64,000 nt of DNA from Pythium myriotylum. Taxonomy: Eukaryota > Oomycota > Peronosporomycetes > Pythiales > Pythiaceae. The stretch is from the NCBI GenBank assembly GCA_023091665.1, contig JALJCQ010000014.1:496001-560000 (forward strand), written 5' to 3'. Each line of letters opens with the position of its first letter. Position 1 is the first letter of the stretch. Position numbers and translations under genes: made by a program. Under the pieces are notes generated by a model, which saw only the letters and a list, made by a program, of their open reading frames with translations, had not been told where the DNA came from and made no database searches. Positions 1 to 64,000 of this stretch are shown here, in pieces.

Positions 1-3000
1 AGACGAAGGCCTTCGAGCCCCGGCTCGAGTTCCCACTCGAGGTTAAGGCGATTTTAATGGGCTTGCACTCGAGCGGTTGCTGGGAGTCGTCATCTGGCAT
101 GAAGTCACGCAGCCACACCGAGCCTTCTCCAATGAACCTGCACAGACAAACCCAGTGAGCGGAACTCAATCTAGACTCGACAAAAGAGGTGGCAGGTGTC
201 TTACTTGGTTGTGAAGATCAGGTGGCTCGGGCGCTTCACTCGAACAGCAAGGCGGCACTCGCGCAGCATATCAGCTGAGATAACGCACGACAAAGTAAAC
301 GACGGAGACGAGTTCTTCCAGTTTGGAGGAGACGAACTGTCCTCATGCTCGCCCGTCCTGCCAATCGCGAGCGGGGTCCTGGATTCGCCGTAGAGAAGCT
401 GCCACTTGCAGTACGTTTTGCGCCAGTTCAATTCGTTCAGACCAGTCGCGCTTTCGATGGATAACAGTAACGGAAATTTGGACGAGGACACGCTTTTCAA
501 CGATGAAGACGACGACTTCGGTGATCCCATAGTTTTCTTATGGGAGCTGGTTGGGGAGCTAGACTGGATCGATGAGCTCGTCGGAGACGAGTGACCGTTG
601 TTGTTCTTCGATGATTCCGCAGATGGTGTCGCCGCAAGTACATCACTCACAGTGAAATCGTCGCGGTCGCATGGTGTGAGCTGGTCTCCCAAGGTCATGA
701 TTTCATGGCGGCTCGCCCAGATGTAATGGCCATCCGCCGTCGCTGCGCATTCAAGATTGCACAAGTCGCAGATCGTGAGCTCGTCGAAATTCGCGTCATA
801 CATTTTGAGAATGTCGCGCAGCAACGCCATTGTGCCTCGAGGGGATAATTTTTGGGCCGATTCTCTTGAGTTGAATGGCCCAGCTTGAGAGAGATCAAGA
901 TTGTCGATGAGGTTGTGGACTGTTTGGGCTCTTGTCACTTTACCCTGAATAGCTACAACACGAAAGAGACACAATGAGAAATAGTTCCTATCAAGTCATC
1001 AACGAACAACGTACTTGGTGACGTCCAACCAATAATCTTCTGTATAATACCGAGCGAAACGACTTCGGGCACGACGTTCGAGCAAACCCACAGACCATTC
1101 TACAGCGCCACAACCGTTTGATCAGAAAATTGTAAGGAAAAAGTATGAAACAAATCGATCGTAAGTACCTGGATCCACGAGCCGTACTTGGAAAAAAACT
1201 GTGGCAGCACTTGAATCTCGATTGGAACATGGAAACACATGCCCGACAAATCACTTAGCATTTGCAGCACGATAGTCTTGGATTCTTCATTGTACTCTAG
1301 CGTCCACAGTGCCGGGTACTTGCGGTATGTATCGCCAGTGACAATAAGCTTCTGAAGTACGTCGAGACGGTTCACCGTCTGCTTGACCAACTCCCGCATG
1401 CGGAGCTGCTGCAGTTTTCCGGGATGTCGCCAGGCCTTCTCGATGAACCAGTTGAGGTCTGGAGGCAGCCATCTCATCTGACGCCGCACTTTATCCTCAT
1501 CTGTACCTACTGAGACAGCGCTATTCAGGGCGCTTGTTGCCTCCGACAGCCGTTGACGACCTCCCCTGTCGTCGAGAATATACCGCGAGACAGTTAACCC
1601 AGGGTAGCCATCGAGTACGTTCTCAAGCGTCATCACCCAGTATCGTAAGTACTGCCATCCGACTTCAGCGTTCTCTACAGCTACCTCAATGATGATGACA
1701 TCCCGATTCATATCCCCGGAAATAAGCGATACTCGCGAAGCAAAGTCTCCCTCGACAAACGACTCAATGCAGTTCGGCCAAACTGCCCGATTGAAGAGAG
1801 AGGTATAGCTCTGCACGGCAAACTGCTCGAAAATTGTTCCGGAGACTTCGGACGATAGTTCGTACTCCCAGCACATCGTGGCAATGGGTACAACACCCCT
1901 TCTCGCCATCTGCGATCGTTCCTGGAGGAGCCGCTTGGTGACCGCTGGCTTGCGCACTTTCCAGTAGCTTGGAACGATGAGGTCCGAGTCAAACGCTGCT
2001 TCCACTTCGTTTGCCGGGTACGCGAGCTGGAAATGCTGCAGCAAGAGCTTGAAAGCATGCATCAGTTCGTCGTCAAGATTTCGCCAGATTGGGAATGTCT
2101 TGAGCATTTCATGCGAGACTCGCCCTTCTTCAAAGTGCGTGATTGACATATCACCTGAAGTGTTGCAGGACTCATGGTTGAGAGCCTCTCGTACCAACCC
2201 GATAACAAGAGCAGGGTCTAGGACCACATAGTCCTTGAGTAAAGATGTTGCGTTTTCCTGCTCAAACCAAGCGACCTCGCCGAGGTGGTGGAGAGTCTGA
2301 AGAATCTCGGGGCAGTCTTCATAAGCAACGCCGTCCACACTTTGAATGAGGCGGAAAAGTGCGCGAAGAGGCACGATGCTGCTCTCAATGCGGTCACTCA
2401 AGTCGAGCTCCGCTGACTCTTGGCGGCGCTTTGCAATGAGCTCGAGTACTTGCGCATTCTGTCCCGACATATCCACATTTCTGTCGCTTGCGGCAATCTT
2501 GGTCTCGAGGGCTTGACGCGCGTTCTCGACCGAAGCTTGGTCTATGCAGCTCACTGGCACCCACTCATCGAAGGAGATCGCGTTCACTTGCTCGCGGAGC
2601 TGCTCGAAGGAGCTCGCATGGTGGGCGCTGCCACTATACGCATGGTGGACACCAAGTGGAGAGAGGCGCTTGTTGTTTCCTTGTTCGGGACCTCCACTTG
2701 CTTCAATGAGACGTAGCTGCTCCTCGACACCCTCGATGAAATCGCGCTTCCACTCGTTCAGTTGCAACCGTAGATCCGTCGAGACACGGTCGAGAGCTTC
2801 TTCACCCTCCAGCAGATCGGTCTTCGTGCCGATGACGATCACTTCCGCTCGCGGGTCTCGAGAGTAAATAAGCCGCAGCCAGTTAAAGACGTGGTCTTTC
2901 ATGAACCGCGCCTGCGCGGCCTCGCGCGCGCGCGGGTTCATCGTCGCGACGGCGTTGAGCACTTTCTCATACTCGTGGGTGTCCACACACACGAGGTAGA

Positions 3001-3304
3001 GCCCTTCTTTCGAGAAAAACACCCAGTGCGCCGCCTGGTAGACGTCTTGCCCGGCAAAGTCCCAGATCGAGAGATCGTACCGCGTCGTGCTGGTCGCGGT
3101 CTCTTCGAGCGCAAAGCCCACTTTGTGGAGCTCGATCGCGAGCGTGCGCTCGTCCTGGTCCGCGAGGATCGGCGCGAGCGCCTCGAGCGACAGCACGAGC
3201 GACGTCTTGCCCCAGCCGCTGGGCCCCACGACGCACACTTTGCGGCGGTAGGCGAGCCGCTCCGGCCCGACCGCCGGCGCCTCGAGGCGCGAACTCTCGC
3301 CCAT
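1..3304 (-). CDS. ROCO family (Roc-COR) GTPase with C2-like C-terminus, partial at left edge
   Basis: Joined exons: 3304-1169, 1099-1015, 952-205 and 137 to beyond position 1. Each junction has GT-AG ends and keeps the frame (for example a donor GTACTT after 1169 and an acceptor TAG before 952). Exon 1 encodes a Ras-like Roc domain: P-loop GPSGWGKTS near residue 28, switch motif DFAGQD near residue 82, base-recognition GTKTD near residue 159. About 400 residues that fit a COR domain follow. Exon 3 has a Ser-rich linker and then a segment resembling a C2 domain, which exon 4 continues (KFIGEGSVWLRDF). ROCO proteins are intracellular signalling GTPases that dimerise through COR. No kinase or LRR part is visible inside the window, but the gene runs off the edge. 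The start is the ATG at 3304. The gene is divergent from the importin gene at 3785. The Roc-COR call is firm; the C2 call is inference. Confidence 0.82.
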
Positions 3305-3784
3305 GATATCTTACGACAACAACCCCGCGGGCGAGTTCTCGAATGCCGCGGCTAGCGAGCCAACCAGCGGCGCGCAGCGGCACCCACTTCGCCTCGAGGC
3401 GCATCTCCCATCTCCATTATTGGACCTCCTGGCTGAGTCAAGTGCTCTCTGAGTCTGAGAATATCTCGGTTCAAAATGATATATGTATTTTTATAAAACA
3501 AAATCTAGATATTTTGCTTAAGTTCGCCTCGACGATCGAGTGCGTATCTATCAACGTCCCCCTTTCCTTTCTCGTGTGTGCCACCACGACCACGAAGGGA
3601 GCCGACCACGGACCGGACCCGAGCTTCTCGAAGCCTGCTCTTCGCCGCGCGCTCTCGCTTCAACGGCTCCGTGTGCGGCAGCGAACGAGGCTCCATCGCA
3701 CGCGCGCGCGTCTGCTCTTTCCAACGGTGTGCCGCTCGCGTCGTCGATCCATCCACAAGCCGAGATCTTGCCGGTTGACCAGCC
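3305..3784. promoter_or_regulatory. divergent intergenic promoter region
   Basis: These 480 bp separate two head-to-head genes and should hold both promoters and 5' UTRs. An A/T-rich stretch lies at about 3470-3520 within otherwise GC-rich DNA. I see no clear Inr/FPR element and no RNA gene. Confidence 0.4.
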
Positions 3785-6700
3785 ATGTCCTCGTCCGACT
3801 CGGTCGAAGCCACGGTGCTCGCGGCCTTGCAGGTGCTCTACCAGCAGCAGCTCCAGCCCGAGCAGGTGCAGGCCGCCGACGCCTACTTGCGCGGCTTCCA
3901 GGTCACGCCCGAGGCCTTCACGGTCGCTGTGTCACTGCTCGATCGCTTCTTCCAGCAGACCCGGCAGCACCCCGAACAGCTCTCGGCCGCGATCCCCGTG
4001 CTCTTCTTCGCATCGCAGACGCTGGCCAACAAGCTGCGCCGACAGCACGCGCTGCCACCGGAAGTGCAGCGCTCGTTCGCGGCGTGGTGCCAGAAAATCG
4101 TCCAGTGGCTCGCCGCCATGCCCGCGGCCACGCCCAAGATGGTGCCCACACAGCTCGTGCTCGCGCTCATGGCCTGCGTGCCGCGCGTGTCGAGCGGCGA
4201 GATCCAGGCCAGCTATCAGTCCGGACAGGTGCAGCAGGTCGTGGCGAATTCCGCGGCCAACCCGACCAGCGCGATCGGGTTCCTACTTAACTTGCTCTCG
4301 GTCGCGCGCGTGTCACCGACCATTCTCGCGGAGGTGCTCATCGTCATGGCTGAGGAGCTCAGTGATGCACAAGAGCGATCAGTGCGCGAGCGCATGACCA
4401 GAGATCTCGACGACTGGGCTGCGACAGTGCTCGACGTGCTACTGCCGCAGCTCATGCAGGACGCAGGTGCCCAGGAACTCGTGCTGCAGGCCACACGCGC
4501 GTGGATCCGGTACGCTCGAGTCAGCTCGTCCGTGGCGGCGAACAACGCACTCGTGCAGTCTCTGCTCGCGTTCTTGAGGCATGATGAGCTTTTTGACGTG
4601 GCCGTAGACCTTGCGGTCGAGCTTGTTCGGTGCTACACAGATCTCCAGCGCGATCTGCCGCTTATTCAATGGCTCATCTCGCAGCTGATGCAGCTGAGGG
4701 CCGATTTTGCTGAGGCTGCGGGTGATGAAGATACAGATAAGTGCTTCGGACTCTGTCGTATCTTTACGGAATTAGGCGAGTCGTACATGGAACTCCTGAT
4801 CGGCGACCAGCAAATGGGACAGACCATGATTGTTGATTTGTTGCTCGACTGCATGAGCTATCCAGATGCAGAGATTGCTGATGTCACGACTTCGTTTTGG
4901 TTTAGCTTCCTCGGTAAGCTCGACACCGGAGACGCGCGACGCAATTCGAAGTCGGCTCTTGCTATGCAATTTCAACGGCAAATTATCCGGCTTGCTAGTA
5001 TTTGCATGCACAACCTCCAGTTCCACGAAGATTTCCCGAAACTTCCAACTGACAAGAGACTTGATTTCAAGTCGTTCCGACAGACACTCGGAGATATTCT
5101 ACGTGATTGCTGCGATGCACTCGGAGTCGAGTCCATTTTGGCACACTGTGTCCATGGTCTCCAGACTATTTTCCAGCTACCTGAAGATCAACGGCGTTGG
5201 CAAGCGATCGAAGCCCACTTGTATTGCATTCGATCGATCGGCCGCAATGTCGAGCGTGCAGATCCTCGCTTTACTGCTCCTTCGCTCGAGACGATTTTTC
5301 GCCATCTACCTCAGTTTGCAACCCACCCTTCAATCAAGTACACGGCATGCCTCATTATCGCTCGCTATGGGCTTTGGCTACGCGACAACCCCGACTATTT
5401 GTCCCCGCTTGTCGTCTTCCTGCACTCTTGCATCGTCAATAGTGCGCAAGATGCTTCTGCAGAAGATTGGCAGGTTACCAGCGCAGCTGCGACGGCGCTA
5501 CGCTCTGTAGCAATTGATTGCTGGAGAACACTGGGGAGTGAAGTGCTGCGATTTTATTTGTACGTGGAAGAGAACGAAGCGATGGCAATTGAAGATCAGG
5601 TGCTCATATTGGAAGGTATCTGTACGGGTGTCATTAAGAGTGGTGATATCGGTGCTGCGTATGCGGTGATGGAGCAGGTCGTTGAACCAATTGTGCAACG
5701 CTTATCAGCAGTTTTTGCTGCATCAGCGAACGGACAAAAAGTGAATTCTACATCAACGATGCAAGAGATGCTTCGACTCATCTGTCTGTACGACTACCTG
5801 GTCATCGACAAACGAGACGCTCGATCGCATGAGACGGGAAAGATCCCACTTTTACTTCTCACTGAGAAGATTTGGGTGGCGTTCGACCAGATGCTCATGC
5901 TCTTTCGAGCAAGTGACGAGCTCGTTGAGCGCGTGTGTCGTTGCTACAAGCGCATGCTTCGTATCTGTGGCAAGGAGTTTAGGCCATTCCTTCCCAGCAT
6001 GGTGAAGAACCTTATCTCATTCTACCAGTCAGAACCCAAGTCATCTTACCTGTACGCTGGAAGCATGGTCCTGAAGCATTTCCATCACGATAGTGCTACA
6101 GAGATCCAAGAACTCCTTGGCCAGATGCTGCACAGCTTTGCCAACTCAACCCTCCCCTTATTCAAGAACGTTGAAACAATGCAATCCCATCCAGATATCA
6201 TCGAAGAGTTCTTCTATTTGATGGAGCGTGGTGTACGGACATTGCCACAGCTACTATTGGTAGCTCCAGGCGGAGACAACGTAGCTCCCGGTGATGAACT
6301 CTTGGCGCAGCTCCTTGTGTCTTCGGTCATTGCGTTACAAGTTTCGCACAATGATGCCAACAGAGGTACACTCAGCTTTCTCGAACAGGCTGTTGAGCGT
6401 TCAGTGCATACTGGCACGCCTGACCTCGTCGGAAGCCATCTGCAGCGCGTTGTTCGAGATGGGTTCCTGACTGGTGGAGGCAGTAATCTCATTGACAGTC
6501 TTCTCCGGGGCGTGGTATTGGGCACGGTCCCGCGTTATCGCATCGACGACGACTTGGGCTCGATCGCTGGTGTGCTTGTCCAACTCGCCAAGCTTAATGG
6601 CCCACTTTTGCAGCAGGGAGTCAAAGACTGGTTCGCACACGCCCAGAGTGTCCAAATTGTGGCGTTCTTGACCCCAGAGGAGATTCAAAGTTTCCAGGAC

Positions 6701-6805
6701 GATCTTTTCACCGCCCAGAGCGAGCGCGAGTTCCGTCGTGTAGTGCGCCATTTCGCGAGAACTTGTTCGTCTAGGACAGAAGCTAGTCTCCTGAACGCCG
6801 AATGA
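3785..6805 (+). CDS. transportin-3 / importin-13 type nuclear import receptor
   Basis: This is a single-exon ORF of 1,006 residues. The N-terminus (LAALQVLYQQQLQPEQVQAA, then an FFASQTL segment) and the C-terminus (EFRRVVRHFARTC) match the ends of the TNPO3/Mtr10 branch of importin-beta proteins. The whole protein is alpha-helical and Leu-rich, as expected for a HEAT-repeat solenoid. Human TNPO3 is a little shorter, about 920 residues. The family carries SR-rich splicing factors and other cargo into the nucleus and releases them on RanGTP binding. The start is the first ATG of the frame, in a GC-rich context. The gene ends 147 bp from the stop of the convergent GAF gene. Importin-13 or another importin-beta paralog is the main alternative. 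Confidence 0.85.
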   Translation: MSSSDSVEATVLAALQVLYQQQLQPEQVQAADAYLRGFQVTPEAFTVAVSLLDRFFQQTRQHPEQLSAAIPVLFFASQTLANKLRRQHALPPEVQRSFAAWCQKIVQWLAAMPAATPKMVPTQLVLALMACVPRVSSGEIQASYQSGQVQQVVANSAANPTSAIGFLLNLLSVARVSPTILAEVLIVMAEELSDAQERSVRERMTRDLDDWAATVLDVLLPQLMQDAGAQELVLQATRAWIRYARVSSSVAANNALVQSLLAFLRHDELFDVAVDLAVELVRCYTDLQRDLPLIQWLISQLMQLRADFAEAAGDEDTDKCFGLCRIFTELGESYMELLIGDQQMGQTMIVDLLLDCMSYPDAEIADVTTSFWFSFLGKLDTGDARRNSKSALAMQFQRQIIRLASICMHNLQFHEDFPKLPTDKRLDFKSFRQTLGDILRDCCDALGVESILAHCVHGLQTIFQLPEDQRRWQAIEAHLYCIRSIGRNVERADPRFTAPSLETIFRHLPQFATHPSIKYTACLIIARYGLWLRDNPDYLSPLVVFLHSCIVNSAQDASAEDWQVTSAAATALRSVAIDCWRTLGSEVLRFYLYVEENEAMAIEDQVLILEGICTGVIKSGDIGAAYAVMEQVVEPIVQRLSAVFAASANGQKVNSTSTMQEMLRLICLYDYLVIDKRDARSHETGKIPLLLLTEKIWVAFDQMLMLFRASDELVERVCRCYKRMLRICGKEFRPFLPSMVKNLISFYQSEPKSSYLYAGSMVLKHFHHDSATEIQELLGQMLHSFANSTLPLFKNVETMQSHPDIIEEFFYLMERGVRTLPQLLLVAPGGDNVAPGDELLAQLLVSSVIALQVSHNDANRGTLSFLEQAVERSVHTGTPDLVGSHLQRVVRDGFLTGGGSNLIDSLLRGVVLGTVPRYRIDDDLGSIAGVLVQLAKLNGPLLQQGVKDWFAHAQSVQIVAFLTPEEIQSFQDDLFTAQSEREFRRVVRHFARTCSSRTEASLLNAE

Positions 6806-6952
6806 TTGATAGAACAACAAAGAATGAATGAAGGCATCGAAACCAACAGAGCATCGTGTTTGGGCGTTGAAGGTATGTCTGGAATGAATAGTAGCGACGG
6901 TATCATGGGGATTGAATGCTATTGCACAGTGGCTGGAGTCGTGTGATCAGAA

Positions 6953-9900
6953 TTACAACGATTCGGACGGCAAGAGCGTGGACGTGGCCAAAGTCTCTTC
7001 GTCCCGTCCACGCTTGCTACTGTCACCTCCAGACTCGGGTGATGACGTATATGCTTCTGGAATGTCGATCGCATAAGACGAGTCTGTGGAAATAAGTGGT
7101 ACTGGCTCAAACACCACATCCTCTTGTTTCCGCCGTGTCTTAGATCCGCTTTCAGGTCGGCTACAGCCATGTGAACCCGAAGGCCCAGGAATCCGTTGCT
7201 CTCCCTGGCCCAAGCTCTCTATCAGCTTCTGTTCTAGGCGGGTGTTTGCCCGTACATGCTTGGCCATTGCTTCAGCCTCAGCTTCAGCCTCCTCCTGCTC
7301 TCTCAAATACTCATTCTCCAGAAGATCGAGTTGATCTGTCAAGTACGAAAGTCGTGCTTCTTGAACTTCGCGAGGACAGATCTCGTGGAGCTGGAGCGCG
7401 GTTGCGTGGTGCAACAAACTCGCAAACTCCTGACAGAAAAGGGCTATCAGCTCCATCGTAAGTTCATCTTCGACCTCCTGAGCCCGCATTCTTTCTTTCT
7501 TCGTCGCAGTTGATATCGGCCTCGAATCAAGAGACGCATGGCCTAGGGCCGCCCCGCTTCGAGCAACTTGAATCATGCCAAGCGGCGCCTCCCGCCACGG
7601 TGAGTGGATCGCAGCGAGATATAGGCCGTTCGCCCCGCCCTTAAGATCAACAGTGTCATTAAATGTTGGCTCACCCGTCGGATCAAGTATTATGCGACAA
7701 CCTGTTGCCGAGGTAGGAGGGACCTCTACCTGCGAATCTGCTGTGAAGTCAGAAAGAAGTAGTCCGCAAAGTGTTGAGTGGACGCTCGCGTATTTTCGGG
7801 TGGGGATCACTTGGACATCAGTTGAGTTGGAGGCACCAACTTCAAGCTTGGCCGCTCCGACATGCCACACCCGCATAAGGTCGCTGTCGAACACAAATAT
7901 TCGCAGTTTCGTTATGCCAACGATTTCGGCAAACTTGCGCTGTGCCGCTCGTACAAGGTGCACAATCGAGATTCCCGAGTCCTCACCATCGGTTTGAGAG
8001 TTCCGGTGCGTTACAGCCTTGGGAGCAAGCTCGCTACTCATTTGAACGATCTGTAGCACTCGGTTGTGTACACGTTGAAGGTTATCGATGAGCTTGGTCT
8101 GTGAGAGCACAATGCCTGCGTGAATGCCAAGCAGTCCACCAAGGATCTGGTCATTTTGCGTGAAAGGTTTCTGGGTAGAGGTGTTCCAGCACTGGAGCAC
8201 AGCAAATACGCTCGAGCTCGACACGTTTGCCGACGGATCCGACTGGAATGCATCAAGTTCGCGAGTCAATGGAATGCACAACACCTCTCGGGACTTGGTT
8301 CCAGTGATCGTGTCGCTCGAGCTGAAGAATCGTGGGTCATCGTATGCCTTACGAACGTTGCAAATCACGTTGTGTTTCGCGGAATGACCGAGAATTCCCT
8401 TGTCTAGAGGCAGTTCCCAGCGCACGTGACCTCGCTCAGACGAGACTCCGATCAGTTTCTTTGCGTTGTGGTTGACGTGGAAGACAGCGGCGTGGTTACA
8501 GTGTAAAAGCTCGCATACACGCTTCATCAGAACATGCATCACTCCGTGAAGATCGACCGACGCGACAATGTGGAGACAGCTGTGGAGCCATTTCTTGAGC
8601 ACAGCTGAGAGAGCGATTGCGTTCGTGATGCTGAATTGCGAATCCACTTTTTCGAGTACTTTGAGAATGTTTGGATCAATGTACGCCGCTTCTTCGCTTT
8701 GCGACTGTGGTGATATGTCTGGGGCAGACCCCGTGCGAGAAGTTGTTGTGGATGCATTCGAGGACTCAAACCGTGACACGGACAAGTTTTTGTTTATGCT
8801 CAAGTCACTGACTTGCTGGGGCTTTGGGGCCGAACTCGTGGCAACCTCTTCCTTGGATCCTGCTATATGCTGCAGAGCTTCCATTTCGGCGCGCAGTCGC
8901 TTGAGTTGCTTCTCCTGATTCCCGATGATGACTTTATCTTCAGCATGGCACGTCTCGAGTACTCGGACTTTGCGATGGAGCTCTTGATTCTCCCGTGCCA
9001 TCGTCTGAATCACGACCTGGAGCGCCGCAATGTGATTTGGCTGGTCACCACTGCTCCCTCCAACGTCGCTCATCCTGGCCAAACTGCTGTAGACAGTCGA
9101 GTACTTTTCCGAGAGTTTATCGAAAGCATTCCGCTGGTGCATATTGGCGGTCTCCAGATCACTCAACTTCTTCGTGAGCTGCGACCTTTCCCCGTGAAAC
9201 GCGTGCTGCTCTTTCGTCATCACCTCGATCTGTCTCTCCAGTGCCTGGCGCTGTTTAAGAGCCTTTACGGCCTCTTTCTCCATCCTTGATAGGCGCTGTT
9301 TTAACGACGCGATTGAGATCTCATAGTTCATCTTCTCCTCCTCCACGTCCGGGTTTCGATTGTCTTGCTGTTGGGTTGGTTCACGAAGCAAGCCGAGCGA
9401 GCTGCTACCTCCGACTGCAATCATCGAACAACCTGTTTCAGAGTCGACTCTTTTCAAAGTTCCTGTCCGAATATTGATGGGTAAAGGGATCAAGCGACTG
9501 CGCTGCATTGCGGTGAAGTGTGGGCTCGCGCCGTTTCCATTCGTTGGTTTGAGAAGCTGTCGCTTTCTGGATGACGTGAAGACTGCTGAGCTCCACGAGT
9601 TGTGTAGAGGCAGCTCCGGGGACGAACCACACCGGTTAAGAATTGAGAGTACGCGTGGTTTGCTCGCCACCTGCCAATCGCGTCTGCTCTCGTCTTCTTC
9701 GTCCACGAGAAGATCATCCTCTGTCTCCTCGTGGAGAATCCTCGACGGATCCTCAATCCGTTTACGGGGGCGACGAGATCCTGGGGATCCCGAGTCGAGG
9801 GAGTTGTTTTGCTGTAGCGACTGCCGTGACGCGAGGCCATAACGTTGCTTGTCGAGTTCTCTACGCGCTGCTACTACTGGTGACCCTGTCGATCCCTCTT

Positions 9901-10129
9901 CAAGTGCAGTGATAGGTACTGGCGGCCGAGCGACTGTCGGTTCTTGAATGATAAAGAACGAAGGCGTTGTGGGTTCACTCCGACGAATCGTCGGCGAGCC
10001 ACTGCGGTTCTTGGGACTCGAAGGCGACATCATCATGGCACCCGCAGTCTGAGGTCCTGGCATCTTCGAGCTAATTTTGAGCTCTCTTTTTAGTGTGTTA
10101 ATAGCTTGTGCCGATCCAATCCGCCACAT
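6953..10129 (-). CDS. coiled-coil protein with GAF domain(s)
   Basis: The ORF has about 1,059 codons. The first 270 residues are Ser/Pro/Arg-rich and low in order. Residues ~270-420 form a charged coiled coil. A GAF-type sensor domain follows: a long helix, a core containing LLHCNHAAVFHVNH, and a segment beginning LPLDKGILGHSAKHNVICNV. A second, weaker GAF-like region follows, then a Glu/Ala-rich helical tail. GAF domains bind small ligands or mediate dimers; no kinase, cyclase or phosphodiesterase domain is fused, so the output is unknown. The first ATG of the frame is at 10129. The ATG at 10063 (MPGPQTAG) is also plausible because AATTAG just before it could be the acceptor of a 5' UTR intron. 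It is convergent with the importin gene. Confidence 0.7.
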   Translation of the reverse strand: MWRIGSAQAINTLKRELKISSKMPGPQTAGAMMMSPSSPKNRSGSPTIRRSEPTTPSFFIIQEPTVARPPVPITALEEGSTGSPVVAARRELDKQRYGLASRQSLQQNNSLDSGSPGSRRPRKRIEDPSRILHEETEDDLLVDEEDESRRDWQVASKPRVLSILNRCGSSPELPLHNSWSSAVFTSSRKRQLLKPTNGNGASPHFTAMQRSRLIPLPINIRTGTLKRVDSETGCSMIAVGGSSSLGLLREPTQQQDNRNPDVEEEKMNYEISIASLKQRLSRMEKEAVKALKQRQALERQIEVMTKEQHAFHGERSQLTKKLSDLETANMHQRNAFDKLSEKYSTVYSSLARMSDVGGSSGDQPNHIAALQVVIQTMARENQELHRKVRVLETCHAEDKVIIGNQEKQLKRLRAEMEALQHIAGSKEEVATSSAPKPQQVSDLSINKNLSVSRFESSNASTTTSRTGSAPDISPQSQSEEAAYIDPNILKVLEKVDSQFSITNAIALSAVLKKWLHSCLHIVASVDLHGVMHVLMKRVCELLHCNHAAVFHVNHNAKKLIGVSSERGHVRWELPLDKGILGHSAKHNVICNVRKAYDDPRFFSSSDTITGTKSREVLCIPLTRELDAFQSDPSANVSSSSVFAVLQCWNTSTQKPFTQNDQILGGLLGIHAGIVLSQTKLIDNLQRVHNRVLQIVQMSSELAPKAVTHRNSQTDGEDSGISIVHLVRAAQRKFAEIVGITKLRIFVFDSDLMRVWHVGAAKLEVGASNSTDVQVIPTRKYASVHSTLCGLLLSDFTADSQVEVPPTSATGCRIILDPTGEPTFNDTVDLKGGANGLYLAAIHSPWREAPLGMIQVARSGAALGHASLDSRPISTATKKERMRAQEVEDELTMELIALFCQEFASLLHHATALQLHEICPREVQEARLSYLTDQLDLLENEYLREQEEAEAEAEAMAKHVRANTRLEQKLIESLGQGEQRIPGPSGSHGCSRPESGSKTRRKQEDVVFEPVPLISTDSSYAIDIPEAYTSSPESGGDSSKRGRDEETLATSTLLPSESL

Positions 10130-10461
10130 TCCGAACAGACATGTCAGCAACAATTTATGGCTCCGAGTTCATCTCATCGTCATCTTCATATACCCTCCAG
10201 CCGGCTCTTCAGTTAGCGCGATTTTTCCGGAACGCTAGCGGGAGACTTTTGGGATATCGTTATCTTGCTCGCATACAAGACGATATTCGTGTAACAATCA
10301 GTTGAGGTGGGAAAGTACTTCGGGTACCAAGTGAAGAACGAACTGGTCGCCAGGATTATGGGATATAAGGCGTTTCATGCGGAAGGATCAAGCCATCGTG
10401 TGGGCAGTATAAACCTCTCCCAGGTCAGTCATCTCCCCTGGAATACTATATTTTTTTCTGT
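10130..10461. other. intergenic region between two minus-strand genes
   Basis: About 330 bp with no gene that I can support. It should contain the promoter of the GAF gene and the 3' end of the next ankyrin gene. Confidence 0.4.
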
Positions 10462-13170
10462 TCACTTCGACTCAACCGAAAGGGCTATATCCATCCGATG
10501 CTTTTTTGTAGGCTTTGGCATGATACTCGACGTGAAAGAGTGCCGTTTCTTGGACTTGGGACGTTTCGCCGCAGAGATCCCCATCAGTTTTTGGCCTAGT
10601 GCGATGTCTCCGTTTATGGAGGCGATGCCAGCAAGCCGTAGGCGAACTGCCATCTCCCACTGCAGATTAGAGCGAGCCTCCAGCAACATTGTCACGAGGC
10701 TAAAATGGAGTCGCTCGGTCGCCACCGTGATTGCCTCCACTACTTCGTCGTCTGAGGCTATCGCAGCGATCCTCGCTGCTACATTGGTGTGGCCCTCCTT
10801 AGCGACGAGCACGAGTTTCAGTTGCTTCACATCATCTGCCCCAAGCAACTGTAATCTCGCAATACCAAGCGGATCTGAAGTGTTGATTGCGTCCTCGTAC
10901 GCTAGGCGGATTCCGAGTCGAAGTTCGTGGATAGAACTGGTGAGGTCATGGTGGACTAGGATTTTGAGCGCCTCGAAATGTGTCGATTGTGAGGCAGCTT
11001 CGCGTACAGAAGATGTTTCTATGGTCTGGTGTACAAGGTTGGTAGAGGCAAGCAGCCACTGGACTTCATCAGTTCGACCTCGCGTGATAGCGGCTTGCAG
11101 GGTTGTTGGAGGGAAGTCGATTCCGAGTGAGTGGAGATATTTGTGGATTTCGAGCCATAGTGGAGACGAAGGCGTTGAGGCTGTGGTCAGCGGGGACGCG
11201 AGCATTTGGTAGTATTGCTTGATAAATGCGTCCAGTTCTGGGTCTTGTCTGATGCGGATCGCGTTGACCTCGCCCAGTGATAGCGGCGAGTTGGTTTCTT
11301 CTAATACTGAAGCGAATGACTGTGGCTGGTGCTTGTCGTCTTGTCGTCCGTGGTTGAGTATGTAACGGGCAAAACAGGGGCTCACACAAGCTGAAATGTT
11401 TTCAAGAAGAGCAGCTTCGGTGTAGAACTGAGTCTCAGCTGCCAGTAAGAAAGAGGCGATCTCTCTGTTCTCTGCTTGCTGGATTGCCGCAATAGCACTA
11501 GCCTGCGAGCGAAAAGGAAATGCCATTTGCACGTAGTCAACTCGCCCAAACGAAGCCGTAAGAGGCAGCGCATCCTCGCAGAACGTGTAGACTTGACGGC
11601 TTATGAGAGTTGCCAGTGTGTTGCTTGCTCGCTCTGTTGCAGCTAGGCGGAATCCGTGTGTGAGCAAGTGAGGAGTGATTGAGTCTCCCTCCAGAACTGC
11701 CGCGAGCAAGACGTCGTCGTCGTGTCGAATGGCAACGTCAATCATCGCATCGATGCACGTCGGGTACGCTGCGATCAGCGCTCTCCACATTGCCTGCTTC
11801 GCATCGTTGTCTTCCATTTGTGCAATCCTTTCGACGACTTGATTGGCGCCTGTGAAGCTAAGTAGCTGATGAGTGACAGCGTACTCGACCAATGCACTAA
11901 GCGCTTGCTTGGAAGCTGCGCGAGAAGTGCCAACGTCGACACCCTTTGTGTTGAGTGCGTTGCGTTTGTGGAGAGCTCTGAGCATGTCGATGTTGCCGTC
12001 CATAATTGTTTCTTCGATGGATGAAGGTGAAGCGCAAAGCACGAACTGCCCTAACAGCCAGCGAACGATGTCTACGTGATTTCTGATGACCGCCGTATCC
12101 AGCACCTTCTGAGCCCACTGCGTGTCGTCGACGATGCGGAGCTCGTGGGCCACGCGTAGAACATCGAGAAACCCCCAGTACGATGCGTCCACCAGTGGGG
12201 CATACGACATGGAGGCCTTGCTCTCTGGGGCGTTCTCATGGAGCCACCGAACGATATCTACCCACCCTGCACGAACAGCTGACGCCATTGTATGCGGGCG
12301 GCAGCGAAGTTTTGTGTGTGCATGGAGCCACTGAAGCATGTCGAGGCGGCCTTCTACCGCTGCGTCATGCATCGCACTCGACAGTGACCACTTCGGTGTT
12401 GAAGCGAATCTTTTCAGGCCTCCAGCAAAACTCACGAGTTTCAGTCCATCCCAATCTCCTTGGATGATGGCGATCCGCATCAGCAAGCCCTCAACTTGGT
12501 TCTCATCTTTGATCCCACGGTAGCTTCTTTGTAAACCGTTCACTATCTCCCGAGTAAGTTGGGACTGGAACGAGTAGATGTGAGAGAGCAAAGTCGGAGA
12601 CAAGAACACCTGCTCAACTGCATCCGAGGCCGTAGGCGTTTGTTCTGTTTCGGAGTTCTGTGAACACGGACACGGAAATATAGAAGCCGGCGTCGGTGCA
12701 TAAGGTCGGAGTAGCTTCACCACTTCGTCAAAACCAAGAGCAGCGACTTGCTTGACAAGCTCAGGCGTGATTTCAGCCAGCACCTTGTCGCTCGTGCCAC
12801 CGCTGAGAAACCACTGGACAACATGGGCATGGCCGTTCAGAGCGGCTGTTGCAAATGAGTCCGGCTTGAAAGTCGGCCAAAGTACGGGTGGGATATGCAC
12901 GGGTCTTGACCAGTTTTGCAGTAGTTCGAGCTCGCCGTTTGCCGCCAGTTCGTGCAGGAGCAGCTCCACTGAACGCGTGGGGGCGTCGCGTGGATTGGAT
13001 CTAGAGACGAGTCGGTCGAGCAACTTAAGCGGCCACAGGTGCAGAATTCGGCGCGCGAGAAGTCCAGGCACATGGGTCAAGCGTGCGTCTGCGGCCGGTA
13101 GTATGAGCGTCATCGTCGAGAAAAAAAGAATGAGGGAGCTGAGATTTTGGATTTGAGGACGGACGACCAT
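10462..13170 (-). CDS. large ankyrin-repeat protein
   Basis: About 902 residues. Diverged ankyrin-like repeats run through the whole protein, with units such as AALNGHAHVVQWFLSGG, AAVEGRLDMLQWLHAHT and AITRGRTDEVQWLLAST. The N-terminus (MTLILPAADARL) precedes a short hydrophobic region unlike a clean signal peptide. Such ankyrin genes are expanded in oomycetes and act as protein-binding scaffolds; the partner is unknown. An ATG lies at 13170 within the shared motif described at 13167-13177, but the internal ATG at 13113 may be the true start, because in the 17.1-kb paralog the equivalent motif is outside the reading frame. It is the first of four paralogs in tandem on this strand and the longest; repeat degeneracy is higher than in the two at 14.4-17.1 kb. 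Confidence 0.7.
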   Translation of the reverse strand: MVVRPQIQNLSSLILFFSTMTLILPAADARLTHVPGLLARRILHLWPLKLLDRLVSRSNPRDAPTRSVELLLHELAANGELELLQNWSRPVHIPPVLWPTFKPDSFATAALNGHAHVVQWFLSGGTSDKVLAEITPELVKQVAALGFDEVVKLLRPYAPTPASIFPCPCSQNSETEQTPTASDAVEQVFLSPTLLSHIYSFQSQLTREIVNGLQRSYRGIKDENQVEGLLMRIAIIQGDWDGLKLVSFAGGLKRFASTPKWSLSSAMHDAAVEGRLDMLQWLHAHTKLRCRPHTMASAVRAGWVDIVRWLHENAPESKASMSYAPLVDASYWGFLDVLRVAHELRIVDDTQWAQKVLDTAVIRNHVDIVRWLLGQFVLCASPSSIEETIMDGNIDMLRALHKRNALNTKGVDVGTSRAASKQALSALVEYAVTHQLLSFTGANQVVERIAQMEDNDAKQAMWRALIAAYPTCIDAMIDVAIRHDDDVLLAAVLEGDSITPHLLTHGFRLAATERASNTLATLISRQVYTFCEDALPLTASFGRVDYVQMAFPFRSQASAIAAIQQAENREIASFLLAAETQFYTEAALLENISACVSPCFARYILNHGRQDDKHQPQSFASVLEETNSPLSLGEVNAIRIRQDPELDAFIKQYYQMLASPLTTASTPSSPLWLEIHKYLHSLGIDFPPTTLQAAITRGRTDEVQWLLASTNLVHQTIETSSVREAASQSTHFEALKILVHHDLTSSIHELRLGIRLAYEDAINTSDPLGIARLQLLGADDVKQLKLVLVAKEGHTNVAARIAAIASDDEVVEAITVATERLHFSLVTMLLEARSNLQWEMAVRLRLAGIASINGDIALGQKLMGISAAKRPKSKKRHSFTSSIMPKPTKKHRMDIALSVESK

Positions 13171-13221
13171 CACTCACTAGATGATACTGCACTTTCTACC
13201 CACTGTCTCGGTGAGTGATGG
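13167..13221. promoter_or_regulatory. inverted pair of CCATCACTCAC motifs
   Basis: CCATCACTCAC at 13167-13177 and its exact reverse complement GTGAGTGATGG at 13211-13221. Related copies lie near the 5' ends of the other three ankyrin genes: 14121-14130, 14152-14162 (one mismatch), 15613-15622, 15659-15669 (one mismatch) and 17167-17177. They could be a shared regulatory site, or a splice donor, since GTGAGT fits one. Confidence 0.4.
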
Positions 13222-13449
13222 CAGATTCACTAGTCGTGTGAACCCACCGCTGTTTGCTAACCCAACAACCCGTTGCACTTTGCGCATTGCTGAGCTTCTT
13301 TGCGGTGGCTGTTCATGGCATATTATTCGCTTACGAATTGCGCATGGCTCCATGTGGCCCACGGGAGCATCGGTCGAAGTTAGCTGTCCATCCGATCCAA
13401 TCCATCCTTGTCGCTCTTCCGTTTGCATGCTTTATCGTGTTGCATCAAT

Positions 13450-14124
13450 TCAAGATCTTGGTATGCACGCACGATGCGAAGGATATGGTCGATGCGAAAA
13501 TTGGTCGGGAAATCCGATAAGCTGTGTTGTATCAGCAATGAAGTCGAAGTCCTGTCGTTCTTCAAGAGGGTACGTTTGTCGAGTGATATCACTATCCATA
13601 GCGCGGTTTAGAGCCTCCCAGGAACACGATTTGGTGTTGAAATCATTCGCTTGAAGCAGCCATCGCTTAATGTCGGCGCAGTCGTACCAAGGAAGAATGT
13701 CAATTTCTCCTCGTGGGATCACCTCTGCTGTCTTGTGGAATACTCGGATTTCGTCGAGAGTTTTATATCCACCAAATTCGCGGTTAGCACTGGGGGCCTT
13801 CAGGTGGCATCCTCGCTCACAGTTCCACCCTCGATTTAGCACGATGTGCATCCCCCCAACCAAGTACTGCTCTCCAACCTGGATCAAGGACCTCGCCCAT
13901 AACATCCTGTTGCTTTCAATGAATTGGCAAGACTCTTTCGGAAAAGGGAACCTCTCCTGCTCGAAGAGCCAAGTCGGTATCCCCGGCAGAAACGAGGCTA
14001 TCAAAGGAAAAAGCTCGTCGCTTGCAATGACCGCCAACGCTGCCTCCTCGCTGTCTCGCATTGTCGGGCTTGTCTCCGTTTTTCGCGACTGTGATCTCGT
14101 TGATACGAAAATCGGGCTGACCAT
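13450..14124 (-). pseudogene. truncated ankyrin-family paralog
   Basis: The ORF has about 224 residues. The N-terminal module (SDELFPLIASFLPGIPTWLF) is clearly the one found at the start of the two intact neighbours (for example DSLLAGIGAFLPGYPLWTV). The region expected to hold the repeats keeps only one blurred unit (PRGEIDILPWYDCADIKRWL) and then loses all ankyrin pattern. The remaining tail is not repeat-like. It is either a decayed gene or a short protein made only of the N-terminal module. The start could be the ATG at 14124 or an internal one at MRDSEEAAL. It shares the 5' motif with its neighbours. Confidence 0.5.
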
Positions 14125-14441
14125 CACTCAAAGATGATACATCACCTTTCACCATCATTCACATCGCCTTGTTGATGAGAACCACAAGCAATTTCTCGAT
14201 GGGTTTGTTGTCGCAACAAGAACAGAAAGCTGTCTGTGAGCGGGTTTCAGGTGCTTAAATCCTTTAAACTTGGGTAAGTTAGGTATCCGTCTAGATAGCC
14301 TTCTTGCACTGAATTTTATAAGCTCGTCATGTCAGACTCAATGTTGTTCTGAGTGGAAGTTCAAAAACGAAACCGTGATAAGATTAAATGCAAGGGGGTA
14401 TGCTTCATCACTTGGATGTAAAGAATAGATATCATGCAACC
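14125..14441. other. A/T-rich intergenic region
   Basis: About 317 bp, noticeably richer in A/T than the genes around it. It holds two copies of the shared motif at its left edge (14121-14130 and 14152-14162). No ORF or RNA gene is supported. Confidence 0.4.
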
Positions 14442-15578
14442 CTAGTAACTTGTTAAAGATGCTTGGTGAGTGTGTTTCTCGCGTAGAGATTGGAAACACA
14501 TGAGAATTGTGTCGTCTTTGAGCGACTCTGCGGTCTTGATGGCTTGAACCACGTCCACTTCTGGACGGCCCAAGGAATACAAGACTGGTACCAGCAGCAT
14601 ATCTCCGTCGATGACGGCTTGTGTTAACGCATACCTCGGAAAAGCATGCGGGACTTTGTTATGGACGAATTTGATCATCTCAACGTTGCCAACCCGCAAA
14701 CAGTTCAAGGCTGCCAAACGCATTCCAGCTTCTAGGTCGGCCTCTCTGCACCATGGAGGGCCACGACTATCCCATAAGAGCTGAAGCACGTTCAAATGAC
14801 CGTTCGTGACCGCGCCGTACACCCCATAGTTGGTCACAGAGCTCTTGTGTAACAGGTACTCGAGCACTTCCACGTGTCCATTCAGCGCCGCCTGGTCGAC
14901 AGCAGCAGTCGTGCATCCTTCTCGGCGCATGGTGCCCAGGAACTTGACGATCTCCAAATGACCGTTTGCAGCCGCACCGTCGAGCGCTTTGGTCGTGCAC
15001 GAAGCTCCCGACTCGTGAAGAGCTTGGACGACTTCGAAGTGGCCGTTTGTCGCTGCCTGGTCCATGGCCCGAATCGACGGTGAGTGGTGTTTCTCAAGAA
15101 GCCAGCGGACAACGTCGACATGTCCGTTTGAAGCCGCCAAGTCAATAGCGCCAGCTGGAATCTCCATGTTGGCGGTGTTTCGTAGCCATTCGAGCGCCTC
15201 CAGAAATCCGTTCGCACAGGCGTCTCGTACGGCTGTAGAAAACCAGAACTTGCCCTGGTACTGGAACTGCGGCTGGCTGTGGAGCGCGAAGAGACGCACG
15301 AGCGTGGCAAAATCTCGGTTTTGGATCGCCAAGCGCGGTAGCAGGCCCGGTGTGCCCATCGTGCGCTTGACACATTCGCTGAGCGTGAGGGTCTCTCCGT
15401 TCGATGTGTACTTGCGCTCGTACTCGACCGTCCAAAGCGGATACCCGGGCAGAAAGGCGCCGATCCCCGCCAATAATGAGTCGTTCGTGAGCACTTGCAG
15501 CGCCGGACGCGAGTCGCGTTCTGGTTGTTGCATGATAGTCAATTGAGAACTGGGGGCGCTTCTTCCGGAGATATCCAT
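14442..15578 (-). CDS. ankyrin-repeat protein
   Basis: 378 residues. After an N-terminal module (LTNDSLLAGIGAFLPGYPLW) come at least five clear ankyrin units of about 33 residues, such as LAASNGHVDVVRWLLEKH, QAATNGHFEVVQALHESG and GAAANGHLEIVKFLG, and a weaker C-terminal part. The ATG at 15578 is genuine. Just upstream on this strand, TTGTTTCAG at about 15587-15595 looks like an acceptor, with a GCTAAC branch-point match 20 bp before it. A GTGAGTGCTGG at 15659-15669 could be the donor, so a 5' UTR intron of about 80 nt is likely. No signal peptide or membrane segment. Function unknown beyond protein binding. Confidence 0.78.
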   Translation of the reverse strand: MDISGRSAPSSQLTIMQQPERDSRPALQVLTNDSLLAGIGAFLPGYPLWTVEYERKYTSNGETLTLSECVKRTMGTPGLLPRLAIQNRDFATLVRLFALHSQPQFQYQGKFWFSTAVRDACANGFLEALEWLRNTANMEIPAGAIDLAASNGHVDVVRWLLEKHHSPSIRAMDQAATNGHFEVVQALHESGASCTTKALDGAAANGHLEIVKFLGTMRREGCTTAAVDQAALNGHVEVLEYLLHKSSVTNYGVYGAVTNGHLNVLQLLWDSRGPPWCREADLEAGMRLAALNCLRVGNVEMIKFVHNKVPHAFPRYALTQAVIDGDMLLVPVLYSLGRPEVDVVQAIKTAESLKDDTILMCFQSLREKHTHQASLTSY

Positions 15579-15704
15579 TTAGTACTGAAACAAGTTATTT
15601 TTCGGTTAGCTATGAGTGATGGTCAGCGAAGTTTTGGGAACGTTCTCAACAATGATGACCAGCACTCACACAGGTATGGCTGAGAGATAATGTATTAGGT
15701 TAGT

Positions 15705-17075
15705 TCAAGGCAGTGCCTCCAGCTCCGCAGTCGGGGATAGCGGTTTTTCTCTTCCCGGCGCCAGGCTTGCAGGGAGGTGGCTGGCGCCTTCATTTGGAGC
15801 TGCTTGGGAGATTAGTTGACGTAGACGAGACTGCAGTGCCGACAGGTCCGACTCCGACTCGGACTCGGCGTCGGTATCGGCATCGGCATCGGCATCGGCA
15901 TCGGCCTCGGCATCGGCATCGGCATCGGACTCAGATTCGCTAGAATTTTCGGCCTCGGGTGCCGGTAGTTGGTCCAGAGCCTCTTGGAGTACGTCCGCGC
16001 TGAATGTCCTTCGATCAAGCAAATCATTTGCAACACCGTACTGGAGTTGTCGTGCAGCCGATAGAAGCGATGCGTCCGCGCCTTCGCGGAAAGAGCCGAC
16101 TTGGCGAAGGTAGCCAGCGACCTCGTGGTGTCCGGCCGATTCAGCCAACACAATGGCGTCCGGAGGAAATGTATCTGGCGCGAGCTCGAACAACAGAGCG
16201 ATCGTAGTGAAATCGCCCACCAGCAGCACTTCAGGAGCTGCATGGCGTATCCCTGATCGGAGGATCTCCTTGTTGCTGACGTTGGAGTTCTCCCACAGGC
16301 ACTGGAGGACCTCATGATGGCCATTAATGGCCGCGCCATAGCTCGCGTTGGTGCTAAATCCTTCTTCTCGCAGCAAGAGCAACCACTCGAGAACATGGAG
16401 GTGTCCATTTTCCGCGGCCCTGTCAATGGCAACTGTCGTGCAGCCCTCCAATCTGTTCTCGTGAAGAAACGCGACCACGTCCAAATGGCCGTTCGCAGCA
16501 GCATCATCCATCGCTCGGGGAGAGCATCCCTCAATGGACCACTCGTGCAGAATTTGAACAACCTCGAGGTGACCGTTTGCTGCCGCCGAATCCATCATTG
16601 ACCTCGTAATTTCACCATGGCTCTCTGGCAGATTTGCCAACAGCCACATCATAATGTCCGCATGACCATTCGTACCGACGGTAACAATCGTAGACGGTTC
16701 ACACCCTTCTTCCGTATGATCGTGGAGCCACTGCAGCGCCTCCAAGTTGCCACCTTTCGCTGCGTCGTCCATCGCGCACCTGAAGCTGAACTTTGGCTTC
16801 TCGCTTGCATATTCGTGCTTGCTCAGCTCGTACAATCGCGCGAGGGTTCCCAAATCAAAGTTTTGGATCGCAAGCCGCGCCATGAAGCCGTGCGTTTCCA
16901 TCGATTCTTTCGCGAGCTCGTCCATCGACAGCTGCTCCGGGTTCGGCGCGAAGGTGAGCTCGTAGCAGACGGCCCACAACGGGACTCCACGCTGAAACGA
17001 CGCGATGGTCTGGAAGAGCATTGGATCCGAGAGCGTCTCCATCGCCGCGCGCGCGAGCCCACTGAAGGCGTCCAT
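15705..17075 (-). CDS. ankyrin-repeat protein with acidic Asp/Ala tail
   Basis: About 456 residues from the ATG at 17075 (MDAFSGLARAAMETL). The frame stays open upstream to 17177 but has no ATG there. The N-terminal module (DPMLFQTIASFQRGVPLWAV) matches the two neighbours. Ankyrin units follow, for example SAAANGHLEVVQILHEWS, DAAANGHLDVVAFLHEN and RAAENGHLHVLEWLLLLR. The C-terminus holds a highly acidic Asp-Ala and Ser-Glu run encoded by a hexanucleotide repeat at 15861-15930, then a short Leu-containing tail. The acidic run may bind basic partners or be a neutral length polymorphism. The gene is divergent from the CLASP-like gene. Confidence 0.78.
   Translation of the reverse strand: MDAFSGLARAAMETLSDPMLFQTIASFQRGVPLWAVCYELTFAPNPEQLSMDELAKESMETHGFMARLAIQNFDLGTLARLYELSKHEYASEKPKFSFRCAMDDAAKGGNLEALQWLHDHTEEGCEPSTIVTVGTNGHADIMMWLLANLPESHGEITRSMMDSAAANGHLEVVQILHEWSIEGCSPRAMDDAAANGHLDVVAFLHENRLEGCTTVAIDRAAENGHLHVLEWLLLLREEGFSTNASYGAAINGHHEVLQCLWENSNVSNKEILRSGIRHAAPEVLLVGDFTTIALLFELAPDTFPPDAIVLAESAGHHEVAGYLRQVGSFREGADASLLSAARQLQYGVANDLLDRRTFSADVLQEALDQLPAPEAENSSESESDADADAEADADADADADTDAESESESDLSALQSRLRQLISQAAPNEGASHLPASLAPGREKPLSPTAELEALP
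15861..15930. repeat. coding GGCATC hexanucleotide microsatellite
   Basis: About eleven units of GGCATC with a few changes lie inside the ankyrin gene and read as alternating Asp and Ala on the minus strand. Confidence 0.8.
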
Positions 17076-17404
17076 GCTTGGCCACTGTGAGCGTTGGCGA
17101 GGGATTCGGATTCTGGGACTCGCCAGTTCTCTGGTCGGGATCCGATGGGTCAACTCACATCTCGCACCATCACTCACTCAAGTGACGTGCGTTGACGAAT
17201 AGCAACCTATATAGATATAGAAACGTTACATACCCAAATGCCAATCAAAACCTAATATCATCCAATCAAACGCGTTTAGCAAATTGATTGGTTGAAATCG
17301 TCGTGGACTTTTTTTCAAATCTCTCGGGGTTTGGTCTCCATTTTGGCGCGCAGTTTGAAGCAGGCGCCCCAAAGGGAAACGCCGCTACGCTTTCGCGCGA
17401 CGCC
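17076..17404. promoter_or_regulatory. divergent promoter with CCAAT boxes
   Basis: This region separates the ankyrin gene (-) from the CLASP-like gene (+). CCAAT occurs at 17241-17245 and 17262-17266, and ATTGG (its complement) near 17286. CCATTTT at 17338-17344 fits the oomycete initiator YCAYTYY and lies about 65 bp before the + strand ATG. CCATCACTCACTCA at 17167-17180 is the ankyrin-cluster motif. Confidence 0.4.
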
Positions 17405-20400
17405 ATGGCCGTGCGCGCCGATCTGAGCATGATGGTGGGTTCTATCGTGTAGCGCGCGTCGCGCTCGTTCTTTTGAGGTCTCATTCGTTCATTTCCGCGC
17501 CGAATCAGACCTTCCGCGGCAAGACCAACGCCGTGGTCGAGATCGGCAAGCGCATGTGCGTCTCGGACGACTACTGGAAGGACAAGTGCGACGCCATGAA
17601 GGAGCTCAAGGCCATGCTGAGCGACTATGCGGTCGTCCAGCAGAAGAAAGCGACGAGCGACGCCGCGCCGGACCGGCTCGAGGCGCTCTTCGCTGCGGAG
17701 AACGTGCAGATGCTCACGCAGCCTTTCCGCACCATTGTGAGTTCTGCCGCAGATATGTAGAAGAGAGCAGGCGACTGAGCGGCACTTATATGCACGATGT
17801 GTAGCTACTGGATCTCCGGTCGACGGTCGTCAAAGAAGGCTGCGAGACGTTCGCAAAACTCGTGGAGATCGTCGGCGCGGCCAAGTGCAAGATTCTCGTG
17901 CGCGACGTGTTCCCATCGTTGCTAGAAGCGCGCGGTGGATCCAACAAGGTAAGGAGATGAAGTGCGTCTATGGTCTGTTGTGGTATTCATCACGTCGATT
18001 GTGATAGATCAACACGGCTGCGATCAGCGATTGTATCGAAAACATCATCAGAACCACACCAAGCCGCCATATTTTGGCGCCAATCCTGAAGGAGTACAGC
18101 TTCAGCAAGTACGTGTGCCCGAATGAAATCAGAAGCGGTGAGTATTGCTAACCTGATACGGCTCGTAGGAATCGTGAAGTTCGCGAGGGCTGTTTAGCGT
18201 ACACGCTTCTCGCTCTATCAACCTGGCCTACAACCCATTTGGACGGTTTCAGGCCTGAACTCCAGACTTCGATATCGACGGGATTACGCGAGGCATCCCA
18301 GAAAGGTCGAGAAATCGCGAGGGACTGTTACTGGTGAGAACGGGTGTGGCGTGAATTAGTTCATCGATCTGAGTGTGTTAACTCAAATCCCTTGGCAGGA
18401 AGTACAAAGACACATGGCCAGGTGATATCGACAAGTAAGTCTATCGAGCATGGCAAAAGCCTCGCTTCCACGCAAGTTAACGCCATTTTTTTTGACAGCC
18501 TCGACAAGTTGCTCGACGTTGCCGTGAAGAAGCATTTGAAGCGCCCACGAAAGGATGACGATTCAGGAACTCCCTCACAGGTTCAGTCTGGGCGCACTGC
18601 TGAGTCGCATCGGGGATGTTCTAACCATTCCGTATCTGAATCAGGCTGCAAAGCGGCGACATTTGGCAAACATTACGAACAACCTTCCTTCTAGCACACC
18701 CACTGCAAAGTCCCTCGAATTTGGAGAAACTACTTCTGAGCGCAAAAGCGGTATTCCTGCTCCCCGCATGAAACCAGATAGTGATCGTGTCAGTGATTCT
18801 GCGTCTAGTCTGCTCAAGACACCAGTCCCAGCAAGCGCGGCAAAGACGCCAGCTGCCTCTCAAAGTCGAGTAAGCCGGCTTCAAGTTCCGTCAACTGCTC
18901 GCCGGAGCCTTATCCCAGCTACTCCAGCTTCAACCCGAAGCGTTTCGTCAACCTCCTCGAATGGTCCTGGGATGAGCAAAGGCACATCTGCTGCTGCAAA
19001 TGCCAAGGCAGCTCGGAGTCTCATGCCATCGACCCCACTCACCGCAACGCGAACATCACGTCGAGAAAGCATTATGGGGAGTAGGCTCTCAACGCCGTCG
19101 ACAGCCCTGAAACGCGGAACTGCGACCCCAGGATTTGCTGGAAGTGACACACAACGACGAGTGAAGCAACAGTCCGACGATTTACGAGAGAAACTTCTCA
19201 AGCTACAAGAGACGTACAGCCTCTTAAAAGCAGAGAACGCGACACTGATCGAGAGGATCAAACACGATAGTTCACATGAACTTCGATTGATGGAGAAAGA
19301 GGATCGTTTATCCGCGCTCGCTCGGTATGAAAATCGTATCCAGGATCACAAAGCCACGATCTCTGGAATCGTAACAGCTCACCAGTCCCTCAAAGATGAA
19401 CTCGCTAAGAAGGGTGATGAAGTCGATTCACTGAAAATGCAACTCCTGGAGGCCAAAGAGCAACTGAAGTCAACCAACGCAGATACCGAGGTGGGTGAGG
19501 CTGTTGCTCTTCGAAGCCGACTTCAACAGCTTCAGGATCAATACGCCACACAGGAGAAGACGTTACAAGACACGCAAGAACAACTTAAGCAATCCGAGAA
19601 CGCAGTCCGTCAACTCCACCAGGATCTGGATAACGCCAACCAGAAGGTTAACGAACAAGAACAGCTAATCGACTCATTACAGAAACAGACTCAAGAAATC
19701 CAACAACAAGTGGATCAGCTTCAACACGAAAAGAATTCTCTAGCAAAGACGAAGGCTGCGCTGTCGGCGCAGGTATCGGAGCTGTTGTCGATCAAGGCTG
19801 CTGCGGAAGAGCGTGTTGGCGAGCAGTCGAGCCGTGTGTCGGAGCTGGAGACGGAGCTGGTGGCCGTGCGCGAGAAGCTGTCGGATGTGGAGTCGAAGCT
19901 GGAGTCTGCGACGGCTGCTGCGGGTGACCAGGTGAGCAGTCTGCTGAGTGAGAAGGCGTCGCTGGAGGAGCGCGTGTCGGAGCAGGAGCAGGAGCTGTCG
20001 TCGCTGCGATGTGCTCGCGAGAGCCAGGACGCTGCGGTGCTGGCACTGGAAGAGACGAAGGCTGCGCTGTCGGCGCAGGTATCGGAGCTGTTGTCGATCA
20101 AGGCTGCTGCGGAAGAGCGTGTTGGCGAGCAGTCGAGCCGTGTGTCGGAGCTGGAGACGGAGCTGGTGGCCGTGCGCGAGAAGCTGTCGGATGTGGAGTC
20201 GAAGCTGGAGTCTGCGACGGCTGCTGCGGGTGACCAGGTGAGCAGTCTGCTGAGTGAGAAGGCGTCGCTGGAGGAGCGCGTGTCGGAGCAGGAGCAGGAG
20301 CTGTCGTCGCTGCGATGTGCTCGCGAGAGCCAGGACGCTGCGGTGCTGGCACTGGAAGAGACGAAGGCTGCGCTGTCGGCGCAGGTATCGGAGCTGTTGT

Positions 20401-23400
20401 CGATCAAGGCTGCTGCGGAAGAGCGTGTTGGCGAGCAGTCGAGCCGTGTGTCGGAGCTGGAGACGGAGCTGGTGGCCGTGCGCGAGAAGCTGTCGGATGT
20501 GGAGTCGAAGCTGGAGTCTGCGACGGCTGCTGCGGGTGACCAGGTGAGCAGTCTGCTGAGTGAGAAGGCGTCGCTGGAGGAGCGCGTGTCGGAGCAGGAG
20601 CAGGAGCTGTCGTCGCTGCGATGTGCTCGCGAGAGCCAGGACGCTGCGGTGCTGGCACTGGAAGAGACGAAGGCTGCGCTGTCGGCGCAGGTATCGGAGC
20701 TGTTGTCGATCAAGGCTGCTGCGGAAGAGCGTGTTGGCGAGCAGTCGAGCCGTGTGTCGGAGCTGGAGACGGAGCTGGTGGCCGTGCGCGAGAAGCTGTC
20801 GGATGTGGAGTCGAAGCTGGAGTCTGCGACGGCTGCTGCGGGTGACCAGGTGAGCAGTCTGCTGAGTGAGAAGGCGTCGCTGGAGGAGCGCGTGTCGGAG
20901 CAGGAGCAGGAGCTGTCGTCGCTGCGATGTGCTCGCGAGAGCCAGGACGCTGCGGTGCTGGCACTGGAAGAGGCGAAGGCTGCGCTGTCGGCGCAGGTAT
21001 CGGAGCTGTTGTCGATCAAGGCTGCTGCGGAAGAGCGTGTTGGCGAGCAGTCGAGCCGTGTGTCGGAGCTGGAGACGGAGCTGGTGGCCGTGCGCGAGAA
21101 GCTGTCGGATGTGGAGTCGAAGCTGGAGTCTGCGACGGCTGCTGCGGGTGACCAGGTGAGCAGTCTGCTGAGTGAGAAGGCGTCGCTGGAGGAGCGCGTG
21201 TCGGAGCAGGAGCAGGAGCTGTCGTCGCTGCGATGTGCTCGCGAGAGCCAGGACGCTGCGGTGCTGGCACTGGAAGAGACGAAGGCTGCGCTGTCGGCGC
21301 AGGTATCGGAGCTGTTGTCGATCAAGGCTGCTGCGGAAGAGCGTGTTGGCGAGCAGTCGAGCCGTGTGTCGGAGCTGGAGACGGAGCTGGTGGCCGTGCG
21401 CGAGAAGCTGTCGGATGTGGAGTCGAAGCTGGAGTCTGCGACGGCTGCTGCGGGTGACCAGGTGAGCAGTCTGCTGAGTGAGAAGGCGTCGCTGGAGGAG
21501 CGCGTGTCGGAGCAGGAGCAGGAGCTGTCGTCGCTGCGATGTGCTCGCGAGAGCCAGGACGCTGCGGTGCTGGCACTGGAAGAGACGAAGGCTGCGCTGT
21601 CGGCGCAGGTATCGGAGCTGTTGTCGATCAAGGCTGCTGCGGAAGAGCGTGTTGGCGAGCAGTCGAGCCGTGTGTCGGAGCTGGAGACGGAGCTGGTGGC
21701 CGTGCGCGAGAAGCTGTCGGATGTGGAGTCGAAGCTGGAGTCTGCGACGGCTGCTGCGGGTGACCAGGTGAGCAGTCTGCTGAGTGAGAAGGCGTCGCTG
21801 GAGGAGCGCGTGTCGGAGCAGGAGCAGGAGCTGTCGTCGCTGCGATGTGCTCGCGAGAGCCAGGACGCTGCGGTGCTGGCACTGGAAGAGACGAAGGCTG
21901 CGCTGTCGGCGCAGGTATCGGAGCTGTTGTCGATCAAGGCTGCTGCGGAAGAGCGTGTTGGCGAGCAGTCGAGCCGTGTGTCGGAGCTGGAGACGGAGCT
22001 GGTGGCCGTGCGCGAGAAGCTGTCGGATGTGGAGTCGAAGCTGGAGTCTGCGACGGCTGCTGCGGGTGACCAGGTGAGCAGTCTGCTGAGTGAGAAGGCG
22101 TCGCTGGAGGAGCGCGTGTCGGAGCAGGAGCAGGAGCTGTCGTCGCTGCGATGTGCTCGCGAGAGCCAGGACGCTGCGGTGCTGGCACTGGAAGAGGCGA
22201 AGGCTGCGCTGTCGGCGCAGGTATCGGAGCTGTTGTCGATCAAGGCTGCTGCGGAAGAGCGTGTTGGCGAGCAGTCGAGCCGTGTGTCGGAGCTGGAGAC
22301 GGAGCTGGTGGCCGTGCGCGAGAAGCTGTCGGATGTGGAGTCGAAGCTGGAGTCTGCGACGGCTGCTGCGGGTGACCAGGTGAGCAGTCTGCTGAGTGAG
22401 AAGGCGTCGCTGGAGGAGCGCGTGTCGGAGCAGGAGCAGGAGCTGTCGTCGCTGCGATGTGCTCGCGAGAGCCAGGACGCTGCGGTGCTGGCACTGGAAG
22501 AGACGAAGGCTGCGCTGTCGGCGCAGGTATCGGAGCTGTTGTCGATCAAGGCTGCTGCGGAAGAGCGTGTTGGCGAGCAGTCGAGCCGTGTGTCGGAGCT
22601 GGAGACGGAGCTGGTGGCCGTGCGCGAGAAGCTGTCGGATGTGGAGTCGAAGCTGGAGTCTGCGACGGCTGCTGCGGGTGACCAGGTGAGCAGTCTGCTG
22701 AGTGAGAAGGCGTCGCTGGAGGAGCGCGTGTCGGAGCAGGAGCAGGAGCTGTCGTCGCTGCGATGTGCTCGCGAGAGCCAGGACGCTGCGGTGCTGGCAC
22801 TGGAAGAGACGAAGGCTGCGCTGTCGGCGCAGGTATCGGAGCTGTTGTCGATCAAGGCTGCTGCGGAAGAGCGTGTTGGCGAGCAGTCGAGCCGTGTGTC
22901 GGAGCTGGAGACGGAGCTGGTGGCCGTGCGCGAGAAGCTGTCGGATGTGGAGTCGAAGCTGGAGTCTGCGACGGCTGCTGCGGGTGACCAGGTGAGCAGT
23001 CTGCTGAGTGAGAAGGCGTCGCTGGAGGAGCGCGTGTCGGAGCAGGAGCAGGAGCTGTCGTCGCTGCGATGTGCTCGCGAGAGCCAGGACGCTGCGGTGC
23101 TGGCACTGGAAGAGACGAAGGCTGCGCTGTCGGCGCAGGTATCGGAGCTGTTGTCGATCAAGGCTGCTGCGGAAGAGCGTGTTGGCGAGCAGTCGAGCCG
23201 TGTGTCGGAGCTGGAGACGGAGCTGGTGGCCGTGCGCGAGAAGCTGTCGGATGTGGAGTCGAAGCTGGAGTCTGCGACGGCTGCTGCGGGTGACCAGGTG
23301 AGCAGTCTGCTGAGTGAGAAGGCGTCGCTGGAGGAGCGCGTGTCGGAGCAGGAGCAGGAGCTGTCGTCGCTGCGATGTGCTCGCGAGAGCCAGGACGCTG

Positions 23401-26400
23401 CGGTGCTGGCACTGGAAGAGACGAAGGCTGCGCTGTCGGCGCAGGTATCGGAGCTGTTGTCGATCAAGGCTGCTGCGGAAGAGCGTGTTGGCGAGCAGTC
23501 GAGCCGTGTGTCGGAGCTGGAGACGGAGCTGGTGGCCGTGCGCGAGAAGCTGTCGGATGTGGAGTCGAAGCTGGAGTCTGCGACGGCTGCTGCGGGTGAC
23601 CAGGTGAGCAGTCTGCTGAGTGAGAAGGCGTCGCTGGAGGAGCGCGTGTCGGAGCAGGAGCAGGAGCTGTCGTCGCTGCGATGTGCTCGCGAGAGCCAGG
23701 ACGCTGCGGTGCTGGCACTGGAAGAGGCGAAGGCTGCGCTGTCGGCGCAGGTATCGGAGCTGTTGTCGATCAAGGCTGCTGCGGAAGAGCGTGTTGGCGA
23801 GCAGTCGAGCCGTGTGTCGGAGCTGGAGACGGAGCTGGTGGCCGTGCGCGAGAAGCTGTCGGATGTGGAGTCGAAGCTGGAGTCTGCGACGGCTGCTGCG
23901 GGTGACCAGGTGAGCAGTCTGCTGAGTGAGAAGGCGTCGCTGGAGGAGCGCGTGTCGGAGCAGGAGCAGGAGCTGTCGTCGCTGCGATGTGCTCGCGAGA
24001 GCCAGGACGCTGCGGTGCTGGCACTGGAAGAGACGAAGGCTGCGCTGTCGGCGCAGGTATCGGAGCTGTTGTCGATCAAGGCTGCTGCGGAAGAGCGTGT
24101 TGGCGAGCAGTCGAGCCGTGTGTCGGAGCTGGAGACGGAGCTGGTGGCCGTGCGCGAGAAGCTGTCGGATGTGGAGTCGAAGCTGGAGTCTGCGACGGCT
24201 GCTGCGGGTGACCAGGTGAGCAGTCTGCTGAGTGAGAAGGCGTCGCTGGAGGAGCGCGTGTCGGAGCAGGAGCAGGAGCTGTCGTCGCTGCGATGTGCTC
24301 GCGAGAGCCAGGACGCTGCGGTGCTGGCACTGGAAGAGACGAAGGCTGCGCTGTCGGCGCAGGTATCGGAGCTGTTGTCGATCAAGGCTGCTGCGGAAGA
24401 GCGTGTTGGCGAGCAGTCGAGCCGTGTGTCGGAGCTGGAGACGGAGCTGGTGGCCGTGCGCGAGAAGCTGTCGGATGTGGAGTCGAAGCTGGAGTCTGCG
24501 ACGGCTGCTGCGGGTGACCAGGTGAGCAGTCTGCTGAGTGAGAAGGCGTCGCTGGAGGAGCGCGTGTCGGAGCAGGAGCAGGAGCTGTCGTCGCTGCGAT
24601 GTGCTCGCGAGAGCCAGGACGCTGCGGTGCTGGCACTGGAAGAGGCGAAGGCTGCGCTGTCGGCGCAGGTATCGGAGCTGTTGTCGATCAAGGCTGCTGC
24701 GGAAGAGCGTGTTGGCGAGCAGTCGAGCCGTGTGTCGGAGCTGGAGACGGAGCTGGTGGCCGTGCGCGAGAAGCTGTCGGATGTGGAGTCGAAGCTGGAG
24801 TCTGCGACGGCTGCTGCGGGTGACCAGGTGAGCAGTCTGCTGAGTGAGAAGGCGTCGCTGGAGGAGCGCGTGTCGGAGCAGGAGCAGGAGCTGTCGTCGC
24901 TGCGATGTGCTCGCGAGAGCCAGGACGCTGCGGTGCTGGCACTGGAAGAGACGAAGGCTGCGCTGTCGGCGCAGGTATCGGAGCTGTTGTCGATCAAGGC
25001 TGCTGCGGAAGAGCGTGTTGGCGAGCAGTCGAGCCGTGTGTCGGAGCTGGAGACGGAGCTGGTGGCCGTGCGCGAGAAGCTGTCGGATGTGGAGTCGAAG
25101 CTGGAGTCTGCGACGGCTGCTGCGGGTGACCAGGTGAGCAGTCTGCTGAGTGAGAAGGCGTCGCTGGAGGAGCGCGTGTCGGAGCAGGAGCAGGAGCTGT
25201 CGTCGCTGCGATGTGCTCGCGAGAGCCAGGACGCTGCGGTGCTGGCACTGGAAGAGACGAAGGCTGCGCTGTCGGCGCAGGTATCGGAGCTGTTGTCGAT
25301 CAAGGCTGCTGCGGAAGAGCGTGTTGGCGAGCAGTCGAGCCGTGTGTCGGAGCTGGAGACGGAGCTGGTGGCCGTGCGCGAGAAGCTGTCGGATGTGGAG
25401 TCGAAGCTGGAGTCTGCGACGGCTGCTGCGGGTGACCAGGTGAGCAGTCTGCTGAGTGAGAAGGCGTCGCTGGAGGAGCGCGTGTCGGAGCAGGAGCAGG
25501 AGCTGTCGTCGCTGCGATGTGCTCGCGAGAGCCAGGACGCTGCGGTGCTGGCACTGGAAGAGACGAAGGCTGCGCTGTCGGCGCAGGTATCGGAGCTGTT
25601 GTCGATCAAGGCTGCTGCGGAAGAGCGTGTTGGCGAGCAGTCGAGCCGTGTGTCGGAGCTGGAGACGGAGCTGGTGGCCGTGCGCGAGAAGCTGTCGGAT
25701 GTGGAGTCGAAGCTGGAGTCTGCGACGGCTGCTGCGGGTGACCAGGTGAGCAGTCTGCTGAGTGAGAAGGCGTCGCTGGAGGAGCGCGTGTCGGAGCAGG
25801 AGCAGGAGCTGTCGTCGCTGCGATGTGCTCGCGAGAGCCAGGACGCTGCGGTGCTGGCACTGGAAGAGGCGAAGGCTGCGCTGTCGGCGCAGGTATCGGA
25901 GCTGTTGTCGATCAAGGCTGCTGCGGAAGAGCGTGTTGGCGAGCAGTCGAGCCGTGTGTCGGAGCTGGAGACGGAGCTGGTGGCCGTGCGCGAGAAGCTG
26001 TCGGATGTGGAGTCGAAGCTGGAGTCTGCGACGGCTGCTGCGGGTGACCAGGTGAGCAGTCTGCTGAGTGAGAAGGCGTCGCTGGAGGAGCGCGTGTCGG
26101 AGCAGGAGCAGGAGCTGTCGTCGCTGCGATGTGCTCGCGAGAGCCAGGACGCTGCGGTGCTGGCACTGGAAGAGACGAAGGCTGCGCTGTCGGCGCAGGT
26201 ATCGGAGCTGTTGTCGATCAAGGCTGCTGCGGAAGAGCGTGTTGGCGAGCAGTCGAGCCGTGTGTCGGAGCTGGAGACGGAGCTGGTGGCCGTGCGCGAG
26301 AAGCTGTCGGATGTGGAGTCGAAGCTGGAGTCTGCGACGGCTGCTGCGGGTGACCAGGTGAGCAGTCTGCTGAGTGAGAAGGCGTCGCTGGAGGAGCGCG

Positions 26401-28316
26401 TGTCGGAGCAGGAGCAGGAGCTGTCGTCGCTGCGATGTGCTCGCGAGAGCCAGGACGCTGCGGTGCTGGCACTGGAAGAGACGAAGGCTGCGCTGTCGGC
26501 GCAGGTATCGGAGCTGTTGTCGATCAAGGCTGCTGCGGAAGAGCGTGTTGGCGAGCAGTCGAGCCGTGTGTCGGAGCTGGAGACGGAGCTGGTGGCCGTG
26601 CGCGAGAAGCTGTCGGATGTGGAGTCGAAGCTGGAGTCTGCGACGGCTGCTGCGGGTGACCAGGTGAGCAGTCTGCTGAGTGAGAAGGCGTCGCTGGAGG
26701 AGCGCGTGTCGGAGCAGGAGCAGGAGCTGTCGTCGCTGCGATGTGCTCGCGAGAGCCAGGACGCTGCGGTGCTGGCACTGGAAGAGGCGAAGGCTGCGCT
26801 GTCGGCGCAGGTATCGGAGCTGTTGTCGATCAAGGCTGCTGCGGAAGAGCGTGTTGGCGAGCAGTCGAGCCGTGTGTCGGAGCTGGAGACGGAGCTGGTG
26901 GCCGTGCGCGAGAAGCTGTCGGATGTGGAGTCGAAGCTGGAGTCTGCGACGGCTGCTGCGGGTGACCAGGTGAGCAGTCTGCTGAGTGAGAAGGCGTCGC
27001 TGGAGGAGCGCGTGTCGGAGCAGGAGCAGGAGCTGTCGTCGCTGCGATGTGCTCGCGAGAGCCAGGACGCTGCGGTGCTGGCACTGGAAGAGACGAAGGC
27101 TGCGCTGTCGGCGCAGGTATCGGAGCTGTTGTCGATCAAGGCTGCTGCGGAAGAGCGTGTTGGCGAGCAGTCGAGCCGTGTGTCGGAGCTGGAGACGGAG
27201 CTGGTGGCCGTGCGCGAGAAGCTGTCGGATGTGGAGTCGAAGCTGGAGTCTGCGACGGCTGCTGCGGGTGACCAGGTGAGCAGTCTGCTGAGTGAGAAGG
27301 CGTCGCTGGAGGAGCGCGTGTCGGAGCAGGAGCAGGAGCTGTCGTCGCTGCGATGTGCTCGCGAGAGCCAGGACGCTGCGGTGCTGGCACTGGAAGAGAC
27401 GAAGGCTGCGCTGTCGGCGCAGGTATCGGAGCTGTTGTCGATCAAGGCTGCTGCGGAAGAGCGTGTTGGCGAGCAGTCGAGCCGTGTGTCGGAGCTGGAG
27501 ACGGAGCTGGTGGCCGTGCGCGAGAAGCTGTCGGATGTGGAGTCGAAGCTGGAGTCTGCGACGGCTGCTGCGGGTGACCAGGTGAGCAGTCTGCTGAGTG
27601 AGAAGGCGTCGCTGGAGGAGCGCGTGTCGGAGCAGGAGCAGGAGCTGTCGTCGCTGCGATGTGCTCGCGAGAGCCAGGACGCTGCGGTGCTGGCACTGGA
27701 AGAGACGAAGGCTGCGCTGTCGGCGCAGGTATCGGAGCTGTTGTCGATCAAGGCTGCTGCGGAAGAGCGTGTTGGCGAGCAGTCGAGCCGTGTGTCGGAG
27801 CTGGAGACGGAGCTGGTGGTTGCTCGTGAGAAGTTAGAAAAAATGGAAGGTGATGTTGCGGCTGGGACTTCAGATATTCGGATGAAGCTGGTTCAAGTTG
27901 AGGCTGAATGTGGGATGCACATGAAACGTGTTCGTGATCTTGAAGAAGTGAATGGGACTCTGAAGGTGAAGTTGCGTCGTATGGAAGGTTTGTTGAGTAT
28001 GCTAGTCAACGTTGTGATCGATACTTGTACTAATACGTTGTGTGTATTTAGCTTTGGCCGACCGTCCATTGCCTGAAGCTTCACCGGCACCGTCATTAAT
28101 GCGCACTGATATGGTGGCGACAACTGGTCTCGGCTCCCTGTCGCTTATGTTTGGAAGAGATCGAGACGAAATTGAAGCGGAAGAACGACGGGCTAATGGT
28201 AAGACACTGCTGAACCCTCAGCTTCCCGGATTCGTTGTTAACATGCCCGCGTTGGTTCTGCAGAGGCGAACTTGTTGAAGCGTCGTCAGCGGCGAATGAA
28301 TCGCAACGGTGCATGA
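17405..28316 (+). CDS. CLASP/TOG-type microtubule protein with giant coiled-coil repeat tail
   Basis: Ten exons joined by hand: 17405-17434, 17509-17736, 17805-17948, 18008-18108, 18169-18333, 18399-18434, 18499-18580, 18645-27996, 28052-28198 and 28264-28316. All nine introns are GT-AG, 51-74 nt long, and keep the frame, giving about 3,445 residues. Residues 1-262 resemble the CLASP N-terminal TOG domain (TVVKEGCETFAKLVEIVG, then NTAAISDCIENIIR). Residues ~262-460 are Ser/Pro/Arg-rich, as in microtubule-lattice-binding linkers. The rest is coiled coil, of which residues ~630-3,320 are near-identical 102-residue repeats. CLASP proteins stabilise growing microtubule plus ends; this tail is far longer than in usual members (about 1,500 residues). 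The 3' end is uncertain: a further exon at 28385-28486 could be spliced on. Confidence 0.8.
19749..27819 (+). repeat. 26.4 copies of a 306-bp in-frame minisatellite
   Basis: The period is exactly 306 bp (102 codons) across the array. Copies appear identical in DNA except for one codon at the unit boundary, ACG (Thr) or GCG (Ala). The GCG form occurs at units 5, 9, 14, 17, 21 and 24. Each unit contains two related halves starting QVSELLSIKAAAEERVGEQ and QVSSLLSEKASLEERVSEQ, about 53 residues apart, and one Cys. Identity even at silent sites points to very recent amplification or homogenisation. Confidence 0.97.
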
Positions 28317-29209
28317 TGGTTGGTTGTATGAGTAAGTTGCATTTAATTAAGAATTATATTGTCACTTTCATTCGAATTTGTGAGACCACCCGGAGGTCGC
28401 AGGGATCACACCCCAAGATGCCGACATCGATGATCCAACCCTGACTCCGTGGGAACTTGAGTGTACACTTGGAGACTCATTGAACCGTAAGCATTTGGAT
28501 TGCGACCCAGGCATCCATCGGTTTCGCGATCTGCGTCGAATTCCACGGTCTCTGACATTGGGCCAGATGGATTGAAGGGGTCATAAACATTTGCCTCATT
28601 GCGTAGCTGTGTCCAACGCGACGCAATCGTGACTTCAAGTTGCGGCACTGCACTGACTCGCCACGCGTTGCTTCCTTGGCGTTCGGTCAGCGGCGTCTGA
28701 GGTACCAGCTTCAAGGCGACAAGTGGTGAGACCGAACATGACCGAACACGAGCGAAGACCTTTCCAAGATTTGCTCAATACTGAAACCAAATCTTCACCC
28801 GCTCAGCTTTAATCGGCGCATCCTCTGCCGGTGGCGGAACCGCAACGAAGCATGCGCATGTCGCATTGTCGAGTCTGCCGAGATTTGAGCTCATCTCCCT
28901 GGTCGCGAGGTTCGGGGCTGTGATTGGATCTTTTCAAGGGAACAAATGGCTTCAACCACGGGACCCAAGGATCCGCTTTTGGCTCGGCTTTACGACAACT
29001 GGTGGCATCAACATCGAGACGCTTTACGTAGAGTACCAGGGCTTGCGCCAACTTGTGTCGTGTGTACAGTACCTCAACTATGCGACTGGAGCCGTATCCT
29101 CTGCCCAGGTTCAGTCGAGCTCATCGGATTAGTATATCAAGGTAAGTGAAGGACCCTCTCGCTGGCACGCCTCCGAACTTGGTGGCCGACCTTCTACTTC
29201 ACCAAATAA
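28317..29209. other. region with unresolved coding-like fragments
   Basis: Several stretches read like protein in different frames and on both strands: + 28385-28486 (EVAGITPQDADIDDPTLTP), + 28866-29132, and - 28406-28714 with a possible upstream part to about 28920. None forms a convincing gene. The first may be a last exon of the CLASP-like gene; the minus-strand frame contains an in-frame stop near 28770. A strong donor-like AAGGTAAGTG lies at 29139-29148. I do not assign a gene. Confidence 0.25.
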
Positions 29210-29225
29210 GCTCACTTTCAAATTT
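29210..29225 (+). promoter_or_regulatory. oomycete Inr + FPR core promoter
   Basis: GCTCACTTTCAAATTT matches the known 16-bp oomycete core promoter consensus GCTCATTYYNCAWTTT at 14 of 16 positions (one T to C, one C to A). It lies 45 bp upstream of the ATG at 29270, the normal distance, and predicts transcription starting at about 29212. Confidence 0.7.
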
Positions 29226-29269
29226 GCCAAGCACCAGCTAAGCGTCCGATCTCCTCAAGCCAGTCCATC

Positions 29270-29992
29270 ATGAAGTTCTCGACTGTTGCTGCTGCCTTCG
29301 CCACCGCTGCTCCACTCGCAGCCGCCGCCGGATACCAGGCTGCATGGACCATCACGGGCTCGGCCTGCGATGGGCAGATCAAGCTTGGGGAGTACACCGC
29401 GACCCCGGGCACGTGCAGCCCCGTGGACTGCAAGCCGATCGCCGGCGGGACTAATGTGTCGACTAAGTCGACCTGTGTCGAGAGCCACATCACCGGTGCG
29501 AACGAGGTGCTCAAGGCCAACCCGTACGTGCTTGTGGAAGTCTTCAACCAGACTACCAATGCCAACTGCACGGGCGACTTCACGATTGCGATCGCCGTCA
29601 CGGCCGATGGCACGTGCATTCCTGGCACAAGCGGCAAGGCCTCGTACAACGTGACTTGGTCTGCTGAGACTGGCGCCGTTTGGCTCCAGTACGCGACAGG
29701 CGACTGCACGGGTGAAGAGACCCGCGTGCCATTCCCACCGGCGGCTACGGACGGCAAGACCTGTACGGCTGGCTTCCTCAAGGCGCTCGCGGTTGCTCCG
29801 ACCAGCAGCGCGGGCAGCACTGGTGGTTCCGGCAGCGTCACGACGGCGCCAGTCACCACGACGACTCCTGTGACCTCGAGCAGCGCCCCGACGACCACGA
29901 CGCCAGCGCCTACGACTTCGCCTGCCTCGACCTCACTGCTCAGCGTCGGTGCGGCTGCTGTCTTTGCTGTTGCCACGGCTGCGCTCGTCTAA
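29270..29992 (+). CDS. secreted Cys-rich, Thr/Ser-rich protein, probably GPI-anchored
   Basis: 240 residues. The N-terminus MKFSTVAAAFATAAPLAAAA is a typical signal peptide. The mature N-terminal domain (~20-175) has eight Cys, suggesting four disulphides, and several N-glycosylation sequons (NVS, NQT, NCT, NVT). Residues ~180-220 are almost only Thr, Ser, Pro and Ala, a mucin-like stalk. The C-terminus ends in a hydrophobic stretch with no basic tail, as in GPI-anchor signals. It is likely a cell-surface or cell-wall protein. There is no RxLR motif, and I recognise no enzyme family. It has a clear Inr/FPR promoter at 29210, consistent with a well-expressed gene. Confidence 0.85.
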   Translation: MKFSTVAAAFATAAPLAAAAGYQAAWTITGSACDGQIKLGEYTATPGTCSPVDCKPIAGGTNVSTKSTCVESHITGANEVLKANPYVLVEVFNQTTNANCTGDFTIAIAVTADGTCIPGTSGKASYNVTWSAETGAVWLQYATGDCTGEETRVPFPPAATDGKTCTAGFLKALAVAPTSSAGSTGGSGSVTTAPVTTTTPVTSSSAPTTTTPAPTTSPASTSLLSVGAAAVFAVATAALV

Positions 29993-30150
29993 ACCGACAG
30001 GTTTTGTCTCTCTCGCATGTAAGAAGCTGTGTTTCTCTCTAATCCATTTTCTTCCCTATCCATCCATGTCGCAACTACAAATATTTCGTACATATCGCTT
30101 CCACTCACACGTAAGCAGAACAAGATCTTCTAGCCCACATCGACGACGCA

Positions 30151-31638
30151 TCATACGATATCCGTCCGTACCATGGCCTGGAACACCATGTCTTCCCAGT
30201 CAGTGTTCCAAATCTTGAAGAATGACACGATGACGCAACACACATAACCGACAACGAGTCCGAGCCAAAAGCCTTCGACGCCAAGACCGAGCGGGAATGC
30301 AAAGGTGAATCTACACGGAAAGCCGATCACGAAGAGACCCACGAGGTTCACGACGGCCGCGAAACCCTGGCGACCTGTGCTACGGAAGATCCCTTGCATC
30401 ACGCAGTTGACGGAGTCGAAGATCTCGAAGGGAATGAGGAAGAGCATGGCTGCGGCGGCCACGTCGGTGGCGTCTTCATCACTGATGAAAAGCTCGGACA
30501 ACGCTCGGCGGCCAGCGAGAATGATCACGCACACGGCGATGGCCACGGCGAGTACGATGATCTGGCCTAGGTCCGAAGCCATCTTGGCGTGGCGCTTGAG
30601 CCCGGCGCCGACGTAGTTGCCGACGAGCACGTTGGTGGCGACGGCGATACCCATATAGAAGCGGAAGGCGATGTTGGCGACGTTCCACAGGACGGAGTGT
30701 ACGCTGATGGCTGTGACGCTGTTGGGGAGGTATGCGACGAGTATGGCGACGATATTATACGAGAATGACTCGAGAACGACCATGACCATCCCTGGGATGC
30801 CGAGACCGAGAAAGACGCGCACGTTTTGGAGCGCGCTACGAAATTGCCATCCTGGCCACCACGAAGAAAAGGCCTCACGCTGGGCGAGGAAGTATAAACC
30901 AAGCAAGAATGGGAGTAGGAGCTGTGAGATGGAGCGAGCGAGTGCGGCACCGAGGAAGCCGAGTGACGTGTGCCACGCGAGATACATGCCAAGTCCGAGG
31001 TTGACGCTGTTGCTGACCACAGCGACTGCCACGAGCGGGGCGACAGCATTCTGAGCCTGCAGCACTTTCTTCAGAAGCTCGTAGAGGTACATGAACGGGA
31101 GACCGGGGAGCAGCAGACGGCTGAACTGGCCAGCGAAGTGAGCGACTTGTTCGGGTTGGTCCACGAGAGTGAGCAGGTCTTCAGTGAACCAGTTGATGCA
31201 GAATACTGGGAGGTAGGCGGCGCCAAGCACCAGTAATCCAGTCTGGAAGAAGACGCCGATAGTTTTGGGTCGTCCAGCACCGTGAGCCTGTGAGCATAGC
31301 GTGTCGAGTGCTGTGGCGAGACCAACGCCGACGGCCTCTCCCGAGAGCAGAACGATCATGGAGGAAATCGAAGCGCCGTCGAGGTATTCAGTTGCCAGTG
31401 GCGAGTCGATGCGTCCGACGAGCATGATGCTGATCACGGCCGGTAGGAAATCGCAAACACAGATAGCGACGATTGGGACTGCGAGTCGCGCGAGTTTTGT
31501 GGCCTCCGCAGCGACTCGTGGGCCATCATCCTCATCAAACTTGACAACATCGTACGTTGTAGACGACTCGCTCTCGGATGGACTCGAAATCGACAGTGAC
31601 GCTTCTATCTCAGGTGGCGAAGTTTTGAGCCAACTCAT
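30151..31638 (-). CDS. MATE family multidrug/toxin efflux transporter (copy 1)
   Basis: About 495 residues from the ATG at 31638 (MSWLKTSPPEIE); the frame is open further upstream but without an ATG. After an acidic cytosolic N-terminus the protein shows about 12 hydrophobic segments typical of MATE carriers. Family signatures include ALDTLCSQAHGAGRPKTIGV in the N-half and the DSVNCVMQGIFRSTGRQ region in the C-half. MATE proteins export organic cations, metabolites or drugs using a proton or sodium gradient. It is the most diverged of four tandem paralogs on this strand and lacks the near-identity seen among the other three. Confidence 0.9.
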   Translation of the reverse strand: MSWLKTSPPEIEASLSISSPSESESSTTYDVVKFDEDDGPRVAAEATKLARLAVPIVAICVCDFLPAVISIMLVGRIDSPLATEYLDGASISSMIVLLSGEAVGVGLATALDTLCSQAHGAGRPKTIGVFFQTGLLVLGAAYLPVFCINWFTEDLLTLVDQPEQVAHFAGQFSRLLLPGLPFMYLYELLKKVLQAQNAVAPLVAVAVVSNSVNLGLGMYLAWHTSLGFLGAALARSISQLLLPFLLGLYFLAQREAFSSWWPGWQFRSALQNVRVFLGLGIPGMVMVVLESFSYNIVAILVAYLPNSVTAISVHSVLWNVANIAFRFYMGIAVATNVLVGNYVGAGLKRHAKMASDLGQIIVLAVAIAVCVIILAGRRALSELFISDEDATDVAAAAMLFLIPFEIFDSVNCVMQGIFRSTGRQGFAAVVNLVGLFVIGFPCRFTFAFPLGLGVEGFWLGLVVGYVCCVIVSFFKIWNTDWEDMVFQAMVRTDIV

Positions 31639-32424
31639 CGTGCGGTGTGTAGTGGAGGAGGAGAAGCGGATTCTGAGGGGGAGATTCTGGAAGCCACCAT
31701 TCTCCACGACGCCCCCGCCACCGGAATCTGAGGGTGATGACGAGAGACCGTGGGCCCTGTCTCTCGCCGAGATTCGCACCCTGGAAGGTCACCATGCACC
31801 TATGAAAGCAGATGGCGAGGGAGGCAATGACTGGTACTCGCTCGACGGCGAGACAACTTGCATGGGTTTGCGACAGCGTCCCAATCGCTAGGTCAGCGGG
31901 TTGGGGCCAGCTGGCTCTCGACAGACAGACTCAGTGAGTCGTTCTATCTGCGAAACCAGATTACATGGCCAAGACCGAAGCAACAATTGTAACCGACCGA
32001 TAAGAAGCGGAGTCAGTTGCCTCGAGCAGGTTGCGAAGCCGTCGTTGTACTGTACTTGCCAGCCTCTCAGCGACAAAAACGCTGGGTGCTATTTGTGTCG
32101 GATGCTTTGGGTGACCGAAGCGTCGATCACCTCTGACGTCTTCGAAGTTATCAGAGACGAGAGCTGTACCGGTTCTTGGCATTCTATTTTTTGAAAAAAT
32201 GTTTTCCCAAAAAGTGCGAGTCTGTTTTGTAAGATTATCAATACTACGACGTAGTAAGGAAGTACCGGTAATTCTGATTTAGAAACAAAATGGTGAAAAG
32301 TGGGAATTTCGCCCAGTTCTGAAAAAGTAGAACGTGCAGCCAACAACAACACGGCACGGCACGGCGATCCCATCACGTAAGACCAAGAAACGCCAGTAAT
32401 TGCATGAAAGGGTCCTCACTACCT
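31639..32424. other. intergenic region between MATE copies 1 and 2
   Basis: About 790 bp. It should contain the promoter of copy 1 and the 3' UTR of copy 2. I see no RNA gene and no ORF with family features. Confidence 0.4.
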
Positions 32425-33882
32425 CTACCGGCCCCAGATTCGCCGCCTTGCCTGCTCCGCCATGCTGCTCCAATCGGTCAACCATACCATCGTAAAGGAT
32501 AAGACCACACAGCACATATAGCCTTCGGCGAGCCCCAACCAAAAGCCCTCGACACCGAGATCCAACGGAAACGCAAACAAATACCGACACGGAAGACCGA
32601 CCACAAACAGACAAACCAAGTTCACCACAGCCGCGAACGTCTGGCGACCCGTGCCGCGGAAGATCCCTTGCATCACACAGTTGACGGAGTCGAAGAGCTC
32701 GAAGGGAATCAAGTAGACGATGGCTTTCGAAGCCATGTTGATGGCGTCTTCTTCACTGACGAAGATCTTGGGGATCGAGCTGTGTCCGATGGCGATGGTC
32801 ACGACGACGATCGCGGAGACGGCGAGCGCGACGAGCATGCCGAGGTTGGATGCCGATTTGGCGTGGTTCTTGAGTCCGGCGCCGACGTAGTTGCCGACGA
32901 GCACGTTGGTGGCGACGGCGATGCCCATATAGAAGCGGAAGGCGATGTTGGCGACGTTCCACAGGACGGAGTGTACACTGATGGCTGTGACGCTGTTGGG
33001 GAGGTATGCGACGAGTATGGCGACGATGTCGTAGGAGAGGTATTCTAGGACGACCATGATCATTCCTGGTACACCGAGGCTGAGAAATTTACGGATATTT
33101 TGCACCGCTCGGCGTGGTTTCCAGCCTGGCCACCACGAAGATAACACGTCGCGTTGAATGACAAAGTACAACAATGCTGTGAGTGGCTGCACTATTTGTG
33201 ATATCGACCGAGCGAGCGCAGCTCCGTGGAAACCAAGTGACGTATACCACGTGAGGTAGATGCCCACAGCGATGTTGAGAGAGTTGCTCAGTAAGGAGGC
33301 CCATACAAGTGGTGCGACGACGTTCTGGGCCTGCAACACTTTCTTCAGCAGCTCGTACGGGAACATAAACGGGAGACCAGGAAGCAACAGACGACTGAAC
33401 TGACCAGCCAAAGCCGACACCTCCTTGGGCTGGTCGATGAGATTCAGCAGGTCCTCCGTAAACCAGTTGATACAGAAGACAGGGATGTAGGCAACTCCGA
33501 GCACGAGAATACCGGTCTGGAAGAAGACGCCTATGGACTTGGGTCGTCCAGCACCATGAGCTTGTGAGCAGAGTGTGTCGAGTGCCGTCGCGAGACCGAC
33601 GCCGATGGCCTCTCCCGAGAGCGAGATGACCATGGAGGATAGCGTGGCACCGTCAACGTACTCGGTGGTGAGTGGCGAGTCGATGCGTCCGACGAGCATG
33701 ACGCTGACGACGACGGGTAGTATCTCTAGTACGCATATGAAGATGATGGGTATGGCGAGTTTGGCGAGTTTGGTGATCTCGTTGGGCCGGTGTGGGGTAT
33801 CGTGTTGTGTGGGGAGTGCGGCTTCGTCGGAGGTGGCGGTAGAGTCACTTGTGTTGTCTGGTCTGATGAGAGGGATATCCAT
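32425..33882 (-). CDS. MATE transporter (copy 2, A)
   Basis: About 485 residues from the ATG at 33882 (MDIPLIRPDNTSDST). It has twelve predicted membrane segments and the same MATE signatures as copy 1 (ALDTLCSQAHGAGRPKSIGV, DSVNCVMQGIFRGTGRQ). Its C-terminus (LAEGYMCCVVLSFTMVWL) is unique within the cluster. From 33882 back to about 32534 its DNA is identical, as far as I can see, to the corresponding part of copy 3. This is probably one of the two parent genes of the chimera. Confidence 0.9.
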   Translation of the reverse strand: MDIPLIRPDNTSDSTATSDEAALPTQHDTPHRPNEITKLAKLAIPIIFICVLEILPVVVSVMLVGRIDSPLTTEYVDGATLSSMVISLSGEAIGVGLATALDTLCSQAHGAGRPKSIGVFFQTGILVLGVAYIPVFCINWFTEDLLNLIDQPKEVSALAGQFSRLLLPGLPFMFPYELLKKVLQAQNVVAPLVWASLLSNSLNIAVGIYLTWYTSLGFHGAALARSISQIVQPLTALLYFVIQRDVLSSWWPGWKPRRAVQNIRKFLSLGVPGMIMVVLEYLSYDIVAILVAYLPNSVTAISVHSVLWNVANIAFRFYMGIAVATNVLVGNYVGAGLKNHAKSASNLGMLVALAVSAIVVVTIAIGHSSIPKIFVSEEDAINMASKAIVYLIPFELFDSVNCVMQGIFRGTGRQTFAAVVNLVCLFVVGLPCRYLFAFPLDLGVEGFWLGLAEGYMCCVVLSFTMVWLTDWSSMAEQARRRIWGR

Positions 33883-35050
33883 CAATTTAGCCGTGAGCAC
33901 AGTACGTCGAATGGCTGAGTTCAGTTAGTGAATTTTCATGGATGCAAGTTGCTGAATGAGCCGACGCTGGTAGAGTCCTGTGTCGGGCTGTATTCCACGT
34001 CCTCGCTCGTCCTGTGAGCATCATCAGGCTGTTCAGTTTGTATCCTTTCGACCAATCAGACCCAGCTCAGTTCCCTCGTCTCAGGAACGCACAGCTACTG
34101 AGGCAACGATGTCTCTCACAGCACCTCCATCTGGTGGCGATAACTTTAGTCTTCGCCATATCAAGTTTATACTGGATCTCGTGAAGAAAGTAGTCGTCCC
34201 CTCAAACATCTCTTGCCTCAAATACCCGGTCTCTTGCTTGAAGAAGATAGCTCGATAAGATCAAGACAGTCTTGATGAAGTTAGCAACTAATGCACCATT
34301 ATAGCTGAAGCTCTGTGCCTTCTGTCCTTACCGTGGTTCGACTTGGCTTGAAAGCCAGGGTCGTAAGCCGCAGGCGAGCGAGCTGAAGCATATCTGAGAG
34401 CCACTTGCGAGCCACTATCTCTGGAGACGTGGCCTAGTACTAGTAGGATGTTGGACTTGGCCGGAGTATCAAGTGTCCATTCTGTGGCTGGCCAAGCTGT
34501 CGGCTATTTCGTTGTGCTCTCGCACATGGGTGTCGTCAGTCTCGCACACTTTTTTTTTTTTTTTTTTTTTTTTGCATTACCAATAGTGTCCGACAGCCTA
34601 ATAGGGCAGTCTCGCACACCTACTTGATCGGCTTGCCTCCGAGCACGGTGTTAAAGCACCGAAGCTTGTCGTTCTCGGGAGGGCGATATTAGTTGGCGCA
34701 GATGACCGCCAATGACGGTGATGTCCGTCCAGCTCCCCTCGAGAGCGGCTTAAAGAGTGGTCAGGAGACTAAGATGCTCGAATGGGTCAAAGTCTGTGGC
34801 TTCATCGAGTCGCTCGTAGATTGTGGCAATGAAGCGAGGAACAAACTCCGGTGTCTTTGGCTGTTGACAAAGTCGAAGCAGTAACCTGACGAACACTCGT
34901 TGGCAACTGACTGTGTAGATGCGGCCGCCCTACGCGCTGACCAGGCTAGAAACGAGTCATTCGGATCAAGATAGTCTATTGAATCGCAATGCGTTCAATC
35001 CAAAGCACCATAACGACCAGGAACTAGCCTTCGGGGAGTAGTTTCTGTAC
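33883..35050. other. MATE intergenic region with T24 tract (copy at 36512-37679)
   Basis: The region contains a 24-T homopolymer. Two short coding-like remnants can be seen: + 34110-34258 (MSLTAPPSGGDNFSLRHIKF), which resembles the start of transposon-associated proteins common in oomycetes, and a minus-strand stretch at about 34760-34880 (KTPEFVPRFIATIYERLDEA). Both end at stops, so I treat them as debris. The whole region is repeated unchanged at 36512-37679. Confidence 0.4.
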
Positions 35051-36511
35051 CTAATCACAAACCTCAGTTCGACGCTTGGCCTGCTCGGCCATATCATCCC
35101 AATCAGTGCGCCAGATCTTAAAGAGTGACACGGCGACGCAGAATACGTATCCCACAGCCAGTCCCAACCAAAAGCCCTCGACACCGAGATCCAACGGAAA
35201 CGCAAACAAATACCGACACGGAAGACCGACCACAAACAGACAAACCAAGTTCACCACAGCCGCGAACGTCTGGCGACCCGTGCCGCGGAAGATCCCTTGC
35301 ATCACACAGTTGACGGAGTCGAAGAGCTCGAAGGGAATCAAGTAGACGATGGCTTTCGAAGCCATGTTGATGGCGTCTTCTTCACTGACGAAGATCTTGG
35401 GGATCGAGCTGTGTCCGATGGCGATGGTCACGACGACGATCGCGGAGACGGCGAGCGCGACGAGCATGCCGAGGTTGGATGCCGATTTGGCGTGGTTCTT
35501 GAGTCCGGCGCCGACGTAGTTGCCGACGAGCACGTTGGTGGCGACGGCGATGCCCATATAGAAGCGGAAGGCGATGTTGGCGACGTTCCACAGGACGGAG
35601 TGTACACTGATGGCTGTGACGCTGTTGGGGAGGTATGCGACGAGTATGGCGACGATGTCGTAGGAGAGGTATTCTAGGACGACCATGATCATTCCTGGTA
35701 CACCGAGGCTGAGAAATTTACGGATATTTTGCACCGCTCGGCGTGGTTTCCAGCCTGGCCACCACGAAGATAACACGTCGCGTTGAATGACAAAGTACAA
35801 CAATGCTGTGAGTGGCTGCACTATTTGTGATATCGACCGAGCGAGCGCAGCTCCGTGGAAACCAAGTGACGTATACCACGTGAGGTAGATGCCCACAGCG
35901 ATGTTGAGAGAGTTGCTCAGTAAGGAGGCCCATACAAGTGGTGCGACGACGTTCTGGGCCTGCAACACTTTCTTCAGCAGCTCGTACGGGAACATAAACG
36001 GGAGACCAGGAAGCAACAGACGACTGAACTGACCAGCCAAAGCCGACACCTCCTTGGGCTGGTCGATGAGATTCAGCAGGTCCTCCGTAAACCAGTTGAT
36101 ACAGAAGACAGGGATGTAGGCAACTCCGAGCACGAGAATACCGGTCTGGAAGAAGACGCCTATGGACTTGGGTCGTCCAGCACCATGAGCTTGTGAGCAG
36201 AGTGTGTCGAGTGCCGTCGCGAGACCGACGCCGATGGCCTCTCCCGAGAGCGAGATGACCATGGAGGATAGCGTGGCACCGTCAACGTACTCGGTGGTGA
36301 GTGGCGAGTCGATGCGTCCGACGAGCATGACGCTGACGACGACGGGTAGTATCTCTAGTACGCATATGAAGATGATGGGTATGGCGAGTTTGGCGAGTTT
36401 GGTGATCTCGTTGGGCCGGTGTGGGGTATCGTGTTGTGTGGGGAGTGCGGCTTCGTCGGAGGTGGCGGTAGAGTCACTTGTGTTGTCTGGTCTGATGAGA
36501 GGGATATCCAT
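35051..36511 (-). CDS. MATE transporter (copy 3, B; chimeric)
   Basis: About 486 residues from the ATG at 36511. The N-terminus and most of the body equal copy 2, residue for residue, while the last ~45 residues (LAVGYVFCVAVSLFKIWRTD) and the downstream DNA equal copy 4. The switch falls between about 35163 and 35350, where all three copies are identical. This is what unequal crossing-over between copies 2 and 4 would leave. The reading frame is intact, so the hybrid should be a working transporter. Confidence 0.9.
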   Translation of the reverse strand: MDIPLIRPDNTSDSTATSDEAALPTQHDTPHRPNEITKLAKLAIPIIFICVLEILPVVVSVMLVGRIDSPLTTEYVDGATLSSMVISLSGEAIGVGLATALDTLCSQAHGAGRPKSIGVFFQTGILVLGVAYIPVFCINWFTEDLLNLIDQPKEVSALAGQFSRLLLPGLPFMFPYELLKKVLQAQNVVAPLVWASLLSNSLNIAVGIYLTWYTSLGFHGAALARSISQIVQPLTALLYFVIQRDVLSSWWPGWKPRRAVQNIRKFLSLGVPGMIMVVLEYLSYDIVAILVAYLPNSVTAISVHSVLWNVANIAFRFYMGIAVATNVLVGNYVGAGLKNHAKSASNLGMLVALAVSAIVVVTIAIGHSSIPKIFVSEEDAINMASKAIVYLIPFELFDSVNCVMQGIFRGTGRQTFAAVVNLVCLFVVGLPCRYLFAFPLDLGVEGFWLGLAVGYVFCVAVSLFKIWRTDWDDMAEQAKRRTEVCD

Positions 36512-37679
36512 CAATTTAGCCGTGAGCACAGTACGTCGAATGGCTGAGTTCAGTTAGTGAATTTTCATGGATGCAAGTTGCTGAATGAGCCGACGCTGGT
36601 AGAGTCCTGTGTCGGGCTGTATTCCACGTCCTCGCTCGTCCTGTGAGCATCATCAGGCTGTTCAGTTTGTATCCTTTCGACCAATCAGACCCAGCTCAGT
36701 TCCCTCGTCTCAGGAACGCACAGCTACTGAGGCAACGATGTCTCTCACAGCACCTCCATCTGGTGGCGATAACTTTAGTCTTCGCCATATCAAGTTTATA
36801 CTGGATCTCGTGAAGAAAGTAGTCGTCCCCTCAAACATCTCTTGCCTCAAATACCCGGTCTCTTGCTTGAAGAAGATAGCTCGATAAGATCAAGACAGTC
36901 TTGATGAAGTTAGCAACTAATGCACCATTATAGCTGAAGCTCTGTGCCTTCTGTCCTTACCGTGGTTCGACTTGGCTTGAAAGCCAGGGTCGTAAGCCGC
37001 AGGCGAGCGAGCTGAAGCATATCTGAGAGCCACTTGCGAGCCACTATCTCTGGAGACGTGGCCTAGTACTAGTAGGATGTTGGACTTGGCCGGAGTATCA
37101 AGTGTCCATTCTGTGGCTGGCCAAGCTGTCGGCTATTTCGTTGTGCTCTCGCACATGGGTGTCGTCAGTCTCGCACACTTTTTTTTTTTTTTTTTTTTTT
37201 TTGCATTACCAATAGTGTCCGACAGCCTAATAGGGCAGTCTCGCACACCTACTTGATCGGCTTGCCTCCGAGCACGGTGTTAAAGCACCGAAGCTTGTCG
37301 TTCTCGGGAGGGCGATATTAGTTGGCGCAGATGACCGCCAATGACGGTGATGTCCGTCCAGCTCCCCTCGAGAGCGGCTTAAAGAGTGGTCAGGAGACTA
37401 AGATGCTCGAATGGGTCAAAGTCTGTGGCTTCATCGAGTCGCTCGTAGATTGTGGCAATGAAGCGAGGAACAAACTCCGGTGTCTTTGGCTGTTGACAAA
37501 GTCGAAGCAGTAACCTGACGAACACTCGTTGGCAACTGACTGTGTAGATGCGGCCGCCCTACGCGCTGACCAGGCTAGAAACGAGTCATTCGGATCAAGA
37601 TAGTCTATTGAATCGCAATGCGTTCAATCCAAAGCACCATAACGACCAGGAACTAGCCTTCGGGGAGTAGTTTCTGTAC

Positions 37680-39317
37680 CTAATCACAAACCTCAGTTCG
37701 ACGCTTGGCCTGCTCGGCCATATCATCCCAATCAGTGCGCCAGATCTTAAAGAGTGACACGGCGACGCAGAATACGTATCCCACAGCCAGTCCCAACCAA
37801 AAGCCCTCGACACCGAGATCCAACGGAAACGCAAACAAATACCGACACGGAAGACCGACCACAAACAGACAAACCAAGTTCACCACAGCCGCGAACGTCT
37901 GGCGACCCGTGCCGCGGAAGATCCCTTGCATCACACAGTTGACGGAGTCGAAGAGCTCGAAGGGAATCAAGTAGACGATGGCTCTCGAGGCCACGCTGAT
38001 GGCGTCTTCTTCACTGACGAAGATCTTGGGGATCGAGCTGTGTCCGATGGCGATGGTCACGACGACGATCGCGGAGACGGCGAGCGCGACGAGCATGCCG
38101 AGGTTGGATGCCGATTTGGCGTGGTTCTTGAGTCCGGCGCCGACGTAGTTGCCGACGAGCACGTTGGTGGCGACGGCGATGCCCATATAGAAGCGGAAGG
38201 CGATGTTGGCGACGTTCCACAGGACGGAGTGTACACTGATGGCTGTGACGCTGTTGGGGAGGTATGCGACGAGTATGGCGACGATGTCGTAGGAGAGGTA
38301 TTCTAGGACGACCATGATCATTCCTGGTACACCGAGGCTGAGAAACACGCGCACGTGGTTGAGCGCGTCACGAGGTCTCCATCCAGGCCACCAGACGTCC
38401 AGATTCTCGGGCTTCCACAAAAAGTAGGGCACAGTCGCGAGCGGCATGACCGTTTGCGAGATCATACGAGCAAATGCTGCGCCCTGAAATCCCTGGGTCG
38501 TGTACCATGTAAGGTAGACGCCGAGTCCGAGGTTGACACAGTTACTGATGACGGCGATCCAGACCAGCGGTGCGACGACGTTCTGAGCCTGCAACACTTT
38601 CTTCAGCAGCTCGTACAGGAACATAAACGGGAGACCAGGAAGCAACAGACGACTGAACTGACCAGCCAAAGCCGACACCTCCTTGGGCTGGTCGATGAGA
38701 TTCAGCAGGTCCTCCGTAAACCAGTTGATACAGAAGACAGGGATGTAGGCAACTCCGAGCACGAGAATACCGGTCTGGAAGAAGACGCCTATGGACTTGG
38801 GTCGTCCAGCACCATGAGCTTGTGAGCAGAGTGTGTCGAGTGCCGTCGCGAGACCGACGCCGATGGCCTCTCCCGAGAGCGAGATGACCATGGAGGATAG
38901 CGTGGCACCGTCAACGTACTCGGTGGTGAGTGGCGAGTCGATGCGTCCGACGAGCATGACGCTGACGACGACGGGTAGTATCTCTAGTACGCATATGAAG
39001 ATGATGGGTATGGCGAGTTTGGCGAGTTTGGTGATCTCGTTGGGCCGGTGTGGGGTATCGTGTTGTGTGGGCAGTGCAGTTTGCTCAACACTTGTAAAGT
39101 CGATCCCTTGCTCGACGCTGATGGGATCGTGTGCAGTGGTCGCCATGTAATAGTCATCATCATACGGCCAGTGGAAGCGCGTGCGGCTTAGATAAAACGA
39201 CGAGACGCTGGACATGGAGGAGACGAACTTCTCGAGATCGCTGTCGTCGTCGAAACTCATGGACGGCAGCAGCGCGATCGTGCGCTCCGACCGCGTTGTG
39301 GTCAGGACCGGCGCCAT
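37680..39317 (-). CDS. MATE transporter (copy 4, C)
   Basis: About 545 residues from the ATG at 39317 (MAPVLTTTRS). It has a longer, distinct N-terminal extension with an acidic patch (FDDDSDLEKF), then joins the sequence of copies 2/3 at ALPTQHDTPHRP. A central block of about 225 bp (38346-38570, WIAVISNCVNLGLGVYL and following) differs strongly from copies 2/3, whereas both flanks are nearly identical. A few changes also separate it near 37980-38000. This mosaic suggests gene conversion over a diverged gene. An Inr-like TCATTCC lies 22-28 bp upstream of the ATG. Confidence 0.9.
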   Translation of the reverse strand: MAPVLTTTRSERTIALLPSMSFDDDSDLEKFVSSMSSVSSFYLSRTRFHWPYDDDYYMATTAHDPISVEQGIDFTSVEQTALPTQHDTPHRPNEITKLAKLAIPIIFICVLEILPVVVSVMLVGRIDSPLTTEYVDGATLSSMVISLSGEAIGVGLATALDTLCSQAHGAGRPKSIGVFFQTGILVLGVAYIPVFCINWFTEDLLNLIDQPKEVSALAGQFSRLLLPGLPFMFLYELLKKVLQAQNVVAPLVWIAVISNCVNLGLGVYLTWYTTQGFQGAAFARMISQTVMPLATVPYFLWKPENLDVWWPGWRPRDALNHVRVFLSLGVPGMIMVVLEYLSYDIVAILVAYLPNSVTAISVHSVLWNVANIAFRFYMGIAVATNVLVGNYVGAGLKNHAKSASNLGMLVALAVSAIVVVTIAIGHSSIPKIFVSEEDAISVASRAIVYLIPFELFDSVNCVMQGIFRGTGRQTFAAVVNLVCLFVVGLPCRYLFAFPLDLGVEGFWLGLAVGYVFCVAVSLFKIWRTDWDDMAEQAKRRTEVCD

Positions 39318-39338
39318 GGTGGACAACTCTGATAATCG

Positions 39339-39345
39339 GGAATGA
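39339..39345 (-). promoter_or_regulatory. Inr-like element of MATE copy 4
   Basis: On the minus strand TCATTCC matches the oomycete initiator YCAYTYY and lies 22-28 bp upstream of the ATG at 39317. Confidence 0.35.
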
Positions 39346-39779
39346 AGCGAGCCGGCCTGATGGGTCCTTTTGAGCGAAAGAGAGTGGTTTCAGTCGTGTG
39401 ATATGTATCTCACGCAACTCTCTCGTGAAAGTTCTGGGTTGATATGTCCAGTGAAAGCAGACTGACTGCAGACGATTAGAAATCAAGTGCGAACGAGTAC
39501 TGTACTCGTTCGTGGGTAGCAGGAGTCCACAGGGAGTTGGAGAGAGAGAGAGCAAGTGAAACCAAGCCAGGAGGACAGGAAGTCCTGTGCACCTTTTCTG
39601 TCCTGTTTGCGGATTTAACAGGAGCTGATTTTGCGATTGTTCAATACGACAGAAAAAAGCCATTTGAGTTGATTTTTCAGAATGATGGTGGTTTTGAATC
39701 TTCCACACGTCGCAGATTTAGCAGATTTCTAGTTGCACTATTCACTTGCTTTGTAGACTTCTTCTCCCGAAACTTTGGC
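39346..39779. other. intergenic region
   Basis: About 430 bp including an AG-rich run near 39540-39553. No gene is supported. Confidence 0.4.
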
Positions 39780-42294
39780 TCAATCGTCACCAAGGCCCAG
39801 CAGCTGCGAGCGAAGGTCCGCCGGGGCCTCCACCAATGGCTTCAGATAGTCAACGATGTCGCTTGCAGAAGGGCGTCTAGACGGATCTCCCTGTAAGCAG
39901 TCTCCTGCCAACTCGCGGATAAATGGCGGACACTCGCGAGAAAACTGCGGTCGCATCTCGCCAGCCACAACTTTGCGCAAGATCATGTTTTCTTCTTCGT
40001 CACCGCGTAGTCCATTCGGGTCTTCCGCTTGGTTGTTGCAGTACGGGTAGTCGTCCGTGTCGATCTCGCTCAGCACGACCCCGAAGGAGAAAATGTCGGC
40101 GCGCTCGTCATACCTAAGCCCCGCGAGAACCTCAGGCGCGATCCAAAAACTTGTACCGATGTTAGCCGTCATAACAGTCTGTTCGAAGCGGCCTTCACGT
40201 GAGATGCCGAAGTCAGTGAGCTTGGCGTCTAGATCCTGGTTGATCAGGACATTTTTGGACTTGAGATCGCGGTGGATGACCTTGGGAGTCAAGGTGTGGA
40301 GATAATGGAGTGCTTCAGCGATATGAAGCGCGATGCACAGCTTGCGGTCGGTCCATTTCAACGGTGTGTTCGTTTGTTTGAAGTACTGCAGCACTTCACG
40401 CAAATCGCCGCGCACCATCAGCTCGGTGACCATGGCCAAATGCTCGATTGTGCTCCAAGCACAGCCAATGTACTCAACAATGCGAGGATGCGACAAAGAC
40501 GCCATGAGTGCGATCTCCTTGAGAAACGACTCAATGAGTTTGACGTCACAGCTGTGCTCGCGGTGCAGTTTCTTGATCGCCACTCGACGACGCTTGTAGA
40601 AGCCTGAGTAGACGGTACCATAGCCACCACGCTTGAGTACTCGTCCGATGTGGAGATCCTTTCGGTCGATGCGGTTCTTCGTGATGAGAAAATCGTCCAG
40701 AAGCTTGGACTTTTCAATCGTGCGGTGCGCAGCTTGCGTCAGTGTCGGGGAAAGAGGGATATCTTCCTCGTCGGAACCAACTGACGCGTAAATCCGAGGT
40801 GGTGATGCCAGTTCTTGCGTATGACTGAGCTTTTCCAGCGACTCGCGCCGCCGCTTTTTCTGAAGAATAATCACAGCTGCCGCGAGGACTAGAATCACTA
40901 ATGTTCCGCCGATCGCGACGATGATCAAGGCTTTTGTGGAGACGGTATGCGAATTGGACGGCCTTGTAACGCAGAACGTGACATTGTGTGCCGTTTCAGC
41001 TGAGCTTCCATCCCCGCAGCGTGCTTTACTAGCCGACGATGTGTTGATTCCATCGATTGTGAACTCTTCTAACCTCCGGATTTTGTCGAAGAGAGTACCA
41101 CTGATAGATAAGCTCGAAACTGGATTGTTCGAGAAGTTCCTGACCACACAAGACTTGATCCGATTAAAAAAACCCGCGCCTTCAATGATCTCATTTCGTC
41201 ATGTACGTACAACTTGGTTAAGCGATCCATCATCCCGAGAGCGAGTGGGATCGACGTGAACAAATTATTTGCGAGGTTTCTGTTCAGTGAGACGGCGAAT
41301 CAGGATTAGACGGAGCGACCACTACAACCTGGTGCCACTCACAGCGATTCCATTGTCAAGTTTCTGGCGTTGATCGGCTGGTCGTCATACCAACCGGTAA
41401 GCTTGTTTCCACTCACATCACTAGTTCGCGTGGGCTGTTATTAGCCTCGGTCTCCACACGTTGACAAGAGCAATCGACACTTACAGCGAGGTCAAGTTGG
41501 TCCATCTGTTGGAAAAGAGCGACACCGACGGCGCCATCGAGATGTTGCAGTTGCGCGTGGTCAAGTGCTTGACCGACGCTGGCACAAAACTGCCCGTGAT
41601 GATGATCCTGGACAAGTCGATGTTGGCGATCTCTCTATGTCACAGACGAAGTGCGAAGTGTAATCTCAGAAATTACGCCATCCAAATGATAATTCGCAAA
41701 AAGCTCCCGTACACGTCCGTGATGACGTCCTCGGTTTCCGACTGCACGAGCGAGAGCTGGCCGTCGTTGACAATCGATGAGTCGAGATCGAACGACAGTC
41801 GCAGCGGCTCGCCCGTCTCCGATTCCCCCAACAACCGCCTGTACAAAAACACAAGAGCGCCTGCGCGTGAGCCTTTGCTCCTCTTCCCCAAATCCATTGC
41901 TCCCGACGCACAATGTCTTGACTTGGGATGGCACCATGAAGCGCCCGAGTGAGGTCACGTTGAACACTGTCGCCGACGCATTCACGGTCGCGGGCACGAC
42001 TTCTGCTACCGGCACCATGGGGCGCTCGCGCAGTCGGAAGACCCACTCGTCGGCGCGCGCCGGGGCGACGCACGTGCACGAAAGCGTGGGCAGGTCACTG
42101 AGCGAGCAGCCGCCGTTGGGCGTCGCGAGCGACGACTTGGTGATCACGAGCGCCTGGCCTTCGCAGAGCGGGAAGGGCAGGTGCGACCGCGCGCGCTGCA
42201 GCGCGAGCAGCTCGACGGCGCCGTCCATGTAGGTCACGAGGTACTGCTCGAGCTCGGACGAGTTGGAGCGGCCGCTGCTGGCGGACGACGCCAT
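39780..42294 (-). CDS. LRR-transmembrane TKL receptor-like kinase 1
   Basis: Exons 42294-41912, 41838-41713, 41634-41485, 41420-41343, 41279-41211 and 41139-39780; all GT-AG introns fall in phase 2 and the frame is kept, giving about 721 residues. The N-terminal half holds short LRRs (for example ANIDLSRIIITGSFVP, LDVSGNKLTGWY, LNLANNLFTSIPLALG). A single membrane segment (ALIIVAIGGTLVILVLAAA) lies near residue 340. The kinase domain has a Gly loop (RGGYGTVYSG), VAIKKL lysine, HRDLKSKN catalytic loop, DFG and GTSFWIAPEVLAG, which fits the tyrosine-kinase-like group with an intact RD motif. No signal peptide is visible at the predicted ATG, so an upstream exon may be missing. Likely a surface receptor kinase; ligand unknown. 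Confidence 0.82.
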
Positions 42295-42701
42295 GGCGCT
42301 TGGATCGCCGACGCGGCAGCCTCGAGAGAGAGATGGCGACTGCGAGACTGGGCGCCGGCAGGCAGGCAGCGCCCCTCGAAGAGACCCATCCGCCGACTCA
42401 CGGGAAGATTACTCTCGGAATCCGTGGTAATCACGACAGTCAACACGCGAGAAAGTGCGGCGTCTGGCGCACATGGATCGATAGCGATTCAAAGGGGTAT
42501 AGGTATAGAAAGGTTTTCAGGAAAGTAGATGTGTCGGACGAGGAGCCTCACGAGCAGTCTCATATTCATTTTGAAAGGCTGGACAACGTTGAAGTGACAC
42601 GTCCAGTAGGTCACCTCATCGCCTGAGATGGCTGGCTCGCCAAGAAGGAAGAGAGAAAGGAGCCAAAAGAAGTCTTTTCTCACGTGTTGCATGCTTTTTC
42701 C
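42295..42701. other. intergenic region between the two kinases
   Basis: About 400 bp carrying the promoter of kinase 1 and the 3' end of kinase 2. Nothing else is recognised. Confidence 0.4.
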
Positions 42702-45159
42702 CTATCGTCTATCGCTTAGTCGCTTTAGATACTCGACGATCTCGCCCGCAGACGGACGCCGCGTCGGATCTCCGTCCATACAACTGTCCGCAAGCTCCAA
42801 TATCGCCTGAGGACACTCGGCTGAGAACCCTGGCCGCATCTCACCAGTTAACACCTTACGCAAGATCACTGCTTGCTGGGTCTCGCCGTAGTTCACATGC
42901 CCCTGCTCCTTCGCAGACCGGTCGTTCCAGTATGGGTAGTCGTCCGTGTCGATCTCACTCAACACGACGCCGAACGAGAAGATGTCGGCTCGTTCGTCGT
43001 ATCGAAGTCCCGCTAACACCTCGGGTGCGATCCAGAAACTCGTACCGATCCCTGCTGTCATGTGGGTCTGCTCGAAACGACCTTCTCGAGAGATACCAAA
43101 ATCGGTCAGCTTGGCGTCCAGGTCGTTATTGACGAGGACGTTCTTGGACTTGAGATCGCGGTGGATCACTTTCGGACTCAGTGTGTGCAGGTACTCGAGT
43201 GCCTCGGCCACATGAAGAGCGATCCGCAGTTTGTGTTCGGTCCACGTGAGCGACGCATTGCGTTCTTTGAAGGATGCCAAGACCTCGTGGAGGTCTCCTC
43301 GTTGCATGAGCTCGGTCACCATGGACAGCGTCTTCATGTCTTCCCACGCACACCCGATATACTCGACGATGCGAGGGTGTTTGAGCGAGGCCATGAGCGC
43401 GATCTCTTTGAGGAAGGACTCGACGAGCTTGGTGTCGTTGGTGTACTCTGGTCGTATCATTTTGATGGCGACGCGTCGTCGCTTGTAGACTCCGGAGTAG
43501 ACGGAACCGAAGCCTCCTTGCTTGATGAGCTCGCCGAAGATCAATTCCTTGTGGTTGAGCCGACTCGTGATAATGAGCGGATCGTTCAGAAGCGACGAGT
43601 CAATCGCTCGAGTCTTTGATCCAAGCGAGATGCCACCGCTGGGAAGAGATGGGATCGACTCAAAGCCGCCGCGTCGCGAGTGTGGACTGTCCACGTCGAA
43701 CGTGCGAGTGAAAGCCTTCGTCTGTTCATCGCGAAAAGTGCGATGGCGAGTACGAGGACAACGATGCCACCACCGATTGCGACATACATCAATGGGGACG
43801 TCGAACTCGAGTTACTGATATTCGTCGTCGTAGTCGTGCTACCAGAGCTAATTCCTGACATTGCAACGCAAAAACTGACATTGTGGGCAGTCTTTAACGT
43901 TGATCCTTCACTGCAGTTCTGGACGGCGGCGACTCCGTCAAGCGAGAAGGTTTGGAGGTTGGCGATTTTGTTGAAGAGCGTCTCGTCCAGTGTGAAATTG
44001 ATCACGGGGTTGTTGGAAAAGTTGCTGGGATCCACGAATCTCAGTAAATATCATAAAGCTCATCCTGGGTTGGGGTGATGACTTACACATTTTCCAGACT
44101 CGGAAGCGCGGCAAGAAACGATGGAATGGCTTCGAAGGCGTTGCTGCTCAGGTTGCTGGGGAGAAAATAGTAAATATCAAGTCAAAATAGCCGCCACAAA
44201 GACAGAGACTCACAGCGTCGCGATAGAGGATCGACCAGCATCGGGACCACTCAATGCTGCGTTCTGCTTGAGCGTGAGTTTGTTACCACTCAAATCCCTA
44301 CAGCAGACGCAATCCCAGTCAAAAAGAATGCCAATGATTTTTGGTCTCCGCGGCGACTTACACAGTGGTCAGCGAGTCCCATTTTTGAGTGAGGTAGGGC
44401 GTGGGGAACGCGTTGAGGTTGCAGTTCCGCATCGTGAGCGTCGCTACTGACGAGGGTAGGAAGTCCGTCATGAAGTCGACATGCGAGAAGTCGATATTTG
44501 CGACCTCTCTGAGGAGAGCCGTCAGCTATTTGAATAAATCAAGAAGCATACATCAAACTTACACTGTGGTAATGTGGTTCTCGCTCCCAGTCTTTACTAG
44601 CGAGACGGCATTATCTGTCCCTTCAGGTGAGGTCAGGTCGAAGGATAACGAGATCGGGTCGCTCGAGGTCACACCCAGCAGACGCCTGCCGAGTCCACAA
44701 TATTAGCACTGTCCATCGAATGTGAGCAACACAAGCACCAACGTACAACGTAGTGACCTTCTTAGGCAGTGTGAAGCGCCCAATAGTCGTGATCTCGAGG
44801 GCTGTTGTCGCCGGGTTGGTCGTGACTGGGAGAGCCGTGGTGGCGGTCCGCTTCTTGAGCTGGAAGGCCCACTCACTCCCCGTGTCTGTGATGCACGAAC
44901 ACGAGACATTGACCCAGTCCGTGGGGCACGCGCCGTTCGCCGCACCCGAGTCGACACGGGCGATCACGACGCCTTTTCCCTCGCAAGGAGCGGTCGACGG
45001 GCCAGCTTGAGACTGCTGCAGCGCGGTCACCTCGACCACGCCGGCCTTGTACCTGGCGGCCAGCGGTGCAGCGCCAGGAGGGGGCAAAACCAGACCCGAC
45101 GAGCCCACTCCGCTCATGGAGCCGAAGCTCCCGGTCGTCGGAGTCGACGTGGCGGCCAT
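42702..45159 (-). CDS. LRR-transmembrane TKL receptor-like kinase 2, with apparent frameshift
   Basis: Exons 45159-44747, 44685-44563, 44508-44362, 44297-44214, 44155-44087 and 44039 downward. Intron positions and phases match kinase 1. LRR units include ANIDFSHVDFMTDFLP and LNLSSNAFEAIPSFL. A membrane segment (YVAIGGGIVVLVLAIALFA) follows. The kinase domain (QGGFGSVYSG, HRDLKSKN, DFGIS, GTSFWIAPEV) is complete but lies in a different frame: the membrane exon's frame ends at 43586 and the kinase frame is joined only by a one-base change between about 43690 and 43750. No GT-AG pair of normal size fits there. It is either a real inactivating indel, a sequencing error, or two separate products. 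As in kinase 1, no signal peptide is seen. Confidence 0.7.
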
Positions 45160-46685
45160 GTTCGCTGACTCTCTACTGTCTGGTTGATCGCAGACTGTGG
45201 CGAGTTCACAGAGTCTCCCCTACGATAAACAAAACACCCACCCCTCAAATCGACGAATTGATGAAAGAAAGCGACTGTTGTGTGTGTGTTGAGGCTCAAC
45301 TGCTTCCTTGGCTTTGCACGCAAGTCACCCATCGGTTGTGGGCTGGGGTGGATGGGGTAGGAAACACTAGCAGCCGGCGCGCGAATATCAATCGCCTGCT
45401 CATCATAATACACTTGGTATTATAAATAATACCATGCCGATCCTGGCACAGACGGCGTGGGCAGCCAATACCCTTCTTTCAATATCGCATACCCTTGCAT
45501 TCTGCGATGCGAGACAACCAGCGACAAATCCCAGAGCCCAGCCCCATCGTCAGCAATTGCGACACACGAGACAGGCCGGGAGCTTGACTTGTACTGTCCA
45601 CAGCAGTGCAACCAGGTGGGCACGAGACAGGCCACTTACACTCTGTTGTCTACTGGATTCTAGGCCCAGTTTGTGGCGGATTTGTTCAACACGACTGGCT
45701 ATCCAGGTGCAACTTCAGTCGCCGACTGACGGACAGATCGTCTGACATGACGCGGTCACACTCTGGATATTTGTATATACAGGACCCGTCTGGGCTCTCG
45801 ACTCGCTTGCTCGCGCAGGAGGCCGTCTCCAAAACTGACGATGGACGAGACAGACAACGCCTTAGACCATCATGCTGTTCCGCCAGAACTGCAGGCGACT
45901 CTGGTGTCGTGGTCACGTGAGGATCGCCGTGTCGGTTCTGACGATGATGAAAGCGGGATCCATTCGTCTCCCATTCACAAGGTCTTCCAGTCGCCGCGAG
46001 ACTTGTGGGCACATGGAGAGCGGCTGGCGTTCTACCCTTTCTGCGTTCCCAAATGGAGTTTACGGTGTAAACGTGCGGCAACTCTGCTGCTTTCCAGCTA
46101 GCATTTGCTGTGTCTGGTGCTCACAATACTGATCGAATATGGCGAACACGTTACCGCTAATGAGAACAGGGAAACGCTGGTGAAAAGCAGCCAGCCCACG
46201 GAGATTGTTGGAACCTACACCTCTCAGATGTAAACTCCGCAACTTCCAGAGGCACTTCTGTTTTGTATCGATGATATGTCAGGAGACCGCAGCGGAGCAA
46301 TCCACAGTCTTGGCATGGGGTCGCGCTGCTTCATTTAACGGCAACAAAATCTGCGCAGTTCGACGTCTGCTCCATTCTTCTGTGCGTAGCTGATCCTTCT
46401 CCGAATTATAGGGGCTGATTCGGTCTGCGGGAAGTATCGAAGCGCTGATAGCGTCCTCGTTGCTTGGCAACTTTTCTCATACTCCGGTGAGCAAGACATG
46501 AAAATTGACAAAGAGATATTTCTGGCGTAAGTCCTGGACATGAAGATCTTTTTCTGCTCGCGGGGAATTTCCAGAAGTAAGTTCATGCTTCCTCAGTCCA
46601 AGAATAATTGCTAGAAAGTTATGACAGCAAAAGTTTTACCCAATCATATCCAGTATCCAATGGACCAATCAATTCCACAGAGTCA
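45160..46685. other. gene-poor region
   Basis: About 1.5 kb without a supportable gene. A minus-strand reading near 46130-46250 (KLRSLHLRGVGSNNLRGL) is faintly LRR-like and could be debris from the neighbouring kinases. It should include the promoter of kinase 2. Confidence 0.3.
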
Positions 46686-46773
46686 GACGGCAGCAGTCTG
46701 GCGGGTCAGTCGACGGGCACGTCGGACACACCACTTGATCGTGGTGACGTGGGTTCAATTCCCACTGCTGTCA
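46686..46773 (+). ncRNA. tRNA-like sequence (tRNA pseudogene or SINE head)
   Basis: 88 nt, the length of a Ser/Leu-type tRNA. GACGGCA at the 5' end pairs with TGCTGTC at the 3' end (7 bp, one G-T), followed by a discriminator A. The T arm is perfect (GTGGG, TTCAATT loop, CCCAC) and gives a Pol III B box; TGGCGGGTCAGT resembles an A box. A CACCAC/GTGGTG stem with a 6-nt loop sits where a long variable arm would be. I cannot form a proper D arm or anticodon stem, so it is probably not a working tRNA. Confidence 0.35.
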
Positions 46774-47912
46774 AAAGGCAAGTTAAAGGAGCAATGCTTC
46801 ATGTGGGTGCCGGGGTTCCCACACAGCAGCCGCGGATGCTGACGTCCCCCGCCTTTATGGACACGCGGGGGGCCCGCCGTGACGGAGCTTAGCTCGTCGG
46901 CCAAGGCCAGCGTGCGAAGTCTCCTCCTGAATGGCCCCATCACGCCGACGTCCAGCGGCTGCAACACGGACGTCGTGTTCGTTGGGAGAGGGACGACTTC
47001 CGTGCCGAGCTGGGACAGACCTTCCATGGACTCTGCCGACACGTGCGACTTGAAGTTGTCGACGTAGAGCGCGAGCGGGCCGCGCTCCTCGCTGTAGACG
47101 AAGTCCTCCCAGAGCGTGCCGATGAAGACGTCCTTCCAAACCGCACCGTCCATCCAACCATTTGTCTGGACGGCGTAGACAGCGCCCTCCGGATAGTCAA
47201 CGAACGACTCCTCGACACTGCCGCCTGGCTGGGCCCGAAAGATGATGATGAGCGGCATCAATTTGGTGCCGTCCGCCGCAATGGTTAGCAGCACAGTCGC
47301 TCGGTAGGATTGCTTCTTCCCCTTGATCTTGCTCGAGTCGCCTCGCGCGGCTATGATGAGGCCGGGGTTGTCGCTGTAGTAGACGGCCGTCTCGTCGGTG
47401 CTGAGTATAGCGCCCGCTGGATACGTGGCGTTCACGCCCGCTGCGACATTCTCCGTGAAGGCAACTTGCTCTTCGAGAAGGTTCTCAAGCGAGAGGATCG
47501 TCCGCGTTGGCTGGCGGAAGGAGAACCCGTTGCGGTAGATCAGTCGGCGCACGAGCCGATGCAGACTGTCCTCTCGCTTGAGAGCCAAGTACAGCGACGT
47601 CCAAGCAGTGTATTCCTCCTTGAAAAGCTGCACGACGTGAGCCGTCTTGAGCGGGTAGTCGTCGCGGCGCATGTCCTTGATCCACTGAACGATTTTGCCC
47701 TCATGCTGGAATAGCTGGGGGCGGCCCTGTCCTCCCAACGACACCTTGCTCTTCATCTTCGCGTTACAGGCGGCGATCAGCTTGCCTTCCATCTTTGCCC
47801 ACGCGTGGATGCTGCTGTGGCAGTGGACGTTGTACACCTCCGCCAGCCTCGTCGAGCTAGCCCCGGCCTTCCAAAGGCGCGCCATCTTGAGCTTGAACTC
47901 GTTCGTGTACAT
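46755..47912 (-). mobile_element. pogo/Tigger-like DDE transposase, 3' truncated
   Basis: ORF of about 385 residues from the ATG at 47912 (MYTNEFKLKMARLWKAGAS), with the frame open further upstream. An N-terminal helix-turn-helix typical of pogo/CENP-B DNA-binding regions is followed by a DDE_1 catalytic core: ILSTDETAVYY (first Asp), LALYVDNFKSH (second Asp) and the TSVLQPLDVGVMGPFRR block (third Asp). After RRLRTLALADELSS the sequence stops resembling the family, and the frame runs on through Pro/Gly-rich residues into the tRNA-like sequence, so the C-terminus is lost or replaced. Such enzymes cut and paste elements at TA sites. I found no terminal inverted repeat on the truncated side. Confidence 0.7.
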
Positions 47913-48028
47913 GCGTCGCCGAGTACCCGACCGCTTAGATTTCGTTGAGTTATTGTCGAATTTAAGATAAATGGCCAAATAGAATGCAAAAACTCGTTTT
48001 GTAGTTGCAAATAACAAAGGGGAAATTG

Positions 48029-48106
48029 CTAATCGGTACCCTAGAATGGTTAACCATTGCTAATCAGTACCCTTCAAAATTTGTAATTACAATTTGGTAC
48101 CTTAGA
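48029..48106. repeat. short degenerate repeats upstream of the transposase
   Basis: GCTAATCGGTACCCT, then GCTAATCAGTACCCT about 29 bp on, and TTTGGTACCTTAG further right. They may be subterminal transposase-binding sites of the left-behind element end. Confidence 0.4.
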
Positions 48107-48229
48107 CATTCTTGGCGGGTTTGATGGCGACACCCGGATCTAATAATGGGTACGTTGGGTAGGAAGAACTCCAACGACGTGTTGGTCGCACACACCATAA
48201 CACAGGAGACTCTATCAGCACCAGGGAAG

Positions 48230-48430
48230 TCTCCAGCGAAGAACTAGCTGAGGGAAAGGCGTTCGACTCCATGTATCTTCTCCGCGTGACCGTTAACAGA
48301 CACTTCGCTTCAATTGGGTGTGGGAACGTGAAGCTGAAGTTGAAGTTAATGACGATCGAGGCGACGAAGTCCAAGCTGATGAGGTGGAAGACGTCTCTTG
48401 CTCGATGTGGTCACTGGATCGCATAGTGGA
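48230..48430 (+). pseudogene. MULE-type transposase fragment
   Basis: The reading VNRHFASIGCGNVK on this strand is shared with the decayed MULE on the minus strand near 63.2 kb. At DNA level 48282-48333 matches the reverse complement of 63219-63270 at about 50 of 52 positions. It ends at a stop near 48426. Confidence 0.35.
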
Positions 48431-48433
48431 CCC

Positions 48434-49151
48434 AGAACGAATTCTATGACTCAGTAAGTGCGCAAAGAATGATCAGAGTGACTGACTTCACTGACGTACT
48501 GGTCTGCAAGATTTGAACCCCCATTGAGATTCAAAAACTTTCGTTAGCATCCGATAGTCTTGTGGCAGAGCGCGCAAGGCGCTGGGCCTTTCGAAATCAA
48601 CACAAGGGCCAAGGGCCTGCGAGCGAACCGTCGTTCACGAAACCTCCTTCCTGTCTGTGGATGAAAACGTAAGGACCGCGCCTTATCACAGCATCCACGT
48701 TTTTATTGGTCAATAATGGGAGTCATGTCCTTGGTAATATGGACCAACGCGACGCAGCACTTCCTTTTAAAGTTGGAGTCTATTGTGATACAACTGTGTG
48801 AACAACGATGGCTTTACATGCAAATGCAAGGGAATGGTCCTGGGCCTATTGAAGAGTGGAGGCCTGTCACTGGAAGAAGAAGTTGTGGAAGTCCGCGCCA
48901 CTCAGCGCGGTCGGACGGATGAAACGTGTGGAGGCTGCGCTTGGAGTCCATCGCAACGTTTGCCGCGTAGTCAGCCATCTTGTTGAACTCACGGAGATCA
49001 TGACGTCATCTAATTACGTGTAGACGGTCGGTAATGAGGCGAAAAGGGTTGTAAAGCGCACGGAGGCGCTCATTTTGAGGTTGGAGATACTGGGAAACTT
49101 GCCGAAGGATGAGTTGGCTGCCGCCGATGACCGCCGCCAGCGAAAGGAGTC
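48434..49151. other. rearranged DNA upstream of the gypsy ORF
   Basis: About 700 bp. Gag and protease would be expected before this pol ORF, but no zinc knuckle or protease motif is visible. A + frame around 49040-49150 (ILGNLPKDELAAADDRRQRK) may be the remains of the preceding gag-pol linker. A degenerate tRNA-like block lies at about 48500-48640. No LTR was recognised. Confidence 0.3.
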
Positions 49152-52100
49152 GTGTGTGACGTGGATGTCGGGGACGCGAAGCCGATCGCTCAAGCCGCGG
49201 GACGAGTGCCGCCGCACCTGCTGGGGAGATTGTATGAGTTACTGCGCGGCCTTCTCCGACAGGGGTTGATACGATATTCGAACTCACCGTGGGCATCACC
49301 GATAGTTATTGTGCTGAAGAAGAACGGGAAAGACATCCGCCTTTGCATCGACTATCGCCTTGTGAACGGTCTAACGAAGCTGATGGTATACGCGATGCCA
49401 CTGATAGATGATCTGCTCGACAACTTTGAAGGGATCATGTGGTTTTGCTCCTTGGATAATGCGAGCGGATTCTGGGCTGTACCTTTAACGGTCCGCGCGC
49501 GACTTGTGACTGCTTTTATCTGCCCGCTCGGACACTTCGAATGGACGAGGATGCCTCAAGGGTTGAAGAATGCTCCACAGATCTACCAGCGCATGATTGA
49601 TAACGCGCTGTGGAGCATGGTGAGACGACTCAGCAACCGTGATGTGAGATTCAAGGCTGTCGGGTGGACGGAGGACGAGTTAGATGATATGGAGGCCCAA
49701 CGAGAGAAAGAGCGCATCGACATTGACGTACCGCTGAAGCGAGATGTATTTCATCGAGGTGAGTCACAGGAGTCGGATGTGCTGCCGGTGATCAAGCGTC
49801 GATCATACATTGATGATATCACCTTTGGGGCAACGACGTGGTCGGAAATGAACGTGATGCTGCAGTGTCTGCTCGACGCATTTCAATACTGGGGAGTGAC
49901 CGTGAGTTTGCGGAAGAGTTCGTTTGGGAAGAAGTCAGTTGAGTTCCTCAGTCACGTGGTCTCGCGAGAAGGGTTGATGAGCGCCCCAAGAAACCTCGAG
50001 TCGATCAGGCAGATGCCGTTTCCGTCGACGCAGAAAGGGTTGCAACGATTCATCGGCAGCCTGATCTATTACCACAAGTTCATCAGCAACTTCGCGACTT
50101 ATGCGGCAGTTCTGTATGAAGTCACTGACCTAAGACTGAGAGATGGGAGCCAACTTGATCATGCAAAGAGAGCCGTCGAAGAACTGAAGATAAAGCTATG
50201 CGACGCGCCTCTTCTGCGCCATGTTGAACGCGGACGAGAGCTTGTTGTAGTGCTGTACACGAACAAGTGGGCTTTCGGAGCATCAGTTTGCCAAGAGCAC
50301 GACGGGATTCTACATCCAGTCCGATTTGTGAGTAAAGTTTTCAAAGATGCAGAGACTCGATATACGCCTGCAGAACAAGAAGTGTTAGCTCTGCTGAAGA
50401 CGCTCCACGTCGCGAGTCACTACTTGCTCGGCCAACCGATTGTAGTGTACGTGAGATATTCTAACATGAAATGGGTCTTCACGTCGAAGAGTTTGACCGG
50501 CCGTACCATCGAGTGGGCCGCCATGTTATCGCCATGGAACTTGACAATTATACGAAGCGATGAGACTCCCGCCGGCTTGATGGCAGTGTTGGCAGCATCG
50601 ATAACACCTGCAGAACAAATGGATGCAATACTCGAAGACATCGCGCCGATGAAGACCATTAAAGATGTACCGGTCATTCGACCCTTCCCTGATCTACGAA
50701 GAAATGCAGACGGATACGTGCTCACGTTCGATGGGGCAGTCAAGTTGAAGGATACCCGGTCTGGCACGTTTGGTATGATCCTATGGAAACTGCCTGAGTG
50801 GAAGGTGGTTGCCGCGGAATATGATGTGAAGGAAGGGCTTACCGTGAACGACAGTGAATATCACGGCCTGCTCGGCGCACTCGAACTGGCAACGACGCGG
50901 GGTATCAAGGAGGCGCTCGTGTGTGGCGACTCCCGCCTGGTGATCGGGCAGATAAACGGTGATCTTCGGTGCAATCAAGCGTCGCTACAAGTCTGGCTGA
51001 ATCGGGCGAAAGAGCAGCTCACCTTGTTCGACAGCGTGAGTTTCATTCATATCGCGCGTAAGTACAACCAGGCGGCAGACTTCCTCACCAGAGAGGCCAT
51101 GCGATCCCAGTCGAGAGGCTCAGTCACTGATGATGCGCGCTTGCACGACTTGGAGCTTTTGAACACTCTCCCGGAGCTGTTGTACCGCGTAGACGATGAA
51201 CACGTGTGCGAGGGAAAGCCGGAGGCGGAACCGGGGGCCACTATAATGGTAAGGCGAGTTGATCAGTCTGGCCACAAGGTCGAGCCAAATTCAGATCAAC
51301 TGATCAGTCTGGAGTCGACTACCACCCGTGCAGAGCCAAGTGAACGGTCTGGTGAAGAATCGCAGTCAGTGTTGGACGGGATGAGTGGATTCGCGCCAGT
51401 CAGAGTGGTGAACGGGCGCCAGGTGGCGGGATTGCATGACGGTCCAAGCTACGAAGTGTTTGTTGTCGGCACGAGAAAGCGGACGAGGTCGAAGAAGGAG
51501 AGCCACACGAAGAAGCAAAAAGAAGGGTCGAACGCAGCTGACATTGGGACTTTCGAGGATGATGGATCGAAGCCGGCCAGAGAATGGACACCATTGCATG
51601 TGAGTGGGGAGATGCTAAGTCAAGCTCAGGTGGAGAGGTTCCGACGAGTGGCGGCAGCACAACGCCGAGATGAATGGTGCAAGCAGGTAATCGCGTATCT
51701 CGAGGGCAATGAGGAGGAGTTCTCTTCGTCGACCGCGCTCAAGCGGGTAGCGCGGATCGCTGTCCTATATGTGCTCGACTCAGATGGGGTGCTGTACTAC
51801 TCCCCTCAAGGAGGGAAATCGGAGGCTTTGAAGATGCGATTGGTAGTGCCGGACATTCTGCAGAAAGATTTATTATGCGCCTATCATGAAGAACTCGGGG
51901 CTGGTGCGCACCAAGGTGTGGGGCGTGTGTTCGAGCGAATGCGCCGTCTATACTACTGGAGAGGCATGTATGCGGATGTAGAATGGTATGTTGCCTCGTG
52001 TGAAGACTGCGCCACCGCGAAGGGCAAGCCCCGATACAAAGGTCGGTCCAGTGGCAATATTGTCGCGACCAGACCATTTCAAGTGCTCGCTATGGATTTC

Positions 52101-53303
52101 GCGATTCCCCTCCCCAAGACGTACAACGGAAATGAAGCCATGCTCTGTTGCATTTGCCTCTTCTCAGGTTTTGTGATTCGCATTCCGATGGCCGACACGA
52201 CAGCGCAATCCGTTGCTGAGGCGTATTTGAGTGGGGTGTTCAAGCGATTTGGGGCCCAAGAAATGATTCGACACGACCGCGACCCGCGCTTCATGAGTTC
52301 TGTGTTCAAGCGATTCAACCGCATGATGAATCAGAAGCAGCGCCCGACACTAGCTTATCGACCGCAAGCGAATGGAAAACAGGAACGTTCTGTGCAGACT
52401 GTGGTGAGGGCGATCAAGTGCTATATTGCTGATGCAGAGCAGAAGGACTGGGATGAATATGTTCAGCAGCTTGAGTTGGCCCTCAACACGTCAGTGAGTC
52501 TACAGCACAAGCAGACTAGTTTCTATCTGGTGCATGGCTGGGATGCACGAACGCAACTGGAAGCAGCGATTCCCCCCAAGGATGGTACGCTCAAGGAACG
52601 AAATGCACTTGAATGGCGGCAGAAAATAGCAAAGCAGCATGAACAAGCTCAAGCGCACGCCGAATTTATTCAGCAGAAATTAATGGAAGAACGTGCGAGG
52701 AAGAACAACGAGCAGGCTGACGAGAATCTGCAGTCGACGGTGAGGACGGAGTATCAGCCAGGTGAGCTTGTGTGGCTGTATCACGTTTTGGTCAAGGAAG
52801 GACTCGTGAGGAAGCTATCGCACCTGTGGCATGGTCCATATCAGATAGAAGAGCGTGTCAGTGAGTCGGTGTACAAGCTAAAGTTCAATCGGAGCGAGCG
52901 TCAAGTCATGCCGATGATCCACATCTCCCGGCTCAAGCCATTCGTCTCAAGGATGCGGAGGCCACGTGAAAAGATTGAGAGCATTCAAGACCTCGAGTTA
53001 GACGAAGCTCTATTGCCTGAGGATTCGTGGTATGAAGAAGGTGTTGATGACGAATATGAGGTGGAGAAGGTTGTCGACTGCCGATATAAGAAGCGGACGA
53101 GGAACGGTAGACGAATGCGCGAGTACTTGATCAAATGGGTCGGCACGAGGAGCCTACATGGGAGCCGGAAGAGAATCTACACTGCAACGCTCTGCTGTAC
53201 GAGTTCGACGCAAGACGGGCATGGGATAATCGCAAGGAAGCTGCCCAAACTACTCATGAGGAAGAGATCGATGAGAGTGATTCGAGTGACGAGTAGAGAG
53301 TGA
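49152..53303 (+). CDS. Ty3/gypsy pol: RT, two RNase H domains, integrase, chromodomain
   Basis: 1,383 residues, lacking gag and protease. RT spans ~30-340 with active site YIDD near residue 218. RNase H 1 (~365-470) reads LYTNKWAFGASVCQ where families normally have Asp after Thr, so its first catalytic Asp is Asn. A second RNase H of the archaeal type (~520-650) keeps FDGAVK, SEYHGLLGALELA, CGDSRLV and NQAADFL. The integrase has an H2C2 zinc finger (~913-955) and a D,D,E core (MDFAIP, RHDRDPRF, QANGKQERS, ~981-1080). A chromodomain-like start (EYLIKWVG) is broken by a frameshift near 53145; another frame stays open to a stop at 53294. Dual RNase H gypsy elements are known from oomycetes (Archon/Chronos lineages) and plants. 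Probably defective. Confidence 0.88.
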   Translation: MCDVDVGDAKPIAQAAGRVPPHLLGRLYELLRGLLRQGLIRYSNSPWASPIVIVLKKNGKDIRLCIDYRLVNGLTKLMVYAMPLIDDLLDNFEGIMWFCSLDNASGFWAVPLTVRARLVTAFICPLGHFEWTRMPQGLKNAPQIYQRMIDNALWSMVRRLSNRDVRFKAVGWTEDELDDMEAQREKERIDIDVPLKRDVFHRGESQESDVLPVIKRRSYIDDITFGATTWSEMNVMLQCLLDAFQYWGVTVSLRKSSFGKKSVEFLSHVVSREGLMSAPRNLESIRQMPFPSTQKGLQRFIGSLIYYHKFISNFATYAAVLYEVTDLRLRDGSQLDHAKRAVEELKIKLCDAPLLRHVERGRELVVVLYTNKWAFGASVCQEHDGILHPVRFVSKVFKDAETRYTPAEQEVLALLKTLHVASHYLLGQPIVVYVRYSNMKWVFTSKSLTGRTIEWAAMLSPWNLTIIRSDETPAGLMAVLAASITPAEQMDAILEDIAPMKTIKDVPVIRPFPDLRRNADGYVLTFDGAVKLKDTRSGTFGMILWKLPEWKVVAAEYDVKEGLTVNDSEYHGLLGALELATTRGIKEALVCGDSRLVIGQINGDLRCNQASLQVWLNRAKEQLTLFDSVSFIHIARKYNQAADFLTREAMRSQSRGSVTDDARLHDLELLNTLPELLYRVDDEHVCEGKPEAEPGATIMVRRVDQSGHKVEPNSDQLISLESTTTRAEPSERSGEESQSVLDGMSGFAPVRVVNGRQVAGLHDGPSYEVFVVGTRKRTRSKKESHTKKQKEGSNAADIGTFEDDGSKPAREWTPLHVSGEMLSQAQVERFRRVAAAQRRDEWCKQVIAYLEGNEEEFSSSTALKRVARIAVLYVLDSDGVLYYSPQGGKSEALKMRLVVPDILQKDLLCAYHEELGAGAHQGVGRVFERMRRLYYWRGMYADVEWYVASCEDCATAKGKPRYKGRSSGNIVATRPFQVLAMDFAIPLPKTYNGNEAMLCCICLFSGFVIRIPMADTTAQSVAEAYLSGVFKRFGAQEMIRHDRDPRFMSSVFKRFNRMMNQKQRPTLAYRPQANGKQERSVQTVVRAIKCYIADAEQKDWDEYVQQLELALNTSVSLQHKQTSFYLVHGWDARTQLEAAIPPKDGTLKERNALEWRQKIAKQHEQAQAHAEFIQQKLMEERARKNNEQADENLQSTVRTEYQPGELVWLYHVLVKEGLVRKLSHLWHGPYQIEERVSESVYKLKFNRSERQVMPMIHISRLKPFVSRMRRPREKIESIQDLELDEALLPEDSWYEEGVDDEYEVEKVVDCRYKKRTRNGRRMREYLIKWVGTRSLHGSRKRIYTATLCCTSSTQDGHGIIARKLPKLLMRKRSMRVIRVTSRE
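51256..51352 (+). repeat. 16-bp motif cluster 1 (three sites inside pol)
   Basis: Sites aligned to GAAGTGATCAGTCTGG start at 51256, 51297 and 51337 (spacing 41 and 40 bp), in the linker between RNase H 2 and integrase. They are read in different frames, so peptide conservation does not explain them. Confidence 0.8.
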
Positions 53304-53309
53304 CCTGGT

Positions 53310-53367
53310 GAAGTGATCAGTCTGGTGTGAGAAGGTGCTCAGCGAAGGGACCAAGCGAACAGTCTGA
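53310..53367 (+). repeat. 16-bp motif pair 2
   Basis: A perfect site at 53310 and a variant (AACAG type, three mismatches) at 53352, 42 bp apart, beginning 7 bp after the pol stop. Confidence 0.8.
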
Positions 53368-53527
53368 TCGGAGCGAGGTCACAAGAATGAGGGAACGAGA
53401 CTGAAGGTGCGCGGCGAGGTGATGCGGAGCGCCGCGACTGAAGGAGAGACGTTGAGGAAGGGAAGACGGTGAGGAGGAGGAGAAGAATGAAGAGCTGAAT
53501 CGAAGTACAGCTCTATAGCGACCTGAC

Positions 53528-54158
53528 GCGGATCGAATACGTAGTAAGGTCAAGTTCTGGGGTCGAAAGGTGGATCGAACCCACTTTACGGCCCTGCGAT
53601 GGAATCCGGCGCCGGGGGCCCAAGTTGGCTGCGGAATGCTGAGGTGCGGACCCGAGTTGGTTGCACAAGAAATCGCGAAGTTGACATGTGATGAACAAGT
53701 TTCAAAGAGCTACGTTTTGTGGTGACCGCATTCTGCCGTGGGTATGCGTCGAATGCACCAAGATTGAATATTGTATTGTTGACATGGAAGCTACAAGCCT
53801 TAGGCGGTGCCAGTGCACTGGGTTGACTGAAAGGGGCTACGTCTTGACACGGAGACTGTCCGGCGAGACGACAATTGAGGTGATGTGGCGGGCGAGGTGG
53901 CGAGTGAAGCGCATGTTTGGAATCTGGCTGTCTGATCAACTACCGGACGAAGAACAGAAGCGAGCGCACGCACGTGTCAGCGAAAGTGGTGATCTGCTGT
54001 TGAGCCTGATCAGCGAAGCAGTATGGGAAGCGCGGACGTTGACCACCCCTGTCGTAGAAGCCTTAGAAGGAAATGAGAAAGTTAGGCGGACTCGGAGCGG
54101 ATCGAACCCGCCGAGAGAAACAAGCGAGTTGAGATGGCTTGACGCGGACCGAACCCGC
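53528..54158. repeat. second motif family, GCGGATCGAACCCGC
   Basis: Copies at 53528-53542 (degenerate), 53569-53583, 54097-54111 and 54144-54158, again as two pairs (41 and 47 bp apart). The reverse complement resembles a tRNA T arm or Pol III B box (GGTTCGATCC). Confidence 0.5.
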
Positions 54159-54161
54159 TAA
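53688..54161 (+). CDS. hypothetical protein in the element
   Basis: ORF of 157 residues (MMNKFQRATFCGDRILPW) with seven Cys in the first half or so (CVECTKIEYC, CQC) and a charged helical second half. No family is recognised. Its 3' part contains the second motif family in coding sequence. It may be a real accessory protein of the element or chance; codon bias cannot settle it here. Confidence 0.25.
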   Translation: MMNKFQRATFCGDRILPWVCVECTKIEYCIVDMEATSLRRCQCTGLTERGYVLTRRLSGETTIEVMWRARWRVKRMFGIWLSDQLPDEEQKRAHARVSESGDLLLSLISEAVWEARTLTTPVVEALEGNEKVRRTRSGSNPPRETSELRWLDADRTR

Positions 54162-54550
54162 GAAGCCGCGGCGTTGCCGAACTGAAGGGCTCGTTCGAGT
54201 AGATCAGTCTTGACACGCCGGTTGAGAAGGATGAGGTGACGCAGCAGAGAGAAGAAAGAGGAAGCGTGTGTGTATGTGAGAAGAAAATGATGAAAATGAG
54301 GTGACTGATGACAAGCGAGATGTGATCGACGAGGAAGCCTGTACGCCAGAGAGGAACGAAGCGGTATGGGTGCCAGAGAGGAAGAGCGCACCTTTGTAGT
54401 GAGGCGCGGCCTGCGTTGATGACGTGAAGATGACTGGGGACGACTCGAGTCCGTAGGGCGACGCGCGGTGACGACTGGTGCCGGCAGTAAGAGACCTGCC
54501 TGATTGATTGTTGGCGCGACTTGATTTTAAATACTGGCCCCAAGGAAGGT

Positions 54551-54618
54551 GAAGTGATCAGTCTGGCCAGGCTTGTTAGCGGTCGGTCTGGTCGGTTTTG
54601 GTGAAGTGATCAGTCTGG
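54551..54618 (+). repeat. 16-bp motif pair 3
   Basis: Two perfect GAAGTGATCAGTCTGG sites at 54551 and 54603, 52 bp apart. A half-site (CGGTCTGG) lies midway at 54584-54591. The pair ends 38 bp before an ATG at 54656. Confidence 0.85.
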
Positions 54619-54655
54619 TTACCGTGAGGGGAAGGATCAGTCGAAATCGGTGTCT

Positions 54656-55080
54656 ATGACGGTGAACGCAAGTGAAGGAGCAGAAACGGTCTGTGAACAT
54701 GGCTATTCGTCTTATCCGAATGATGACAGCGCCTATGAGTACGTGTCTGCTGCGGTCGACAACGGCTTGACAGAGCGCGGGCATGGAGGGTGAGAAAAAA
54801 GCGTTAGCAGCCGTCAACAAATCGAATTCTTCGCCGACGATAATTACCTTGGACGACGTTGAGGGACGGTGTGAACTTGGAGCAGCAAGCGGGAGTGATC
54901 ATGGAAGGAGATGGCAGCGCGGGTGGAGGCCGAGAACGAGCGGCGGGCTTGGCGCATCAAGGCGCGTCGGGGAACTCCATGACCGATCAAGAAATGATGA
55001 GAGGCCGGCCTTCCAATCATCCCAGCCAGAGGAACAAGTACGCACCGGAGGGTTTACGCGAACCTAACGGTCCCAGGTGA
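54656..55080 (+). pseudogene. broken small ORF upstream of the SANT gene
   Basis: Three overlapping frames in turn read like protein: 54656-54793 (MTVNASEGAETVCEHGYSSY), 54783 onward (ALAAVNKSNSSPTIITLDDV) and 54859-55080 (NLEQQAGVIMEGDGSAGG, ending NKYAPEGLREPNGPR). Two indels would explain this. It could be a decayed gag-like or accessory ORF. Family unknown. Confidence 0.35.
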
Positions 55081-55136
55081 AGTGATCAGTCTGGCGGACG
55101 AGGTGGAGGTCCCTAGAACGGAAGTGAACAGTCTGG
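55079..55136 (+). repeat. 16-bp motif pair 4
   Basis: A perfect ATCAG-type site at 55079 and a perfect AACAG-type site at 55121, 42 bp apart. Confidence 0.85.
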
Positions 55137-55243
55137 TTGGTGAAGACCCAGGCCCGACGTCTAAGAACGTATAAGAACGTGTAAGAAGAGGAGAGCTCAA
55201 TTGGAGCGTCAAAAAACTTCCACTGCGAGCGAGGAAATCGAGT

Positions 55244-55302
55244 GAGCTGAACAGTCTGGCGGAGATACCCTATCGAGGCCGGCGCGAAGTGATCAGGTCT
55301 GG
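55244..55302 (+). repeat. 16-bp motif pair 5, directly before the SANT ORF
   Basis: AACAG type at 55244 and ATCAG type (one extra G) at 55286, 42 bp apart. The pair ends 11 bp before the SANT ORF's ATG at 55314, a natural place for an operator. Confidence 0.8.
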
Positions 55303-55313
55303 CGGACGGAACA

Positions 55314-57686
55314 ATGGCAGCTGGCATGAAGCGCAAGCGCGGGACTGACAAGGGCCAGGTGGAGGGGGCAGACGAAGGGCGACAAGACGCAATCGAGACG
55401 CCGCCAGGAATTGAAGGAGAAGCTACGCGGCAAGGTACGCACCAAAAAACGCCACTGCCCTCGACTTCCGCTCGACACACGGCTCACGATGAAGGAGATA
55501 CTTCTGTCAACTCGTCAAGAAAGCTCGCTCGTGCCGGAAGCCAAGCTGAAGCCCCTGCTCGTTCGGCCTCGAAGAAGAGTGCTGGTTCACACTGGTCGGA
55601 AGGGCAGCTCAAGACGTTACGCGTCCTGTACGAGCTGAAGGACCGCAACAAGTGGACGTGGGACCGGTTCGCTGAGGAATTCAACAAGATCAACGAAGTT
55701 ACCGGACACCCATTGCGTGATGCTAATGCCTGCCGAGCTCGCTGCCAACGAGATCCAGAGTTGAGGAAGAATACAGAGCCCAAGCTCACCAAGTGGACGC
55801 CTGAGCAGGAAGCGTTTCTGACTGCAGAGAAGAGGGCGAAGACCTCGAATCGAGACATATATGCGAAGTATCTTGATAAGGTTCAGGCTCACGGGTGGAC
55901 ATCTCGAGAGTACAAGACAGTGATGACCAAGCTCTCCAGCATCTCAGAGCGAGATTCGAGTCGCAAGAGCAACCGTTCAAGCGACCAGGGGACGGCCACT
56001 GACCACCAAATGCTGACAATGGCGCGCCGAGTATGGCATCCCGACGAAGACGCCGTGTTGGTGAAGGCTCTGCACGCGCATAAGGACGAGGGCGCAGCTA
56101 TATGTCACGAAGCGATACAGAGCGAACTCCTTGCCCTCGGAGAACGAGACGGAGTACCCATTGGTGACCGCACCATTGTGGCCATCAATAAACGACTGAA
56201 CACCTTACGTGATGGGAGGCCCGAGGCGACGAAGCTGCCCAGGCGGTGGACGGACAAGGACGACCAACAGATTCGTCAGGCTATGAAGCAAGAGAAACGG
56301 AAGCGCGGACAAGCGATTAAAGAACTCTCGGCAGCGTTGGAAGTCTCCGAGTTTGCTGTGCGTCGTCGTTGGAAGGAGCTGAAAGTTATCGATGGGGAAG
56401 TCGGTGGCTCGACAGAAGAGAAGGAAGCCAGTCCAGGCCAAGGAATTCTCATCGAGCCGTTTGTGTGCGAATCCAACCAAGGTGGTGCCACTCAGCCGGG
56501 GAAGACCGTCGCCCACGCGGAGTACACGATGCCAAGCGCCGTATTGGCTGAGACGCTACTAGCCCTGCGATCTGACAGTGCGGAGGTCGAGAGCGTCGTC
56601 GAGAGCGGAGACGAGATCTCGTTCGAGGGCGTGAATGAAGAGTCAGATGATGACGCACCAACGAATGACACAGCCGGACCTGATGAAGAAGACGTCGACC
56701 TTGCCGTGGCACAAGCTCTTGGTGAGGTGACGGCCATCGTAGAATATTGCAGCCAGCAAGCAAGTGAAGGGTCGAAGCGAGACACGGACCAAGGGATGAG
56801 CGGCCAAGCAGAGAATCTGTCGACGGACTTGGAGCAAGAAGACGGTGTCAGAGCGACGGACGCGGGCGAGAGCCTTGAGGACAGCGCCAGTGTGATCGCG
56901 GGAACTACTGGAGAAACTCCAGCGCCCAGAGAGACTGAGACCCACGAACTGCAGGCTCCCGGAGGAAGCGTGAGCGAAGGTGCTACGGACGGAACACCTC
57001 CAACTCTAGTGCATGAAGGCGTGCCAGCAGATACAGGGGCCGACGTTCCGACTGCTCAAGCTTCGTCCAAGGCTGACGAAGTTTCGGACCACGCACCCGA
57101 AGTGATCAGCCTGGCTACCCCATTAGTGGACGGTGAAGACGAAGTGAACAGTCTGGAAGGTTTGCCAGAGGCCGCACAAGCTGGAGTGAACAGTCTGGCG
57201 GAGGTTGCGAAGGCAACTAACTTGGTCGACCTTTTAGTGGACCCTCCATCTGAAGTGATCAGTCTGGCCAAGGAACCAGTCGCCAGTCGAAGCGTAGTGA
57301 ACAGTCTGGTCCCTTCCGGGGGGCACGCTCCCTCCAGCTTGGAAGACCATGCCGCAGAGAGCAGCAAAGGCGGATCCCACGAGATCCAAGGGCCTCAAGA
57401 CCCACCACACGCTGCGCCGATGGTAGAGGAGGACGAAGTGGTGTGGCGAAATGCACACGATGGTGCACCACAATACATCACCGTCCGAGTAGCTCCAGAC
57501 CAATCAAGGAAAGTTCTCTCAGCCGACACATGCGATCGTTTGAAAGCGAGTGATCTCGCACCAGACTCCAAGTTGAGGACGTTTTACAAGGATAGTGAGC
57601 AGCGTGTGGAAAATATGATTGAAGGTGGCCTGGACAAGATGCGCCTTCCTGACGGTCCGGCACCCCCGTCGACAGGAGTTTGCTGA
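55314..57686 (+). CDS. multi-SANT/Myb-domain protein of the element
   Basis: 790 residues. A basic start (MAAGMKRKRG) may be a nuclear signal. Between ~90 and 360 there are three or four SANT/Myb-like units marked by spaced Trp: SHWSEGQLKTLRVLYELKD, KWTPEQEAFLTAEKRA, VWHPDEDAVLVKALHAH and RRWTDKDDQQIRQAMKQEKR. The C-terminal half is acidic and Ser/Gly/Pro-rich, low in order. Near residues 596-665 the DNA motif is translated five times in one frame as EVISL, EVNSL or a near variant. The stop overlaps the beginning of the next open frame. Myb/SANT modules bind DNA or histone tails; I infer that this one may bind the 16-bp motif clustered around it. No host homolog is recognised. Confidence 0.7.
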   Translation: MAAGMKRKRGTDKGQVEGADEGRQDAIETPPGIEGEATRQGTHQKTPLPSTSARHTAHDEGDTSVNSSRKLARAGSQAEAPARSASKKSAGSHWSEGQLKTLRVLYELKDRNKWTWDRFAEEFNKINEVTGHPLRDANACRARCQRDPELRKNTEPKLTKWTPEQEAFLTAEKRAKTSNRDIYAKYLDKVQAHGWTSREYKTVMTKLSSISERDSSRKSNRSSDQGTATDHQMLTMARRVWHPDEDAVLVKALHAHKDEGAAICHEAIQSELLALGERDGVPIGDRTIVAINKRLNTLRDGRPEATKLPRRWTDKDDQQIRQAMKQEKRKRGQAIKELSAALEVSEFAVRRRWKELKVIDGEVGGSTEEKEASPGQGILIEPFVCESNQGGATQPGKTVAHAEYTMPSAVLAETLLALRSDSAEVESVVESGDEISFEGVNEESDDDAPTNDTAGPDEEDVDLAVAQALGEVTAIVEYCSQQASEGSKRDTDQGMSGQAENLSTDLEQEDGVRATDAGESLEDSASVIAGTTGETPAPRETETHELQAPGGSVSEGATDGTPPTLVHEGVPADTGADVPTAQASSKADEVSDHAPEVISLATPLVDGEDEVNSLEGLPEAAQAGVNSLAEVAKATNLVDLLVDPPSEVISLAKEPVASRSVVNSLVPSGGHAPSSLEDHAAESSKGGSHEIQGPQDPPHAAPMVEEDEVVWRNAHDGAPQYITVRVAPDQSRKVLSADTCDRLKASDLAPDSKLRTFYKDSEQRVENMIEGGLDKMRLPDGPAPPSTGVC
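57099..57309 (+). repeat. 16-bp motif array 6 (five sites inside the SANT ORF)
   Basis: Sites start at 57099, 57141, 57183, 57252 and 57294; spacings are 42, 42, 69 and 42 bp. Types in order: ATC, AAC, AAC, ATC, AAC. All are read in the same frame. Confidence 0.9.
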
Positions 57687-57694
57687 GGGAATTG

Positions 57695-60055
57695 ATGCTG
57701 GCCGGAACAATCCTCTCGCGCGGCGAAGAATCGCGCGCAATATTCTTGAGGGAGATGTGGACAGATAAGTACGGAGAGTGTCGGGACAAAGACTGCTGCT
57801 TAGCGTACGATGTGAACCGCCCGCATTTCCAGTACGAAGGCGAGTGTAGACACTGGCGATATTTCAAGATGCGACGGGTCAACTTCGACTACTTCACGAG
57901 CGTGAAAGACTACCTGCTAGCGGGCGCGCTTGCGACGCATCTCGAGATGCTCTACGCCACTGAAGGCCCCGACTTGCCACCCATCAAGCGAGACGGGAAA
58001 TGTGTCCGGCTGAGGCTCTCAGGGGGATCGATGACTAATCAGATGTCAGAAGAGTGGCCTGGCGGTGGAAGCGAAGGTGACGAACAAGGGAGCGATGGTG
58101 CGAGATCGGTGACCCATCTTCAGCCGTTATTGTGCTCGATGACCACGTTATATCTCTCTCTAGATATGACTACAGATCAGCAGGTCTGCGAAGCGCAGCT
58201 CTCACCATGGGATTACGGGGCGGTGGTGGCGGGCGAGAGATATTTACACGAGCGTCAGGTATTGGGCCGCGGGGTGTTGATGAGATCTGGACCCCGGTGG
58301 TTTATAGTCACGAACGCGAGTATCACGTCAGCCCAACCAAGCAGACTCGATTTAATGTGGGTCCCGAGGACAAGTTTACTGAACTACGTGCGACGTTTCC
58401 TGGCGATAGACCAAGCGGCGTCGCGACCTGCGCCGCTCGTCACGGCGCTTGCCATGCGGGACATGCATCAGAAGGAACGCCCGCGACCTCAACAGACCCG
58501 AGCGAAGAAAGTGAGGATGTGGACGAAGTCGCTCTTCCTGAGACCAAGCCAAATGAGAGTGGTCGAGGAATTTGTTACGAAGACTGGCATCATGTTAGTG
58601 CGCGGCCCGTTTGGCTGCGGCAAGACGACGACACTGACGCGCGCGATATCCGTCCACCGTGAGGCGTACCCCAAGGAAGTGATTGCAGTCGTGTCTGAAA
58701 CGAACGCCGCGATTGATGAGGACCTCCGACGACTCCGGCAGAAGAACCTAGTGCCCGAAGACGAAATATTGAGGCTTGGGAAGTGTGATGCTCACATGCA
58801 GGAGTTTGCAGGGATCTACCTCGATGAACTCATGAAGAAAAGACGGGTGTTAATAGAACGGATATACCCTGACCGGCCCGACACGATGGCACCCGAAATG
58901 AAGAAGTACGAAGACCATTTGTTAGCTCGAGCGAAGGTCCTTGTTGCCACATTAGCGACGATGGGGAGTGCGAAATATCAGCATCTAGCGAATCACGTGG
59001 TGATCATCGACGAAGGCGCGCAGGTTGCGGAGGCCGCGGTGATCCAAGCTCTTCGCGAAGGTACGCACACGCTGCTACTAGCAGGGGACCCCAACCAGCT
59101 GCGGGGGTACTGCTCGCTGCCGACAAATTTCGCTGAGAGGTTCCCCGGCGATGAGAGACGGCACAAGCTCAATTGGTCGGTGTTCCACACGTTCGAGCAT
59201 TGCTATGCATCTTATGGCATGAAGTTCCCGGGGCTAACGACGGAGGACATTTTCCGGTGTGGACCAGATTTGGTGACACTATTGCAACCCTTTTACGACT
59301 ACCCTTTGCGCTCCGCTATCAGCAACACTCCAGGACATCTAGTTGGGATGCTGCTACCGCCTCTGCAGGATGACGCAAGTTGGTCTAGGGATGGAGTCGA
59401 GAACGTACCGCCCCTGCCTCGAGGACCGTCCGCAATATGGCTCGACTCGGGCAACGAAGGTTTTCACCCCGACGGGCGACGAAAATCTGCGAGCGAGGAG
59501 AAGTTTGTGAACGTGATCGAACAAGCGCTGGTGATGGAACTGATCATGCTGATCAAGGCGCAACTCAAACTGCAATCCAAGATGACGCACAGGGTGTGGC
59601 GCAAGAGTGTCCTAGTCATCTCCCCCTACGCGGAACAGGTCAAGAGACTAAAGGAAGACGCTCTACAATGGAAAAATCTCTGCGAGAATTTTCTAGACGT
59701 GGAAGTGAAGACTGTGGACTCGAGCCAGGGGTGCGAAGCTGACATTACGATCACCTCGATGGTGCGTCATGTGAAAATGGGATTCTTGAAGAATAACCCC
59801 TCGCGATTGCTGGTGTCCCTGAGTCGTGTCAAGGAGTACATGTTCGTTCTCGCGGATGACCAGACTCTCGCTCAAGATAGCACGTGGGCGAAGTTCCGCC
59901 AACAAGCGATCGACATGAGGATCACGTACGGGAGGTCGAGATGGACGCCAGAGGAAGCTGGCGCTGTGTTGAAAGACAAGGACCACATGAGGAAGCTGGG
60001 CAGCGCTAACGACTCGAGAGTCATTGGCGACGCCCAGGACGCAGTGTTGTTGTAA
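57695..60055 (+). CDS. Upf1-like superfamily 1 helicase of the element
   Basis: About 786 residues from the first ATG at 57695; the frame is open from about 57648, overlapping the end of the SANT ORF. SF1 motifs are in order: Walker A GPFGCGKTTT (~308), Walker B VVIIDEGAQ (~440), motif III LLLAGDPNQL (~468), motif V VDSSQGCEADITI (~678) and motif VI LLVSLSRVKEY (~712). The N-terminal part has a Cys/His-rich stretch (CRDKDCCLAYDVNRPHFQY) that may bind zinc. Upf1-type enzymes move 5' to 3' on RNA or DNA. Reinitiation after the SANT stop (8 bp from TGA to ATG) or a ribosomal frameshift at the ACCCCCG run (57662-57668) could express it. The ORF is intact. Its role in the element is unknown. Confidence 0.8.
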   Translation: MLAGTILSRGEESRAIFLREMWTDKYGECRDKDCCLAYDVNRPHFQYEGECRHWRYFKMRRVNFDYFTSVKDYLLAGALATHLEMLYATEGPDLPPIKRDGKCVRLRLSGGSMTNQMSEEWPGGGSEGDEQGSDGARSVTHLQPLLCSMTTLYLSLDMTTDQQVCEAQLSPWDYGAVVAGERYLHERQVLGRGVLMRSGPRWFIVTNASITSAQPSRLDLMWVPRTSLLNYVRRFLAIDQAASRPAPLVTALAMRDMHQKERPRPQQTRAKKVRMWTKSLFLRPSQMRVVEEFVTKTGIMLVRGPFGCGKTTTLTRAISVHREAYPKEVIAVVSETNAAIDEDLRRLRQKNLVPEDEILRLGKCDAHMQEFAGIYLDELMKKRRVLIERIYPDRPDTMAPEMKKYEDHLLARAKVLVATLATMGSAKYQHLANHVVIIDEGAQVAEAAVIQALREGTHTLLLAGDPNQLRGYCSLPTNFAERFPGDERRHKLNWSVFHTFEHCYASYGMKFPGLTTEDIFRCGPDLVTLLQPFYDYPLRSAISNTPGHLVGMLLPPLQDDASWSRDGVENVPPLPRGPSAIWLDSGNEGFHPDGRRKSASEEKFVNVIEQALVMELIMLIKAQLKLQSKMTHRVWRKSVLVISPYAEQVKRLKEDALQWKNLCENFLDVEVKTVDSSQGCEADITITSMVRHVKMGFLKNNPSRLLVSLSRVKEYMFVLADDQTLAQDSTWAKFRQQAIDMRITYGRSRWTPEEAGAVLKDKDHMRKLGSANDSRVIGDAQDAVLL

Positions 60056-60205
60056 AGAAGGGTGATCCAAGTGTGCTCGCTCTTCTTCGCGGTGCTGGAG
60101 CTTCGCAGGGGACGGCTGTGGTATAGCGCCCCGACTCCGCGGGCATGAGTTTCTGCGAGCATGAGGTGACCAGTCAGGTGGAGGGGTGCACGGCCAAGTC
60201 CCAAG

Positions 60206-60263
60206 TAAGTGGTCAGTCTGGCGTACCCTTGGTACCCAAATCAAGACGAAATGAACAGTCTGG
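60206..60263 (+). repeat. 16-bp motif pair 7
   Basis: A GGTCAG-type variant aligned at 60206 and an AACAG-type site at 60248, 42 bp apart, about 150 bp after the helicase stop. Confidence 0.75.
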
Positions 60264-60549
60264 CGCCCAAGTCAAGATCCCGTATTCCAGATTCGGCCGC
60301 GCAAGTTATCGTATTTCTCTTTATTTAGAAACCTCACATAAAAACAGTAGGAGTAGGAACCTTATATTTGACAGATTTCAGTAGGTAGGAACGGGTGCTT
60401 GCCACCCAATAACCCACGGAAAAGGGGCGATTCTCCGCCGCTAATTCCGTGGGAGTCAGTCCACAATTTTTCCTCCTTCTCGCAGAAGCCCCCTGATTCT
60501 TACCTTAACAGTAGCCCGTCAGTATCTCGAGGAAGTCACCAAAAGTTTC

Positions 60550-60617
60550 GAAGTGATCAGTCTGGTCGACCGGCCGCCTGTTTTGGGTACCGTCGCGATC
60601 CGAAGTGATCAGTCTGG
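60550..60617 (+). repeat. 16-bp motif pair 8
   Basis: Two perfect GAAGTGATCAGTCTGG sites at 60550 and 60602, 52 bp apart: the same arrangement as pair 3, of which it may be a counterpart at the other end of the SANT-helicase module. Confidence 0.85.
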
Positions 60618-61084
60618 CCGAGGGCCTGGTGGTTTTGCCTGTGTTTCCTGCCAAGTCCCCGTAGGAGTTCTCCAAGAGCTCCATCGTCTCCAAGCCGTTC
60701 CTTCTCGCTGCCTCTAGACTTGTGAGGGTCTAGTTGTAGTGTCGTGTCAGAGTTCCGGGTCTCCGCTTCAAAGAAGTTGTGATATCCGGGTCTGAAGCGA
60801 GTGTTCGAAGCACGCAAGATCCACCCTTTTCCTGAGAATATTGTTGCCGTCGGTGACTCAAGAGCGAGCCTACGTACGCCAGGTGCCCGTTTTTGATTCT
60901 GCCACACGACACTCTAATCTAATATCGCTCAACGTTTTGCTCCCATCTTGCGTCTCGTCCTTTCGTCCTTCCAATTAGCAAGTACTGAGCTCAACAGTTG
61001 GATTCCATGCGAAGGTTTCCAGACTCAATCTGCCGTGTGTTCCATGGACAATGCAGGCTTTCACGGCTTTCATAAAGGGTTCTT
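60618..61084. other. non-coding region after the last motif pair
   Basis: About 470 bp with no gene or recognised repeat. It may include the right end of the composite element. Confidence 0.3.
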
Positions 61085-61763
61085 GGTTTCATCAGGGGGT
61101 TAGGCTGACACTCGTAATCGATTCTGGTTCGAGTTTAGTCGTCGTCTTCGGGGATGATAGTCTCTGACAGTGGAAGTACCAAATCACGGACGAATCGATG
61201 ATAGTAGCCGTTTAGCCTGAGGAAGCACTGAAGATCTTTGAGGGTCTGAGGCTGGGACCGGTTTGCAGCGACTGCAGTCTTGTCCGGGTCAACTCGCACT
61301 CCAGAACTACCTAAGAGGTGACCAAGGAACCTGACTTCGGGTTGCGCAAAGTGACACTTGGTCGAGCGTGGAGTCCTTCGTCTTGTAAAACCTGGAACAC
61401 GTGATGGCGATGCTGCAGGTGCTCAGCTCGATCCTTAGATAATACACGAATGTCGTCGAGATAGACCGCCGCAAAGCACGACGGCTCTTTAGTCTCAAAG
61501 CCGTGACGAAAAAGGCGTGGCCACGTGCTTGGCATGCCCCCCACGCGCCATCCGTATCTCGGATTCAGCTCGGAAGGCCGTGTACGGATATGACGGAACG
61601 GCCATGCGCACCTGATGGTGTTGAAACGAGAGATAAATGATGGTGAATGTGTGTGCATCTCTCATTCACTCAAAACTCTCGTCGATGCGTGGGGTGGGGA
61701 TGTTTGGATGTCGGTGGCTGAGTTAATGTACCGATAATCAATATCCCACTGCACTGGCAATAA

Positions 61764-61778
61764 CCCCCCCCCCCCCCC
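61764..61778. repeat. 15-C homopolymer
   Basis: A run of 15 C inside the gypsy remnant, 165 bp from a run of 17 G at 61944-61960. Run lengths may be unreliable. Confidence 0.8.
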
Positions 61779-61943
61779 GAATCCACTGGAGTTTTGACGG
61801 CAACTCACCTGAGACTGGGTCATACTTGGGCACGGTAGAATTATTCGACACCCACGGCGACGAGCTCTTCCTAATCCACTGTTTCTTCAATAGGTTCTCC
61901 ACAAATGATCGCATCGCTTCTTTTTCGACTAGTAAATGTCGGC

Positions 61944-61960
61944 GGGGGGGGGGGGGGGGG
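61944..61960. repeat. 17-G homopolymer
   Basis: A run of 17 G; with the C run at 61764 it forms an inverted pair able to pair as a hairpin stem. Confidence 0.8.
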
Positions 61961-62379
61961 CATAAAAAATTTCTTTCCGCAGGCAATCGGCACACTCATG
62001 CACCAACAATTCGATATTGGAGTCAGGGTTTGCTGGTCCATCGAGTTCGACCAAATCAATGTGCAAACTCTTCATATAGGAAATCGATTGTCGGGGCAGT
62101 AATTTGCTCTCACTAGTTCAAATTTCTAACATCCTCATGATAGAGATAGGTGGTTGTCAGCTCGTCTTGTAGATCTCGATGCGTCTGTGAATATTCGTGG
62201 AACGCCGTTTTTCCTCATCACACGAACTAGGAAGTTCGACGCTCAATGTGAAATTATTATCGCCGTCGCTACCCTTCAGCTTCTAGCACTAGGATTCTGG
62301 TTTTGGTTGCCTCTGCTTTTTGAACTTCGATTTTGGGTTCGCCAAGATGCGGTCGTGTTTGATTGGTGCAAAATAACTG

Positions 62380-63275
62380 GACCTGGTGCAGAATCAATGG
62401 ACTTCTTTGGCTTACTCACCAACTTCGCATTTCCTTCTTTTTGTTTCTTTCTAAGCCGTGCATAGACTTTAGCATCACCTACCGCAGTACCTCTGTTCCC
62501 AAGACTATTGACACATGGGTACCGAAGTTCTTGTCACACCTTGCAGCTGCATTCTTGCTTTTCGAGGTTGACGACCCGAAATGTACCGTTCTTAAGTTGC
62601 AACTCAAAGAGGTTGCCGTTTCCCGGAATGACTAATCGCCCCCTTGCAGATGGCGGAATCTTCTTGAGCTCCGATTACAAAGCCTGTAATAAGAATGTCA
62701 AAGTTCCTAGTGACGACCGAAGCCACATACAACATCCCTTTAGCTTTCGTCTTCAGATGACACGCGTTGAGAGCAAGTACAGGGAGAGTATATTGGATGA
62801 CCGTGTCGAAGGCTCTGTGAACAACACAGGCGCGGCTGAAGTGGTTCTGTTCGTCACGTTCGAACCTGGTCGCCGTACCGCTGTTGCACGCCTTTAGACG
62901 ATCCAACCAGTCACTGATGCGCATATAGCTGTCCTTTCCGTGCAGCGTCGCAGCTTCAAGAACCGCTCTTCGGGCTCTCCATACCATGTGACCGGAGACG
63001 CAGTAGATGTCGCTTTTGCTCAGATGCAGATGCTCTGTTCTCGGTCAGCTCCATGTGTTTCTTTACGATCGGAAAGATGACAAACCATAGAGTGTTTGTC
63101 GATCAGCTTGGTGATGTACACCTCATTATCGTCCTTTTTCTTGTTCGCGAAGAGGAGGAACGGGCAGTCAACGTGTTCAGAGCAGAGAGCCTTCAGTCAC
63201 CGCTTGGAATTTATTGACTTCACGTTCCCACATCCAATTGAAGCGAAGTGTCTGTTAACGGCCACGCGGACGTCT
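62380..63275 (-). pseudogene. decayed MULE (Mutator-like) transposase
   Basis: In order on the minus strand: an N-terminal part (HVDCPFLLFANKKKDDNEVY), the MULE core (HFSRACVVHRAFDTVIQYTL, then PVLALNACHLKTKAKGMLYV) and a SWIM zinc finger (NLEQECSC-like, with an in-frame stop where Trp is expected). The core Asp of the usual VDACH pattern reads Asn here. Several stops and frame changes separate the parts, so it is inactive. A matching fragment of the N-terminal part occurs on the + strand at 48.3 kb. Confidence 0.7.
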
Positions 63276-64000
63276 GCGTCACACAAGACGGTATTGTACT
63301 GAGGATATTTTGCACCAGTGCACTACGTATTGTATCTTTTCAGGCTCGAAGTATCGTCTGGAGTGGTGTCGACAACGTGACCAGCCAACAGCAACGCGCG
63401 TGCGATATCTTTCAATGAGCGTGTCAAACTCATGTCTACTATGAAGTGGCCGAATAAAGATACCGGATCCAAACATGCACATTCCTTGACTAGTGGTAAC
63501 CCTTTCAAAGCGCGATTCATATACGGATGCATTTTCATCATTGCCAAATCAACCATGCCAACGTTCGACGCAACCCCGAGCAGATGTCGATTTTGAACTT
63601 GAGGTGCTGTGGATCAAGCTACTTTGTTGGCAGATCTCCTCGCATGCCCCCGGTGGGTAAGTAAACTGCAGCTCGCGAAGCATCGCCTTCGCAGCCTTAT
63701 ACCGCACGTCCACGATCTTCTGATTGTCTCTAGGGGTGGGGTGTTTCAAGTAAGCGATCGCCGATTGGCTATCTGTGGCACCAAGGGGGGGGGGGGGAGT
63801 GCTTCACAGCGAGGAGCTGTTATACGAGTAAGTGGGCGAGCTCGCCATCTTCACTCGAGTCATCCGTCGACATGTTCTCGGGGGTTGTTCTTGACTTCGC
63901 CACAATCGTCTCTTTCTTACTCGCTCACGTGACTGGACACCCGAAGAGGAAGACTACTCTGTCGGAAATGGACTTCCAGTCGGACTTCTCGTTCACCCAA
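63276..64000. other. unassigned right end of window
   Basis: Minus-strand readings at 63323-63556 (LDPVSLFGHFIVDMSLTRSL) and 63549-63749 (VDVRYKAAKAMLRELQF) look partly protein-like but are broken and match no family that I recognise. A run of 13 G lies at 63785-63797. Probably more transposon debris. Confidence 0.3.

Follow-up and report, generated by a model that had tools for sequence, protein, structure and literature searches.

A Chronos-like LTR retrotransposon of Pythium myriotylum and two families with related helicases carry different words in whole-turn pairs, predicted binding sites of their own SANT-like helicase proteins

Why does a short DNA word recur in pairs throughout a retrotransposon, inside and outside its genes, and what reads it? 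The question is raised by a stretch of 64,000 nt from Pythium myriotylum (GCA_023091665.1, contig JALJCQ010000014.1, 496,001-560,000 of the forward strand), hereafter the window, whose positions are used as coordinates below. A first-pass annotation had described a 16-bp motif repeated about 20 times around a gypsy pol, a SANT protein and a helicase. The motif array is part of a 16-kb Chronos-like Ty3/Gypsy LTR retrotransposon, family A. The features of the window copy are as follows; sites are from a motif scan.

49130..60911, + strand: family A copy, 5'-truncated and frame-broken; homology to other copies starts at 49130 and stops at 60911
49152..53303, + strand: pol ORF with RT, RNase H, second RNase H (RVT_3), integrase and weak chromodomain (Pfam scan)
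51256..51352, + strand: triplet in pol at 51256, 51297 and 51337 (steps of 41 and 40 bp), spread over two reading frames
53310..53367, + strand: pair 53310/53352, 42 bp, directly after pol
54551..54618, + strand: pair 54551/54603, 52 bp, in the region that separates pol from the SANT ORF
55079..55136, + strand: pair 55079/55121, 42 bp (copies C1 and C12a: 41 bp)
55244..55302, + strand: pair 55244/55286, the second site with one extra base (scan and sequence), just 5' of the SANT start codon
55314..57686, + strand: SANT/Myb-like multi-repeat protein, first half of the SANT-helicase frame (Pfam Myb_DNA-bind_6, E 0.023, below cut-off)
57099..57309, + strand: five sites in the SANT ORF at 57099, 57141, 57183, 57252 and 57294, one frame
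57680..60055, + strand: superfamily 1 helicase, second half of the SANT-helicase protein (Pfam AAA_11, AAA_12)
60117..60911, + strand: 3' LTR, 795 bp, TG...CA ends (comparison with other copies)
60206..60263, + strand: LTR pair 1, 60206/60248, 42 bp
60550..60617, + strand: LTR pair 2, 60550/60602, 52 bp; its homologue in family B is spaced 42 bp

A full-length copy of family A (C12:158108-174128) measures 16.0 kb and has two identical LTRs. Three copies gave identical LTR alignments of 796-801 bp and, by eye, all three are flanked by 4-bp repeats; the TG...CA LTRs, the short target duplication and the order RT-RNase H-integrase are those of Ty3/Gypsy elements. RT_RNaseH and RVT_3 match at separate places in pol (Pfam), which is the dual RNase H of the Chronos group, and the RVT_3 domain is presumably an archaeal-type RNase H. 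Dual RNase H followed by integrase is also described in PMC5348765 for the Chronos Ty3/Gypsy elements of oomycetes; family A differs in its 1586-aa SANT-helicase frame and its motif array, the words "helicase" and "Myb" having no occurrence in the main text of that paper. A chromodomain at the 3' end of pol, another mark of the Chronos group, has a weak candidate in family A (PF00385, 20.2 bits, below the cut-off of 25.1). The window frame breaks at that place: the end of pol is out of frame relative to a family B pol (L064, 69% identity), and the alignment stops at the chromodomain. The SANT-helicase frame is broken near 57680 in the window copy and continuous over 1586 aa in four other copies.

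The sites of the first-pass annotation are all present and all on the + strand. With up to three mismatches the motif matches 21 times in the 64 kb, against a mean of 1.6 expected and a largest count of 5 in 100 shuffles. Among these matches, 60163 is an additional, weak site next to the LTR pair and 59702, outside the pairs, is probably due to chance; the site at 55286 has an extra base within the motif and is therefore missed by an ungapped scan. The annotated spacings are likewise correct (42 bp seven times, 52 bp twice, and 41, 40 and 69 bp once each). The rule that 42-bp pairs mostly combine an ATC and an AAC site and 52-bp pairs two ATC sites extends to other copies: among 211 distinct exact cores from the fetched DNA plus the window, taken from copies that are not independent, 46 of 52 pairs at 42 bp are ATC-AAC and 33 of 33 at 52 bp are ATC-ATC. 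The sharply constrained part of the 16-bp motif covers about 12 bp, TGAWCAGTCTGG, and the leading GAAG is looser. None of the nine tandem-repeat rows in window positions 45000-64000 holds a site. Since 12 of the 20 annotated sites are not within any of the three + strand ORFs, protein selection cannot account for the whole set, as had been argued. The accompanying claim that sites within ORFs fall in different frames holds in part: the frame changes within pol and again from pol to the SANT ORF, but all five sites of the SANT ORF are in the same frame, and selection on the peptide could therefore add to the conservation of these five.

Genome-wide, the family A core TGAWCAGTCTGG occurs 468 times and the reversed word 10 times. 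Its sites form 208 pairs at distances of 30-60 bp; among the 100 pairs listed, 73 are at 39-42 bp, 26 at 51-53 bp and one at 32 bp; reversed-word controls gave 0. Thus, a motif spread without spacing preference, one of the outcomes that were to speak against the binding-site reading, was not found in the genome scan. Between diverged family A copies the cores differ at 2/276, 4/252 and 4/276 positions (0.7-1.6%) and the flanks, in the same comparisons, at 237/2581, 246/2250 and 311/2599 (9-12%), counted over 23 sites chosen in copy C1, from whose L011 part four sites (one with 1 mismatch, three with 4) were excluded. Information content drops sharply at the motif edges (19 window sites); within the LTR, other 16-bp stretches show the same degree of conservation as the motifs, a point against the binding-site reading.

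Different words are found in two further families whose helicases are related. Their loci were found with a helicase query of the genome; a SANT query at E 0.001 listed neither. In family B, for which the sites are few, the word GTTARCACTCTGRC has 16 exact sites against 3 for a control word, those at L062 and L064 lie on the sense strand, and all 11 pairs 30-60 bp apart are at 42 bp, located at two element positions. Exact 11-mer counts gave no array at L062 and L064, and family B was seen after the homologous places in pol and SANT had been read. Word counts also gave no array at L061 (SANT-like, 30%) and L065, a degenerate helicase remnant. In family C, all 31 pairs of the word GATCACTGTCA that are 30-60 bp apart are at 51 or 52 bp; its locus L063 has 15 exact words, eight on the + strand inside the SANT-helicase ORF and seven on the - strand outside. 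A weak gag match and a recurring 532-bp site spacing suggest that family C is an LTR element, too.

Homologous sites in families A and B carry a changed word, and the two words are related (their match was reached by 9 of 20,000 shuffles). The family C word has no significant likeness to the A and B words, with 6069 and 8412 of 20,000 shuffles reaching the match; a common skeleton of all three words is attractive by eye and was dropped for C, as the shuffles back A and B only. One homologous LTR pair is spaced 52 bp in A and 42 bp in B, one helical turn apart. This shift, together with the recurrence in two other families with other words, bears out the helical phasing proposed for the window; the phase test used 21 hand-picked pair positions and left out the off-phase spacings, 69 and 78 bp in family A and 61, 48 and 80 bp in family C.

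Families with different words also have different presumed readers. Between A and B, identity is 69% in pol, 24% in the SANT-like region (E 1e-11) and about 36% in the helicase; divergence of the presumed reader thus far exceeds that of pol. The family C protein has no significant likeness to the SANT-like region of A (E 0.28), and no Myb/SANT Pfam match was seen in the B or C proteins at E 0.1. From its sequence, the family A protein is itself a weak candidate for the Myb/SANT class: a profile search of the PDB with hand-picked repeats gave MYB21 as the best match (0.0018) and unrelated proteins from 0.012 on, a protein search with the SANT ORF returned no match, and a one-sequence structure model had a mean pLDDT of 50.

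We consider it reasonably probable, though far from assured, that the sites are family-specific, helically phased binding sites for the SANT-helicase of the element itself, marking its copies for activation or anti-silencing, in the way that the anti-silencing protein VANC acts on VANDAL transposons of Arabidopsis. The targets would be double-stranded DNA, the SANT-like repeats would read the family-specific word, and two protein units may occupy a pair whose members, separated by 4 or 5 turns, face the same side of the helix. With sites across LTR, noncoding and coding parts, the protein could find every copy of its own family, and the helicase brought to these copies would most likely keep them open and transcribed against host silencing. 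Same-face cooperative sites for the element's own SANT/Myb protein had been suggested before; the family-wide array, the tight spacing, the motif constraint and the phasing agree with this, while the reader assignment is its weak part. A SANT protein as the binder fits the change of word alongside the change of protein between families, and if both diverged together, each family would serve itself. Transcription, cDNA or integration may be the step under control; we favour chromatin marking.

Could the reader be a host protein? The sites would then be borrowed enhancer motifs read by a host Myb-type factor, and the SANT-helicase would have another role. Myb-like reading of such words is common, and many sites lie in the LTRs and upstream of the SANT ORF, expected promoter places. 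However, one host factor does not fit three words in one genome, sites are found in gag, pol and the SANT ORF too, and just 3 of 100 listed family A cores are at loci without likeness to the element (eight loci checked), with only 10 occurrences of the reversed word genome-wide; we regard this explanation as unlikely. A signal at the RNA level, by which sites in the transcript serve packaging, translation or stability through binding of the helicase or Gag, or are matched by small RNAs, appears slightly more doubtful still. Sense-strand orientation is seen for the A sites in the window and in the C12 copy, as well as for the B sites read at L062 and L064, and superfamily 1 includes RNA helicases; but the exact family C sites lie in both orientations, so DNA fits better than RNA, and a preference for whole-turn spacing has no plain meaning for single-stranded RNA.

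The array might also anchor the element in centromere-like or otherwise special chromatin, or steer integration near existing copies. Sixteen of 40 scored family A LTR matches lie within C22:656042-863859, pol has its weak chromodomain match, and one LTR element is enriched at P. sojae centromeres according to PMC7082073. That element is Copia-like and not Gypsy, however, and family A copies are on many other contigs as well, which makes such a role rather improbable. Hardly credible are passive remnants, that is, what is left of a longer duplicated unit after decay of its other bases, with the likeness due to recent copying. In six 42-bp pairs the 26-bp spacers are indeed slightly more alike than random (0.326 versus 0.259; p 0.0025, 2000 draws), but the cores have 7-13 times fewer differences than the flanks, and the changed word at homologous B sites is unexpected for a remnant. 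Flanks of different sites share little, so the motif is not a decayed longer repeat, the other outcome held against the binding-site reading from the start.

Sites read by the element's own protein have precedents among DNA transposons. TnpA, encoded by maize En/Spm, recognizes a short word repeated within that element and works against the silencing of En/Spm; this element differs from the elements described here in being a DNA transposon with subterminal sites. The Drosophila gypsy insulator consists of repeated binding sites within an LTR retrotransposon, but its reader is a host protein and its sites form a single cluster. Our literature searches found no comparable system in an LTR retrotransposon. 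It is tempting to speculate, with somewhat less conviction than for the binding sites themselves, that oomycete LTR retrotransposons are self-addressing: each would carry its own word in whole-turn pairs, coding parts included, a matching SANT-helicase would select its own copies, and word and reader would change together and leave sister families mutually blind. The word would be a private address label, which the DNA-binding protein of each sister element may read to find its own copies. If so, self-recognition by an element-encoded DNA-binding protein, as plant DNA transposons have it, would have arisen in retrotransposons too, where it would be joined to a rule of spacing and to sites embedded in coding sequence. 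The words would be clean markers for how elements resist silencing, the marks studied in the lineage, in the literature covered here, being 6mA, H3K27me3 and small RNAs. With three families and three words in one genome, co-divergence of protein and site is directly testable.

VANDALs are Mutator-like DNA transposons, in contrast to the LTR retrotransposon described here. A dense family-specific word that differs in related families, as in the VANDAL/VANC system, is present in A, B and C. VANC carries DUF1985/DUF287 (PMC5735166, PMC10398659) in place of SANT and helicase; Pfam scans of the A, B and C proteins matched neither domain. As the two papers describe it for Arabidopsis, the likeness extends to many copies of a short family-specific word per element, one orientation, one-base variants, other words in related families and a presumed reader more variable than the mobility protein (PMC5735166, PMC10398659). 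By the same accounts, VANDAL sites are mainly noncoding and often in tandem repeats (PMC5735166, PMC10398659), whereas here isolated words stand in coding and noncoding parts, in whole-turn pairs.

The first-pass annotation had described a 16-bp motif present in about 20 copies within 9.4 kb, on one strand and mostly paired at 42 or 52 bp. This array is indeed present in the sequence and the spacings listed were correct; the site at 55286 has one extra base inside the motif. Scanning the window with up to three mismatches gave 21 matches, all on the + strand, versus a mean of 1.6 in shuffled sequences, and the match at 59702 is probably due to chance. Over 19 window sites the information content drops sharply beyond the motif edges. 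Among six 42-bp pairs, the likeness between spacers is slightly above random (0.326 versus 0.259), an excess that is not fully accounted for.

The array belongs to a truncated copy of a 16-kb, Chronos-like Ty3/Gypsy LTR retrotransposon (family A), of which these features are referred to here:

Window 49130-60911, family A copy, 5′ part missing
Window 60117-60911, 3′ LTR of this copy
Contig C12 158108-174128, family A copy of 16.0 kb with two identical LTRs and TG...CA ends

Four-bp flanking repeats were readable at all three copies inspected. When a 500-bp LTR piece was compared, the LTR pairs were identical in three of nine cases and 95.8-99.6% alike in the remaining six, those on C22, C9 and C17 being putative pairs of one insertion each. 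It follows that some copies, at least, moved recently. The pol gene encodes a reverse transcriptase, two RNase H matches, an integrase and a weak chromodomain match, a content like that of the Chronos group of oomycete Gypsy elements (PMC5348765); in the main text of that paper the words "helicase" and "Myb" do not occur. Pol is followed by a stretch of about 2 kb that has no long ORF on the same strand, then by a SANT-like protein, whose assignment to Myb/SANT by sequence is weak, and a superfamily 1 helicase. The latter two form a single uninterrupted frame of 1586 amino acids in four other copies. In the window copy the frame is interrupted near 57680, and pol, too, ends out of frame; this copy looks dead. 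Of the 40 family A LTR matches that were scored, 16 fall within 208 kb of C22 (656042-863859); words of family B occur inside this stretch and close by, and it is possibly a centromere-like cluster.

In the 58.7-Mb assembly, in which the window is C14:496001-560000, the 12-bp core of the family A word, TGAWCAGTCTGG, has 468 exact matches, as compared to 10 for the reversed word. Of the 100 matches listed, three lie at loci with no likeness to the element (L016, L022 and L025, among eight loci compared), in line with the chance level. The C12 copy carries 27 sites at up to two mismatches, all in a single orientation, and its LTR is laid out as a 42-bp pair, a gap of about 300 bp and a 52-bp pair.

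Are the words themselves under constraint? When copy C1 is compared with three others, 2/276, 4/252 and 4/276 bases differ in the cores versus 237/2581, 246/2250 and 311/2599 in the flanks (p from 5e-8 to 4e-10). With the window copy as the reference, the contrast is smaller (motif versus flank 12/304 vs 199/1723, 12/304 vs 192/1842, 9/272 vs 106/1584 and 11/304 vs 130/1852; p from 1.5e-5 to 0.03). Among 38 LTR pieces, motif columns agree at 0.980-0.993 versus 0.949 elsewhere, but two further LTR stretches match the motifs in conservation, and LTR conservation by itself is therefore no proof.

Exact family A cores 30-60 bp apart form 208 pairs in the genome, the reversed word none. Among 100 pairs listed, the spacing is 42 bp in 53, 41 in 11, 40 in four, 39 in five, 52 in 24, and 51, 53 and 32 in one each, counts to which the element copies do not contribute independently. 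With 21 element positions hand-picked from families A, B and C and each counted once, phasing to a 10.5-bp period is strong (p about 1e-7); this test left aside some longer or more irregular distances (69 and 78 bp in A; 61, 48 and 80 bp in C). Since these were omitted, and since many of the 42-bp pairs could be of common ancestry, we put more weight on the comparison of families than on the phasing test. At window position 55079-55136, spacing and word type shift jointly between copies: the pair is ATC-AAC at 42 bp in the window copy and in C9, and ATC-ATC at 41 bp in C1 and C12a.

A query with the helicase revealed relatives, several of them at 33-39% identity. Two other element families are described here:

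Family B, locus L064 on C22 and locus L062 on C3
Family C, locus L063 on C26

The pol of family B is 69% identical to that of the window over 783 aligned columns, whereas its SANT-like region shares only 24% identity with that of A (E 1e-11) and its helicase about 36%. At the sites homologous to the pol pair and the second LTR pair of A, the A word is replaced in B by GTTARCACTCTGRC-like words. The homologous LTR pair is spaced at 52 bp in A and 42 bp in B; the word is altered at both sites, at the second one further. The B pattern occurs 16 times genome-wide versus three for its control, with few copies underlying the family, and all 11 pairs within 30-60 bp are spaced at exactly 42 bp (nine with LTR and two with pol sequence). 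The match between A and B words was reached by only nine of 20,000 shuffles; the two are related beyond chance. Downstream of the SANT-helicase of B, a 506-aa ORF (L062 334-1854) may, by eye, be Helitron-like.

In family C, the helicase shows 33-36% identity; the family's protein does not significantly resemble the SANT-like region of A, although one can pick out SANT-like repeats by eye. The C word, TGACAGTGATC / GATCACTGTCA, is present in 15 exact copies in 10 kb of L063, eight on the + strand within the SANT-helicase ORF and seven on the − strand outside it. Exact TGACAGTGATCG occurs 92 times genome-wide versus two for the control, and all 31 pairs within 30-60 bp are spaced at 51 or 52 bp. 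At up to one mismatch the C word has no match in the window or in the loci L011, L012, L061, L062 and L064. In a shuffle test it was not significantly like the A and B words. Family C is therefore a further family that has a word of its own and is paired at whole turns, not a traceable step of the same word. One site in the C LTR (L063 6503-6526) is a near-palindrome, TGACAGTG and CACTGTCA flanking 8 bp. A protein of 995 aa encoded on an ENA contig of 22 kb (P0001) aligns with 93% of the helicase query at 30% identity and is by eye nearest to family C.

The words stay constant while the DNA around them diverges, occur in coding as well as noncoding sequence and are paired at whole turns; the best reading is thus that they serve, in pairs, as sites at which a protein binds double-stranded DNA. 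Three words for three families in one genome, and a presumed reader that changed far more than pol between A and B, point to the element's own SANT-helicase as that reader. It would bind the element's own sites, cooperatively at the pairs. The sites run along the entire element and not the promoter alone, which suggests that the task would be to mark the copy, or to open it, over its full length, with anti-silencing as the outcome. The arrays resemble the sites of VANC on VANDAL transposons, with a dense short word in one orientation and different words in related families (PMC5735166). This is an analogy, the proteins being unrelated by Pfam, and the sites of the present element lie outside tandem repeats. 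In the literature searched, which lay mostly outside subscription journals, preprints and repeat databases, no LTR retrotransposon was described that combines a word array of its own with a SANT-helicase.

The window copy is enclosed by an inverted repeat of 53 nt, 96% complementary, with arms 14.9 kb apart (48281-48333 and 63218-63270). Upstream of the point where the copy is cut off, an ORF at 46755-48017 has a DDE_1 match, of the pogo/Tigger type. A host protein encoded in the window has oomycete relatives, with Pythium oligandrum giving the best one (54% over 83%). Three adjacent ORFs for MATE-family transporters lie on the minus strand at 30151-36529. Within a 3173-aa ORF (18555-28076), possibly a gene with a long tandem repeat, a word recurs 26 times, every 306 bp, between 19933 and 27583.
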